Part shown: in pieces, positions 1 through 50,721 of the stretch
Layout of the letters: each line of letters begins with the position of its first letter
How positions within the stretch are numbered: position 1 is the stretch's first letter
Assembly (NCBI GenBank): GCA_016790435.1
Contig: JAEUPE010000081.1
Coordinates: 1-50,721, forward strand
Length of the DNA stretch: 50,721 bases
Direction of reading: 5' to 3'
From: Rubrivivax sp.
GTDB taxonomy: Bacteria > Pseudomonadota > Gammaproteobacteria > Burkholderiales > Burkholderiaceae_C
Notes under the pieces: model-generated
What the model was told of the DNA's origin: nothing
What the model saw: only the letters and a program-made list of their open reading frames with translations
Database searches by the model: none
Translations under genes and position numbers: made by a program

Positions 1-5
1 GATGG

Positions 6-1193
6 TCACCCTATGGCACCATCGAACACCCGCACCATGCGCTCAATGTCGCCGACCTCGGGGCGCCGCAGGTGAGCGAGTGCGTCGCGGACGCGCTTTG
101 CACGCCGACATCCCTCTACGAGCCGCTGGGCCTCTGGCTCGACCGGTGAGAAGGGATCGGCCCGGTAGTGGGCCATCGCCACAATGTCGTTGAACTCCAG
201 GTCGTCGATAGGGACGTCGCGGGTCTCGTGCTGCCTCCAGGGGTTCACCTTCTTCCACACGCCCTTGGTGGGGGAGAGGTAGTCCTCCAGAGAAGGACGC
301 AGCAGGTCGATGACTGGACGTCGGCGCTCCTCCAACCAAGGCAGGAGCGATCGGACGCAGGCGCGCCAGTACATGCTGTAGATTCGGCCTGCAGCGGCGG
401 CCGCATCGGGGCCTTGGGACCGAGACCTGTGCCAGTCCTGGAGCGTATCGATGCTGTTTTGATGCGCAAGCTCCGGACTCCTGCCGGGTGACCGCCGACT
501 CTCACGGGGCGTGACCCTCGCCAGGCTTTCGGGCAGCTGCAGGAGCTCCTCGTGCGACAGCTGTATCAGCTCCTCTGCCAACATGGCATCCGCCCCTGCG
601 AACTCGGTGACAAGGTGGCGCGCGAGCGAGGTCGTCCCGGGTCCGCGCTGGCCGACCATGCGCAATGTGACGTACGCATGCATCTCGTCGGGAGAGAGCG
701 TGCCATCAAAGCCCACGACGCAAGGTGCGCTGGGGACCAAGGGGTCATCGCCCGCGTTCCAGATGACGACCAACCGCGTGCTGTACTTACGACCGAGTGA
801 CTGCTCTGCCGCAACTTCCGCGACATAGGCTCGGCATCGCTCCCGGGCACGAACGGTTCGAGGGGTCAGCACGATTGTGGTCCGAGGCAGCGAGGACCAC
901 GTGGCGAACTCCATCGCGGACAATGTCGCTCGGCCGAAGTGGTGTCCAACCTCAGACTCCAGGTGCGAGCCCTCGTCAAGGTCCACGAACTCGACCCGCT
1001 CCGGCACTGGGCACGCACTGCTCAGCGCATCGCGCACCGCATGCCGAAGACCTGTGATGTGGGACGCGTCGATTCGCACAACGAGCGTTCCCGAAGACTC
1101 GAGGGCGTGCGAGAGCTCGGCCGCGAACCGGCTCGGTCCCGGCAGAGCCCAGTACTGAGATACGGAAATCGCAGCCTGATGCGGCGACGTCAT
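6..1193 (-). CDS. HEPN-motif protein, last gene of the pPIWI-RE operon
   Basis: Protein of 395 residues. I chose the ATG at 1193 because it forms an ATGA overlap with the stop of the preceding giant gene; the longer frame to 1286 lies entirely inside that gene. The N-terminus (QYWALPGPSRF, then an Ile/Val-rich strand) resembles a degenerate P-loop NTPase fold without a true Walker A. The C-terminal third is helical and Arg-rich and ends in R369-D-A-L-A-H374, the R-(N/D/H)-x3-H form of the HEPN RX4H signature. HEPN proteins are commonly metal-independent RNases in toxin-antitoxin and abortive-infection systems. Translational coupling to the giant PIWI-ATPase fusion makes it a candidate toxic effector or regulator of the system. 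RNase function is inferred from one motif plus context. No recognised family covers the whole protein. Confidence 0.7.
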   Translation of the reverse strand: MTSPHQAAISVSQYWALPGPSRFAAELSHALESSGTLVVRIDASHITGLRHAVRDALSSACPVPERVEFVDLDEGSHLESEVGHHFGRATLSAMEFATWSSLPRTTIVLTPRTVRARERCRAYVAEVAAEQSLGRKYSTRLVVIWNAGDDPLVPSAPCVVGFDGTLSPDEMHAYVTLRMVGQRGPGTTSLARHLVTEFAGADAMLAEELIQLSHEELLQLPESLARVTPRESRRSPGRSPELAHQNSIDTLQDWHRSRSQGPDAAAAAGRIYSMYWRACVRSLLPWLEERRRPVIDLLRPSLEDYLSPTKGVWKKVNPWRQHETRDVPIDDLEFNDIVAMAHYRADPFSPVEPEAQRLVEGCRRAKRVRDALAHLRRPEVGDIERMVRVFDGAIG

Positions 1194-4100
1194 GACGAGT
1201 GTGCTGGGCGGGCTTCGATGAGGTCGAGATACAGGTTCGGCACCTCCCACGTCCCATCGGCCGCCTGCTGAACGAGACCCATCCACTGCGCGAAGAGAAA
1301 GTGCGCGGGCGTCAGTCCAAGGACTTCAAGGTGCTCGTCCTCTCTGGATTGGGCACGTCCTTCGCCATGCATGAGAATGAGTAAGTCCTCAAGGCGGCTG
1401 CGCGTCGCCGGGTCGATGCTCGCTGGCCAACCGATCTTCGCGTAGAAAGTCAGCAAGTCCGGCGCCAGTCGCTTGCGCGCTTCGTCAGGCTGCCGAAGCG
1501 CCTCGTCGACGGTGAGCGCCGCACCGCAGATGCGCTCGAGCACATCGCCCAGGCCGCAGCTTGCCGTCAACAGCGCGTGGCGTGCTTCGGCGCTGTCGCG
1601 AATGGGCACATTCTCGTGCTGGGGCTGGTCGAATCGGAAGTAGACCGCATCGTCACTCCAGGCCGGAATGGCGGCGACGGTCAGGTTCTTCGACACGGGC
1701 CTGCGTTGATCGCTCAGTCGTGCCGCAAGACCGAAGGCTTGCTCCGGGTCGGCCACAAGCATCGGACGCATCGTGGGCAGACGCCCTCGAGCGGCTACCT
1801 CGGGCTGGCCAGTCTGCCTGCCGAATGTCTGTGCCAGCGCGACGTAGGCATCGAGTTGGTCGAGCCGCCATCCTCGCGACAAGACCGCGACGAGCCGGGT
1901 GCGCGCCGCCCCTGGCTTCTTACGATGGCCATTGAGCCACGTGCGCGCATCCTCGGGGCCGCTGAAGGTCTTCGCCTCGATCGTGGCTTCATCCTGCGGG
2001 AGGTCCCACGGCTCGCGCAACCGATCGAACATGGCGATGCCACTGAGTTGATTGCCGACGAAGACGACCAAGTCGTTGTGCTCACTCTGCAAGAAGTTGC
2101 GCACCCACGCGCTTGGCATCGGGAACGTCTTCACGTCTGTCCTGTGGCTGACCGACAGCCGGGCCTCGCCGCGAGAGCGGTCCTCCGTCGGGGTCTCGCG
2201 GGCCAGCTCGTTGAGATGGTGCGCCACCTGCTCATGGTCGCCGAGCATGGTAGCGATGTCGGGGGTTCGCAGCTGGTAGCGCGATCCGTTGCGCTCAAGG
2301 ATGGTCAGCTTCTCCATCTCGTCGAGCAGCGCCTCATACGCACCCGGCGCCGTGGTCTTGAAGTGCTCGGGGGCGTAGGCGACACAGTGGTCGCGGATTT
2401 CAGTGGCCGTAAGACCGGCGAACACGCTGCCCGCTGCTTCAGCGTAGGAGTACTCCGCCAGGATCAGCGCGATGGCCTTGTAACGCTTATCCAGGTTGAG
2501 GTTCAGGCCGAACTTCTCCTGGATCTCGCGCAGGAACTCCTGATCCCGCTCGACGGCATCGAGGTCCCCGCTGCCGATGCTGGTCGCCAAGTCCTTGCCA
2601 GCGCGCTTGTTGTAGAGGCGATTGACCAGGTTGCGGCAGTACAGCTGAATGAAGGCCGGGTAGAAGTTGCACACGGCCATGATGCGCATTGGCAGACTCT
2701 CGTCGCCCTTGCCGAAGTGAAAGCCGAGCGCAGCCAGCGGCTTGGTGATGAGGTCGATTCCGTTAAGGATATCGGTGTCCGACGAGAACGGCTGCAACGC
2801 AATCGAAGTCGCCTTGCCGAGCGCGGTATTCCCACCGGTCGTCATCCTGGTCAGGTTGTGCAGCCCAGCGATAACGTAGCGCAGCCGGCAACGTCCGAGG
2901 ACCGTGTCACTCAGGTTCTGCAAGCTGGCAAGGAACGGCGCATTGGCCCGAAGGTCTTCTCGCATCACGTCGTCGGCTTCGTCGATGAGGAGGTAGCAGG
3001 CCTTGGTGCCCGTCCCCCCCGCGACGATTTCGTCGTGGATACGGTCGCGAATGGCCTGGTCCGTCAGCAGGTCGACTGGGCTGGAGGCCAGGAATCCGGC
3101 GGTGACCATGGCCTTGTGGATGGCCTTCCAACCGAACAGCCTGTAGTTCTGACTGAACCCCGCGGGATCCTTGCCGCTGTCCAGCGGCACGTAGATGGCC
3201 ATCTCTCCGGCGCCGACCGCCCCGGGCACCAACCGAACTTGGCTACGAGACTCTTCGAGGATTTGGTTGAGCAGCGACGACTTGCCGAGCCGACGGCCGC
3301 CGTACAGCACCGCCGCGGAAGGCACCTCGCGCAGCTTGCGAAGCTCGTTGACGCGCCCGAAGAACATCTCCGGGGGCACCGGACGGGCGCCGTAGTCCGC
3401 ATAGGGGTTCGTGCGGAAGGACAGCAGGCACACCTCCATCAGCTTGGCCAGGCGGGCGCTGGGGTGAACGGCCATGTAGGCCACCAGATCGTCATCGACG
3501 ATGAGCACGGGATGGTCGTGCCCGAGTTGGGCCCGCTGCTGCGCCGTCAGGCTCTGGCGACTAAGCAGAAAGGTCGGTGTCGCGCTCGGGAGCTGTGCGA
3601 CGCTCTGCCCCAACTTCTCGATGCTGGAGGGCTGCGGCACGATGACGCCCTCGATGTGTGTCGCATCCGAGCCGAGTGCAGGGGGGACGAAGACCCCGAA
3701 GCCAGAGGCGGCGAGCCCGGCGAATGGCTTGCCCTCGAAAAAGAACTTTCCCTCATTCGGAGAGATGACCGCGGGGTCCTGCGACAGCCCGGCGTCACGG
3801 AAGAAGTTCTCTAGCGCCTCGGCGAAGCTACCGCGTGGCCCATTCTTGAAGACGTCGCACCAGTGTCCAATGAGTCGCACAGCTTCCTCTCGGTCGACAT
3901 CGCCGAGCGAGCTCAGCCAGTCGGGAGCGTCCGCAGGCATAGGCGCGTCGCCCTTCAGGATGCCCCTCAGCCCGTCGAGAACACGGTGTCCGTGAGTGGC
4001 CTTACGGACCTGGGTGCGGAACTCCTCGAATCGGTGGCTGGCCGTTCTCTCCTCGGCCCGAAACAGCGGCAGCTTGTCTTCGCGCAACAGCAAGAACTCG

Positions 4101-7100
4101 TTGCGTGCGACCCGCACACTCAAGGCCGTGCCCTGTTCGAGCCTCGCCTGTATGCGCTGTGCCTTCTGCTCGAATTGCCGGAGCTCCGTCGGCTCGAGGT
4201 TGCGCTCGCGCTCCTTCACGAACTCCTCGATTTCCAGTTTGAGCTTCTCGCGGCTCTGCTGGATCTTGGTGTCCAGCGGGGTTAGCACCACGTGTTGAAG
4301 GACGGCCCGGGCATGTGGGAAGTCTGGGTACAGCGCGGTTACCTTGCCAGGCGAGCCGATCTCTTGTTCCGCGTTGGCGCGGACGAGCGACTCGATCACC
4401 TTGAGCATGCGGCTCGCTTCGGCTTGGGGTAGTGCGTTCAGCGACATGGCGTTCGTGACGCGTTGCTTGGCCTCTTGGAGGTCCGCGCTGAGCTTGTTGC
4501 GAGCCTCCCTCCGGGCCGTGTCGTTGTCGGCGATCACAGAGGACGGCAGGGACTTCATTGATCGCGCCAGGCGCTCCTCGATGAGTCGCGCAGGCAGAAG
4601 CCGCCCGGAGGACCGGTGCGCGGCAGCGGCATCGACGAGCAGCGCTGGCAGTTCTACCTCCGCGCCTGAGGGCCCACCGTCGGCCCGAAGTTCCCGCTCT
4701 GCCAGCGTCGCGGCCGAGACGAGTTGCCCAATGTCGGCTAGCGGCACTCGCGTCTGAGACTCGTCGGCCAGACGCCAGACCGTCGCCGGCTTCAAGTCAT
4801 GAGCCATGGGATACTGCAGGAGCAGCAACTGGTCTTCGTCTGGCACTACGCTGACGCGGGGCCTCTGTTCCATCAACGCCCGGGCGCGCTCTATGGCGCA
4901 AAGCAAGACGCGGCGGTGAAGCCCTGCAGCACCCTCGCCCAAGTCGAGGTCCTGCACGTACGCGAACGCCGCCTGCAACTCCCGGTAAAGCCCGCGCAGG
5001 AACTCCTCGTGCTTTGGGGGCAGGGTGTCCTGCTTGGCGCTCTTGAGTCGATCCAGTTGGGCAAAGAACTCGTGGACGAACTCCGACGTGGTCTTCAGGT
5101 TGCCGACCATGTAGTCTCGGCCGACGCCTTCGATGGGGCGCCGCCGGCCGATTCGCTTGCGCATGTCGGTGATGGTCGCGAGCCCCTTGTCCGCGAGTTT
5201 TTGCACTTCCGGCAGCAGCCTGCGGGCTCGGGCATCGTCACCGCGAGCGATGGCGGCCACGCACTCCCCCGTAGCGAAGCCGCGCCTTTCGGTGCAGATC
5301 GCGGCATGCAAGTCGACGTAGTCCGTCGCTGTCCAGTTCGTGACCAGCGATTGGTCCGCCGGCCAGCTGGCGGCGCGCTCGCGCATGCGCCGAACTCCGT
5401 CCTCAAGCGCCTGATGCAGGCCGACTTGGGCCGCCGACATGATCTCCGGCGTGACGATCAGATGGATGGACTCGAGCGTTGCGATGCGCTCAACCACACG
5501 GTGCAGTTCGGTGTGCGGTTGCAGCCTCGGGAGCAGGTACTGGATGGCTGACCAGCGGATGCCAGGGTCGTGCCCTGCCAGCAGCATCGGCAGCAGACTT
5601 GCACCGAACACGCCAAGGTGGTCGGCGACGGCATTCGGCATGGGCTGATCGTTCGCGTCGGAGGCCAGCCACTCCTGGAGCGCCTTGAGCGCCTCGGGCT
5701 CGATCGGGCGGCGCGACTCTGCCGCTCGGATCGCAGCCACCGCCGTGCCCCAAAGCCGCGACACCGGGCCGGGGGAAATCTCGTTCAACGCCCTGGCCGC
5801 CACCGCAGCCAGTGCCCAGTGGCCCGATTCGAGGCAGGCGAGCAGCACCTGCTGGGTGGGTTCGACCAACGGCACCGGCCCGGATGCGGTCCTAGCAGGG
5901 CCATCCGACTCTGCGGCGCCCGTCTCTGCCTCATCGGCCCCATTTGCATCATCGGGCCCGGGGGCTGCGCCGATCTCGATCGTCGCCGCTCCAGAGGACC
6001 TCCCTGCTGTCGGCGACAGACTGGAGCCAGCGCTGTCTTGTTCCTCCCCGGTTGGCACCCCGACGGGCGCCGGGGCGAGCTCCTGGCGTTCTGCCGGCGG
6101 ATGCACGGCTTGGGCAGAGGCCTCCGTCGGCGCTGCGACAGCCGTGCCGCCGGATTGCGCAGGATTTGCGGTCGGTTCGGCAGCCTCAGCGACTGAGGGC
6201 ATCCATGACGGTAGCGGAGCCGTCGGTTCCAACGCGGACCGCGGTGTCGCCGGCCCGCTGGCAAGCAGGCTGCACCGGTCAAGCGCCAGATTCAGCGCTG
6301 CGTCCGCTTCCGTCGCGCGCTGAGCGGCTGCCTGCAAGAGCGTGCCCTTCTTACGAGCCCGCTCCTTGGCGCCGAGTTGGTCGGATCCCTCGAACTCGCC
6401 CGCGTCGACTCTCGCAAGCTCGGCGTTAGCCGCCTCGGCTTCTTGCACCGCGGCACGCACGTCCCCCATCTGACGAGACGCCTCCGCCAGGGCAGCATCG
6501 CCCGGCGCCTCACCCAACGTCTCACGCACACCGATCGCGTGCCACTGACCGACTTCGAGGCCCACACGGAGCGCGCCGGCCAGGGCGTGCGCCTCCTCGT
6601 CCAGGGAATCGAGCCGCGCCGACATCGCGGCTCGCGCCGCGATCTCCGCGGCTGCCTGCGCACTCAGCTGCGCTTGCCGCGTCTGCTCGGCTTGAAGTTC
6701 GGCGGCGCGGGCCTGGAGCACTTCCTCGTGCCTGCGCTTCAGACTGTCCAGATGGGCCTGGCAGGCGTCGTGCAGGTCATCGAACGCGGAGTCTCCCGGC
6801 GTCGGCCATGCCGGCCTGCCGGTATGGGTAGTCGACGCTGGCAACTGGCTGTTGGCGTGGCTGTCGGCGGGCGTGCTGCGGCTTATGGCTGCAACGGCCT
6901 TCGCGATGGGTGCCGTTTCGTGCCCGGGAGGGGCGAACGGGCTGCCGGTTTCGCGGCTCGACACATGTTGCACGGGCGGCTGCAGGGAATCGTGCATGAA
7001 GGAATCAGTAACCTTGATGCCAGGACGCAAGACACCGGGGAGCGGCCGCATAGGCGCCGGCACGGTGTAGGTCGCGACCTTGCGGTCTCCACTTCGCTTG

Positions 7101-10100
7101 TCGTCGTAGGCCTTGTGGCAGACCTCGTGGCAGTTGGTCATGTACTCCAGGGCGGCGTGTGCGTGAGCGCCCATCGCCGCGGGGTCGACCGCCTGAAGCA
7201 CTTTGGGCACGAACTCCTTGTAGGGGTAGTGGGCCATGAGGCAGAAGACCCATCCCAGTGCCTCGTCGTCGCCGTTCTTGCACAGCCACTTGACCAGGTC
7301 GGGCATGTCGCGCCACAGCTGGCCGCGTTCCCCCTCCTCATCGGCCCGGTCAACCGCCTCGAGATAGCTCCGGTGGACCTCCTCGATGCGGTGGAAGAGG
7401 CGCTCACCACGCGAGGGAAATAGATCGGCAATGTCGAGCGCGTACAAGGACTGGGGAATAGCCAGCCGCCGCATCACCCACTCCGGGAACTGCGCGACGC
7501 TCGGCGCCTCACCGCGTTCAGGCCGAAGCCGAATGTTGAACTTGCCGATCTGTCGCCAGTAGCGCCCAATGGCCCGCTTATCCGTTGGCCATGCACTTGA
7601 CGACAAGACGGTGTCCCGGGTGACGAACCACGGCGGATCAACCCGCACTCGGACGGTGCCCAGCAACATGCCTTCGTACAGGAGCCTTGCGGCGGGACCA
7701 CTCTTCGGGGAGTAGAGCTCCGGAGCGGCGAGCGAAGCCTTCAGCGCGCGGTCCAACGCCGGGTCGGCCAACTCCACGGGTGCTGTCTCGTCCGCTTCCA
7801 TGGACGGTGTAGCAGCCGGGCTGTCCGCCTCAGCCGGCACATACGTCGCGGGCGACTCACCGACACTGGCCTCTGACGCCAACACTGCGTCACCGAGCAC
7901 GGTCTGAACGCCGCCGTCACCGAGGGCCGGCAACTCCTCCAGGACCTCAGACACGAGCTCGCTGCGCAACTCCGTCGAGGGACCGACTTCAACCGCGGAG
8001 CCCACATCTTCGGTCGGTGCGTCCGCTTCGGCAGGCGGGCCATCTGAACCCTGCACGTCGGGGGCCTCAGGGTACCGGATGATGTAGTCGCGGACCTTGC
8101 GCACGAAGAACAGCGGCGCCGGTAGGGCCGTCCAGTCGTCGTAGTGTGCGTACCCCAGCCGAAGGCCCATCACGAGGCTGGCGAGGCTGTCGGGCTTGAC
8201 CTCGTCCGGCGACTGCAGAACGGTCACTTCGAGCCCGCCAGGCAACGCCGCGTTGTCCTTGGCCACCGGCAGCAGCCTGCGCTCGAACCAGCCGGTCTTG
8301 TTCCGGCTCATGCGCGGGCGGGGGCGGTAGCAGGACATACCCCGCTTGGTCTGGACGGTACTGCGATACCCCATGACCAATAGGTAGTGCGGCAAGTGCC
8401 CCGGCCCCGTGCCGGCGTCGAGTTCGACGATGGTCTTGTAGGTGGTGGCGTACTGCTCTTCGGCGGTCTGGCGCGTGGCAACCAAGTGAGGCTCCGTGTG
8501 CCACTCCTCGAACGTAGTCGTGTTCACCCAGCGCATGCCCAGCGTCGCATTCCGATCGGCGCGCAGCCGCAACAACGTCATCGCAGGGAACACCTTGTCG
8601 AGATCGGCCTCGTCCAGGACGATGCCGCGCGCAGTGCCGCCGATGAGCGACTCGTCGGTGATCTCCGTCCACAAGCCGGCCACGGTGGACCAGTCGATGA
8701 GCACGACGGCGTGCGGGTCGTCCTCGTGGATCCGCCCCAGCATCTTCCGAGTGGCACCAGCGAAGTTGTCCTTGAGCCAGCGCTCGTCACCCGAGAGATG
8801 GCGCTGGCTGCCAAGCCATTGCAGGCCCTGGTTGAGTGGCAACCACTCGGTAGAGTAGACGCGGTTTCGGTCGCGGCAGACGAAGCTCACACTGGTCACG
8901 CCGGTGGCGACATCCAGCTTCGTGAACACGATGAGGCTGACGGGCTGTTCCTGCGTGAGTGCCCGCGCTTGCGACCTCACCGCCTGAACGCCGTAGATGG
9001 CCTTTGGGCAAGCACGTCCAAGACAACCTTGCACGAACGGCCGCACGCCGAAGACCATGCCCGAGTGGGCCAGGAAGACATCCAGCAAGGCGCTCTGCAC
9101 CCGGTGGATGAAGTGCTGCACGTCCGGCTGCTTGGTCTTGCGGTCGATCTCCAGCGGGAGAAGATGATGGACGTTGGCCTTCGCGTGGCGGCACATCGCG
9201 TGCAGGCCGGCGTAGTAGTTGACCGGATCCTCCGGCCGCTTGTTGACGTCCTTGGGAGCGCAGATCAGCACGTGCCGGGCACCGTCTGCGCCCTTGGCCA
9301 CCCCTTCGGCGACCGACTTCCACCGCTCCACCCGTGCTTCGAAGCGCCGGATGCCCTTTTCGCCTTCGAGGTCGAGGTCACCACGGAGTCCGTGAACGTT
9401 CGGGGGCAGTGGATGCACCTCGACGCGGAGTCGGTCGCCGAAGATCGCCTGAGCGCTGCGCTCGATGAGCTTGCGCTCGTCGCTGCCATCGACAAAGACC
9501 CAGAGCGACGGCGCCGTGTCGCCGTGAATGCGCGCGAGCGCCTCTTCGTTGGCGGCACGGTGCCGGGCGAGCCGCTCACGCCGCTTGGTTGCATTGGCCG
9601 GGTCATCTGCCGCGAGCGGGCCGCCCTGTTCCTCATCGGAATCTTCCCCGGGCCCGTCGTCTTCGAGCGCCGCGCCAGCCCACCCTAGGTCCGCGGCCTC
9701 GCTCGGCAGCACGTCGTCAACCTGCAGTCTCGCCACGGCGCTCTTGGCCTGCGTCATGGCCCGTGGGATCTTCAGGGTGCGGAAGGGCAGCGCGGCGTCG
9801 AGGACGTCCGGCAGCAGCTCGACCACGCACTCGTACAGGTCGACCTCGTCGGCCTCGAAGACCGTCCGCTGCTGCACGTAGTCGAAGAGCGTGGTGAGCT
9901 CGGGCAAGCCCACCCACCAGCCCTGCTCGACGGGCCTGAGATCGGCCACAGCGCGTTCGAGCGTCTCTGGCAGCGCGCCCGAGCTCTCTGCACGGTACTG
10001 GACGTAGTCGTCGCCGAAGCCCCACCCGTCCTTGCCGCGGCGAATGGTGGCCGGCAACACCGGCATTTCCGGGCTGAAGATGTAGCAGCGCACATGGGGC

Positions 10101-10948
10101 GGTGCGTTGGGCTTTCGGCCAGGAACTTTCTTTGCCCAAACCCGCTTTGCCGGCGTGACCTTCAGGTAGAGCTCTCGACTCGTCGGCCACGTCGCCACGG
10201 ACAGCCTTGCCACCATCGAGAAAACGGCGTCACTGCCGGCAACGCTCGTCGGCCAGGTCGTGAGCTCGACAGCACCGTCCAGCGACGTGGCGTCAGCGAC
10301 CACCTCACACGGGCCGAGGCCGGGAAACAGCTCTTCTCCCACGAGGCGATCGGCCAGGTGCTTTGCAATCAGGTCCCACTGTGGCTTGGTGACCTTGCCC
10401 GCGCCGTCGCGGTCAACGAGCGGCTGGCTGCGCGACTGCAGCTCGATGTTCTCCGCCGTGATGTGCGTGCGGACAGCGGCGGCCAGATCGCTGTGCCCGT
10501 TGCGCGCGGCCCACGGCCCGACGACATCCTGATACCAGCGCATCAGGACTTCGACGACCCGTTGTCTGAGCTCGTCGTGGTCCAGCGCCCCGGCAGCGCC
10601 GTCGCCAACCCATCGCAACTCCAACGCCGGTTTCGATGGATTCTTGAGGCCAAGATCCCGGTCGAGTCGCATCACACCCTCGAGCTTGGCCATGAGCGCA
10701 GCCCGCAGCCGAACGATGGGCAGGTTCTTTTCGTCCTGGTTCTTCGCCGCCTCGAGCAGCGATTGCAGCGATGTCAGCAGAGATCCCGCGAGCCGAACGG
10801 CCAGAAGCGAGACAGCCTGACTCAGCCACTCGGCCCTGATGCGAGCCCCGAGCAGCACCGGTCGATCACTGCCCTTGGTCTCGGGGGACCTGCGCCATGC
10901 CGTCGTGCTGACGCCCTGGGCTGTCGGGCTGGTGGCGTCGTCGCTCAT
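1190..10948 (-). CDS. Giant pPIWI-RE / AAA-STAND ATPase fusion protein
   Basis: A single uninterrupted frame of 3252 residues. Residues 1 to about 960 look like a pPIWI-RE protein: an N-terminal beta-rich region, a MID-like Rossmann segment near 480 (LWVFVDGSDERK), and an RNase H-like core with VVLIDW at D752 followed by LWTEITDESL, then an Arg-rich Y874-RPRPRM motif and a closing LPAPLFFVRKVRDYI segment. An acidic linker (960-1060), a coiled coil (about 1395-1450), an Ala/Pro-rich linker (about 1560-1690) and a second coiled coil (about 2230-2290) follow. Residues about 2535-2830 form a P-loop NTPase with Walker A YGGRRLGKSS (K2556) and Walker B LLIDEAD (D2656-E2657), then a winged-helix-like stretch and a 370-residue tail. 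The pPIWI-RE family normally ends after the PIWI module; the long ATPase extension is unusual. The assignment rests on motifs and on the flanking helicase and nuclease. ATP- or nucleic-acid-triggered assembly is inference. Confidence 0.75.
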   Translation of the reverse strand: MSDDATSPTAQGVSTTAWRRSPETKGSDRPVLLGARIRAEWLSQAVSLLAVRLAGSLLTSLQSLLEAAKNQDEKNLPIVRLRAALMAKLEGVMRLDRDLGLKNPSKPALELRWVGDGAAGALDHDELRQRVVEVLMRWYQDVVGPWAARNGHSDLAAAVRTHITAENIELQSRSQPLVDRDGAGKVTKPQWDLIAKHLADRLVGEELFPGLGPCEVVADATSLDGAVELTTWPTSVAGSDAVFSMVARLSVATWPTSRELYLKVTPAKRVWAKKVPGRKPNAPPHVRCYIFSPEMPVLPATIRRGKDGWGFGDDYVQYRAESSGALPETLERAVADLRPVEQGWWVGLPELTTLFDYVQQRTVFEADEVDLYECVVELLPDVLDAALPFRTLKIPRAMTQAKSAVARLQVDDVLPSEAADLGWAGAALEDDGPGEDSDEEQGGPLAADDPANATKRRERLARHRAANEEALARIHGDTAPSLWVFVDGSDERKLIERSAQAIFGDRLRVEVHPLPPNVHGLRGDLDLEGEKGIRRFEARVERWKSVAEGVAKGADGARHVLICAPKDVNKRPEDPVNYYAGLHAMCRHAKANVHHLLPLEIDRKTKQPDVQHFIHRVQSALLDVFLAHSGMVFGVRPFVQGCLGRACPKAIYGVQAVRSQARALTQEQPVSLIVFTKLDVATGVTSVSFVCRDRNRVYSTEWLPLNQGLQWLGSQRHLSGDERWLKDNFAGATRKMLGRIHEDDPHAVVLIDWSTVAGLWTEITDESLIGGTARGIVLDEADLDKVFPAMTLLRLRADRNATLGMRWVNTTTFEEWHTEPHLVATRQTAEEQYATTYKTIVELDAGTGPGHLPHYLLVMGYRSTVQTKRGMSCYRPRPRMSRNKTGWFERRLLPVAKDNAALPGGLEVTVLQSPDEVKPDSLASLVMGLRLGYAHYDDWTALPAPLFFVRKVRDYIIRYPEAPDVQGSDGPPAEADAPTEDVGSAVEVGPSTELRSELVSEVLEELPALGDGGVQTVLGDAVLASEASVGESPATYVPAEADSPAATPSMEADETAPVELADPALDRALKASLAAPELYSPKSGPAARLLYEGMLLGTVRVRVDPPWFVTRDTVLSSSAWPTDKRAIGRYWRQIGKFNIRLRPERGEAPSVAQFPEWVMRRLAIPQSLYALDIADLFPSRGERLFHRIEEVHRSYLEAVDRADEEGERGQLWRDMPDLVKWLCKNGDDEALGWVFCLMAHYPYKEFVPKVLQAVDPAAMGAHAHAALEYMTNCHEVCHKAYDDKRSGDRKVATYTVPAPMRPLPGVLRPGIKVTDSFMHDSLQPPVQHVSSRETGSPFAPPGHETAPIAKAVAAISRSTPADSHANSQLPASTTHTGRPAWPTPGDSAFDDLHDACQAHLDSLKRRHEEVLQARAAELQAEQTRQAQLSAQAAAEIAARAAMSARLDSLDEEAHALAGALRVGLEVGQWHAIGVRETLGEAPGDAALAEASRQMGDVRAAVQEAEAANAELARVDAGEFEGSDQLGAKERARKKGTLLQAAAQRATEADAALNLALDRCSLLASGPATPRSALEPTAPLPSWMPSVAEAAEPTANPAQSGGTAVAAPTEASAQAVHPPAERQELAPAPVGVPTGEEQDSAGSSLSPTAGRSSGAATIEIGAAPGPDDANGADEAETGAAESDGPARTASGPVPLVEPTQQVLLACLESGHWALAAVAARALNEISPGPVSRLWGTAVAAIRAAESRRPIEPEALKALQEWLASDANDQPMPNAVADHLGVFGASLLPMLLAGHDPGIRWSAIQYLLPRLQPHTELHRVVERIATLESIHLIVTPEIMSAAQVGLHQALEDGVRRMRERAASWPADQSLVTNWTATDYVDLHAAICTERRGFATGECVAAIARGDDARARRLLPEVQKLADKGLATITDMRKRIGRRRPIEGVGRDYMVGNLKTTSEFVHEFFAQLDRLKSAKQDTLPPKHEEFLRGLYRELQAAFAYVQDLDLGEGAAGLHRRVLLCAIERARALMEQRPRVSVVPDEDQLLLLQYPMAHDLKPATVWRLADESQTRVPLADIGQLVSAATLAERELRADGGPSGAEVELPALLVDAAAAHRSSGRLLPARLIEERLARSMKSLPSSVIADNDTARREARNKLSADLQEAKQRVTNAMSLNALPQAEASRMLKVIESLVRANAEQEIGSPGKVTALYPDFPHARAVLQHVVLTPLDTKIQQSREKLKLEIEEFVKERERNLEPTELRQFEQKAQRIQARLEQGTALSVRVARNEFLLLREDKLPLFRAEERTASHRFEEFRTQVRKATHGHRVLDGLRGILKGDAPMPADAPDWLSSLGDVDREEAVRLIGHWCDVFKNGPRGSFAEALENFFRDAGLSQDPAVISPNEGKFFFEGKPFAGLAASGFGVFVPPALGSDATHIEGVIVPQPSSIEKLGQSVAQLPSATPTFLLSRQSLTAQQRAQLGHDHPVLIVDDDLVAYMAVHPSARLAKLMEVCLLSFRTNPYADYGARPVPPEMFFGRVNELRKLREVPSAAVLYGGRRLGKSSLLNQILEESRSQVRLVPGAVGAGEMAIYVPLDSGKDPAGFSQNYRLFGWKAIHKAMVTAGFLASSPVDLLTDQAIRDRIHDEIVAGGTGTKACYLLIDEADDVMREDLRANAPFLASLQNLSDTVLGRCRLRYVIAGLHNLTRMTTGGNTALGKATSIALQPFSSDTDILNGIDLITKPLAALGFHFGKGDESLPMRIMAVCNFYPAFIQLYCRNLVNRLYNKRAGKDLATSIGSGDLDAVERDQEFLREIQEKFGLNLNLDKRYKAIALILAEYSYAEAAGSVFAGLTATEIRDHCVAYAPEHFKTTAPGAYEALLDEMEKLTILERNGSRYQLRTPDIATMLGDHEQVAHHLNELARETPTEDRSRGEARLSVSHRTDVKTFPMPSAWVRNFLQSEHNDLVVFVGNQLSGIAMFDRLREPWDLPQDEATIEAKTFSGPEDARTWLNGHRKKPGAARTRLVAVLSRGWRLDQLDAYVALAQTFGRQTGQPEVAARGRLPTMRPMLVADPEQAFGLAARLSDQRRPVSKNLTVAAIPAWSDDAVYFRFDQPQHENVPIRDSAEARHALLTASCGLGDVLERICGAALTVDEALRQPDEARKRLAPDLLTFYAKIGWPASIDPATRSRLEDLLILMHGEGRAQSREDEHLEVLGLTPAHFLFAQWMGLVQQAADGTWEVPNLYLDLIEARPAHSS

Positions 10949-10976
10949 CGATGTCCTTGCCTTGTCGGGTCGCCTT

Positions 10977-13900
10977 CTACGCGTGCTCGGTCGTCAGGCC
11001 GCTGATGTTGGACAACGGCGCGTAGAACGAGCGGTACAAGTTCTCGTAGCAGTCGCGCACCGCCGCGTCCGTGTGGTTCAGGCAGTCGTCGAGGATGCGC
11101 CGCATCATCAGCAGCATCGAGGTGCGCGCGGTGTCCGGCAGCCCCATTGCCGACTTCGGTGCCCACGCCGCGTCCACGAAGTAGACGAAGGCGGGGCAAT
11201 CCCCTCGCATGGCACGGCCGATGGTCTGCAGAATCATGATCATCTGGTCGGCGACGAAAGGCCTTGCGAACTCGCCCAGGGCTCGCGAAGCCTGCGGCAG
11301 GCGCAGCAATGCACCGACCGTCTTGGATACCCGCCCGCGCTGCGCGCGCATGGCGGCAAGCGCTGCCTCGGTCGACTCGAACCGGGACTGGTCGAAGTCC
11401 TCCGAGGCCGCGCCGACAACGCCTTGCAGGAATCCCAGGCTGTCGCTGCGAGGGTGCGCGCGCGTCAGGAAGTACAGCGACCCGATCATCGCCTTGTCGG
11501 CGCGCGGGCCGAACTCGTAGACGATGTTGACCCCGCGACCGATAGCGTTCATCGGGAAGATGAACAAGTCCCAGTTCCGGTCGTCACCCAGTCGCTCCAC
11601 CTCCGAAGCCGTGATGGCGTGGTCAGAGGCCGCCGCCAGGGCGCCGCCACGCACGAGATAGCGCACTCGTTCACGCCAGGCCGGGAACTGCTGTCGGATG
11701 TGCTCGTAGAGCAGCTCGCACTGCTCGTAGCTGTTGACCACGAAGGCCGCCTTGCGCCCGATGCCGTCCACGACGTCGTTCTGGGCGATCGCGGCCTCCA
11801 CCTTGCTGGCGCGCCCACCTTCGAGAAGCTCGGTGGCCATGGCCTTGAGCACGAACTCCCGCCGGGCGAGCCTCGAGCCGCTGAAGTAGAGCCGCTGGCG
11901 GTCATCGTGCGGGTCCCTCAGGGGCAGGAAGTGGTAGCGCGACTGGGCCCAGCCGGCTCCCGCGTTCGGGCGTCGCAAGACGTAGTGCGGGCCAACGTCG
12001 ATGTGGTAGCTCGGGCTGTCTTGCAGAAGCGAGGTCGCACTGGTGAGCAATACCGCCGGCCCCGTCCCGCCGCTGCTCAGGCCCAGTTGCGCCATCCGGT
12101 GCACGAGCATGCGGGGCGTACCGACGAAACCCACGTGTGCGATGTCTACGTCGCCCTCGTCACCGACGGTGTACCGTACGCCGCTCAGGCGGCCGGCGAG
12201 GGACTCAGGGACTATGCCGAGCAATTCCTTGGAGGGTCGCGACTCGAAGACTTCGTCGCCGAGGATGCCCTGGCCGTTCAGCAGTCGCAGGTGCGGGCCC
12301 AGGCCGAAGTGCTGCAGCACGAGCAACGTCACGTTGGCCAGCAGCCTGACGTGGTCGATGAAGAACTTCGGCTCCTTAGACGGCGCCAGGCCAGGCGCGC
12401 GTAGCAGCACGCGCGCCAGCGCCTGCATGAATTCGTCTGTGCCTTCACGGTCCCACGAATCGAGGGTCCGGAGAACGTCGGCCGCGTAGTCGCGAATCTC
12501 CTGGGGCGTGGTGCGAGCAAGTTCGGCCAGCTTGGCGAGCTCGGTGTCACTCAGGTCATAGGCCGACCCCTGCGCGTCCGTCGGGCCGTGCCCGTCCTGA
12601 GCAGCGCTGTCATCATCCTCCTGTTGCATCTGGTTCAGATGCCGCAGGGCCTCGCCGCCCTCGCGAAACGCCACCCGCTTGGCCGCGTAGTCCCACATCC
12701 GCTCGAGGGCCTGGCGCGCATTCAGGTGGTTGTCTGTCTCTTCGTCGTCGCCGCTGGCCGCATCGGCATAACCGCCCCGGGCGAGCGGAAACATGTCCGC
12801 GATGAGCGACAGGCCTGTCAGTAGCTTGCGCGCGTACTCATCGCGGAACTCGCGTGGCGACGTGACGATGGCCGCCGTCAGGCGTTCGGCAGCGAGCCCG
12901 AAGCGTCCCGACATGGCCATGATGGCAGCGATCGACGCCCCACCGACGAACGCATTGCGGCCCTGCGCAGCGGGCGCGTGCAGGTCAAGGAGCAGCCGGT
13001 TCCACACCGAGTCGGCGTCGCCGGAGAGCTTCATCAACGGCGTGCCTCGGCCGTCCATGTTGGCCTGAGCGCCATCACACTCGTCGACGACCACGAGGTC
13101 GAAGGTTCGGGCCAGGTATTCAAAGTGGCGTAGCTGGACGTCGCTGAACAGCGGCGAAACCTCGCGGTCGGTTGAGAGGATGTGCCCGGCCCAGACCGTG
13201 GCGTCGACCAGCGAGCGTTCGGCTTCCTGGCGTCCGCACACCGATGCCAAGGCGCACTGATGCGGTTTCGCGCCCTTGCCGGCTTTCGCGCCACTCGGCG
13301 TCTGCTCGACCAGCTGACACGGGGGATGGGCGTGCGGAAACGCGACGTCCTCGTCGCCGGCAAAGGCGGCCAAGCTGCAATTGGTGGCGAAGAACGGGGC
13401 AGCAGACCGCGTCACGGCGTAGCCGCGGTTGTCCTGGGACAGCGCTGCCGCAAAGCTCGCAACGTGCTTGGACCGGGCTCGATCGCTCTGCCCGAACAAC
13501 AGGGCCGAGCGCACGTCGTAGAGCGACAGGCGCTCCACGAACCCCGTGGCGACCTCGATCGAGGGGAACAGGAAGCACACGCGGTAGTCGCGCTCGCTGG
13601 CCCAGGCCGCCAGCAGATACAGCATCGTCGTCTTGCCCGACCCGGGCAGGCCGATGAGGTGCTTGACGCCGATGAGCTCCATCGAGTCGCACTCGGCAAG
13701 ACCCTCGACCGTGGCCTCTGTGAGCACCGCGGTGGGCTCGCCGCTGGCGGTGTGCAGGCGGCGATACCAGCTCCGTTCACCGGGCTGCTGGCGCCCCGCG
13801 CGTTCGTCCACCGCGTCGAAGCGGTCGGCAACTGCCACAAGGTCAACCCATCGGACCAGGCCCGGCGCACGGCCGCGACGGCCGACGTCCATCAAAGGCG

Positions 13901-14498
13901 GCTCGGGCGGCTCGAACCCAAGCGGCTCGATCGCAGTCTCGAAACGCCGCCTCTCGTCGACGACCCGGGCGGGAAGAGTTGGGTCATGACGCCGGCGCGT
14001 CGGTCGTCGACGCAGCGACAGGGGTGAGGTCAGAGATCCCAGCGCATCGCGCACATCGTCCGGCATGATCGAGGTCCAGACCGGCCGAACGCTAAGCTGG
14101 GCGTCCACCTCGAAGCGCTTGCTCGTCCCCTCTTCGTCATCCACCACGGGATCTTCCGGAGGCGGGGCCCGATCGCTCGACTCACCAGGTTCAGGGTCGT
14201 CCTCCCAGACTTTGGGTCGTGCAGCGGCGCGGCGCTGACGCTCCAGCCGTCGGTGCGTGTCGTTGTACTGGTCCACCATCAGGCGCAGTTCGCGCTGACT
14301 CCAAGGAGCGTGTCCGGAAATGCGCAGGTTCTGGATGGCCGTGGCCACGTTGAGCGGCAATGTCGCCAACACCGATTCGAACCCGGTCATGAGAGCGGGC
14401 AGGTCGCGCAGGTGTCGCTGCCCCAGCAGTTCGGTCGCAAGCAGACACAGGTAGTTCAGGACGTGGGCGCCACGGTAGGGCTGCAGGCGCTCACGCAT
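10977..14498 (-). CDS. DinG-like SF2 helicase of the pPIWI-RE island
   Basis: Protein of 1173 residues. The N-terminal 100 residues are helical and precede the motor, in the position of the accessory domain Z described for pPIWI-RE helicases. Motor motifs are clear: Walker A GLPGSGKTT (K289), Walker B VVVDECD (D472-E473), motif V around AIGRGVNIVYEF and motif VI QTIGRAMR (R1095, R1098). Four cysteines, C374, C394, C415 and C421, lie between motifs I and II, where DinG/XPD helicases bind a 4Fe-4S cluster. The likely role is ATP-driven unwinding of DNA or an RNA-DNA hybrid for the PIWI and nuclease partners. The start overlaps the nuclease stop by 8 bp, and the stop lies 28 bp before the giant gene, so all belong to one operon. 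Helicase identity is firm; the island-specific role follows from the neighbours. Confidence 0.85.
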   Translation of the reverse strand: MRERLQPYRGAHVLNYLCLLATELLGQRHLRDLPALMTGFESVLATLPLNVATAIQNLRISGHAPWSQRELRLMVDQYNDTHRRLERQRRAAARPKVWEDDPEPGESSDRAPPPEDPVVDDEEGTSKRFEVDAQLSVRPVWTSIMPDDVRDALGSLTSPLSLRRRPTRRRHDPTLPARVVDERRRFETAIEPLGFEPPEPPLMDVGRRGRAPGLVRWVDLVAVADRFDAVDERAGRQQPGERSWYRRLHTASGEPTAVLTEATVEGLAECDSMELIGVKHLIGLPGSGKTTMLYLLAAWASERDYRVCFLFPSIEVATGFVERLSLYDVRSALLFGQSDRARSKHVASFAAALSQDNRGYAVTRSAAPFFATNCSLAAFAGDEDVAFPHAHPPCQLVEQTPSGAKAGKGAKPHQCALASVCGRQEAERSLVDATVWAGHILSTDREVSPLFSDVQLRHFEYLARTFDLVVVDECDGAQANMDGRGTPLMKLSGDADSVWNRLLLDLHAPAAQGRNAFVGGASIAAIMAMSGRFGLAAERLTAAIVTSPREFRDEYARKLLTGLSLIADMFPLARGGYADAASGDDEETDNHLNARQALERMWDYAAKRVAFREGGEALRHLNQMQQEDDDSAAQDGHGPTDAQGSAYDLSDTELAKLAELARTTPQEIRDYAADVLRTLDSWDREGTDEFMQALARVLLRAPGLAPSKEPKFFIDHVRLLANVTLLVLQHFGLGPHLRLLNGQGILGDEVFESRPSKELLGIVPESLAGRLSGVRYTVGDEGDVDIAHVGFVGTPRMLVHRMAQLGLSSGGTGPAVLLTSATSLLQDSPSYHIDVGPHYVLRRPNAGAGWAQSRYHFLPLRDPHDDRQRLYFSGSRLARREFVLKAMATELLEGGRASKVEAAIAQNDVVDGIGRKAAFVVNSYEQCELLYEHIRQQFPAWRERVRYLVRGGALAAASDHAITASEVERLGDDRNWDLFIFPMNAIGRGVNIVYEFGPRADKAMIGSLYFLTRAHPRSDSLGFLQGVVGAASEDFDQSRFESTEAALAAMRAQRGRVSKTVGALLRLPQASRALGEFARPFVADQMIMILQTIGRAMRGDCPAFVYFVDAAWAPKSAMGLPDTARTSMLLMMRRILDDCLNHTDAAVRDCYENLYRSFYAPLSNISGLTTEHA

Positions 14499-15900
14499 GG
14501 CTCAGCTCCTCGACGGCGTCGGCGAGCGTCAGGGCCCGAATGGGCGAGCCCTCCAAGCAGGCGCTGACGCGGTCGACGTAGTTCGGGACACGGCGCGCCA
14601 GCCAGTCCGGAATAACCAACCACGGAGTCTTGTAGGTCATCAGGCCGCCAGGCCGTCGGCGCAACCGCTCGCCCAGCAGTTCCGGACTGCTGTAGGCCTT
14701 CAGGTCGATGCCGACCTTGCCGCCTTCGCCCAGGTCGAGGTCCACCGTGTCGCGGTTCGGATACATGCGCACGGTGTGGCCCCGAGCGGCAAGTCGCTCG
14801 GCCAGGCGCAACTCGTCGATCCCCGGCTCGAGCCAGTACTTGCGCAGCGGCCTGTTGAGGCGGAAGAGGTCCGCTGCAGGCAACGTGAGCCCACGGCTCG
14901 CACCGTGCTCGGCCGCGCAGGCTGCGGTGGTGCAATGCAATGCCCCGCGGCTTCGCGTCATGACGTTGTTGCAGTGACTGCAAAGCGTGGTCGTCTCGCC
15001 GGCGGCAAGCGCGCCGGGCAGAGGCTCATAGAACTGCTGCTCGACGCAGACCCACACGGCCGAGGGCAATCCGGCGAGAAACTTGAGCAAGTGCTTGCGC
15101 GTGACCACGGGGTTGCGAACGACGAACGTGCGAACCTGCGTGTAGTAGTCGTCCGCATCCTTGGCGGACTGCTTGGACAGGCTGTCTTGAAAGGCAGCGA
15201 AGACCTGCTCTTCGAGCAGTCCCGTCATGCCGGCAAAGCCCCTGGCCAACTCTTCGGCCTCGAGCGTCGGCATCCGATCCTCAGCGTCGATGAGGCAGAC
15301 CGTCGCCAGGCCCCCGTCGGTGACGGAAGGTACGGGCAGCCACTCACCCAACGGCTTCGTGCAATGGGCAAGCAGTTCGTGAATTTCGGCGCCGACGTCT
15401 CTCAGGCCGAGCGTGAGCCGTGCTCGCGAGACCAGCGCCATCGCCCGCCTGTCCTCGTCACCCAGTCCAGCTACGCCGCTCCAGAGCCGGTCGACCCCTG
15501 AAACCATCGTGGCGCCGCCGCCCATGAAGACTTGGCGGCCCTGGCGCATCACGAGCGCGGCCAAGCTCGCGGGCAGTGCGTTCATCGGGTCGCCACGGGG
15601 CCGCCAGACCGTGCCTTCACGGTCCTCCCCCGACTCCGCGCCGCTGGTCGCCGTGGCCTTGAGAGCGTCTGCAACCAGCGCTTCGATCTTTTCCACGAGC
15701 AGGCGAGGAATCGTGCGGAAGTCACTCGACTCCGCCGGCATGCGGTACGTCTTCATCGCCCGCGGCTCGACCCCGAGGCGAGCGGCAAACTGGTCCCAGG
15801 TCAGCCGAGATCCACCGGCGCCCAGGGCACGCTTCGCTGCGACCAGGAATGCCTTCTGGTCGATCTTGAGGTCTGCGGCAGGGCCGGAATCTTGTTGCAT
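14491..15900 (-). CDS. pPIWI-RE-associated REase-fold nuclease with HTH and zinc ribbon
   Basis: Protein of 469 residues, first gene of the operon. Residues about 30-65 (LTWDQFAARLGVEPRAMKTY) read as an Xre-like helix-turn-helix. The middle (about 95-290) is an unassigned helical region matching the position of the domain Y of pPIWI-RE nucleases. C307, C310, C323 and C328 form a zinc-ribbon-like knuckle. The C-terminal nuclease core shows E363 in a helix, TVDLDL with D387 and D389, and IDLKAY with D399 and K401, which is the PD-(D/E)XK arrangement. The expected activity is metal-dependent DNA cleavage. The ATG at 15900 has no strong Shine-Dalgarno sequence and lies about 14 bases behind a predicted promoter start. 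The HTH may make it the autoregulator of the operon, since palindromes sit in that promoter. The nuclease fold is well supported; target and regulation are inferred. Confidence 0.75.
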   Translation of the reverse strand: MQQDSGPAADLKIDQKAFLVAAKRALGAGGSRLTWDQFAARLGVEPRAMKTYRMPAESSDFRTIPRLLVEKIEALVADALKATATSGAESGEDREGTVWRPRGDPMNALPASLAALVMRQGRQVFMGGGATMVSGVDRLWSGVAGLGDEDRRAMALVSRARLTLGLRDVGAEIHELLAHCTKPLGEWLPVPSVTDGGLATVCLIDAEDRMPTLEAEELARGFAGMTGLLEEQVFAAFQDSLSKQSAKDADDYYTQVRTFVVRNPVVTRKHLLKFLAGLPSAVWVCVEQQFYEPLPGALAAGETTTLCSHCNNVMTRSRGALHCTTAACAAEHGASRGLTLPAADLFRLNRPLRKYWLEPGIDELRLAERLAARGHTVRMYPNRDTVDLDLGEGGKVGIDLKAYSSPELLGERLRRRPGGLMTYKTPWLVIPDWLARRVPNYVDRVSACLEGSPIRALTLADAVEELSHA

Positions 15901-15920
15901 CGTGTTGACAATGTATTCTG

Positions 15921-15949
15921 AAGATACGCAATGCGTACTTGTATGACAG
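15921..15949 (-). promoter_or_regulatory. Predicted sigma-70 promoter of the pPIWI-RE operon
   Basis: Read on the minus strand there is a CTGTCA -35 box (15944-15949), a 17-base spacer and a TATCTT -10 box (15921-15926), each matching the consensus at four of six positions. Transcription would start about 14 bases before the ATG at 15900. The spacer contains a palindrome, which suggests repression by occlusion. Prediction only. Confidence 0.35.
15925..15937. promoter_or_regulatory. Palindromic operator, site 1
   Basis: TACGCAATGCGTA is a perfect palindrome around a central A, located 25 bases upstream of the nuclease gene and inside the predicted promoter spacer, overlapping the -10 box. A near copy lies 43 bp away, and a 12-of-13 copy lies in front of higA near 48700. 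The binding protein is unknown; an HTH protein is likely. Confidence 0.45.
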
Positions 15950-15967
15950 AGCAGACATGAGAACAGG

Positions 15968-15980
15968 TACGCAATGCGAA
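15968..15980. promoter_or_regulatory. Operator half-copy, site 2
   Basis: TACGCAATGCGAA repeats site 1 with one mismatch. The centre-to-centre distance is 43 bp, about four helical turns, so two dimers could bind the same face of the DNA. It lies upstream of the predicted -35 box. The rest of 15981-16232 shows no gene that I can support. Confidence 0.4.
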
Positions 15981-16232
15981 CTACTATGATGCGATCAACG
16001 ACCTCTTCAGCAGATCATCGAGTAATTTCCGACCAGCTGCCTTCTAGAGACGAAGTCACGACACACACCGAAGAGCGGCGGCCAAGGGGTCGTCGAGTAC
16101 CCGGTCTTGGCGGTGTAGCGGTCGTAGGAGGCGCTCGGAGTCGTCGAATGCCCGGTGACGACGGCCGCCGTTCAGGCCCTCGCCCGAGCGTGGCCACGAC
16201 AAGGGCGCGTGTTCCCTGAGCCGAGTTCCGGC

Positions 16233-16665
16233 TCATCTGCCAGCCTCCGCAACCGCGCCAGTGCCCAAGTCGCTGAACAACGAGATGTAAGGCGCATACC
16301 GAAAGCGCCGGTGCGCGCATAGCCCGTCACTTCGGAGAGCACGCCCAGCTTGACGAGGCGCGACACCAGGCTGTTGGCCGCGGCGTAGGTGGTGCCGGTC
16401 AGCCTCTGCACGTCGCCCACGGCGACGATGGGGCGGTCGAACAGCGACTCGAGCACCTTGTGGCCGTTGCCCGCCGCGCGGCCGAGCTGCGCCGTGATGG
16501 CGGCGCGGTGCTGCTCGCGCAGCAGCAGGATGCGCCGCGCCGTCTCGGCCGCTCGCCGGCCACCTCGGTCACTCCGCGCAGGAAGAAGCGCAGCCAGTCT
16601 TCCCAGGCGCCGCGCTCGCGCACGGCCTGCAGGTGACGGAACTCGGCGCGACCGCCACGATGAGA
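16233..16665 (-). pseudogene. Fic-family protein remnant, two frameshifts, 5' truncated
   Basis: Three reading frames in succession match the C-terminal part of Fic-domain proteins. The first frame reads AEFRHLQAVRERGAWEDWLRFFLRG; after a shift near 16548-16556 the frame continues LLLREQHRAAI and then the winged-helix segment LFDRPIVAVGDVQRLTG; after a second shift near 16300-16315 it reads RFRYAPYISLF and ends in TGA at 16233-16235. The catalytic HPFxxGNGR motif and the whole N-terminal half are missing, so it cannot act as an AMP-transferase. It lies directly behind the pPIWI-RE promoter region and probably marks an old recombination boundary. The reading is convincing because the three pieces join in the correct family order. 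Confidence 0.75.
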
Positions 16666-16821
16666 TGGACGAGCTGGATCAGTAGCCGCAACTGCCGGCA
16701 GAGCCTTTCTACGGCCCTTGACGAACTGCAGCTCGTGTGCTGGCAGATCCTCCCGAACGTTCCGCCGGCCTCCGCGCTGTACGGTGAACTGACTTACGCT
16801 TCGGTTCCTGCCGAGACCATC

Positions 16822-17109
16822 ATGCCTGCGCCAACATCCGCTCGCACTTCACGCGTCCAAGCCCGCATCGCCCCCGACGCGTTGGCGCTCGTTCGTCGCG
16901 CCGCCGAACTCCAGGGCCGCAGCATCAGCGACTTCCTCGTGGCCGCGGCCCTGAAGGATGCACAGCGCACGATCGAAGATGCGCATCTCATTCGCTTGTC
17001 TGCCAACGAGCAGCAGCGCTTTGTCGAGATGCTCCTGAACCCACCCCCACTTGCGCCTGCCGTGAAGCGAGCGCTCGAGGCCCGCAAGCGCCGCATTGCC
17101 GGCGCGTAG
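16822..17109 (+). CDS. DUF1778 / TacA-type ribbon-helix-helix antitoxin (orphan)
   Basis: Protein of 95 residues starting at the ATG at 16822; the longer frame to 16633 runs over the Fic remnant and lacks conserved sequence. The N-terminus (RVQARIAPDALALVRRAAELQ) is a ribbon-helix-helix DNA-binding domain, and GRSISDFLVAAAL is the typical DUF1778 signature. The C-terminal half (LSANEQQRFVEMLLNPP) is the toxin-wrapping tail. Such antitoxins normally precede a GNAT acetyltransferase toxin that modifies charged tRNA. Here only about 15 toxin-like codons (RIEVLSPDQS) follow in 17110-17160 before a stop, so the toxin seems lost. It is one of two plus-strand genes called in the window. Family assignment is confident. 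Confidence 0.8.
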   Translation: MPAPTSARTSRVQARIAPDALALVRRAAELQGRSISDFLVAAALKDAQRTIEDAHLIRLSANEQQRFVEMLLNPPPLAPAVKRALEARKRRIAGA

Positions 17110-17334
17110 TGACGGCGCGTCCGCATCGAAGTGCTGAGCCCAGACCAGTCACTGGGTGTGGCGTGACCACCCACGCGTGAAGTCGATGGCGAGCCCATTG
17201 GCGTCATACACGCTGCCACCTGCGCGATGTCTTCGAAACTCTACGAAGTGGCGTGAGAAAGCGCTGAAGCCCCCAGCGGAACGACGGAGAAGCGCAAAGA
17301 GCCTGCCCTCAGATGGAGCCGGCTTGCGGCGCCG

Positions 17335-17979
17335 TCATCGCTTCAGGTAGCCCAAGCGGTGCGTGTGCGCGTCGATCACGTCGGTGAACAGCGGATCGCT
17401 CAGCGGGCGATTCGACAGCGGCGCGTCGGGCATCGCATCCTCGGCACGCTCATTGAGAGCGATGGCGCTCGCGCCGGGATCCATCGACGACAGGTACAGC
17501 AGCCCATCGCAGTCGAATGCTCCGTACAGCGCGCGAGCCCATTCGCGCGCCCGGTGTCGCGGTCCCGAGTGGATCGCGAGCGATGCGCCCATGCGCGTCG
17601 CGAAACGCCCGGTCAGATCGAGCAGAGTCAGGTCGCGCCGCGGCGAGAACACGCACAGGTAGGGATCGTTGTCGATGCGGTTGACGACGCGGGTCGCCTG
17701 GAAGACTTCGGCGACGCAGGTGATGCCCTGCTTCGCGCAGTAGAGGATCTTGCGCGACTGCACCTGCGGCTTTCCCGAGTCGTCGGGCAGGTGGTGATCG
17801 AAGCGTGCGTTGGTGGCCGGCCCCCAGGCCCTGAACTCGTTCCATGCCACCGGATGCGGACCGCTCGCGTAGTAGATGCGGGCAAGCCTGTCTCGAACGG
17901 CATGGATCGTGGCGCGGGGCGGATCGAGTTCCCGCAGGACGCTGGTGGAGGGCGGCCTACCCAGCTTGGCCACGCGCAA
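17335..17979 (-). CDS. RES-domain toxin
   Basis: Protein of 214 residues. RES-family toxins degrade or modify NAD+ and are named for conserved Arg, Glu and Ser. Here R34 lies in RIYYASGPHP, E91 in CVAEVFQATR and the serines in LLYLSSMDPGASAIAL, in the expected order. WNEFRAWGP after the arginine strand is also typical. The start overlaps the end of the upstream antitoxin by 23 bp, giving the usual antitoxin-then-toxin order with translational coupling. It probably contributes to addiction of the element or to growth arrest. The only alternative start with support is a short one further downstream; length and neighbours favour this one. Confidence 0.85.
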   Translation of the reverse strand: MRVAKLGRPPSTSVLRELDPPRATIHAVRDRLARIYYASGPHPVAWNEFRAWGPATNARFDHHLPDDSGKPQVQSRKILYCAKQGITCVAEVFQATRVVNRIDNDPYLCVFSPRRDLTLLDLTGRFATRMGASLAIHSGPRHRAREWARALYGAFDCDGLLYLSSMDPGASAIALNERAEDAMPDAPLSNRPLSDPLFTDVIDAHTHRLGYLKR

Positions 17980-18601
17980 GACCTTCGGCGATCGCGATCA
18001 CCGGCGCGATGTCGCCGCTGCGCAGCAGGTACTTGCGGGGCGACGAGGGCTCACCTTGTGCGTCGGGCAGATCGGGCGTCGGCGTGGCAAGCCACGACAG
18101 CGCCTCGAGCGTGTCGATGCCCTTGGGCAGCGCGCGCAGCACGTGGCCCAGGCCGGGGATCTCGGCGTTCTTGTGGAACTGCAACTCCGGCAGCCGCATC
18201 TCGCCGCCGGATACCAGGGCGAGCAGCGAGCCTTCGCGGACTCGCTGGCGGATGCGCGATGGGTCCTTGCCCAGCCGCTTGGCGGCTTCGGCCGCAGGCA
18301 GCGCCGACTGGAAGACGTGGAAGAACACGTTGAGGGATTCCTGCCGCGCGGCCTCGGCCGCGGCTTCGGTCCGCTCGTCCGGCATCATGCCGACGGCAGC
18401 CAGCACCTCGCGCTCGCCGGCGCTCAGCGCGTGCGCCGGGTCGAGGGTGGATCGCTGGCGGAACTGTCCCGGGCTGACGGCGCGCCCGAGGAAGGCTTCC
18501 AGGGCCGCGTGGACGTAGTCCTCGTCACTGAGATCGGCGCGGCGAACGCGCTTGCCGGTCGGCGCATGCAGCAGGGCTGAAGCAGCTGTCTCAGTGGTCA
18601 T
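17957..18601 (-). CDS. Antitoxin partner of the RES toxin
   Basis: Protein of 214 residues immediately upstream of the RES toxin. It begins at MTTETAAS. Residues about 105-140 (EAAKRLGKDPSRIRQRVREG) look like a helix-turn-helix, followed by GEMRLPELQF and a C-terminal region (VLRALPKGIDTLEALSWLATP) of the kind that binds RES toxins. It differs from the short Xre/MbcA/ParS antitoxins in having a long N-terminal part. It would neutralise the toxin and probably repress its own promoter just upstream of 18601. Pair membership is strongly supported by the overlap; the fold is inferred. Confidence 0.75.
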   Translation of the reverse strand: MTTETAASALLHAPTGKRVRRADLSDEDYVHAALEAFLGRAVSPGQFRQRSTLDPAHALSAGEREVLAAVGMMPDERTEAAAEAARQESLNVFFHVFQSALPAAEAAKRLGKDPSRIRQRVREGSLLALVSGGEMRLPELQFHKNAEIPGLGHVLRALPKGIDTLEALSWLATPTPDLPDAQGEPSSPRKYLLRSGDIAPVIAIAEGLARGQAG

Positions 18602-18680
18602 TACCGTTGATTCTCATCGAGAGATGCCGGGAGTCTATCACGCCGCCTGACCGTGGCGGTGGCGTTGCCGAACGCCTCGC

Positions 18681-18812
18681 GCCGAAGATGCACCGGGTCT
18701 GCCAACCATCGCCAAGACGCTGGCCTCGCCGCACCGGTACGTGAAAACTTCGACCGGCGCCGGTCTCTATGAAGAAGTCGTGACCCGCAACGAGAAACTT
18801 CGCCCCGGATGA
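18681..18812 (+). pseudogene. Possible decayed C-terminal coding fragment
   Basis: A plus-strand frame of 43 codons ending in TGA at 18810-18812 reads like real protein (TIAKTLASPHRYV, then GAGLYEEVVTRNEKLRPG) but has no start or upstream continuation. It may be the tail of a gene cut by recombination. I cannot name a family. The rest of 18602-18943 shows nothing I can support. Confidence 0.25.
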
Positions 18813-18943
18813 TCGGCTACGAGTTCATCTTGTCGCGCATCCCCGCCGCGGATGCCCGCCGCTGGCCCGCCCAGCGCAGGTGCAGCCGCGTCCCGCTCGT
18901 CGTCGCCGACTTCGCGCTCGAAAAGCGCTGCACTCGTTGCTGC

Positions 18944-19588
18944 CTACTTGTCGAAGATCTGCACCGCGGCCAGCGCTGCAAAGTAAACGCTCTCGATCCG
19001 TCCACTGGCGTAGTTGACGATGATGGGATGAAGCGTCGGGTTGCACGCCATCTGCAACGTGTTCGCATCGGCGATGCCGCCGTACTGGAACGTGCTGCCG
19101 GCCACGCCAGGCGGGTAGAAGCCCGTGCCGTTGGCCAGCACGTTCAGCCCCAGGGCCACCTCGAGGTCGACGGCCAGCGCGACCGGCGCTACTGTCTCGG
19201 GCGCGCCCTTCACGCACACCGCGTACTTGAAGTAGCGCAGCTTGTTGGCGCCCAGCACGTTGATGAGGTTCGTGTCGAGCACCTGTTGGCCGAAGATGTA
19301 GGCGCGATCGGCCACCGCGCCGGAGGCGCCGGCGCTGTTGCGGATGAACTTCTGGCCAGCCGCCAGGCACGGCAGCCGCTTGTCCAGCCACGTGTCGTCC
19401 AGCGAGGACTTCGGGCAGGCGCTCGGGTTGCCGGGCCCGTAGCCATCGAAGAGGGCGCTGCCGCCGTTGTTGCCGCCGCCTCCACATGCCGCAGCGAGTA
19501 CAGCGAACGCGCCGGCAGCAAGCGCGCCCACCCCTGGGCTGCGGCGTGGCGCAACGGCGTGGGTAGCGGACTGCCCTGGGATCGTCAT
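18944..19588 (-). CDS. Putative lipoprotein, function unknown
   Basis: Protein of 214 residues. I chose the ATG at 19588 because GGAGG lies eight bases upstream and the protein then starts with a clean export signal: Arg-containing N-terminus, hydrophobic stretch VGALAAGAFAVLAAAC and a cysteine at residue 35 followed by GGGGNNGG, a flexible tether typical of lipoproteins. The mature part has few cysteines and segments such as LDDTWLDKRLPCLAAGQ and a Gly/Ala-rich C-terminus. I do not recognise a family. It lies downstream of the S49 protease gene with a 64-base gap and may be co-transcribed with it; a link to the conjugation operon is only positional. Confidence 0.65.
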   Translation of the reverse strand: MTIPGQSATHAVAPRRSPGVGALAAGAFAVLAAACGGGGNNGGSALFDGYGPGNPSACPKSSLDDTWLDKRLPCLAAGQKFIRNSAGASGAVADRAYIFGQQVLDTNLINVLGANKLRYFKYAVCVKGAPETVAPVALAVDLEVALGLNVLANGTGFYPPGVAGSTFQYGGIADANTLQMACNPTLHPIIVNYASGRIESVYFAALAAVQIFDK

Positions 19589-19652
19589 GTCGGAATCCTC
19601 CATCTCGAAGTTGATTGCCGGAGCTGGCGTCGAGTTCGTCGCTCGAAACTGA

Positions 19653-20750
19653 TCAGTGCAGTCGCATCGACGGCAAGGTCGCCGCCAGAACATGGCCAAG
19701 CCACTGGCCTGCTGCCTGGGCGAAGGGAAGGCCAGTAGTGCCAGGCCCGAACTCGTGCGTGCGCAGCCGGGGCCAGCGCGCCTTGAGCACCTGGTCCAGC
19801 GTGGCCACCTCATCGATGAGGCCGAGGCGCTGTGCCTCTTCGCCGCCCCAGACGCCACCGCTGGCCAGGTTCACGCCCGGCGCCAGCTTGGCGCCGCGCT
19901 GCCGCGCGAGGTCCTGGGCGAAGGCCTGCCCCATCTGCTCCACCAACTCCTTGGCCTTGGCCTCGGCTTGCGGCGTCATGGCCACGAACGGGTTCATCAT
20001 CGACTTGAGCTCGCCCGAGGCGTACACGCGCTGCGTCACGCCCACGCGGGCCAGCGCCTCGTGAGCATCCCAGCCGGAGAGGATCGCGCCCACCGAGCCG
20101 ACGAGGCTGTAGCGGCCCGCGTAGATGCGGTCGGAGTGCAGGGCCACCATGTACGCGGCAGAGGCGCCGAGGTTGTTGATGACGGCCACCACCGGCTTGG
20201 GGTGCGTCTTCCGCCAGGCCTCGAGCGCCGAAAAGATGCGCTCGGCCTCGAGTGGCGCGCCACCCGGGCTGTCGATCGAGAGTACGACCGCCTTTACCCG
20301 CTCCGATTCGAACGCGCGGCGCAGCGCCGGCAGTACGCGGTGCGCCGACGCGGCGTTGCCATTGGCAATCTCGCCCTCGATGCGCACGACGCCCACGACA
20401 TCGGTGGACGGCCCCACCCGCAACCACCCGGACGAGCGCGCCCACAGCACCCCATAGAAGGCCATCGGCAGCGCGAAGATCAGGAAGTACAGGAACGCGC
20501 GCAGGTTGCGCGAGCGGCGCTCCTTGCGACGGTCGAGGAGCAGGTCGCGCAGCGCTGCGCGGAGGAACAGGACCTCTCCCGACCCGGCAGCGTCGGGCGC
20601 CGAGCCCATGGGCTCGCTTGCTGCCGGATCACCAGCCAGGCGCTCAATTGCCAGCGGCTCGGGGCGCGCGGCGGTGGCCAGTCGGCGCGGGAGGGCCTTG
20701 AGGACAGCCCATATCGAGCTGAGAGGCGACGCCGAGGGGTCGTTGGACAT
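19653..20750 (-). CDS. Membrane-anchored S49 (SppA-like) peptidase
   Basis: Protein of 365 residues. A hydrophobic segment near residues 85-105 (FLYFLIFALPMAFYGVLW) anchors a single protease domain. The S49 Ser-Lys dyad is visible: S197 in NLGASAAYMVA and K249 in SGELKSMMNPF, with the oxyanion-loop VVLSIDSPGGAPLEAERI in between the beta strands. Length and a single domain match the short SohB/SppA type. S49 enzymes cleave signal peptides and membrane proteins. Such peptidases are found beside F-type conjugation modules, where they could clear signal peptides or mature pilin; here the gene lies downstream of traG but is separated by 440 bases. The catalytic assignment is firm; the conjugation role is inferred. 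Confidence 0.9.
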   Translation of the reverse strand: MSNDPSASPLSSIWAVLKALPRRLATAARPEPLAIERLAGDPAASEPMGSAPDAAGSGEVLFLRAALRDLLLDRRKERRSRNLRAFLYFLIFALPMAFYGVLWARSSGWLRVGPSTDVVGVVRIEGEIANGNAASAHRVLPALRRAFESERVKAVVLSIDSPGGAPLEAERIFSALEAWRKTHPKPVVAVINNLGASAAYMVALHSDRIYAGRYSLVGSVGAILSGWDAHEALARVGVTQRVYASGELKSMMNPFVAMTPQAEAKAKELVEQMGQAFAQDLARQRGAKLAPGVNLASGGVWGGEEAQRLGLIDEVATLDQVLKARWPRLRTHEFGPGTTGLPFAQAAGQWLGHVLAATLPSMRLH

Positions 20751-20881
20751 CAGAGCACTCCCACGGCATCAAGACGGCCCGGTAGCCAGGGCGAGCGTGC
20801 GGGCGCGCGCCGACCAAGGCACAGCCGGCACCACGTACCCGCAGGTGTAGGATTTGGCCGGGCAAACCCGAGAGGTGTGAC

Positions 20882-21196
20882 GTGGAAGCGATCGCGAGGC
20901 TTGGCAACGCGCTCGGCGGCGGAGTGAAGATGGCTGTCGACTTGGCCAGGATGGCAGTCGGGTTGCCGCCGACCCAGGCGGGGTTCTCTGCTGCACTCGA
21001 TCTCGCCGCCCAGTCGACGGCGCAGGAGGATTGCCAACCGACTCATCAGGACGCCGAGTTGCATTGCGCCCACCCCGATGACGACGAAGTGCGGCGGCTG
21101 GGTGAGCTCCTGGACTCCGAACGAATGACCACGAGCATTGGCGTGATCGGAGACAGAGAGCTCATGGTTCGCTCGCAGGAATTCCACACCTACTGA
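20882..21196 (+). CDS. Small hypothetical protein (doubtful)
   Basis: A plus-strand frame of 104 codons from a GTG start with GAGAGG six bases upstream. The product is acidic towards the C-terminus and contains a helical stretch (ARLGNALGGGVKMAVDLARM). I see no recognisable domain. It would be convergent with traG, overlapping its end by seven bases. A competing minus-strand frame of similar length exists at 20750-21187, so the region could also be noncoding. Confidence 0.35.
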   Translation: MEAIARLGNALGGGVKMAVDLARMAVGLPPTQAGFSAALDLAAQSTAQEDCQPTHQDAELHCAHPDDDEVRRLGELLDSERMTTSIGVIGDRELMVRSQEFHTY

Positions 21197-24114
21197 GTCC
21201 GCCGTGGGGCCGTTGGCGCCGCACCCGTAGGAATCTGCGCCTTGCCCGCGTCGGCGCGGAACTTGGCATCGGCTTCGGCCTTCCGAGCAGCTGCTGCCTC
21301 TCCTTCGGCAGCGAATGGTCTTGCCGCTTGCCCATGGCGAGCATGGCGCGCCCTTTCGCTCGACTCTCCCGTGAGGCGGTGTGATGAGCTCGTGTTGTCC
21401 GCCCGATTGTTCAGACGAGCTTGCGCTTCACCCTGTGCCACATTGGCGGCTCCCTGGCCTTCGACAGCCGCGCGCGCTGCCGCTGCCTGACCCTGCTTCA
21501 CTTTGGTGATGACGTCAGCGCCGGCGACGCCCATGGCGGGCGAGACGCCGAGTTGTCGCTCGCGCGCTGCCTCGCGCCCGTCGTAGCCAACCTTCGCCGC
21601 CACCACGCCGCCTCGCCCGTCGCCGGGGGCCGCAGCTCCTGCCTGCTCGATCGCGGCTGCGCCACCGTCGATGACACCTTGCAGGCCCGTGTCGCGGACG
21701 GTGATCTGGTTCGGGCCAACGCTGGCGTCGGGCGGGATCCACATCATGCGGCCGTCATCCGTGTCGGCGCGGACCGATCCGCTCTCGATGAAGGAGCGGA
21801 CGATCTGTTGCCATCGTCGCGGGTCGGCCACGCCATCGTGGACGCTGACACCGAACTCGGCGCGGGCGTACTGGTCGAGGAGGTTGTTCCACCGCGCAGT
21901 CGACTGGCGAGCGAACCGCTCGGCCGCCTCCGCGCGCGCGGCAAGGTGCTGCCCGCGGGCGAGTTCGCGCGTCTCGGCGTCTTTGAAGCCTGTCGCCTCA
22001 CGCAGGCTGCTATCTACGCGATCTGCAGCTCCGCGACTCGCTGCGCGCGCCTGAGCGAACTGCTCGCCAGAGCGGAACTCCTCGGCAAACGCTTGTTGAC
22101 GTGCCGCCCCAGTCCTTCGCAGCTTGTTGGCCGACGACTCGATGGCCGCCTGCAGCTGCTCTGATGACTGCGTCGATCCGTCTGCCCGAACGACTGGGAT
22201 GGGTAGCCCATGAGTTCCCACGCCAAGCGCCCGCGAGACTGCGGCAGAGTCCGCGACGCCGAACCGCTCCGAGATTGCGCGTGCCTCCTCATCAATCTCG
22301 GACTTGTTGAGGCCATTGCTGCCCAGCGCGTTGACATCAAACCCCAGCCGCCGAGACGTATCGACCTGATACCCCCGAGTCGCCGCCCGCGCAGCCCCGA
22401 ACGCCGCATCCACGCTGCGCTCGTAGGCCTGCCCGCTGCGCTGCGCAGCCGCGATGGAAGCCGAGGCTTCCGTGGCGATGCCGCGCGTGATGGCGGCCGT
22501 GTGCTCGAGCGTCACTGGCGCCGAGGCCTCGCGGAACTGCGACAGCAGCGCCACACCGAACCCGCCGAACTCCACGCCGCCCACACCCTCCGAGCGGTAC
22601 ATCGTGGGCTCGGATCGATAGCCGGCGAGTTGCTGCTGCATGAAGCTCACGTTGCCCATCGCCAGGTTGCCCTTGGTGGCTGCGGCTGCTTCACCCTGCG
22701 CGGCTTTCTGTGCGCCGGATGCGGCGCCGGTGATGGCCATCATCCTGTCGAAGCCGAACAGGCACGCCGCGGCGATCACCGGCACGAAGGTCACCATCCA
22801 CGCCGCAGTCGAGAGGCTCGACACGGAGGTCGAGTAAATGGCGCTGGCCGTGGAGATGGCCAGGCCCGGCCCGGTGGAGGTGAGCGCCGCCGCCGCAAGC
22901 TGCTTGGACGCCTCGAGCGTCTGCAGGTAGTTCACGATGGCGAACATCGGCGGCCACAGCTCCACCCAGATGAGCGTGTAGACATAGCCCTTGAAGAGCC
23001 CGCCCATGGCTCGCGGCTCCGAGGCCACGAGCAGGATCACGAGGATCGGGAACGCCGCGAAGAGGATCGCCTCGGTGATGTTGCGGATGAGCGGCAGCGA
23101 CTCCTCGGCGATGCGGCCCTGCCCCATGTTGCCCGCGTTCATCTGCGCGAGCGCCTGGGTGCGCATGCTGGCCATCATCAGCGTGGCCGGGTCGTTGAGC
23201 GCCGCCCCCTGCAGCGCAGCGGCATCGGCCGTCGCGTTGATGAGGATGTTCTGCAGCATGATCTCGGCCGAGGTCGCGCCGGCGGCGGCGAGCGAGGCCT
23301 TCGCGTAGGCCGCGGGAATCGACGCGTCGACCTTGGCCACCGCGGCAGCCCGGTTCTGCTGGAACAACCCCGGGTCCAGCGAAGCCGCGGCCTTCTGGAC
23401 CGAGTTCAGCGCCGCGGTGTTCAGGCGCACCTGCAGAGCCGTCCACACGTTCTGGCACGGAGCGGTGACCAACCGCCAGCTGTTGCCCGGGTCGTGAAAG
23501 CTCGCGGAGAGCGCCGGGTTCGTCGCCCCCATCTGGTCGACGAGGCGCCGCGACTCGGCCCATTGGTCCGCGCTGTACACCCGGCCCTGCTCGGGCAGCA
23601 CGCAGCTGCGGATGTAGTTGACGAGGTCGGTGCTGTCGTACTGAGACATCGGCACCGCGTCCCGCGTGGCCGCGACGATGCGCGAGCCGAACATCATCCC
23701 GTGCTGCTGGTAGCTCAGCTCCGCGGGCAGCACGCGGCTTGCGTTGGGGATGGTTTGGAAGGCCGTCTCGAACAGCTCGGTGAGCGTGGCGCCAATGGCC
23801 GACTTCAGATGCGCCATCAACGCCAGGGTCCACGGCACGTTGGCCACGACGACGGGCGCCTGGGCGCCGGTGCGATCCTCGATCGTCAAGGTGGTCTTGG
23901 GCAGCAGCATCACCGAGGTGATGACCGCCACGGCCAGGAACCAGTTCCAGCCCTTCTGCAGCTGCCCCACCGCGGCCAGCGTGGCCACCACGGCAAACCC
24001 GATGACAACCGCCAGGCGCACCATGGCGGCGAAGTCGCCGCCGCCCATGATCATGGCGATGGCGTTGAAGATGCCGTGCAGCGAGTCGACGTTGCCGTAG
24101 GCGTAGACGTTCAT
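21190..24114 (-). CDS. traG: F-type conjugation protein TraG
   Basis: Protein of 974 residues, close to the F-plasmid TraG length. I chose the ATG at 24114, eight bases after GAGG; the longer frame overlaps traH out of frame. The N-terminal half is an inner-membrane domain with hydrophobic segments (VRLAVVIGFAVVATLAAV, WNWFLAVAVITSVMLLP, ILFAAFPILVILLVAS, a segment around WVELWPPMFAIV, and MVTFVPVIAAACLFGF). The C-terminal half is a long hydrophilic, Ala/Gln-rich helical region expected in the periplasm. In F, the N-terminal part acts in pilus assembly and the rest in mating-pair stabilisation and entry exclusion. It is the last gene of the transfer operon and lies 26 bases behind traH. Confidence 0.9.
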   Translation of the reverse strand: MNVYAYGNVDSLHGIFNAIAMIMGGGDFAAMVRLAVVIGFAVVATLAAVGQLQKGWNWFLAVAVITSVMLLPKTTLTIEDRTGAQAPVVVANVPWTLALMAHLKSAIGATLTELFETAFQTIPNASRVLPAELSYQQHGMMFGSRIVAATRDAVPMSQYDSTDLVNYIRSCVLPEQGRVYSADQWAESRRLVDQMGATNPALSASFHDPGNSWRLVTAPCQNVWTALQVRLNTAALNSVQKAAASLDPGLFQQNRAAAVAKVDASIPAAYAKASLAAAGATSAEIMLQNILINATADAAALQGAALNDPATLMMASMRTQALAQMNAGNMGQGRIAEESLPLIRNITEAILFAAFPILVILLVASEPRAMGGLFKGYVYTLIWVELWPPMFAIVNYLQTLEASKQLAAAALTSTGPGLAISTASAIYSTSVSSLSTAAWMVTFVPVIAAACLFGFDRMMAITGAASGAQKAAQGEAAAATKGNLAMGNVSFMQQQLAGYRSEPTMYRSEGVGGVEFGGFGVALLSQFREASAPVTLEHTAAITRGIATEASASIAAAQRSGQAYERSVDAAFGAARAATRGYQVDTSRRLGFDVNALGSNGLNKSEIDEEARAISERFGVADSAAVSRALGVGTHGLPIPVVRADGSTQSSEQLQAAIESSANKLRRTGAARQQAFAEEFRSGEQFAQARAASRGAADRVDSSLREATGFKDAETRELARGQHLAARAEAAERFARQSTARWNNLLDQYARAEFGVSVHDGVADPRRWQQIVRSFIESGSVRADTDDGRMMWIPPDASVGPNQITVRDTGLQGVIDGGAAAIEQAGAAAPGDGRGGVVAAKVGYDGREAARERQLGVSPAMGVAGADVITKVKQGQAAAARAAVEGQGAANVAQGEAQARLNNRADNTSSSHRLTGESSERARHARHGQAARPFAAEGEAAAARKAEADAKFRADAGKAQIPTGAAPTAPRRTQ

Positions 24115-24140
24115 GCCGCATTCCTCGTGGGTCCAGTTCG

Positions 24141-25592
24141 TCAGTTGCGCGTCACACCACCGCGCATGAGCGAGCTCAGGTCCAGCATCCCGCGGATGCT
24201 CCCCGGCAGTGACGCGCGCATGTTTCGCTCCAGCTGCATCAACTGCTCGATGACGGCATTGGCGTCGCGCACCTGGCTCAGCGCCTTGGTGTGCTCGGCC
24301 TCGACCTCGCGCAGCATCCGGTCCACGTTGTCCAGCATCTTCCTGGACTGCGCCTCCTCGACCCGATTGCGCAGGCGCGCCATGCCCAGATACACGCGCA
24401 AGTCCTTGAGCGCGCGGCGCATGAAGGTGTAGGCGTAGTCGTAGGCGATGACCTTGGCGTAGCGCTCGATGAGCAGGTCCACGAGGTCGGAGTCGCCCGC
24501 CGAGGAGCTGCCCGTGTAGCCGACGGCCAGCATGCGGTACACAGGCACGCTGGTGGTGTTGACAAACTGGATCTGCGCTGCGGTCAACGGCGTGCGCGCA
24601 AGCACGGCGTCGCGGATGCCGCCCAGCATCGTGCGCACGTGGCTCGTGAAAGGCGTGATCGTCGCCGGCGCCGCGGTGGGGTTGAGGCAGTCGTCGTTGT
24701 CGCAGGTGAGCCAGTTGTCGACGCGCACCACGTCGGCGCTGGGGCCCGGTGCATTGCCGTGCAGCAGCACGTTCAGCGAGTCGATGGAGGCGCTGTGCTC
24801 CACCGGCGAGCGCGGCGCATCGCCGTTGTTGGCGGCCTTGAAGATGACGACGGTGCCGGCGATGTTCATGAACACCGTCTTCTCGTCGGTGGGCAAGCTC
24901 GAGCCGCGCAGCGCCTCCCACACGATGTTCATGTCGCGATCAGCGAGATCGCGCACGGCGGCGTTGCCTGAAGCCCGGGCGTCGGCGTTGGTGGCCGCCG
25001 TGCCGCGGCGGCAGCGTTGCTCGGCCGCGGCGCGGTCTTCGCCGTACTGCGCCATGGCTGCCTGCACACATTGGCTGCGCGAGGTGACGCCGTTGTCGGT
25101 CCAGCTCGCGTCCAGCAGCATCTCAGACATGGCGCAGGTGTTGCCGCTGGCCTGGCTCCAGGACTCGAGCGACTTCTGTAGGTCGCCGATGACGCTTTCG
25201 ATGAGCGGGTTGATCGACTTGAGCGCCGCCTTGAAGAGCAGCCCCGCGTACGAGCGGGCAGTGGCTTCGAGCATGTCCTTGAACTGGTCGCTCGAGATGT
25301 GGCTGAAGCTGCCCATGTATGCATCGACGCCGCCGCAGCCGGCGTTGATGCTGGGCATGCTGAAGCTCCAGAACTGGTAGTTGCGGCTCGGGAAGCGCAG
25401 CTGCAGCTCGCCGCCGACGTAGATGTTCTGCGTCTGCGACCGATAGGCGCCGGGGCCAGTGACGTTGGCCAGCGCGCCGCTGCCGAACATCGTGGCCATT
25501 TGCTGGCTGAGGTCGGCGGCCTGCGCCGCGCCCATCGCGTGCGTGGCGAGGATGAGGCCGATGGCGGTGATGCGCTTGAGCAGCGGGCGCAT
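24141..25592 (-). CDS. traH: F-type conjugation protein TraH
   Basis: Protein of 483 residues with a Sec signal peptide (LLKRITAIGLILATHAMGAAQA) and a mature start at ADLSQQM. Typical TraH features are the N-terminal NVTGPGAYRSQTQNIYVGG block, the FSMPSINAGCGGVDAYMGSF block and a C-terminal coiled coil (about residues 380-450). TraH is a periplasmic or outer-membrane-associated component for pilus extension and mating-pair stabilisation, working with TraF, TraU, TraW and TrbC. The ATG at 25592 has GGAG eight bases upstream. A 96-base gap separates it from traF, the largest gap in the operon. Confidence 0.95.
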   Translation of the reverse strand: MRPLLKRITAIGLILATHAMGAAQAADLSQQMATMFGSGALANVTGPGAYRSQTQNIYVGGELQLRFPSRNYQFWSFSMPSINAGCGGVDAYMGSFSHISSDQFKDMLEATARSYAGLLFKAALKSINPLIESVIGDLQKSLESWSQASGNTCAMSEMLLDASWTDNGVTSRSQCVQAAMAQYGEDRAAAEQRCRRGTAATNADARASGNAAVRDLADRDMNIVWEALRGSSLPTDEKTVFMNIAGTVVIFKAANNGDAPRSPVEHSASIDSLNVLLHGNAPGPSADVVRVDNWLTCDNDDCLNPTAAPATITPFTSHVRTMLGGIRDAVLARTPLTAAQIQFVNTTSVPVYRMLAVGYTGSSSAGDSDLVDLLIERYAKVIAYDYAYTFMRRALKDLRVYLGMARLRNRVEEAQSRKMLDNVDRMLREVEAEHTKALSQVRDANAVIEQLMQLERNMRASLPGSIRGMLDLSSLMRGGVTRN

Positions 25593-25688
25593 GTTGCGGG
25601 CTCCATGGTTGGCGGGTGCGGGGGGAGGCGGTGGCGTGAGAACTGGCGATGGCGGCGGGCCGCGGTGCAGTGCAGAAGGGGTGTTCCA

Positions 25689-26795
25689 CTACCGGCCGCT
25701 GGCCGCCGGCGAGCCAGTGAGCGCGGCGGCGGCCGTGGTGCTCAGCGACGAACGCGCCAGCGCCTGCGCATCGGGCGCGGCGCCGGAGGCGGCTGTGGAC
25801 TGATCGCGCACTCGCACCACGAGCGCGATGCGCTCGGCCATCTGGTCCATGGTCATGACGCCGAAGCCCACCGGAACCACCTCGCGCGTGGCGGGCCTGG
25901 CCAGCACGACCGCCGGCACCACGAAGTGCTGGGGCGGCACGCCCATTGCATCGGCGACCTGGCGCGCCAGGCCGTTGTCGCGCGCGGCGTTGGGGTACTC
26001 GGGCACCGTGCCGCCGTCCAGCGACACCGGGAAGACGGTGAAGCCGTACTTGGCCTCGAACTGCTTGAGCATCTGCGCTTGCAGATGGCAGTAGGCGCAG
26101 CTGCGGCGGAAGAAGAAGTACAGGCCGTAGCTGCCCGCGAGCTCGCGCATCAGCTGGTCGCGGTCTTGCTGCCGCACGGAGTCGTAGGCGCGCACGGCCG
26201 CCGGCAGCGTCGGGCGGCTGCCGGAGTGCGTCTCGTCGATCCAGGGCATACGCACGGCGATCGCGCTGGCGTTGTCCGCCAGCAGCGAGGCCTTGCGGCG
26301 CGCCAGCGCGTACAGCTCGAGGAAGCGCACGACGTTGGCCTCGCTCGGGTTGTAGGTGGCCGCCTGCAGCGCGCGCTCGACCTCGACCTTGAAGGCCTCG
26401 AAGCCTTCGAGGTCCAGCTCCTGCCGGGTCTTCGGCCTCGGCGGGGGTGGCGGCTTCGTCGCCGGAGTTGCTGCCTCGGGGGCCGCGGGCGTTGCCGGTG
26501 TGGCGGGTTTGGCGTCGGGCTCCTCGGGCGGTGGGTCGATATACCAGAACCACCCCTCGCGTGAGCGCTGCCAGGTGGACGCCGAGGGCGTGGCACTGCC
26601 GGGCGCGGCATGCGACGCAGCTGGCGCGGGTCGGGCAGCCTGGGCGGCCAAGTCCGATGACTGCGCGGTGGGCGCGGTGTTACGCGGCCCGGCAGCCGCC
26701 GCCGGCTGCTGCTGAGAGCGTGGCGGCTGCGCCGCCGCGAAGCCGCACGCGGCGGCGACGCATCCCGCGGTGAGCAGAGTAGCGATGGGGTTCAT
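25689..26795 (-). CDS. traF: F-type conjugation protein TraF, thioredoxin-like
   Basis: Protein of 368 residues. The ATG at 26795 overlaps the traN stop as ATGA. A signal peptide (NPIATLLTAGCVAAACGFAAAQ) leads to a Pro/Gln/Ala-rich linker with GWFWYIDPPPEEP, a typical TraF entry motif. The C-terminal thioredoxin-like fold carries C233-A-Y-C236 in FFFRRSCAYCHLQ and a cis-proline strand (FVVPAVVLA). Many F-type TraF proteins have lost the CxxC; here it is intact, so the protein may be redox-active and help fold the Cys-rich TraN and TraU. It acts in the periplasm during pilus assembly. Confidence 0.93.
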   Translation of the reverse strand: MNPIATLLTAGCVAAACGFAAAQPPRSQQQPAAAAGPRNTAPTAQSSDLAAQAARPAPAASHAAPGSATPSASTWQRSREGWFWYIDPPPEEPDAKPATPATPAAPEAATPATKPPPPPRPKTRQELDLEGFEAFKVEVERALQAATYNPSEANVVRFLELYALARRKASLLADNASAIAVRMPWIDETHSGSRPTLPAAVRAYDSVRQQDRDQLMRELAGSYGLYFFFRRSCAYCHLQAQMLKQFEAKYGFTVFPVSLDGGTVPEYPNAARDNGLARQVADAMGVPPQHFVVPAVVLARPATREVVPVGFGVMTMDQMAERIALVVRVRDQSTAASGAAPDAQALARSSLSTTAAAALTGSPAASGR

Positions 26796-29086
26796 GAACC
26801 ACCCCCGCACTGCCCGTTGCCGTAGTAGCACTGCGGCTGCTTGCCCGTGGCGCCACCGGAGGCCCCTGGCTGGCTGGGCAGCTGGTTGCTCACCTGGATC
26901 TGCGCGTAGAACTCGCTCAAGTCAAACTGCGACCAATCGAGCCGCGCCAGCTCGTCGGGCGTGAAGCCGACGCAGTTGGGCGCCTCGGCCGTTCCCCAGT
27001 CGCGGGCGATCTGCACGCGGCCCTGCTCCTGCACCAGCCGCCCCAGCAGCGAGCTGAAGCAGCAGTAGGTGCGCGTCCGTTCGCGGCACACGCCCAGCGA
27101 GCGCGCCGAGCAGTACTCGCCCACTTGGTGGCACTTGCCGGCGTCGCGGTCGCGCACGGTGTTCTGCTCGGCCTGCGCGCATTGCTGCAGATAGGCACTG
27201 TCTTCGCAGCAGTTATCAATGCCGAAGTTGTCACGATGGCAGCGGCTGTCGCGGCCCTTGAAGATGGTCAGCGTCACCTCGTCGATGTCCTTGGCGGCCT
27301 CGACGTGTGCCTGGTACTGCGAGTAGGCGGCCGCGAAGTTCTGGTTGCCCTGGTAGCTGCTGTCCCAACACGAGCCGCCCGCGCAGAAGGTCGAGTTGCC
27401 GCAGTTCAGCGCCTGCTCGAACTGGGCGGCGGCCGTGCGGCAGCGGTAGTTGAAACCGGCGAGCGTGCAGTGGCCCCACTTGTCCTGCTGGCGGCACGTC
27501 GCCGCGCCCGTGGGCTCGCAGTTGCGCGCGATGTCTGCGGTCAGCGGATCCAGCGGCGTGGGCGCCTTCATGCCGGGCCAGTAGGCAGGCGGTTGCGCGG
27601 TGGTCGTGCAGGCAAACGTGTTGGTGTAGGACCAGCACGAACGCGACACGCTCACGCCATCGATCACGCGCGTTGAGGGGCCGTCGGTGCAGGCGCTCTG
27701 CGTGCGAACGCACTGCTGGGTGCCCACGTCCGCGAAGGCTGGGAGAGTGAGCCCGCCAGCGTCATTGACGCCGTCGGGCATGCGCCGCGGTGTCAGCGCC
27801 TCGAGCGCCGAGCAGCCGTTGGCCCACGACTCGCCGGCCGGCGCGGTGATCCGCGGCTGCGGGAAGGACAGTTGCAATGCACTGTGCATCGCCGGCCACT
27901 GCCAGCCGGTGCTGACGCCTTGCCCCATCTCGGCCCAGTAGACGCGGACGGAGCTCTGCGAGTCGCCCGAGCCGATGGTGCGGGTCTCCCAGCCTCCGGG
28001 CAGGCCGCCGGAGGAGGCGACATCGGCGAACTCCTGGTAGCAGATGCCGGCCGGCGGCGCATAGCCGACGTCGAAGGGGACCTGGCCGCCCGGCACCTGG
28101 CCCGCCGGGCAACTGATCACTTCGAGCGTGCCCGGCAGGTCGCTGAAGTGGATCGTGACCTGGCATTGGCCATCCACGCACCCCAAACCGTCCCAGGACA
28201 GCGCCACCGGGTAGCAGCCGCCGCCCCAATGCGGCGCGATCTGCCCGATGGGCACCGGGCGGCCTCCAGGCGCCGGCGGCCGGGACAGGTCCAGCACCGC
28301 ATCGAGCGGGCCCGAGCAACTGCCGCGGATGCCGTAGGCGCTCAGCTGCACGCGCACCCTCGCGCCCGTCAGCACGTTGCAGTACGCCGAGGCCTCGATG
28401 GGGCCGCCCATGCCGCCGGCGCTCGCGCTGGCGATGACGGCGCCGTCCTGGCACGTGCGCCGCTCGACCGGATTGACGGTCAGGGTCTTGGTGCAGACCT
28501 GTTCGGCCCAGGCGTCGGTGGCCACGCCGAAGAAGCCTTCCTGCCAGACCTCTGGCGAGATCATTCGACCGCCGACTGAGCAGGCGTTGTAGGTGTTGGC
28601 CACGTCGCCAAGCACGGCGTTGGGGTCGCGCACCGCGGCGCGGCTGGCCAGCGCCTGCTGCGAAGGGGCGGCCGTGCCCGGGTCGCGGCGCGCGGCGCCG
28701 GCCGCGAGCGCGGCGCACTGCGCATCGCGCGGGTTGGCGGCGCAGTAGGCCTGCTGGTTGGTCGCCTGTGTCGTCGTGTCGCCGGTGGTGTAGATCTGCG
28801 TTTCGGCGGGAGTGGCGGTGTAGCCCTGCACGCTTCGGCGCACGACCGCTTCGCTCGAGCCGTCGCGCACCCGGGCATCGTCGCGCGTGGCCTGGGTGCG
28901 GCCGATGCTGCGCGCCGAGTCCCAGGCGCGTTGCTGTTGCTGCGGCGTGGCTTGCTGCTGCTGTTGTTGCTGCTGGGCCTTCGCAGCGGCGGCAAACCCG
29001 AGCGCCATCAGCACAACGACAACGGCGCGGGCGGCAAGGCAAAGGTGAGCGCGGCCGAGCCCGGCGAACAAGGTGATCAGGGTCAT
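26792..29086 (-). CDS. traN: Mating-pair stabilisation protein TraN
   Basis: Protein of 764 residues, cysteine-rich throughout, with a signal peptide ending near AAAAKAQ. Directly after cleavage there is a run of glutamines (28931-28978 in the DNA, mostly CAG/CAA codons). Conserved TraN blocks are seen in order: the AYCAANPRDAQC segment, the QVTIHFSDLPG region, and a C-terminal Cys cluster (NFGIDNCCEDSAYLQQC, YCCFSSLLGRLVQEQGR). TraN is the outer-membrane adhesin that stabilises contact with the recipient and helps determine host range. The start overlaps the trbC stop as ATGA. The polyglutamine stretch is not part of F TraN and may vary in length between isolates. Confidence 0.93.
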   Translation of the reverse strand: MTLITLFAGLGRAHLCLAARAVVVVLMALGFAAAAKAQQQQQQQQATPQQQQRAWDSARSIGRTQATRDDARVRDGSSEAVVRRSVQGYTATPAETQIYTTGDTTTQATNQQAYCAANPRDAQCAALAAGAARRDPGTAAPSQQALASRAAVRDPNAVLGDVANTYNACSVGGRMISPEVWQEGFFGVATDAWAEQVCTKTLTVNPVERRTCQDGAVIASASAGGMGGPIEASAYCNVLTGARVRVQLSAYGIRGSCSGPLDAVLDLSRPPAPGGRPVPIGQIAPHWGGGCYPVALSWDGLGCVDGQCQVTIHFSDLPGTLEVISCPAGQVPGGQVPFDVGYAPPAGICYQEFADVASSGGLPGGWETRTIGSGDSQSSVRVYWAEMGQGVSTGWQWPAMHSALQLSFPQPRITAPAGESWANGCSALEALTPRRMPDGVNDAGGLTLPAFADVGTQQCVRTQSACTDGPSTRVIDGVSVSRSCWSYTNTFACTTTAQPPAYWPGMKAPTPLDPLTADIARNCEPTGAATCRQQDKWGHCTLAGFNYRCRTAAAQFEQALNCGNSTFCAGGSCWDSSYQGNQNFAAAYSQYQAHVEAAKDIDEVTLTIFKGRDSRCHRDNFGIDNCCEDSAYLQQCAQAEQNTVRDRDAGKCHQVGEYCSARSLGVCRERTRTYCCFSSLLGRLVQEQGRVQIARDWGTAEAPNCVGFTPDELARLDWSQFDLSEFYAQIQVSNQLPSQPGASGGATGKQPQCYYGNGQCGGGS

Positions 29087-29862
29087 CGTGTGCCTCCTGG
29101 TGTGGGGCCACGCGCGGCCAGGTGCGCGGCATAGCGCCTGGCCAGCGCCGCGAACGGCGGGTCGGCTCGCTCCATCTCGGCAAGCGCGTGGCCGAAGCTC
29201 ACGTCACCACCGACCTTGGAGAACGCCGTCGCGTCATCGCCCGCGGTGACCTTGCAGCTCGCACCCGGCCAGGCGCCCTGCGCAGCTTGCGCGGCCAGCG
29301 CAGCCTGCGGCGCCAGACCCGGCGCTCCTGTCGCGGCGGTGCAGTCCACCGTCACAGGCCGGGCGGGATCGACAAGGACGAAGGCCGGCACTGCGCGAAC
29401 GTCGAAACGCTTGAACATGGCCGGGTCGATTTGCCAGCCCACCTTGCGGCCAGCGTTCAGCCGCTCGATGCGCTCGGCCGTGGCCTTGATCGATCCACCG
29501 GTGATGCCGCGAAGGACGAGCGGCGCACGCAGACGTTCGGCGTCGGAGATGAGCCGATCGAGGCTCGCGGCGGGCATGCCCAGGCTCACGAAGACCACCA
29601 AGCCCCTGGCCTCGCGGTCGCGCTCGGCATCGCCGGCGTCGCCCGCACTAGGGCCAAGGCGCATGCGCTCGTACTGCTGGGCAAGCGTGGACAGGTCGAT
29701 GGAGCCGGCGTTGCGCTGCGCGTCCAATGCCATCGGCGGCACGAGCGGCGCCACGATCGGCGCGGTGCGTTGCTGCGGCTGTCCGCTCGGCTGCGCGATG
29801 GCGGCCGAACCGATCGCCAGCGAGGCCGCGGCGCAGGCAGCAATCAGCGAAGTGCGAGCCAT
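29083..29862 (-). CDS. trbC: F-type conjugation protein TrbC
   Basis: Protein of 259 residues with a Sec signal peptide (LIAACAAASLAIGSAAIAQ). The body shows the TrbC signature: LVVFVSLGMPAASLDRLISD, APLVLRGITGGSIKATAERI and a strand-Pro strand VRAVPAFVLVD, which together form a thioredoxin-like fold lacking a CxxC. TrbC is a periplasmic protein needed for pilus assembly that interacts with TraW. The gene starts 15 bases after traU and its stop overlaps traN. In some plasmids TraW and TrbC are fused; here they are separate and flank traU. Confidence 0.92.
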   Translation of the reverse strand: MARTSLIAACAAASLAIGSAAIAQPSGQPQQRTAPIVAPLVPPMALDAQRNAGSIDLSTLAQQYERMRLGPSAGDAGDAERDREARGLVVFVSLGMPAASLDRLISDAERLRAPLVLRGITGGSIKATAERIERLNAGRKVGWQIDPAMFKRFDVRAVPAFVLVDPARPVTVDCTAATGAPGLAPQAALAAQAAQGAWPGASCKVTAGDDATAFSKVGGDVSFGHALAEMERADPPFAALARRYAAHLAARGPTPGGTR

Positions 29863-29877
29863 GGGTTTGTGCTCCGC

Positions 29878-30930
29878 TCAATCCATGCAGCAGTTGCGCT
29901 TGCGGAACACCTGGTAGGCGAAGTCCTCGCCCATGATCGGGAACTCGCGACCCATGCCCCAGACCTGCGTGCTGCGGCCCAGCGGTTGGCAGCAGCGGCC
30001 CCAGCTCGTGCCGTCAGTTCCCGAGGTCATCGGGATCGGGTAGACCATCTGGGTCTTGTAGCCGCGCTTGTCCATGAGCGGTGCCGGGTGGCCCTGGCAC
30101 AGCGCGCTCACACCGTGCCACTGCCAGGCGATCATGAGCCGATGCAGCTTGGCCAGGATGCGGTGGTTCAGCAGCGACGAGGCCTGGACACCGCCGATAT
30201 GCACCGGCACGTTGCCGTTCATCGGGTAGACGGGCCCGTTGCAGCCCGAGCACCAGAAGAGTTCCTTGAGGCCGAAGCCGATGCTCGCGGCCACGCAGTC
30301 GGCCGAGCACGCTGCGATCGCCAGCAGGTTGGTGAGAACGGCCGACTCGGGCGCGAGGATGGCGCTCTCCTGGTCGTCGTGCCACATCGGGTCGTACTCG
30401 CTCATGTAGGCGAGGTCGTAGGAGCCCGACTCGAGGCACATCTGGTTCACCGCGTCCTCGATGTAGTAGAGGATCGGGTTGACGTACACGTGCACCTGAT
30501 AAAACGAGTCGCGCGACTTGCGGTCACGCGTGGTGTAGGACGTGGCGCCCGAGGGCTTGTAGCTGGACGAATCCATGTAGTAGCCGTTGAGCGCCGGGAA
30601 GCAGAACGGCGTGCGCGTGGACTCGATGAGGCGCGTGGGCTCCCAGAATCCGATCGACAGCCCCATGCGCACGTAGGGCGGCACGGGGATCGGGCAGAAG
30701 CACACCGGCAGCGCCGGGTTTTCGATGTCCTCCTGGCCCATGTCCGCCGCAAACGCGCCGATCGAGATCGGGAAGATGCAGTTCCAGCAGATGTCGCCGA
30801 TTGGGTTGGGGAACTTGCCGTAGCAGGTGACATGACCCGTGCCCTGGGCGTGGGCGCGCCCTCCGGCGAGTGCGGCCAACAGCAGCAACGCGACGAATAG
30901 GGCGTTTCGAAGGCGGCGCTGGCAGCTCAT
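29878..30930 (-). CDS. traU: F-type conjugation protein TraU
   Basis: Protein of 350 residues. The ATG at 30930 overlaps the traW stop as ATGA; the longer frame to 31185 lies within traW. A signal peptide (RNALFVALLLLAALAGGRAHA) is followed by the highly conserved TraU start GKFPNPIGDICWNCIFPISI, then CFCPIPVPPYVRMGLSIGFW and a C-terminal CCQPLGRSTQVWGMGREFP. The many conserved cysteines indicate a disulfide-rich periplasmic protein. TraU is needed mainly for DNA transfer and also for pilus formation. The family match is clear along the whole length. Confidence 0.96.
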   Translation of the reverse strand: MSCQRRLRNALFVALLLLAALAGGRAHAQGTGHVTCYGKFPNPIGDICWNCIFPISIGAFAADMGQEDIENPALPVCFCPIPVPPYVRMGLSIGFWEPTRLIESTRTPFCFPALNGYYMDSSSYKPSGATSYTTRDRKSRDSFYQVHVYVNPILYYIEDAVNQMCLESGSYDLAYMSEYDPMWHDDQESAILAPESAVLTNLLAIAACSADCVAASIGFGLKELFWCSGCNGPVYPMNGNVPVHIGGVQASSLLNHRILAKLHRLMIAWQWHGVSALCQGHPAPLMDKRGYKTQMVYPIPMTSGTDGTSWGRCCQPLGRSTQVWGMGREFPIMGEDFAYQVFRKRNCCMD

Positions 30931-31685
30931 GGGGCGGGGAACTCCTGAACACGAAGAAGCTGCCCGTTCTGCGTCACCCGCGCGGGCACGGCATGGATGC
31001 CCAAGCGCCGCACCATCAGGCCGCCCTGGTCGAAATAGACCTGCGTGCGCCAGCGCTCCGACAGTTCCACAGGCGAGCCGGCCACGAGGATCGGCTTGAG
31101 CACACGCCCCGCTCGGCTGGCGGCGGCCAGCTCGGCACCGACGACAGCGACCTGGCGCGCGTTGCGGCCGTCGAAGAACAGCCACGTCGAGCGCATGCTC
31201 ACAATCGAGAGTGGGTTGGCCACGGTACCGCCGGGCACGACGACCCGGCCCTTCTCGTCCAGCACGGGCTCGTCGAAGCGCACCGATGGATCGAAGAGGT
31301 ACTCGCGCGCCACGTGTGCGGCCCGCACGCCTTGCACTGAGGCCGGCTCGCGCACGCTGGCCAGCGCGCGCGACTGCGCCTCGGCCTGGCGCCGCGCGAG
31401 CTCGCCGGAGGCCTGCAGCGCCAACAGCCGCGCATGAATCCAGTCGAGCATGTCCTGCTCGGCGATTGGATGGACAGGGCCGATGACACCGAGGTCGCGC
31501 GCACGAGCGCCCTCGGGTAGCGCAAGGCTCGCCGCTGCAAGAAGCGCAGCGAGGAGGCTCGCGGTGCCGACAAGTGCTTGCGCCGCCCGCCAGAAGCGAT
31601 CACCGCGGGGATCGGCCGCCTGCGCCAGACCGTCGACCTGGATATCCGCGTGGGAGGGCGTTTCAGTGGGCCAGTCGGTCACCAC
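30927..31685 (-). CDS. traW: F-type conjugation protein TraW
   Basis: Protein of 252 residues starting from a GTG codon (a second GTG follows directly), overlapping the trhF-like stop by seven bases. An N-terminal hydrophobic stretch (TASLLAALLAAASLALPEG) acts as signal or anchor, followed by the TraW hallmark ARDLGVIGPVHPIAEQDML. The rest includes WLFFDGRNARQVAVV and the C-terminal YFDQGGLMVRRLGIHAVPA, which matches the family ending. TraW is a periplasmic pilus-assembly factor working with TrbC and TraU. The N-terminus is about 25 residues longer than usual, so a later start is possible. Confidence 0.92.
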   Translation of the reverse strand: MVTDWPTETPSHADIQVDGLAQAADPRGDRFWRAAQALVGTASLLAALLAAASLALPEGARARDLGVIGPVHPIAEQDMLDWIHARLLALQASGELARRQAEAQSRALASVREPASVQGVRAAHVAREYLFDPSVRFDEPVLDEKGRVVVPGGTVANPLSIVSMRSTWLFFDGRNARQVAVVGAELAAASRAGRVLKPILVAGSPVELSERWRTQVYFDQGGLMVRRLGIHAVPARVTQNGQLLRVQEFPAP

Positions 31686-32365
31686 AGCTTCACCGCCCTT
31701 CCCGCGATGGATGAAACAGGCACCAAGCCCATGAGCGAATAGCGCGAGTCCAGCGCGTCACGGTGCGGCGCCCACATGTAGACGTATCCAGGCGGGATCA
31801 CCTGCGGCGCGATCGGCGACAACGCCGCGCCGCTCTTGGCTCGTGGCTTGACCTTGCCCATCGACCAGCGCCCGGCGTGGTTGGTGAGGAACACCTCATT
31901 GCCGGCGATCTCGATGCGGTCGCCTGGCACGCCCCACAGGATCTTTACGAAGCCGGTGCCCTTCTTCGGGCCTGCACGGGCATCGTCGTCCGCGTGTCCC
32001 ATGAGCGCGCCCAGCCAACCGGGCAGCGCACCCGAAGGCGCGGGGTAGTACTCGGGCACTGTGTCGCCCTGGTACAGAAACACCGCCAGCTCGCCCGGCC
32101 GCACCGGTGCCCCTTTGATCACGAGGGCGCCCTGTACGTACACGCTGTCGGTGGACACCCACGCCAGGCCGAAGGCCTGTGCCAGCAGGCTGAGCCACAG
32201 CACGATCAGCAAGTCACGCGGCAATTGGCGGCGAATGTGCGGCCACCGCGCGACGAGGCGCGCCCGCAGGCGCGTCGACAGGGCGAGACGTGCAGGCCGC
32301 GGTTGAGGCTCTGGCGCCAACGGCGGCTGCACGAGGCTCGCCCATGCAATGTTCACTTGCGCCAC
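31679..32365 (-). CDS. S26-family conjugative peptidase (TrhF/TraF type)
   Basis: Protein of 228 residues. One membrane segment (DLLIVLWLSLLAQAFGLAWV, about 51-70) precedes an S26 signal-peptidase fold. The Ser-Lys dyad is S74 in STDSVYVQG and K141 in FVKILWGVPGDRIEI; valine replaces the usual methionine after the serine. HRDALDSRYSLMGLVP is the conserved C-terminal box. Such peptidases accompany F-type systems of the R27/SXT kind and mature the pilin or other secreted Tra proteins. The position between trbI and traW fits this. Identity is well supported; the substrate is inferred. Confidence 0.88.
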   Translation of the reverse strand: MAQVNIAWASLVQPPLAPEPQPRPARLALSTRLRARLVARWPHIRRQLPRDLLIVLWLSLLAQAFGLAWVSTDSVYVQGALVIKGAPVRPGELAVFLYQGDTVPEYYPAPSGALPGWLGALMGHADDDARAGPKKGTGFVKILWGVPGDRIEIAGNEVFLTNHAGRWSMGKVKPRAKSGAALSPIAPQVIPPGYVYMWAPHRDALDSRYSLMGLVPVSSIAGRAVKLW

Positions 32366-32381
32366 GACGATCTCCTGCGCC

Positions 32382-32906
32382 TCATGGGGCCCAACGGATC
32401 GTCGGCGCCAACAGCGCCGAGCCGGCGGCCACGGGCAGCGGAACAGCGAGGCGCCCGGCGGCCACCGCCGTGTAGTCGGGCACCGATGCGACCTCGCCGA
32501 CCACCGCCGCCATCGCCGCGATGACGCAGCGGCACTCGGTCGAGATGTCTCTGAGCACGCCTTCCAGCCGCGGGCCGAAGTGGCTCATCTCGCGCATCGT
32601 CGCCAGCTCGGGCGGCATGGCGGGCGGCGTGACTGGCGGCACAGCGGACGGCTGCCCGGCGCCGGCCCTGCCGCCGCTCCCCGCCGCCGGGGCCGCGGCC
32701 GCCACAGGCGACGCCGGCAGTGCAGCACCTGCCACGAGCCGCGCGCGCGCCTGGGACTCGGCCGCTGCATACAGCCGCGCGATGTCCACCACGGCGATGC
32801 GCGGCGTGCGCGGCTGGCGCACCGTCTGGTCGTAGACACCAAGCGCGAAGGCGCTGACGCAGGCACTGACGAGCAGCACGGGAACGAGGCCGACTGCCTG
32901 CATCAC
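32382..32906 (-). CDS. trbI: F-type conjugation protein TrbI
   Basis: Protein of 174 residues. A GTG at 32906 overlaps the traC stop (GTGA), and an ATG follows immediately at 32903, so the exact start is open by one codon. An N-terminal membrane segment (AVGLVPVLLVSACVSAFALG) leads to the typical TrbI strand RIAVVDIARLYAAAES. A flexible Ala/Pro/Gly linker and a C-terminal helical part with CRCVIAAMAAVVG follow. F-type TrbI affects pilus extension and retraction. It is distinct from the P-type TrbI/VirB10 protein of the same name. The C-terminal half is poorly conserved, so confidence is slightly lower. Confidence 0.82.
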   Translation of the reverse strand: MMQAVGLVPVLLVSACVSAFALGVYDQTVRQPRTPRIAVVDIARLYAAAESQARARLVAGAALPASPVAAAAPAAGSGGRAGAGQPSAVPPVTPPAMPPELATMREMSHFGPRLEGVLRDISTECRCVIAAMAAVVGEVASVPDYTAVAAGRLAVPLPVAAGSALLAPTIRWAP

Positions 32907-35506
32907 TGCGGCTCCTCAATGCCGCGCTGGCGCAGCACTTCCTCGATGGCCTGCGGCACGTCCAGGCCGCGTTCCAGCGCCGCATCGAGCGGGACGTTGT
33001 CCTCGGCCCGGTTGCTGTACAGCAGCAGCGTGCTCGGATTGAGCACCAGGCGCACGACACCGCGAAAGAGCCCCGAGTGGATGTACCACTCGCGAAACGC
33101 CCCCGAGTTCGTGTTGATCGAGGTCAGAACCCGGCGCAGGTGCTCGTCCAGTCGGATCGCCTCGCCCTTGTCGATGGCCTCGATCGAGTTCTCGGACTGC
33201 TTGCCCATCAGGATGTACTCGCTCTGATTCCAGATCGAGGCACCGTAGGGCGAGGTAAAGTAGTGGGTCACGTCCTGCGTGGCGGTGATGGCCGAGCCGT
33301 TGTACTTGCGCACCCGCACGTACAGCGCGTCGAGGAACTTGGCCATCACCTCGTCGTCGGCGCCGTTGCCCGCCAGCGCCTCCTTGGCCTCGTCCATGAT
33401 GAAGATCTTCTGGCGCCGTCGCTCCTCGAGCATCTCGCGCGAGACGCGGTACAGCAGGATCATCTGCACCACGCCGCGCAGGTGCGGGTTGGCGGCGAGT
33501 TCCTGCATCTCGAAGACGAGGAAGTCGTTGGAGAAGTCCAGGTTGCTCGGGCCCTCGAAGTACTTCTCGTAGGGGCCGCCGACGCAGAAGGGCGCCAGCA
33601 TGTCGGCCATGTCGTAGTAGCGCTGGTCTTCGGGCCGGTCGGGGTACAGGCGCCCGGCGCGATAGCGGCGCATGACATCGGTGACCGTCATCACGCGCTG
33701 CCCCGCGCGGGCGCGCTCGAATTCCTCCTTGATGACGGTGGCCAGCGTCGCGTAGATGGCCGGGTCGAGCCCGCGGTCGGGGCTGGCCATCTTGGCCATC
33801 AGCGGCTGCAGGAGGGCGATGTCGTCGTCGATGCCGCCGCGCAGCTCGCCGTCCACCATCACCGGGCTGCTCACCAGGCTGAACGGGTTGACGTTGGGTC
33901 GCGCGCCGTGGGTGAAGACGAAGAACTGGCCGCCCACGCGCTTGGTCAGCCGCTCGAAGCTGCGGCCGACCTCGAAGACGCGCACCTTGGCGCCGCGCGC
34001 GGCGTAGGAGGTGGCGATCTCCTGCAACAGCGTGGACTTGCCCGACCCCACCGCGCCGACGATGGCGACGTTCTTGCCGCCCTGGGTGTTGTCGAAGAAG
34101 TCGAAGGCCGCCAGCTGCCCGCGGCGGCCGAGTGCGAGCATGGTCGGCGTGCCCGTGCCCTTGCCCTCGGCAATGAGCGGGGCCAGGTGGATGGTGTTGC
34201 CCGAGGTGCGCATCTCGAGCCGGCGCAGGCGCATCAGGTCGCCGACGAAGGGCTTGCTCATGCCCATCGGCAGCGACTGCAGCAGCGCGGCACGGTGGAT
34301 GTAGGCATCCAGCACCAGCTCGAAGCCGCGAGCGCGCCACAGATCGCGCAGCGCGCTCACCGCCGCCTTGCCCTGCCCAGGGCGCGCGAACAGCACGATC
34401 TGGTGGTAGCACCAGACCAGCTTGCCGCCATTGCTCAGCGCCTTGAGCGCGTTGTCCCAGTGCTCGTTGCGCTCCTGCATCTGCGGGCTGTACTTGGCCA
34501 GGTCGCCCGAGGCGTTGCGCTCGGCCTCGGCCTTGTCCGCCACGGCCGACGACGACACCGCGAGTTGATCGGGAATCGACACGCCCATCGTGACGAGGAA
34601 GGGGCAAGGCAGCTGCAAGCTGTCCTGGAACATGTCGCCGATCAGCGCACCCATGCCCCAAAGCGCGAAGCTCTTGGGCGTGCGCTGCAGCGACAGGAAG
34701 CGCAGCTCCACGTTGTCGGCGGGCTCGCCCCCCACCTGCTCCAACATCACCTTGGAGGGATCCGCCCAGTCGCCGGAGGTCTCACGGTCGACGATCTGCT
34801 CGGACAGGAGCTTGAAGTCGTCGTAGACCGGCGGCGTCATCTGTTTGCCGCGCAGGCGCGCCGGATTGAGCCACTCACCCACGAGCTCCAGCAGCTCGTC
34901 GGCACCCATCACGTGCGCCGGGAACTGGGCGGCCGACAGCGTGCCCTTGATGCCGTCGCGAATCTCAAGCAGCTCGTCGACGCGGTTCAGGTCGCGGATG
35001 CTGCCGGGCAGCGTGACGGAGACGAAGACCCGGAAGTCGCGCACCAGAAACGCGACGTCGGGCGAGAACGGCTTGTGCGAGGCCTGGCGCAGGAAGGCGT
35101 AGCGGCGCCGCGCCATCGTGCGAAACACGTTCGCGTTGCGCGCAGGCCTGCCGCCGCGCAGCGCCGCCTGCGCTTCGGAGTCCTCGTCCATCGTGCGCAG
35201 GTTGGCGTAAGCCCGCAGCGCTTCCGTGATGTTCGGCGACGCCCACAGGTGAATCTGCATCGTCGCGTCCGTGGGCAGCCGCGCGTACAGACCCTTCAAG
35301 CGCTCGGCCGTGTCGGCTGAGGCGCCGGTCTGCGCAGTAACCGCGAGCACGAAGCCGAGCGAATCTCGGTTGATGAAGATCTTGTCGGCCGGCCGGTACG
35401 AGCTGTACGGCAGCCACGAGGCGATGCGCGCACCCTCCTCGGTCAGGTCGACCTCCGCGGGGCCCCCGGTGCTGCGCCGGGCGCGCTGCAGCAACGAGGC
35501 GATCAT
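32903..35506 (-). CDS. traC: Type IV secretion ATPase TraC
   Basis: Protein of 867 residues, the usual length of TraC/VirB4-type ATPases. I chose the ATG at 35506, which overlaps the traV stop as ATGA; the frame extends further without conservation. The N-terminal TraC domain contains WLPYSSYRPADKIFINRDS. The motor has Walker A GAVGSGKSTLLQ (K490), an arginine-rich VGRSFERL strand, Walker B KIFIMDEAKEAL, and the ITATQDVTHYF and NTNSGAFREWYIHSGLF motifs. TraC powers pilus assembly on the cytoplasmic face of the inner membrane and anchors there through TraL. Family assignment is secure. Confidence 0.97.
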   Translation of the reverse strand: MIASLLQRARRSTGGPAEVDLTEEGARIASWLPYSSYRPADKIFINRDSLGFVLAVTAQTGASADTAERLKGLYARLPTDATMQIHLWASPNITEALRAYANLRTMDEDSEAQAALRGGRPARNANVFRTMARRRYAFLRQASHKPFSPDVAFLVRDFRVFVSVTLPGSIRDLNRVDELLEIRDGIKGTLSAAQFPAHVMGADELLELVGEWLNPARLRGKQMTPPVYDDFKLLSEQIVDRETSGDWADPSKVMLEQVGGEPADNVELRFLSLQRTPKSFALWGMGALIGDMFQDSLQLPCPFLVTMGVSIPDQLAVSSSAVADKAEAERNASGDLAKYSPQMQERNEHWDNALKALSNGGKLVWCYHQIVLFARPGQGKAAVSALRDLWRARGFELVLDAYIHRAALLQSLPMGMSKPFVGDLMRLRRLEMRTSGNTIHLAPLIAEGKGTGTPTMLALGRRGQLAAFDFFDNTQGGKNVAIVGAVGSGKSTLLQEIATSYAARGAKVRVFEVGRSFERLTKRVGGQFFVFTHGARPNVNPFSLVSSPVMVDGELRGGIDDDIALLQPLMAKMASPDRGLDPAIYATLATVIKEEFERARAGQRVMTVTDVMRRYRAGRLYPDRPEDQRYYDMADMLAPFCVGGPYEKYFEGPSNLDFSNDFLVFEMQELAANPHLRGVVQMILLYRVSREMLEERRRQKIFIMDEAKEALAGNGADDEVMAKFLDALYVRVRKYNGSAITATQDVTHYFTSPYGASIWNQSEYILMGKQSENSIEAIDKGEAIRLDEHLRRVLTSINTNSGAFREWYIHSGLFRGVVRLVLNPSTLLLYSNRAEDNVPLDAALERGLDVPQAIEEVLRQRGIEEPQ

Positions 35507-36198
35507 TGCTGCGCTCCGGCTTTGGGTGAGGCCGCACCCACCAACGGCCTGCCCGGCCGCGAGGGCGCGGTGCCGGCTTGCGCCGGCGCGAAGGTGCGCC
35601 GGATCTGCTCGCGGTTGTGCTCGATCAACCAGCGCCCGGCGTCGATCTGCAGATAGACGAAGCCCTGGTCGTTGAGGTCGCCATCGGCGTCCTCCCACGG
35701 CGCGATCCAGATGCGGATGATCGTGGGCTCGGTGCGGATGGCGCCTATCGGCACAGCGCTTGCGCTCGGCACGGCCTCTCGATCGGCCACGGCTTGACGA
35801 GGCGCCATCAACCGCTCGCGCTGGGGCAGCCACCGCGTCACGGTGGGAGCGCTTGCCGCCGCGGACTGCGGGGGCTTCGCGGCTCCCGCGTTGTCGTCGT
35901 TGGCGCCCAGGCCTCCTGAGGACTCGCCATCGCCACCTGCGCCCGCAGCACCTGCGGGTGAGCCCTGCGCGGTGGACCCGCCAAGGCCTAGCGGTGGCGG
36001 CCGATGCTGCCCGGGCAAGACGCCGGCACGGTAGCTTGAGTCGACCTCGGACATGCTCATGCAGGGCACGCCATCGGGCACCGCGCACTTGAACTTCGAT
36101 TCGCCGCCCAGGCCGGACAGGTTCGTGCAGGCAGAGGTGGCGACGGTGGCGACGAGGGCGAGCGTCACGCTAGAGTGGAAAGAGGGGGCTCGGGACAT
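35503..36198 (-). CDS. traV: Outer-membrane lipoprotein TraV
   Basis: Protein of 231 residues with a lipoprotein signal (VTLALVATVATSAC, lipid cysteine 24). The mature start TNLSGLGGESKFKCAVPDGVPCMSMSEV holds the TraV signature, including the two conserved cysteines of the F-type core. A Gly/Ser/Ala-rich linker follows, then a C-terminal IRIWIAPWEDADGDLNDQG block typical of TraV. TraV forms the outer-membrane core complex with TraK and TraB, tethering the channel. It follows dsbC after a 59-base gap and overlaps traC as ATGA. Confidence 0.93.
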   Translation of the reverse strand: MSRAPSFHSSVTLALVATVATSACTNLSGLGGESKFKCAVPDGVPCMSMSEVDSSYRAGVLPGQHRPPPLGLGGSTAQGSPAGAAGAGGDGESSGGLGANDDNAGAAKPPQSAAASAPTVTRWLPQRERLMAPRQAVADREAVPSASAVPIGAIRTEPTIIRIWIAPWEDADGDLNDQGFVYLQIDAGRWLIEHNREQIRRTFAPAQAGTAPSRPGRPLVGAASPKAGAQQ

Positions 36199-36257
36199 GG
36201 CTGGAGGTCTCGTGTTGCAGGAGGTCCGCGGTGATGCGTTGCTTGCGCGGCTGGCGG

Positions 36258-37277
36258 CTACCGCTGCGGCTTCGCCGCGGCAGTACTCGCCGTGGTCTTG
36301 AGCGTCGGTGGCGGTGCTCCGGCAGTCGCTACGGGGCCCTTCGCGACAGGGGCCGCGGGGGCGACGGGGGCTGCCGCGGGCGTCGCACGCGCCGCGCCCG
36401 CCACCGGCGCGGGTGACACCCCCGTCATGCCGAGCCAGGTGTTCAGTTGCGACGCCGACATGAAGCCCGCGCTCTTGCGCCCGTCAGCCGCAATGAGCGT
36501 TGGCGTGCCGGTGATGCCGAGTGAGGAAGCGAGCCGCTCGGCAGCGGCCACACGCGCCGCGCCAGCCTCGCACGACGCAGAGGCGGAATCGAGCGCGGGC
36601 TCCTGCGCGCGCAACATCCACGCACTCCACGCTGCAGCAGGGTCCGGCGCACAGCCGATGGCCGTGGCGATGCGCTTGGCCTGCGGGCCGAGGACCGGCA
36701 CGACGAAGGTGTGCACGGAGAGGTCTGGCACTCCTACCAGCGCCGCCTCCAGCTGCTTGCAGAAGCCGCAGGTCGGGTCGGCGAAGACGTACAGCATGCG
36801 CGTGCCCTTGCCGCTCACGTGGCGCAGCGCCAACTCGAGCGGCAGCCCCGTGGGGTCCACGCGATCCAGCGTGGCCTTGAGGTCCGCGGTCAGGTCGCGG
36901 CGTTGGGCCATGTCCCACACGTGGCCGAAGAGGAAGTAGCGGCCCGACTCGTCGACGTAGGCCACGTTGCGGCCCATCACCACCTCGTACAGCCCGGCGA
37001 CAGGCGAAGCGGCCACCGAGTCGATGCGCGTGCCGGGGTGCTGGGCGCGCAGTCGGTCGGTGAAGGCGGTCAGGCTTGTCGGCGCACGTTGGTCGCGCTG
37101 GTCGCGAGGGGCGAAGGCTTCGGTGGCGTTCGCGCGCCCTGCGTAGACAAGGATGGACAGCCACAGCGCGAGTAGCGCCAGCAGCGCGAAGGTTTGGATG
37201 CGGGCGCGCGCGTGCTCGAGCGCAGCGCAGCCGAGTTCACGGCCAAGCGCGGAGACCGTCCGGTGAGTGCGGTTCAT
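36258..37277 (-). CDS. dsbC: DsbC-family disulfide isomerase of the transfer operon
   Basis: Protein of 339 residues. The ATG at 37277 overlaps the traB stop as ATGA. An N-terminal membrane segment (TFALLALLALWLSILVYAG) leads to a DsbC dimerisation region (YEVVMGRNVAYVDESGRYFLFGH) and a thioredoxin domain with active site C170-G-F-C173 and the cis-Pro loop GITGTPTLIAADG. The C-terminal 50 residues are an Ala/Pro/Thr-rich tail absent from E. coli DsbC. Plasmid-borne DsbC proteins help fold the disulfide-rich TraN, TraU and TraH in the periplasm, and this operon encodes all three. Confidence 0.93.
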   Translation of the reverse strand: MNRTHRTVSALGRELGCAALEHARARIQTFALLALLALWLSILVYAGRANATEAFAPRDQRDQRAPTSLTAFTDRLRAQHPGTRIDSVAASPVAGLYEVVMGRNVAYVDESGRYFLFGHVWDMAQRRDLTADLKATLDRVDPTGLPLELALRHVSGKGTRMLYVFADPTCGFCKQLEAALVGVPDLSVHTFVVPVLGPQAKRIATAIGCAPDPAAAWSAWMLRAQEPALDSASASCEAGAARVAAAERLASSLGITGTPTLIAADGRKSAGFMSASQLNTWLGMTGVSPAPVAGAARATPAAAPVAPAAPVAKGPVATAGAPPPTLKTTASTAAAKPQR

Positions 37278-38902
37278 TCGTCGTCTCCCGATGCGGCCGC
37301 CGACGTGACCCGCATGAGTGCCGAGCGGTCGGTGTCGGGCGTCGTGCCGCGCACCGGCGCCATCTGCGCTACCGGGGCGACAAGGGCGCCGTTGGGCGCG
37401 GCCGCCGCGATCGCGGCGCCGAGCGCCACGCCCTGGTTCAGCGCCATGTTCACGAAGCGGCCGGGCCGCACCTCGATGACGGGGAAGGTCTTCTCGGCCA
37501 GGCTGATGTAGTACTGCGACAGCCGATCGAGCGCGCGGCCGACACCCGTGCCGAGCCCCTGCTTGAGGATCGATGTGGCATCGCTCGAGGGCACCTGCAC
37601 GCTGCCCAGCGGCGAGGTGCTCACGGTGGTGGAGGCGGCCGTGATGCCCGAGCCGATGCCCGAAGCGATGCCCGCCAGCAGCGCGTTGGTGAGGATGGCG
37701 CCCTGCTTGGTGACGAGGGTGCCGTTGATCCCGTTCATGCCGTCCTCGCCGAAGATGGAACCCTTGATGGGCACTTCGACGACGCGACCATCCAGCAGCA
37801 CACAAGACAGCAGCACGGTGCGGATGTAGGCGCGCTCGGCGGATTGGTCGCCCCAGCCTTCGGCCACCACGAGGCAGTCCTTGACCTGGCTGCGAAACCC
37901 GTTGGGCAGCACCGCGAGGTCGGCCAGGCGCAGTAGCACGGGCACCGGGTTCGATTGCGCTTGGCCACCCGTGGGCGCGGCCAGGCCACCGAGCAGCACC
38001 GCGCGCGTGTAGCTCACGGGCAGGTAGGAGTTGACGTGTTTGGCGCTGGCCTTGCCCGCGCCTGCGTTGGCGGGCCCGCTGGGGCGAGGGGCCGAGGCGG
38101 CGCCATCGGGCCCGGCTGCGGCCTCAGAGGTAGCCCCGGTGCCGGGCGCGCCCGGTGCAGCCACGTTGACCTTCACCATCACCGGGGGTGGCGGTGCCGC
38201 CACTTCGCCGAACCCGACAACGCCAGTCGCAGCGGCGCCGGCGGCGCCGTTGGGCGTGCCCGGCGGGAAGCCCGGGCCAGCAGCGGCGGGGCTGCCGGGA
38301 GCGACGCCTGCGGGTGCGCGCCCTGCCGGCGGCAAGGACTGCGGCGCGTTGATGGGGCGCGGATTGAGTGCGCCCGCGCCACCGGCGCCCGGTGCGGTCG
38401 GGCTCGTAGCCGCGGGCAGCCCCGCTGCGGCTCCCGGCGGCGCTCCTGCCCCAGGCAGCGCAAACGGCGAACCGGGAGCCGTCGATGGGCTGCCAGCCTG
38501 CGGCTGCGCGCCGGCACCGCCTTGCACGGTCTGGTTCAGCGTGCCCAGGCGCTCCTGCAACTGGGAGACCTCGGCACGATGCATGGCGCGTTGCTGGGCC
38601 AGCTCGGCACGCAACGCCTCCATTGCGACGTTCTGCTGGCTCACCGTGTCGCGCAGCGCCGCGAGGTCCTTGCCCGCGCCGCCCATCCAGGCGTCCTTGG
38701 GATCGAGTTGAGCCCCGGGGACGGCGCCGATCGACTTGGGCTTCGGCAGCTCGCTGGGCGCGACGCGCGGCCCCTCACCGCCGCCGATCATCCCGGAAAC
38801 CAGCAGCGCCACGGTGCCCAGGCCCAGACCGGCCGCGACCATGTTGACCTGCTGGCGCCGCTTGGGCGACAGCTGCTCGTACCAGGCAAGGCGGAACTTC
38901 AT
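37274..38902 (-). CDS. traB: Conjugation core protein TraB (VirB10-like)
   Basis: Protein of 542 residues. The ATG at 38902 overlaps the traK stop as ATGA. A cytoplasmic start (MKFRLAWYEQLSPKRRQQ) and a membrane segment (VAAGLGLGTVALLVSGMIGG) are followed by a coiled coil (about 80-125), a 200-residue Pro/Gly/Ala-rich region that spans the periplasm, and the conserved beta-barrel (HVNSYLPVSYTRAVLLGGLAAPTGG onward, LRLADLAVLPNGFRSQVKDC, SPLGSVQVPSSDA). TraB bridges the inner and outer membranes and gates the channel with TraK and TraV. Architecture and motifs agree with the family. Confidence 0.95.
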   Translation of the reverse strand: MKFRLAWYEQLSPKRRQQVNMVAAGLGLGTVALLVSGMIGGGEGPRVAPSELPKPKSIGAVPGAQLDPKDAWMGGAGKDLAALRDTVSQQNVAMEALRAELAQQRAMHRAEVSQLQERLGTLNQTVQGGAGAQPQAGSPSTAPGSPFALPGAGAPPGAAAGLPAATSPTAPGAGGAGALNPRPINAPQSLPPAGRAPAGVAPGSPAAAGPGFPPGTPNGAAGAAATGVVGFGEVAAPPPPVMVKVNVAAPGAPGTGATSEAAAGPDGAASAPRPSGPANAGAGKASAKHVNSYLPVSYTRAVLLGGLAAPTGGQAQSNPVPVLLRLADLAVLPNGFRSQVKDCLVVAEGWGDQSAERAYIRTVLLSCVLLDGRVVEVPIKGSIFGEDGMNGINGTLVTKQGAILTNALLAGIASGIGSGITAASTTVSTSPLGSVQVPSSDATSILKQGLGTGVGRALDRLSQYYISLAEKTFPVIEVRPGRFVNMALNQGVALGAAIAAAAPNGALVAPVAQMAPVRGTTPDTDRSALMRVTSAAASGDDE

Positions 38903-39786
38903 CGTTGTCCTTCGGGAGAGTCGGGCAGGCGCACGATCCACACGGGTGTCATCTGCCCTGGCTCCAACGCCAGGTGCTTGACGCTCACCGACAAGACACC
39001 GGGCTTGAAGAGCTCCCGCTCGTCGATGACCATGCGCGAGCCGCTCACGTTGGTGAGCGTGAACGCCTCGCCGACGAGACCCGGGGCTTCGTAGCGCGCC
39101 CGCAGCACAAAGCGGGCTTCGACCCAAAGACCCATCTCTTGCCCGCCGGGCACGAGTTGAACGGGGACCTCCGGGGCCAGGCCCGGTGCGGCCATCGCGA
39201 GGGTCAGCGCCTTGACGGCGCGCACGTGCGAGGCACCTTTCCCGCGGGGTTCTCCGCGGGGTTCTCCGCGAGCCTCGCCGCCGCCTTCGGTGGCCGCGAG
39301 GGCGGCGCTGGTGGCAGGTTGGCCTGTGATGCGCAGCGTCAGCGTCTGGCCCACCACGTCGGCCGGCTGCAGCAGCAGACCCACGGTGCCGCGCGTGGTC
39401 TTCACGTCCAGCTTGATGGGCGCCGCAGGTGCAGCTGCGGGCGCGCCAACGGCGGGCATCTGCGGCGATTGCGGGGCCGGCCGGACGTAGACCTCGCCAT
39501 CGGCATCGTCTTTGAGCACCGCGATGCGCCCACCCGGGTTGCGCTGGGCGTCGAACACGTCGCCGATCACATCCACGATGCGCCCCGAGGCCACACGCAG
39601 CCGCGTCTGGTCGCGCACGGAGATGCGCACGACGGTCGTGTCGCCCTCGCGGACCTCGAGCACTTGAGATGCGCTCGCGGACGCTGCGGCCCCGAGAACT
39701 AGACATGCCAAGGCAAGTACACACGCCACGATGCGGGAGCAAGGCGTGCGGCGCGCAGCGACGGCGCGGATCGGATCAGGGCGCAC
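38899..39786 (-). CDS. traK: Conjugation core protein TraK (secretin-like)
   Basis: Protein of 295 residues if translated from the GTG at 39786, which has AGGAG seven bases upstream and overlaps traE by 11 bases; the open frame continues to 39834 without conserved sequence. The signal peptide (IVACVLALACLVLGAAASASA) precedes SQVLEVREGDTTVVRISVRD, a typical TraK start. A tandem repeat of the tetrapeptide GEPR (DNA 39241-39275) lies in the linker. The C-terminus (VGEAFTLTNVSGSRMVIDERELF, GVLSVSVKHLALEPGQMTPVWIV) matches the TraK/VirB9 C-terminal domain that binds TraV. It forms the outer-membrane ring of the channel. Confidence 0.92.
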   Translation of the reverse strand: MRPDPIRAVAARRTPCSRIVACVLALACLVLGAAASASASQVLEVREGDTTVVRISVRDQTRLRVASGRIVDVIGDVFDAQRNPGGRIAVLKDDADGEVYVRPAPQSPQMPAVGAPAAAPAAPIKLDVKTTRGTVGLLLQPADVVGQTLTLRITGQPATSAALAATEGGGEARGEPRGEPRGKGASHVRAVKALTLAMAAPGLAPEVPVQLVPGGQEMGLWVEARFVLRARYEAPGLVGEAFTLTNVSGSRMVIDERELFKPGVLSVSVKHLALEPGQMTPVWIVRLPDSPEGQR

Positions 39787-40408
39787 GCTTCTTCTCCTCG
39801 GCTTCGCGGGCCTTGGCGGCAGCCTCCTGGGCACGCGCCTGCCAGATGTCGTCGGTGGGAACCTCCTTCCACTCCTTGAGCAACATGCGTCCGCCCTTGG
39901 ACTCGAACTGAGCGAGGTAGGCGACGTTGCGGGTGGAGCCCGAGACGCGGATGCCGTTGACGTAGGTCTCCAGGTAGCCGGCCATCACGATGCGCTGGCG
40001 CTCGGGGTCGGGCGCGGTCTGCTGCAGCCAGAAGATCGTCGCGGCGTTCGCCTCGCGCAGGCGCTTGGCATGCACCGCCATGTCCTGCTGCAGCTGTCCG
40101 TGGGCGGCCGGGTGCGCCCAGCGCAGGATCTGCTCGTGCTGCCAGGCAATCGACATGGGCGACGCGTCAAGCATCATGTGCGCGATCCACGGCCCCATCT
40201 CTTCGAGCCAGGCGCCGTCCACCTTGTCGCCGACCACCGCGATCTGCTTGGTGCGCACTGGCGGCTCGAGGATGACGGTGTGGCGCTTGGCCACGGCAAC
40301 CACCGCCAGCACCAGACCCAGCAGCACCACGAGCGCGGTGAGCGTCTGCTGGCGCCTCAAGGCCGCGGTGAGCGATTGGATGTCGCCAAGGTGGCGGTCG
40401 GGGTTCAT
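39776..40408 (-). CDS. traE: Conjugation protein TraE (VirB5/8 position)
   Basis: Protein of 210 residues. The ATG at 40408 has AGGA five bases upstream; the longer frame overlaps traL out of frame. One membrane segment (TALVVLLGLVLAVVAVA, about 22-40) is followed by the family motif TVILEPPVRTKQIAVVGDKV and YLETYVNGIRVSGSTRNVAYL near the C-terminus. F-type TraE is an inner-membrane protein with a VirB8-like periplasmic domain that supports assembly of the channel and pilus. The Lys/Glu/Ala-rich tail is a local addition. Confidence 0.93.
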   Translation of the reverse strand: MNPDRHLGDIQSLTAALRRQQTLTALVVLLGLVLAVVAVAKRHTVILEPPVRTKQIAVVGDKVDGAWLEEMGPWIAHMMLDASPMSIAWQHEQILRWAHPAAHGQLQQDMAVHAKRLREANAATIFWLQQTAPDPERQRIVMAGYLETYVNGIRVSGSTRNVAYLAQFESKGGRMLLKEWKEVPTDDIWQARAQEAAAKAREAEEKKRAP

Positions 40409-40475
40409 CGAAGTCCTGGGATTGCGAAGAAATCCGGTGGTACGGAGGTCCTGTTCGGCTGCGCGCGAAGCTGTC

Positions 40476-40769
40476 TCAGCCGAGCGTGCGCGTGGCCCAC
40501 ATGGGCGGCACGCGCTTGAGGCGCGAGAACGCCGGCGGGAAGTACCAGTACGCAACGTGGCGGGCGAACCCCTTCGGGCGGCCCTTGCGGCTGGTGTGCA
40601 GGCCGTAGCCCACGAGCACACCGCCGCCGATGGCGAACATCGTGGCCAGCCCCATCGCCATGAGCATGAAGCCCGCCACCGCGGCCATGAACGCCACGTC
40701 CATGTCGACGAACAGCAGCTTCCACGGGTCCTTGAGGCCCGAGACAAGGGTCATGTCGTGGTCTTCCAT
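40476..40769 (-). CDS. traL: Conjugation protein TraL (VirB3-like)
   Basis: Protein of 97 residues with two adjacent membrane segments (VAFMAAVAGFMLMAMG, LATMFAIGGGVLVGYGL) and a short basic tail (RKGRPKGFARHVAYWYFP). The size, the order between traA and traE, and the DPWKLLFVDMDVAFM start agree with TraL, which holds TraC at the inner membrane. An internal ATG at 40754 has a better Shine-Dalgarno sequence (GGAAG, eight bases away), so a 92-residue form is equally possible. Confidence 0.9.
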   Translation of the reverse strand: MEDHDMTLVSGLKDPWKLLFVDMDVAFMAAVAGFMLMAMGLATMFAIGGGVLVGYGLHTSRKGRPKGFARHVAYWYFPPAFSRLKRVPPMWATRTLG

Positions 40770-40808
40770 GCGCGCGGCGTTCTGTGCTTCTTGCGGCGAG
40801 GCGTAGCG

Positions 40809-41144
40809 TCAGATGACGGCGCCCACCAGGCCCACGGCGGCGGCGAGGCCCACGCCCAGGAAGATGGCGAAGCCGATGAACTTCATGACGACGCCAGTGG
40901 CGTTGGTGGCCATGTAGCCAATGGCGGCGACGGCGAAGCCGATGACCGTCAACAGCTGCTTGCCGTAGCCGCCCACCATGTCGTTGACGGCGGTGTAGGC
41001 GGCCTGCAGCGCGGTGCCACCGGTGCCAGCAGCCAGGGCGGTGAAAGCCACGACCAGCAGCGCCAGCGCGAGGAGCGCGTAGCCGGCGAAGCGGCCGAGC
41101 TGATTGGCCGCGACTGGAGCGACGTGGGTGAGGGACGCATTCAT
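40809..41144 (-). CDS. traA: Conjugative pilin TraA
   Basis: Protein of 111 residues. I chose the ATG at 41144, with GGAG eight bases upstream and an ATGA overlap with the preceding gene. The prepilin has a long leader with a hydrophobic segment (YALLALALLVVAFTALAAG) and a mature part with two hydrophobic helices (LTVIGFAVAAIGYMATNATG, MKFIGFAIFLGVGLAAAVGLV) separated by a short loop, as in F-pilin and R27 TrhA. It is the structural subunit of the conjugative pilus and would be processed by the S26-type peptidase in this operon or by leader peptidase. Confidence 0.9.
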   Translation of the reverse strand: MNASLTHVAPVAANQLGRFAGYALLALALLVVAFTALAAGTGGTALQAAYTAVNDMVGGYGKQLLTVIGFAVAAIGYMATNATGVVMKFIGFAIFLGVGLAAAVGLVGAVI

Positions 41145-41893
41145 GGATCGATCTCCGGAAGGTTGAAGGCAAGGGGCTGTTGGTTCGACCGCGCCAGGTG
41201 CTCCATCAAGGCGGCACGCGCGGCCGAAATCACGTCCGCAACCGACGCCGCATCCGTGCGCACGAGCGCGAAGGCGCCCTGCAGCAGGAACCGGAAGTCG
41301 ATCCGCGGGTCGTGTGTGGTGTCCTGAACCCCCTTGAGCCACAGGAATGCGCTCTCACCGACGTGCAACGCACGGCAGTCGGCGTTGCGCATCGGTGCGG
41401 GCTGGCGGGGGTGCCCTGAAGTCCGAGCGGCGCCGTGCTGCGCCACTCCTTCACCACGCCCGTGAGGCGCGGCGGTGCATGAAGCATCGGCCGGGTCCTG
41501 CAAGCCCGGCCGCGTGGCTTGTTCCAATGAATCGAGCGAAGAGAGATCGGGCGCGTCGCTGTCGTCGAGAGCCTGCAGCCGCGCGTGCTCGCTGAGCGCA
41601 CGGCGCGAGGCCATGAGCCAGCGAACCTGCAGAGGCCTGTTGGTCTGTATGAGCCGCAGCAGTCCCTCGACCCAGTAGCGCATCTCGAGCCGGGGCGCAG
41701 GCGTCTTGTCCTGAAGACGGCGAAGCCAGTCGAAAGTCGCCTTGTCCATGAGAACCACGCGGGTGGGGTCTGCGCTGCGGGCAGACGCCTGCGAACCATC
41801 GGCGCGCGCCACTGACGCCATCGCGGATGCCCCGGGCGGTGAGGCGAGCGGTGGCACCGTGAGCGTGCTCGTGCCAGCGGAAGGCGTGGTCAT
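41141..41893 (-). CDS. Tandem-domain protein upstream of traA, function unknown
   Basis: Protein of 250 residues, with ATGA overlaps at both ends. It contains an internal duplication: MDKATFDWLRRLQDKTPAPR (about residues 49-68) and GESAFLWLKGVQDTTHDPR (about 178-196) align over some 60 residues, each continuing into a helix with (W/L)(V/L)(E/Q)G and a final Arg-Ala-rich helix ending in EHAR or EHLAR. The copies are joined by a Ser/Ala/Pro-rich linker. There is no signal peptide, so it is probably cytoplasmic. I do not recognise a family. Its fixed place before the pilin gene suggests a regulatory or assembly role in transfer, which is inference. Confidence 0.7.
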   Translation of the reverse strand: MTTPSAGTSTLTVPPLASPPGASAMASVARADGSQASARSADPTRVVLMDKATFDWLRRLQDKTPAPRLEMRYWVEGLLRLIQTNRPLQVRWLMASRRALSEHARLQALDDSDAPDLSSLDSLEQATRPGLQDPADASCTAAPHGRGEGVAQHGAARTSGHPRQPAPMRNADCRALHVGESAFLWLKGVQDTTHDPRIDFRFLLQGAFALVRTDAASVADVISAARAALMEHLARSNQQPLAFNLPEIDP

Positions 41894-43050
41894 GGGCGGG
41901 CAGCGGCCGCGGAGGCGGCCGCCGGAGCAGAAGACGCAGAGCCAGGTGCGTGGCGCACGAAGGCAATCGCGGGGGTTGGCGTTGCCCGCTGCGTGCGCGA
42001 AGACATCGCCGAGGCGCCCGGCGTTGCCCGCGGCACAGCCGGCACAGCCGCGACAGCGGCCGGCAAGCTGGCAGCCTGCCAAGAAGGAGCGCCAAGATGA
42101 CGCGCCAGACCAGCGACAAGCCGGCGGGTCTGCTCGTCGTCCGGAACGATGAGTTCCAGCTCCGCACGGCGGTTCTGGGCCCGGTTGGCACCCGATGTGT
42201 TGGCGACCGCGTAGCAGCACAGGCCGCGACCGCCGGCAGAGAGCTGCGCGTCGTTCTCGCCGATGAGTTCGCGCAGGCGGATGAGCGTCGCACGCGCCCG
42301 CGCATGGGCGAGATCGTCGTTGTAGGCCTGCGCGCCGAGGTCGTCAGTGAAACCCGTGACCTTGATGCGCTGGGCGCGCCTGAGCAGCGGGCGAAGAACC
42401 TCCAGCCGCGCCGAAGCCTCGGCGGTCAGGCTCGGTTTGGCGAGCTCGAAGGTGATGAAAGCGCGCTGCACGCCGTACTCGGGCGCCGCGGCCATCGGCA
42501 GAAGCCGAGGAGGCGGTGCGTCAGGGGCCTCGACGACCTGGGGTCGCGGCGCCGCTTCGGCTGATGCCGGCACGGTCTGCAGCATCGGCAGGGGGCCTGA
42601 CTGAACCGGGTGCGTCGTAGCGAGCCCGTCGACGGCGGCAGTCGCGGCCGTCGCGTCAGGCATGCCGCGCAAGGCTGTGGCGGCTGCCGGCGTTGCGAGC
42701 GTCTTGACGGTCGGCGCTTCGCACCCGCCTGCGAGACATAGCGCGAAGGTGGCGCGCGATCCCTCCTGCCGTTGCTCGACTAGATACTGCATCGGCACAG
42801 CGGCCGTGACATCCGATGCGGCAACGGGAACTGCGGGCGCTGCCGGCGCAACTGCCAGCCCAGCGGTGTCACGCATTGCGGACGTTAGGGTGTCGTCGCC
42901 AGCCGCCGGGCGGTGCGCGCCAGGCGAGAAGGCGTTGCAACCAACCAGAGCCAGTGCGGCGGCCGCGGCAATGCCGCCCAACACAAGGCGTGGCGCCATG
43001 GGCGATGCGAAAAGGAACACGGGTCGGCAGGTCGGGGCTCGTGAGTTCAT
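41890..43050 (-). CDS. OmpA-family peptidoglycan-binding lipoprotein
   Basis: Protein of 386 residues. The ATG at 43050 overlaps the transglycosylase stop as ATGA; another ATG at residue 18 would also give a good signal. The hydrophobic stretch LVLGGIAAAAALALVGC ends in a lipobox cysteine at residue 38. The C-terminal part is an OmpA domain: FITFELAKPSLTAEASARLEVL, IKVTGFTDDLGAQAYNDDLAHARA and AQNRRAELELIV, with the peptidoglycan-contacting Asp and Arg residues. Between the two lies a long Ala/Pro/Val-rich linker. It probably fixes the outer membrane to the cell wall next to the secretion channel. OmpA-like proteins also occur in other conjugation operons. Confidence 0.85.
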   Translation of the reverse strand: MNSRAPTCRPVFLFASPMAPRLVLGGIAAAAALALVGCNAFSPGAHRPAAGDDTLTSAMRDTAGLAVAPAAPAVPVAASDVTAAVPMQYLVEQRQEGSRATFALCLAGGCEAPTVKTLATPAAATALRGMPDATAATAAVDGLATTHPVQSGPLPMLQTVPASAEAAPRPQVVEAPDAPPPRLLPMAAAPEYGVQRAFITFELAKPSLTAEASARLEVLRPLLRRAQRIKVTGFTDDLGAQAYNDDLAHARARATLIRLRELIGENDAQLSAGGRGLCCYAVANTSGANRAQNRRAELELIVPDDEQTRRLVAGLARHLGAPSWQAASLPAAVAAVPAVPRATPGASAMSSRTQRATPTPAIAFVRHAPGSASSAPAAASAAAARP

Positions 43051-43787
43051 GGCGTGCGGGGCTTGTTGCCTGGGTCGGAGGGAACGGCTGGTGCCGTCGT
43101 CGGCGCGTCACTCCGCGCCGCGAGCTGCGTCAACGCGATGACCGCCGAAGTTGCGTGGCGTTGCGACGCAACCGATGCGGCTACACGGTGCGCGGGCCCA
43201 GCCCCGGTGTCCATGCGGCGGAACACGCGCCATGCGTAGGCCTGGCGTGCCGTGGCGCACCTTGCGCCCCGCAGCTCCGTACACGCCGCGTTGTAGGAAC
43301 CCACCGCATTCCACGTGTTGCCGTAGCGCGCCAAGGCGTCGGCCAGCAACCAGGCTCCCACGCGGGCATTCGTGCACGCGTCGTAGAGGTGGTGCTCCCG
43401 GATGCCGTAGCGGCCGAGCGTGGGCAGCCAACTCGAGTTGATCTGCAGCAGCCCGACGTCCACTGTGCCGGTGCGCTCGACATGCGTGCGGTTCACGGCC
43501 AGCGGGTTGAGGTTGGACTCGGCCCGTGCCACAGCGCGCAGCAGCCTTGCATCGAGCCCGCGCTCGGCGGCAGCGTTGTCCAGGCACGCGAGCGTGTCGC
43601 CCGGGTTGGGCCGGCGCTCACCAACAACGGCGGCAGCAGCGGCGGCACCTCGCGGCATCGCTGCAACGGTGTTCTGCGCTCCCGCGGTGCACGCAGACAG
43701 CATCAGCAACGCAATCAGCAACGCGACGAGCGCCATCGACCCTGCGTCGGCTGGCGTGCGCTGCTCGTGGCTGCCCGAAGGTGACAT
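43047..43787 (-). CDS. Lytic transglycosylase of the conjugation operon
   Basis: Protein of 246 residues from the ATG at 43787. It has a lipoprotein-type signal (ALVALLIALLMLSAC, cysteine 33). The SLT/lysozyme-like fold carries catalytic E90 in RAVARAESNLNPLAVN and the supporting motifs VDVGLLQINSSWLPTLGRYGI and GNTWNAVGSYNAACTE. Such enzymes (VirB1, P19 and PilT-type proteins) open the peptidoglycan locally so that the secretion channel can pass. It is the first recognisable gene of the transfer operon. The upstream frame to 43823 has no Shine-Dalgarno sequence. Enzyme family is certain; exact start is moderate. Confidence 0.92.
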   Translation of the reverse strand: MSPSGSHEQRTPADAGSMALVALLIALLMLSACTAGAQNTVAAMPRGAAAAAAVVGERRPNPGDTLACLDNAAAERGLDARLLRAVARAESNLNPLAVNRTHVERTGTVDVGLLQINSSWLPTLGRYGIREHHLYDACTNARVGAWLLADALARYGNTWNAVGSYNAACTELRGARCATARQAYAWRVFRRMDTGAGPAHRVAASVASQRHATSAVIALTQLAARSDAPTTAPAVPSDPGNKPRTP

Positions 43788-43959
43788 GGTCCTGTGTCGG
43801 CCCGTTCGCAGTGTCCCGCCCACTCTGTGAACGCCTTGGCGGGAGAAAGCGCCCGGAGCCTTGCGAGCCCCGGGCCAACCGTTTCAGGCGACGAGGCCAC
43901 CGGACGTGTGGCGACCTCGGGGTGGGACTTTGGGGTACGGAGCGCCGTGGGCAAACGGA

Positions 43960-43987
43960 AAACCCGTTCCCACGCGGGAGCGGGTTT
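43960..43987. terminator. Terminator-like hairpin before the transfer operon
   Basis: AAACCCG-TTCCC and GGGA-GCGGGTTT pair around a short ACGC loop with a mismatch, giving a stem of about 11 pairs. Short T-rich tracts flank it on both strands, so it may work in both directions. It could end transcription from the protease genes (minus strand) before the transfer operon begins. Confidence 0.5.
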
Positions 43988-44169
43988 CCTGTTGACGCCG
44001 CGGCAAGCGCCTCGAGAGACTGGATAGTTCTCGAACGCCGCAGCAGCCGCTACGGCGTGCGCAGCGCGAACAAGATCAACGGGTTATCGATGGCGGGCTG
44101 GGTACACCCCAGCCGTGACGTCGAGCGCAGGCGGACCCCGCATGCAGGGTTCGGGGTTCGCCAGCGCGT

Positions 44170-44330
44170 TGCAGCGACGCAAAGGCCGACCACAACACAA
44201 AGGTAACGGCCCGACCGAAAGGGCCTGAAAGGGCCGCCAGCCCCTCCCGCTGGAAATAGCGCGGGGTAGCTGGCGCAAAGGCCGAACGGACAACGGAAAG
44301 GGCCGAAAGACCAACGGTGGCAAGGGCTGG
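44170..44330. repeat. Short interspersed GC-rich repeats in a noncoding stretch
   Basis: GAAAGGGCC occurs at 44217-44225, 44227-44235 and 44296-44304, and GCAAAGGCCGA occurs twice (near 44178 and 44276). GGCCC at 44208-44212 pairs with GGGCC at 44221-44225. The gene-free stretch 43788-44515 otherwise shows only the hairpin near 43970 and the transfer operon's presumed promoter, which I could not locate with certainty. A 219-codon frame across it has biased Cys/Pro/Gly composition and is likely spurious. Confidence 0.4.
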
Positions 44331-44515
44331 CACCGTCGGCCTTATGAACGGTCGACAGTGCAAGGCAAGGGCCTGGCGCGGTGATCGGCAGCACGAGTGG
44401 GTGCGGCCAGTCCGGCCCTGCATACCCAATAGCAGCTTGATCCGAAACCCGCCGTTCGGGCCGCAGCGGTCCCACGTAGCAGTAGCAATCGGGCATAGCG
44501 GAAGGGATGCGCCAG

Positions 44516-47212
44516 CTACGCTCCGCCTTCCACCTCGATTTCAGCCTCGGCTTCCACCTCAAGCTCAGTCTCAACTTGGGTTTGCAGCTCGAGTACCGCG
44601 GTGCGCAGCGGGTCGTGGATGCTGATCTCCTGGCCAACAATCTCAAACGTGACTGCCATCGCGTAGCGGGCGGTCGTGTCCGGGTCGTTACTCCAGCCCT
44701 GGTGTCCACGCACTGCGATGCAGAAGTGCTCGGGCAAGGTGTTCGACTTCACAATTGCCCAGTCCTTCTGCACCGTGCCGCTATTGCGGCGCGTGCCACG
44801 GACGGAGCCCGCCGTGTCGCTCACTTGCAGCGTCCAAGGTAGGGTTGAGCCGGGCAAGTCTTCGGCCTCAACCTCCTCGCCCTTGATGGCGCGGTCGTGG
44901 AACGTGTTGAGCCCCTCCCCGAGATTGCTACTGGTCCAGTCAACCCAGGTCGAGAGGTAGCGCCGTAGGTTGCGACGGGTCCGCCGTGGCTGTGCTACGT
45001 AGGACATCGTCACATCAATGCGGATGTCAAAGTCGTCAGCTGGCCGCCGCAGCTCTGCCGGGATGGGCACCTGATAGATGTGGCACTCATAGGCATGGAT
45101 CGGCGTTTCGGACTGGGTGATGTAAGTCGTGCGGTGATCGGTGTTGGTGGTGGCGCGCGCGAGGTCGGGAATGCCAAAGCCAATGCTGCGCGTGATATTC
45201 AACGCTTGGCCGAGTAGTTGCTGCCGCTGCGGCTTGGTCTGCCCGGCCGGCGGGATACGGATCTGCGACAGCACATCTTCGGCCCATTCCGGCCACTGCG
45301 CCGACTGGACGATCAGGGCACGGTAGAGCAGCGTGGTTTCGTCAGGCAGGACGCGCTGCAATGCGGCTGCGATGCGCGCGACCTTGGGTGCCGCGAACGA
45401 GGTACCGGTTGCATCGCGATCGACAGCCGGTCCGGGTGTGGCAAGGGACGACCGGACCAATTCTGGGCAGGCTGCGGGGATGCCACCGCCGCCCTGCACA
45501 TCGGGCGGCTGGTTGCCGGTGCGGATGTAGTCACCGCCATATTCGACGACCTCCGGCTTGATCACGTCCCAGATACCAGGGCCGGAGCGCGAGAAGGCCG
45601 AAGGCCAGTCCGGGGCCGCCGCGAAGCTGCGCCAACCTCCTTGCTCGAAGACGTCATAGGCCACGGACCCGACGGTTAACGCCTGCAGGCTCTGGCCGGG
45701 ATTGGCGACCCGTGCGGCGCGCTCTGCGAGGTAGTCGGGATAGGCGCGGCCTGCTGCCAAGTGGTCCCGGACGCCAGGGTAGGGCACCGGCCCCGTGGGC
45801 AGGATGTTCCCGGCGCTTTGAATGATCAACACATCATGCGCGTCAGCGAGCGCGTCGATTTCCGCGGCCCACGAGGACATGTAGCGCAGACGGCAGCCGC
45901 CGTAGGCGTTGATCGAGTGATTGAAGATGCGGGTCGCGCGCGAGCCAAAGTGGTAGTGCTCGACGATCGTCCGCATCGCCTCAGCTGGGAAGATCGTTTC
46001 CGGCAGGCAATTGTTGGCATCGAGCACGCGTGCGTTCTGAATCCAGTACGGCAATTGCGGCGCGCCGGCCTTGGCCACTTCCTCGCCGTACAAGACGGCG
46101 CCCGCGACCCGAGTGCCGTGGCCGCCACCCACCACCGCATCGCCGACGTCGGTCGATGTTGTGTCCGGGAGGAAGCAGCGCGAGGTCGCTTGATCGACTG
46201 CCGGCTGCAACAGCACGTGCTGCTCTTGGATGCCGCTGTCGATGACGCAGACTGTCGGCGCGTCGGCGCCAGGTGCTACCGGCGCTACCGCTAGCTGCGG
46301 CTGCGCTGCGGCCCGACCGGCATTTTGGGGTAGCGCGATGTCTTCGGGCTCGACGACTTCGAACACATAGGGGTAGTTGAGGACGATGTCCTTCAGCCCC
46401 TTCCCCGAGATCCGCACGCGCGCGGTGAAGCTGTCCGGCAGGACCCCGGCCACAAAGTCCACGCCATCCACCAGATGCAGGATCTCGCCTTGGTAGAAGG
46501 TGACGAACCGCCCTAGCGCAGTCTCACGTTCAGTCTGCAGGTGTTCCCACTCGCTGTAAGCCGCGGCGCGCCTCTCGGACCAGGTGAACTCCTTTTCAGC
46601 CCATTCGGCATCCTTGGTGCGCTTGCCGCGCTTGGGCGGTGTTGGGATGGTCAGGGTGCCGGTACAAGCAATGCCGATATCGACCATGTAGAGATCGTCA
46701 TCACCGATCTGCCCCCAGAGTTGCAGCAGATGCTCGGACAGGATTCGGGCGAGCCGATCCGCGTCATTGGTATGCAGCCGATGCACTTCGGCGATCGTCG
46801 CGGAGCCCTGAATCCTGACAGCAAAGCCGCGCACCTTCTCCCGGAAGGTCGCCATATCAAGGTCTTCTGAGGCGACGATGACGAAGCCGTCTTCCTGCTC
46901 AGCAACGATCTCAAAGGCGAAGAAGTGACGCAGCGCATCGAGGTCTAGGCTCGGATCGACTTCCAGCAAGATCGGCACGCCGGCCGGAACTTCCGGCAGC
47001 GTCGGGTCGTCGGCCTGGCGCCGTGCTTTGCGCTGCCGCCAGTCGGCACTGAAGGCCTGCACCGCTGCATCGAGGGTGGCACTGTGGGCCTGCCGATGGA
47101 CGTTGCGGTTAGCGATCGTCTGCGGCGACGTGTTGCCGCCGCCACCACCCAGCCGTGCGCGTCCCTTGTAGGTACGGAGCAGCGGGAGATAGGCGAATTG
47201 CTGGCCCGGCAT
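44516..47212 (-). CDS. Subtilisin-like (S8) protease paired with AAA+ ATPase
   Basis: Protein of 898 residues. Residues 1-320 are an N-terminal part with a Gly-rich start (RLGGGGGNTSPQ) and mixed alpha/beta sequence without known catalytic motifs. The S8 domain has the triad D325 in VIDSGIQEQ, H365 in GGGHGTRVAG and S605 in ATGTSFAAPKVA; an N-terminal prodomain in the usual sense is not evident. About 240 C-terminal residues follow, ending in alternating Glu/Val/Ala repeats. There is no signal peptide, so the protease is probably cytoplasmic. It begins three bases after the ATPase gene. This two-gene pairing recurs in accessory DNA and is thought to be a defence or conflict module in which the ATPase controls the protease; that role is inferred here. 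Confidence 0.9.
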   Translation of the reverse strand: MPGQQFAYLPLLRTYKGRARLGGGGGNTSPQTIANRNVHRQAHSATLDAAVQAFSADWRQRKARRQADDPTLPEVPAGVPILLEVDPSLDLDALRHFFAFEIVAEQEDGFVIVASEDLDMATFREKVRGFAVRIQGSATIAEVHRLHTNDADRLARILSEHLLQLWGQIGDDDLYMVDIGIACTGTLTIPTPPKRGKRTKDAEWAEKEFTWSERRAAAYSEWEHLQTERETALGRFVTFYQGEILHLVDGVDFVAGVLPDSFTARVRISGKGLKDIVLNYPYVFEVVEPEDIALPQNAGRAAAQPQLAVAPVAPGADAPTVCVIDSGIQEQHVLLQPAVDQATSRCFLPDTTSTDVGDAVVGGGHGTRVAGAVLYGEEVAKAGAPQLPYWIQNARVLDANNCLPETIFPAEAMRTIVEHYHFGSRATRIFNHSINAYGGCRLRYMSSWAAEIDALADAHDVLIIQSAGNILPTGPVPYPGVRDHLAAGRAYPDYLAERAARVANPGQSLQALTVGSVAYDVFEQGGWRSFAAAPDWPSAFSRSGPGIWDVIKPEVVEYGGDYIRTGNQPPDVQGGGGIPAACPELVRSSLATPGPAVDRDATGTSFAAPKVARIAAALQRVLPDETTLLYRALIVQSAQWPEWAEDVLSQIRIPPAGQTKPQRQQLLGQALNITRSIGFGIPDLARATTNTDHRTTYITQSETPIHAYECHIYQVPIPAELRRPADDFDIRIDVTMSYVAQPRRTRRNLRRYLSTWVDWTSSNLGEGLNTFHDRAIKGEEVEAEDLPGSTLPWTLQVSDTAGSVRGTRRNSGTVQKDWAIVKSNTLPEHFCIAVRGHQGWSNDPDTTARYAMAVTFEIVGQEISIHDPLRTAVLELQTQVETELEVEAEAEIEVEGGA

Positions 47213-47215
47213 GCA

Positions 47216-48232
47216 CTACGCCTCGCTTGCTGCCGGGTCGGTGCGCCGTTGTTCGGTGATGGATTGCAGCAGGTCGGCTTGGGTGACCAGTTGCTTGCCG
47301 CTGAGCACAGCCGCCTTCGCCGCGTCCTGCGCCGCTTTGACGACCATGGCGGCCGAAGCGCCGGTCAGCTTCTCCACCAGCTTGATCCAGTTGATCGGCT
47401 CGGCGAGCTTCACCGTCGCCAGCGTCATGCGGAGCAGCTTTTCGATCTCAACCGCGCCCGGCAGCGGCACCATGAAGACGTCGTCGAAGCGTCGGAACAA
47501 TGCTGGGTCGAGCGAAGACTCCACATTGGTCGTCGCCACCAGAAGGCCGGGAGCGTCGTACTCTTCCATCAGCTGCAGCAGCGCATTGACGATTCGCGAG
47601 ACTTCGCCGATATCTTTGGAGTTGACGCGCGAGCGCGCGATGAAATCGCACTCGTCGAGCAGTAGCACGCAGGGGCGTTCCTTGGCCGCCAGGAAGATCG
47701 AGCGCAGGTTGGTCGCTGACTCGCCAAAGTAGGACGAGATCAGCACGTCAAAGCGGACCTTCATCAGCGGCAAGCCCATGTTCCATGCCAAGCGCTTAGC
47801 CCCGAGCGACTTACCGCAGCCGGGCGGGCCGTAGAGCAGGATCGTCTTCCTGGGTTTCAGGCCATAGGTCCGCAGGCGATCACGCGCGGCGTACTCGGAT
47901 TCGATTCGCGCGAAGCGTTCCTCGATCGCCGCCGGCAGCACCATATGGTGCTCCAGCGCGTCCGTCGTCAGCAGCGTCGCCAGCGACTCCCCATGCCGTC
48001 GGCTCAGCGGCAGCTCCTTCAAGTTCCGCTCGATGTCGGCCACTGGGCTCACCGGGGGCGACGCCGACCGCTTCGGGCGCGGCTGCTTCAGGATGGCGTC
48101 CAGCTGCTCGGCCAAGCGGACGTGACCGGTCTTGCGTTCGCCTTCGACGATCTTCACTGCCAGGCGCTCCAAGTCACCTTGGGCGCCTTCTGAGATGGCG
48201 CGGACGACGCGCTTAAGGATGTCGGCGTTCAT
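47216..48232 (-). CDS. AAA+ ATPase partner of the S8 protease
   Basis: Protein of 338 residues. The ATG at 48232 has GGGAG seven bases upstream; the frame extends to 48316 without conserved sequence. A helical N-terminal region (about 1-100) precedes one classical AAA module: Walker A YGPPGCGKS (K141), pore-loop-like SSYFGESATNLR, Walker B LLLDECDF (D193-E194), sensor 1 LLVATTN and arginine finger PALFRRFDD. This is the FtsH/spastin-like AAA type, with one ATPase ring. The four-base gap to the protease gene indicates translational coupling. It may recognise or unfold targets and pass them to the protease, by analogy with ATP-dependent proteases; this is inference. Confidence 0.92.
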   Translation of the reverse strand: MNADILKRVVRAISEGAQGDLERLAVKIVEGERKTGHVRLAEQLDAILKQPRPKRSASPPVSPVADIERNLKELPLSRRHGESLATLLTTDALEHHMVLPAAIEERFARIESEYAARDRLRTYGLKPRKTILLYGPPGCGKSLGAKRLAWNMGLPLMKVRFDVLISSYFGESATNLRSIFLAAKERPCVLLLDECDFIARSRVNSKDIGEVSRIVNALLQLMEEYDAPGLLVATTNVESSLDPALFRRFDDVFMVPLPGAVEIEKLLRMTLATVKLAEPINWIKLVEKLTGASAAMVVKAAQDAAKAAVLSGKQLVTQADLLQSITEQRRTDPAASEA

Positions 48233-48319
48233 GCGCTGCTCCCGCCTTGGTTCGTTTCGTTCGGCTTCGTCGTAGCACGCGCGGAGTAGCGTGGCCACGC
48301 CGATACGCGGTTGCACCCA

Positions 48320-48643
48320 TCACGCGGGCGCCGTCTGCTGGCCGGCCGGCTTCTTCTTGCGCATCCGCAACGTGGGCAGGCTCCTGATATCAACTCCAAC
48401 TTTTTGCTCGGCCAGGCGCAGCTCGTAGGTGGCCTGCAGGTTCAGCCAATACTCGGGGCTGGTGCCGAAGAAGTGGCCTAGCCGCAGGGCGGTGTCGCCG
48501 GTGATGGCGCGTTGCTTGTTCAGGATCTCGGTGATTCGGTTCGCCGGCACCTTGAGCTGACGGGCAAGCTCCGCCGCGCTCATGGCGAGGTCGGACAGAT
48601 GCGCGGCGAGTTGCTCGCCGGGGTGTGTTGCAGTACGGGACAT
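48320..48643 (-). CDS. higA: HigA-type Xre antitoxin (no HigB partner visible)
   Basis: Protein of 107 residues. I chose the ATG at 48643 (MSRTATHPGEQL), the standard HigA start; the frame runs to 48688 without conservation. The HTH (SAAELARQLKVPANRITEILNKQRAITGDTALRLGHFFG) and the following SPEYWLNLQATYELRLAE are the HigA signature. The C-terminus is basic (RMRKKKPAG). HigB toxin genes normally precede higA, but no HigB-like frame exists in 48644-49045. A palindrome sits just upstream of its -10 box, so it probably represses itself. It may instead regulate neighbouring genes or the pPIWI-RE operon. Confidence 0.9.
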   Translation of the reverse strand: MSRTATHPGEQLAAHLSDLAMSAAELARQLKVPANRITEILNKQRAITGDTALRLGHFFGTSPEYWLNLQATYELRLAEQKVGVDIRSLPTLRMRKKKPAGQQTAPA

Positions 48644-48683
48644 GGCGCGCCTCATGAACAAAGGTCTGACGCTCTGGAAATGC

Positions 48684-48711
48684 ATCATACGCGATACGTA
48701 ATGCGTATCGC
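48684..48711 (-). promoter_or_regulatory. higA promoter with palindromic operator
   Basis: On the minus strand a TATGAT -10 box (48684-48689, five of six consensus positions) lies directly behind an inverted repeat, GCGATACG-TAATG-CGTATCGC (48691-48711). Repressor binding there would block RNA polymerase. The core TACGTAATGCGTA (48695-48707) differs in one base from the palindrome at 15925. The remaining bases of 48712-49045 show no gene that I can support. Confidence 0.55.
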
Positions 48712-49045
48712 GTGCGGCGCGAGGTCCTACGCACGTCGCTGATCGTGCCGCTGCGCATCTTCCTCACTTCATGGACGATCGCTGAGGCCTGCTGGTCGTC
48801 GAAAGACTGCAAAGCGGCCGACAGCGCCAACTCACGGCGTCGCTGATGAATGCCTGCACCCGCTGCACTGCTGCCTTTGCCGTCGCATCTGGGGCAGGAG
48901 TTGCCGGCGGCGGCCCTGCGCAGGATGGCGGCGGCCGAGGACGCCGCTGCGCTCGAGGAACTCGCTCGTGTCGGGCTGCTGGCGGGCGAGGCATTGATCA
49001 AGCAGGAGCATCTGGCCCGATGGACGGCGCGCCCAGCGGAAGGCC

Positions 49046-50721
49046 TCAACGCCACACCACGCCGTAGCCCGCCGAGAAGCGCCCGTCGCCACGCCGCTGC
49101 GTTATGCGCAGCGTGCCCCGCGCGGCGCCGGTGGCGGCTACGAGCAGAGGCATGAAGCGGCCTCCAGCCAGGCGCAACGGAATCTCCACTTGGCCGGCCA
49201 GTCCGCTGAGTTCCACCGCGTCGATGCCGCGATGCTTCACCCAGCCGGCCTTGAAGCGGGCCGGACCGCAAGGTGCGGTCAGCACGCGCGAGCCCGGCGC
49301 GGCCTCGATCACCACGTTGCAGTCGCGGCAGCCCACGCGCAGCCGGGTGCGCGTCTCGACGATGACGGCGCAATCGCCGTCGTCCTCGGGCTCGTCGCCG
49401 TTGCCGCCACCCAGCACGGGCTCGGGCCGGCCCTGGCGCTCCACCTCCCGAACGGAGACCCACAGCTCACTCAACTCCACTGCGTCGGGCAGATGCAGCC
49501 GCACCGAGCCGGCGCCTCGCAAGCGCGAGGCATCGATCACGAGCGTGGCCACGCCGGCCTCGAGCCGGCTGCCTGCAATCATGCCGACCCAGCTGTCAGC
49601 ATCGGCATCACCGGCGTTGAGGATGGTGATGTTGCGCTGCGCGATGTTGTTGTTGCCCTGCACCGGCGCAGACGGGCCGCCCACCGGCGCGGGACCGTCG
49701 TGCGGCGAGGCTTCCACCAACAGGCAGGGATGCCAGCGCACCAGTACGCCGCTGACGATCACCGTTTCTGGCGGCACCAGCGCCTGCGGCCAGTTGAACT
49801 TGACGATCTGGTCTGCACCGGCCGCGAGGTTGTCGATGCGCGCTTGCCCGACAAGGTAGGTGCCGGGCACCAACGGATTGGGTAGTGCGGCGCCGACGTT
49901 GGTGGTGGGCTCGAAGTCGGCCGGGTAGACAAACTCCAGGCCGGCCCAGTGCGTGAGCATCGCGCGCACGTAGACCGTGCTGGCCGCGGTGCCGCCGCGG
50001 TTGCGCGCTCGGCAGAAGATGGCGTTGTCCTGTCCGCGGCGCGCGTTCTCGTGTGGCGGCGCGCTGCCCCAGGCCAGCGTCGGGATGGGCGTTGCGGCGT
50101 TCTGCGCCACCCAGATGTCTGGGCTGTCCCACCAGTTGCCGCCGCTGGGCACGGCACCGCTGTCGGCCAAGTTCTCGCGCACGTAGACGTCGGCCAGCGG
50201 CCGCGAGTCGTCCAACGCCAGGCCGACAGCGGCGTCCACATCCAGCCTGCCGGCGCCGTACCAGCGGCTGTAGTCGATGACGCCGTCGCCGTCGAGGTCT
50301 TGCCAAGCGCCGGTGGCGTTAGCCTGCGCGGCGTCGATGCGCGCACAGCTGGCGCGAAGGATGTCGCGCACCTGGATCCAGTTCAGCGCAGGCCGCGCCG
50401 AAAGCATGAGCGCTATCGCTCCGGCTACTGTCGGCGTGGCGTGGCTGGTGCCGCCGAAAGTGGTGGCGTAGTCGTTGCACACGGCGGCACCCGGGCAGCC
50501 GTCGACGGCGCCGGTGCCCACGCGCACGGCCGAGAGGATGGGGTCGATCAGCGCTGGCCCGTAGGCGGTGTGCGAGGGAGCCACCAGGTCGGGCTTTCGG
50601 AGCGCCGCGGCACCGAAGGGGCTGTACAAAGCACGACGGTCCACCGCGGTGGCGATATTGGTGGTGTTGCCGGCCGGGTCGGCGTGCACCGAGTTGGCCA
50701 CCGGGTTGGTGGGGTTGGTGG
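49046..50721 (-). CDS. Second subtilisin-like (S8) protease, 5' end outside the window
   Basis: At least 558 codons; the frame is open to the right edge, so the N-terminus and the catalytic Asp and His are not visible. The catalytic Ser motif GGTSHATPTVAGAIALML (Ser codon 50444-50446) and the preceding LRKPDLVAPSHTAYGPA are typical of S8 proteases. After the protease domain come a DxDGDG calcium-loop-like motif (DLDGDGVIDY), several beta-rich domains, a segment with CAVIVETRTRLRVGCRDC, and a C-terminal beta region ending in GYGVVWR. The visible start includes short TNP repeats. It has no close similarity to the other S8 protease beyond the catalytic block and may belong to the same conflict locus. 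Confidence 0.85.
   Translation of the reverse strand, partial: TNPTNPVANSVHADPAGNTTNIATAVDRRALYSPFGAAALRKPDLVAPSHTAYGPALIDPILSAVRVGTGAVDGCPGAAVCNDYATTFGGTSHATPTVAGAIALMLSARPALNWIQVRDILRASCARIDAAQANATGAWQDLDGDGVIDYSRWYGAGRLDVDAAVGLALDDSRPLADVYVRENLADSGAVPSGGNWWDSPDIWVAQNAATPIPTLAWGSAPPHENARRGQDNAIFCRARNRGGTAASTVYVRAMLTHWAGLEFVYPADFEPTTNVGAALPNPLVPGTYLVGQARIDNLAAGADQIVKFNWPQALVPPETVIVSGVLVRWHPCLLVEASPHDGPAPVGGPSAPVQGNNNIAQRNITILNAGDADADSWVGMIAGSRLEAGVATLVIDASRLRGAGSVRLHLPDAVELSELWVSVREVERQGRPEPVLGGGNGDEPEDDGDCAVIVETRTRLRVGCRDCNVVIEAAPGSRVLTAPCGPARFKAGWVKHRGIDAVELSGLAGQVEIPLRLAGGRFMPLLVAATGAARGTLRITQRRGDGRFSAGYGVVWR

Follow-up and report, generated by a model that had tools for sequence, protein, structure and literature searches.

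The question raised by this locus is why a pPIWI-RE island should carry a PIWI protein extended into a giant ATPase, followed by a fourth, HEPN-type gene. It lies at one end of a 50,721-nucleotide stretch of Rubrivivax sp. DNA (contig JAEUPE010000081.1), which was analysed at its full length and is referred to here as the window. Restriction of invaders was proposed as the role of pPIWI-RE in 2013 (PMC3702460), and the accessible part of a 2022 report describes a protein, PsPIWI-RE, for which cutting of nucleic acid and an effect on cell division, but no phage phenotype, were shown (PMC10991935).

According to the ORF list, four ORFs form a minus-strand operon in the order nuclease, DinG helicase, giant protein and fourth gene (Table 1). 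The genes named in an earlier, sequence-only reading of this DNA were all recovered in place together with their junctions, i.e. an 8-bp overlap between the nuclease and helicase genes, a 28-bp gap between the helicase and giant genes, and an ATGA overlap of the giant and fourth genes. The fourth gene would span positions 6-1286 (426 aa) from a GTG start and 6-1193 (395 aa) from the start within ATGA. The contig begins just past its stop codon, and the downstream side of the operon is off the contig; the source genome (5.39 Mb) is in 302 contigs, with an estimated completeness of 80.8%. F-type conjugation genes are also present within the window. An assembly artefact or frameshift as the source of the giant was rejected, given other single ORFs of 3086-3481 aa that contain both PIWI and ATPase parts.

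Table 1. Coordinates of the operon's genes, domains and motifs within the window.
Feature	Positions	Strand	Basis
PprRE nuclease, domain Y + zinc ribbon + REase fold, 469 aa	14491..15900	-	PADLOC, Pfam
PprDinG, SF2 DinG-type helicase, 1173 aa	10977..14498	-	PADLOC, conserved cysteines
Giant PIWI-STAND ATPase protein, 3252 aa	1190..10948	-	single ORF; relatives alike
pPIWI-RE module of giant, residues 50-957	8078..10801	-	Pfam
Linker of giant, residues ~958-1689	5882..8077	-	identity, dN/dS, composition
Helical scaffold of ATPase family, giant residues ~1690-2437	3638..5881	-	profile match
STAND ATPase core, giant residues ~2514-2904, Walker A GGRRLGK 2550-2556	2237..3409	-	
Fourth protein, 395 aa, predicted STAND-like ~4-255 + RX4H HEPN-type ~262-394	6..1193	-	AlphaFold2, family profiles
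RX4H motif R369-H374, fourth protein	72..89	-	conservation in 43/43

As judged from profile matches, the pPIWI-RE core is complete, comprising the REase, the DinG helicase and PIWI (PADLOC E-values of 2.5e-42 for PprRE, 4.5e-157 for PprDinG and 3.6e-32 for PprPIWI). The nuclease contains pPIWI_RE_REase (residues 360-464) and domain Y of Pfam, and its residues C307, C310, C323, C328, D387, D399 and K401 are invariant in 5/5 sequences. The PD-(D/E)XK fold and zinc ribbon ascribed to it earlier are borne out by these residues and by the PprRE match, but the HTH is not, since the N-terminus gave no Pfam match at E 0.1. The helicase proved to be the SF2 enzyme with DinG-like cysteines that had been expected, with the motifs GLPGSGKT at 283 and DECD at 472; its cysteines C374, C394, C415 and C421 are kept in all 18 giant-type helicases that span the region and in 4/4 three-gene comparators. 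The PIWI-like module anticipated within residues 1-960 of the giant was found by sequence profiles: residues 50-957 comprise, by their Pfam matches, the pPIWI-RE domains X (50-280, 4e-9), MID (496-634, 4.6e-11) and RNaseH_pPIWI_RE (652-957, 3.4e-33), all above the cut-offs, the last of them reaching 8.8e-37 in a further profile scan.

This PIWI module probably binds without cutting, because its first catalytic Asp has been replaced. At the corresponding position, as read from the fold, Q or S is found in 21/21 giants (Q655 in the window), and the second catalytic Asp (D752), placed in the same way, is Asp in 19/21; by this placement the giants do not possess the two RNase H aspartates of a catalytic PIWI nuclease. 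Four three-gene pPIWI-RE proteins also have no first Asp. Of the conserved Arg and Glu that mark the RE signature, the Arg has two candidates, R794 (21/21 giants) and R796 (20/21).

The four genes recur together. A single-pattern genome scan produced 315 relatives of the ATPase, 80 of which were kept for counts, and 19 of these 80 are fused to PIWI in one ORF. Every one of the 19 has DinG directly upstream and a HEPN-type gene directly downstream, and the RE gene was found in all 18 genomes behind these loci (L043 excluded); in 18/18 it shares the strand of the DinG ORF and overlaps it. With L004, L005, L006, L010 and the window added there are 24 PIWI-giant loci (L043 being the same record as L005), and all four genes are adjacent on the same strand in 24/24, one record being counted twice. 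The order predicted to recur in other genomes thus does so, and the operon is therefore a distinct, recurrent pPIWI-RE variant. PIWI and ATPase share one polypeptide in 23 of the 24 loci, the exception being L010, where two ORFs divide the PIWI part between them. The hosts are beta- and alphaproteobacteria, and some of the loci are plasmid-borne; culturable hosts include Ideonella alba (L013) and Noviherbaspirillum autotrophicum (L016). The fourth gene was not found in the 18 same-genus genomes searched, and among 398 genomes of the phylum RNaseH_pPIWI_RE was matched in three, one of which is the window's own, with two matches over the cut-off; the operon is therefore patchy and probably mobile. 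The ATPase part had no match among 50,697 phage records, and a search of a plasmid collection with query P0001 gave no match.

From about residue 1690 onwards the giant belongs to a separate ATPase family. Its region ~1690-2437 matches the N-terminal regions of PIWI-less ATPases (profile probability 99.5%, E 1.9e-22), and the Walker motifs are invariant in 64/64. In its predicted fold the ATPase core resembles the STAND ATPases of archaea and the NLR switches of plants; it combines a STAND/ORC-type core, a winged helix and Walker motifs. The linker (~958-1689) is partly coiled-coil-like and Pro/Ala-rich in composition, and it evolves fast (41-51% identity and dN/dS 0.27-0.30 versus L011-L013, compared with a dN/dS of 0.11-0.15 in the other parts). 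The PIWI, ATPase and HEPN parts gave dN/dS of 0.11-0.16 versus L011 and L013, at a high dS of 1.0-3.2, and by these ratios they are under purifying selection.

The family of the ATPase half, whose occurrence without PIWI had gone unnoticed in the sequence-only reading, matched no DUF499/HmaC or other listed defence protein. DUF499 was not matched in the giant by Pfam at E 0.1, nor was HmaC by PADLOC in the giant (E 1) or in 20 ATPase relatives (E 0.001). For these 20, PADLOC and NCBIfam offered no family apart from single weak matches (PbeB and PDC-S06 in one each by PADLOC, orc1/cdc6 in one by NCBIfam). Of the PDB sequence profile searches made for the operon, one returned only ribosomal S15 (E 0.46-0.48) and another returned nothing.

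In its AlphaFold2 model (pLDDT 92, pTM 0.90) the fourth protein consists of a STAND-like domain that has no Walker A, followed by an RX4H domain of HEPN type. Structural matches of the STAND-like half are to clamp-loader and ORC subunits and span residues 4-284 only. Residues 1-250 were without a Walker A in all 43 members of the fourth-protein family; a STAND/AAA fold with no Walker A is what defines inactive STAND (iSTAND) proteins. This fold at the start of the protein had been missed earlier. The RX4H motif, which had already been recognized, holds throughout the family: R369 and H374 are invariant in 43/43 relatives and A373 nearly so, and the motif, of the RX4-6H type, lies among helices of the predicted model. 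HEPN_Swt1 was matched in 8 of the 43 members (best 1.8e-5), the window's own protein having no HEPN profile match. A profile of the 31 non-betaproteobacterial members reached 95.1% to known Swt1-like HEPN; the betaproteobacterial profile alone reached 2.6% against known HEPN (control segment 2.3%) and 99.1% against the non-betaproteobacterial profile. The HEPN assignment of the window's protein is therefore made through its family, and an RNA-cutting activity is probable, as far as motif and family profiles indicate. HAD hydrolase was rejected as an identity, its Pfam matches (E 0.07-0.08) being under the cut-off and the fold in disagreement.

On a single clean origin of the fusion the tree results are divided. 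The 64-row ATPase tree places the PIWI giants in two groups, a beta- and an alphaproteobacterial clade. A single PIWI clade was rejected (AU p 0.0067; 21 rows, comprising 18 PIWI and three cut contigs), but p rose to 0.133 once L056, a PIWI-less locus nested in the alphaproteobacterial clade, was added. In the DinG tree, built without L010, L043 and L044, the giants lie on one side with a support of only 20 and long branches. Both one fusion followed by one loss and two fusions are possible.

The sequence-only reading regarded the ATPase and HEPN genes as additions to the pPIWI-RE island. They do extend it, but they are not peculiar to it, since both are also met where PIWI is lacking, either by themselves or next to other defence genes. 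No PIWI was seen with 61 of the kept ATPases, a count that includes L019, L021 and L029, which lie in or beside PIWI clades and may be cut by contig ends, as are several further PIWI-less loci. A HEPN-type gene adjoins 31 of the 61, and therefore tracks the ATPase rather than PIWI; none was found at the other 30, four of which have less than 600 bp of downstream sequence. RNaseH_pPIWI_RE was not found in 20 of 23 genomes with a PIWI-less ATPase; Salinispora, with its three-gene island, is among the other three. The neighbours were grouped by BLAST, and each group was named after PADLOC/Pfam scans that covered one or two of its proteins. They include (i) large helicases of DruE-like type (17 loci; L035 and L058 scanned), (ii) a protein of ~740-820 aa, mostly preceded by a DpdF-like helicase of ~1200-1300 aa (seven loci; L033 scanned), and (iii) DrmE-like proteins (four loci, three of them with DrmA-like proteins). 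An HmaB-like methylase and a helicase neighbour the ATPase of L026. No HEPN match was obtained in the DrmE-type loci (4/4); from these and the 30 HEPN-less loci it follows that the ATPase can work without HEPN.

We therefore propose, giving it nearly an even chance, that the operon is a two-layer immune system in which pPIWI-RE cuts the invader and a STAND switch fires a HEPN RNase; within the same explanation, the ATPase-HEPN pair would be a portable switch-plus-RNase cassette that is also used by other defence clusters. The 2013 model assigns the sensing of DNA-RNA hybrids to pPIWI-RE, their remodelling to DinG and the cutting to the REase (PMC3702460). In the giant, a PIWI module without its first catalytic Asp would bind a guide or a DNA-RNA hybrid without cutting; together with DinG it would mark transcribed invading DNA, which the REase would cut. 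Engagement at the PIWI end, or failure of this first layer, might then make the fused STAND module undergo a change or oligomerise in an ATP-dependent manner. The fourth protein could dock on this module with its dead STAND-like domain, by analogy with inactive AAA subunits in clamp loaders and ORC, and release of the HEPN RNase would lead to RNA cutting and to dormancy or death. ATPase-controlled HEPN proteins have precedents in the material available from PMC3710099, and the ATP-driven sensing step and RNA-cleaving abortive arm suggested by the sequence-only reading would both find a place here. Against this explanation stand the missing HEPN match of the window's own protein, the low score that the betaproteobacterial HEPN profile reaches by itself, the ATPase loci at which a HEPN gene was not found, and the cell-division effect described for PsPIWI-RE (PMC10991935).

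A different task for the fourth protein comes into view in the alphaproteobacterial loci (13 of the 24 with PIWI giants), where the HEPN-type protein continues into a P-loop kinase. Within the fourth-protein family, Pfam AAA_33 was matched in 8/43 and bacter_Pnkp TIGR04075 in 7/43 (best 1.5e-16), and PDB matches of the kinase include 4jst (3.1e-8), a Clostridium thermocellum Pnkp kinase, and Pnkp1 4xrp (8.6e-7). The kinase may serve guide production, RNA mending or control of the RNase. HEPN enzymes leave 5'-OH ends. The HEPN RNase might be imagined to cut RNA into guides for PIWI, the kinase phosphorylating their 5'-OH ends, much as a HEPN nuclease is paired with a polynucleotide kinase in eukaryotic Las1-Grc3 (PMC10942766). 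We consider such guide-making unlikely. A Pnkp-type kinase was found only in alphaproteobacterial fourth proteins and in 0/11 betaproteobacterial PIWI-giant loci, the window included; all kinase cases fall in one clade of the ATPase tree and therefore represent few independent events. Moreover, L056, from a genome in which PIWI was not matched, retains both HEPN and kinase beside its ATPase, many PIWI-less ATPases are adjoined by a HEPN gene, and PsPIWI-RE binds 5'-P and 5'-OH guides equally, according to the accessible text (PMC10991935).

If, instead, the fourth protein, with or without a kinase, served the ATPase chiefly in regulation or as a structural subunit, its HEPN domain would bind RNA without cutting it. 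The resemblance of its STAND-like half to clamp-loader and ORC subunits, which are structural ring partners, fits such a role, as does the missing direct HEPN match of the window's protein; invariance of R369 and H374 across the family is left unexplained by a purely structural role, and we rate this possibility as decidedly improbable. It is very improbable that the pPIWI-RE island and the ATPase-HEPN pair are two separate systems, fused without a shared function. Each half does exist by itself, as three-gene islands that lack the ATPase and as ATPase-HEPN pairs that lack PIWI, and one Salinispora contig bears both an ATPase locus and, ~3.5 kb away on the opposite strand, a three-gene island. 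However, the near-constant union of PIWI and ATPase in one polypeptide, the company of all four genes at every PIWI-giant locus and the presence of the fusion in two bacterial classes argue against mere juxtaposition. The two-layer explanation is the one we prefer.

If it is true, Argonaute-style nucleic-acid recognition and an NLR-style ATP switch are united in one protein, and pPIWI-RE, whose role is unsettled, acquires a two-output model. An ATPase family with no PADLOC or NCBIfam name, with 315 relatives found in one genome scan, recurs beside several helicase-based defence clusters. In its widest form, which we advance tentatively and somewhat below an even chance, the idea is that an Argonaute-type guide or hybrid sensor is wired directly to a STAND switch of NLR-like type, which sets off a HEPN RNase on another protein; that STAND plus iSTAND-HEPN is a general plug-in effector common to loci of the pPIWI-RE, Druantia-like, Dpd-like and Hma-like kinds, with DISARM-like loci having just the ATPase; and that the alphaproteobacterial output is a Las1-Grc3-like nuclease-kinase. 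Our literature search, of limited reach, found no published description of the PIWI-STAND fusion or of the ATPase-HEPN cassette.

The closest known system is the three-gene pPIWI-RE island, which in the available text likewise has the strict order REase, DinG, pPIWI-RE with overlapping ends (PMC3702460). Here, in contrast, the PIWI protein has a STAND ATPase as its C-terminal end and a length of 3252 aa, and the product of an additional, fourth gene combines a predicted dead STAND-like domain with HEPN. Section 8 of that paper (Burroughs, Iyer and Aravind 2013) lists only standalone, three-gene and rare zincin-fused forms, and the main text contains neither the word HEPN nor the word ATPase. 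With the NLR and bacterial STAND ATPases (plant resistosomes, CED-4, archaeal 2qen) the giant shares the ATPase core fold, the winged helix and intact Walker A and B, but it would receive its input through a PIWI module of Argonaute type, and its effector would be a separate protein. The BREX-related DUF499/Hma systems and BREX iSTAND proteins, in the part of PMC12839542 available, also have, close to genes for a methylase and a helicase, an ATPase of the ORC/STAND type together with HEPN and inactive STAND components; unlike them, the giant ATPase matches neither DUF499 nor HmaC, and HEPN is carried by the dead STAND-like protein instead of the ATPase. Some ATPase relatives adjoin DruE-, DrmA/DrmE- or DpdF-like genes of Druantia, DISARM and Dpd, but the ATPase itself matches none of the components of these systems in PADLOC; DruH is given as a YjiT-family protein in the accessible text of PMC13192584. 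Finally, PrrC/RloC and other ATPase-controlled HEPN RNases keep HEPN held by an ATPase for use when restriction fails (PMC3710099, in part), whereas here control would lie with another polypeptide, in which a sensor of Argonaute type is fused to a STAND ATPase.

The presence of F-type conjugation genes in the window indicates that the pPIWI-RE island is likely carried by a conjugative element. Between these transfer genes and the island lie a gene for a RES-domain protein and an adjoining winged-HTH gene, which together look like a toxin-antitoxin pair.

Coordinates of the features discussed
Feature	Position	Strand	Matches
F-type conjugation genes	window 26792-37805	(-)	TraC 9.9e-83, TraU 7.9e-101, TraN 9.6e-54, DsbC-like 4.3e-19
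RES-domain protein adjoining winged-HTH protein	window 17335-18601	(-)	RES 3e-12
Subtilase, then AAA ATPase; HTH gene alongside	window 44516-48316	(-)	Subtilase 1.4e-29, AAA ATPase 9.3e-30
RE-DinG-PIWI island, Salinispora	L121 4259-11294	opposite to ATPase locus L033	
ATPase and HEPN-kinase without PIWI, Phyllobacterium	L056 6089-13944		
PIWI giant, Azospirillum ramasamyi	L010 6921-16697		
Second RE match, A. oryzae COC8	L117, G413:C32 405896-406888		

A gene encoding a WYL-domain protein, annotated upstream of the RE nuclease gene and on the opposite strand, accompanies all four plasmid loci with PIWI giants (L004, L005, L006 and L010), and its product is likely a repressor. The giant of A. 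ramasamyi is annotated as two ORFs, with the break inside the PIWI part. The genome of A. oryzae COC8 contains another, weaker RE match on the same contig as the first and approximately 63 kb from it, perhaps representing a second pPIWI-RE island.

The Phyllobacterium ATPase locus is nested within the alphaproteobacterial PIWI clade, and a search of its genome revealed no PIWI match; PIWI may therefore have been lost. In Salinispora, the three-gene island, whose DinG is split over two ORFs, is located approximately 3.5 kb from the analysed locus of an ATPase with a DpdF-like helicase.

The window also encodes a subtilase and an AAA ATPase; protease-ATPase pairs of this type are candidate defence genes.
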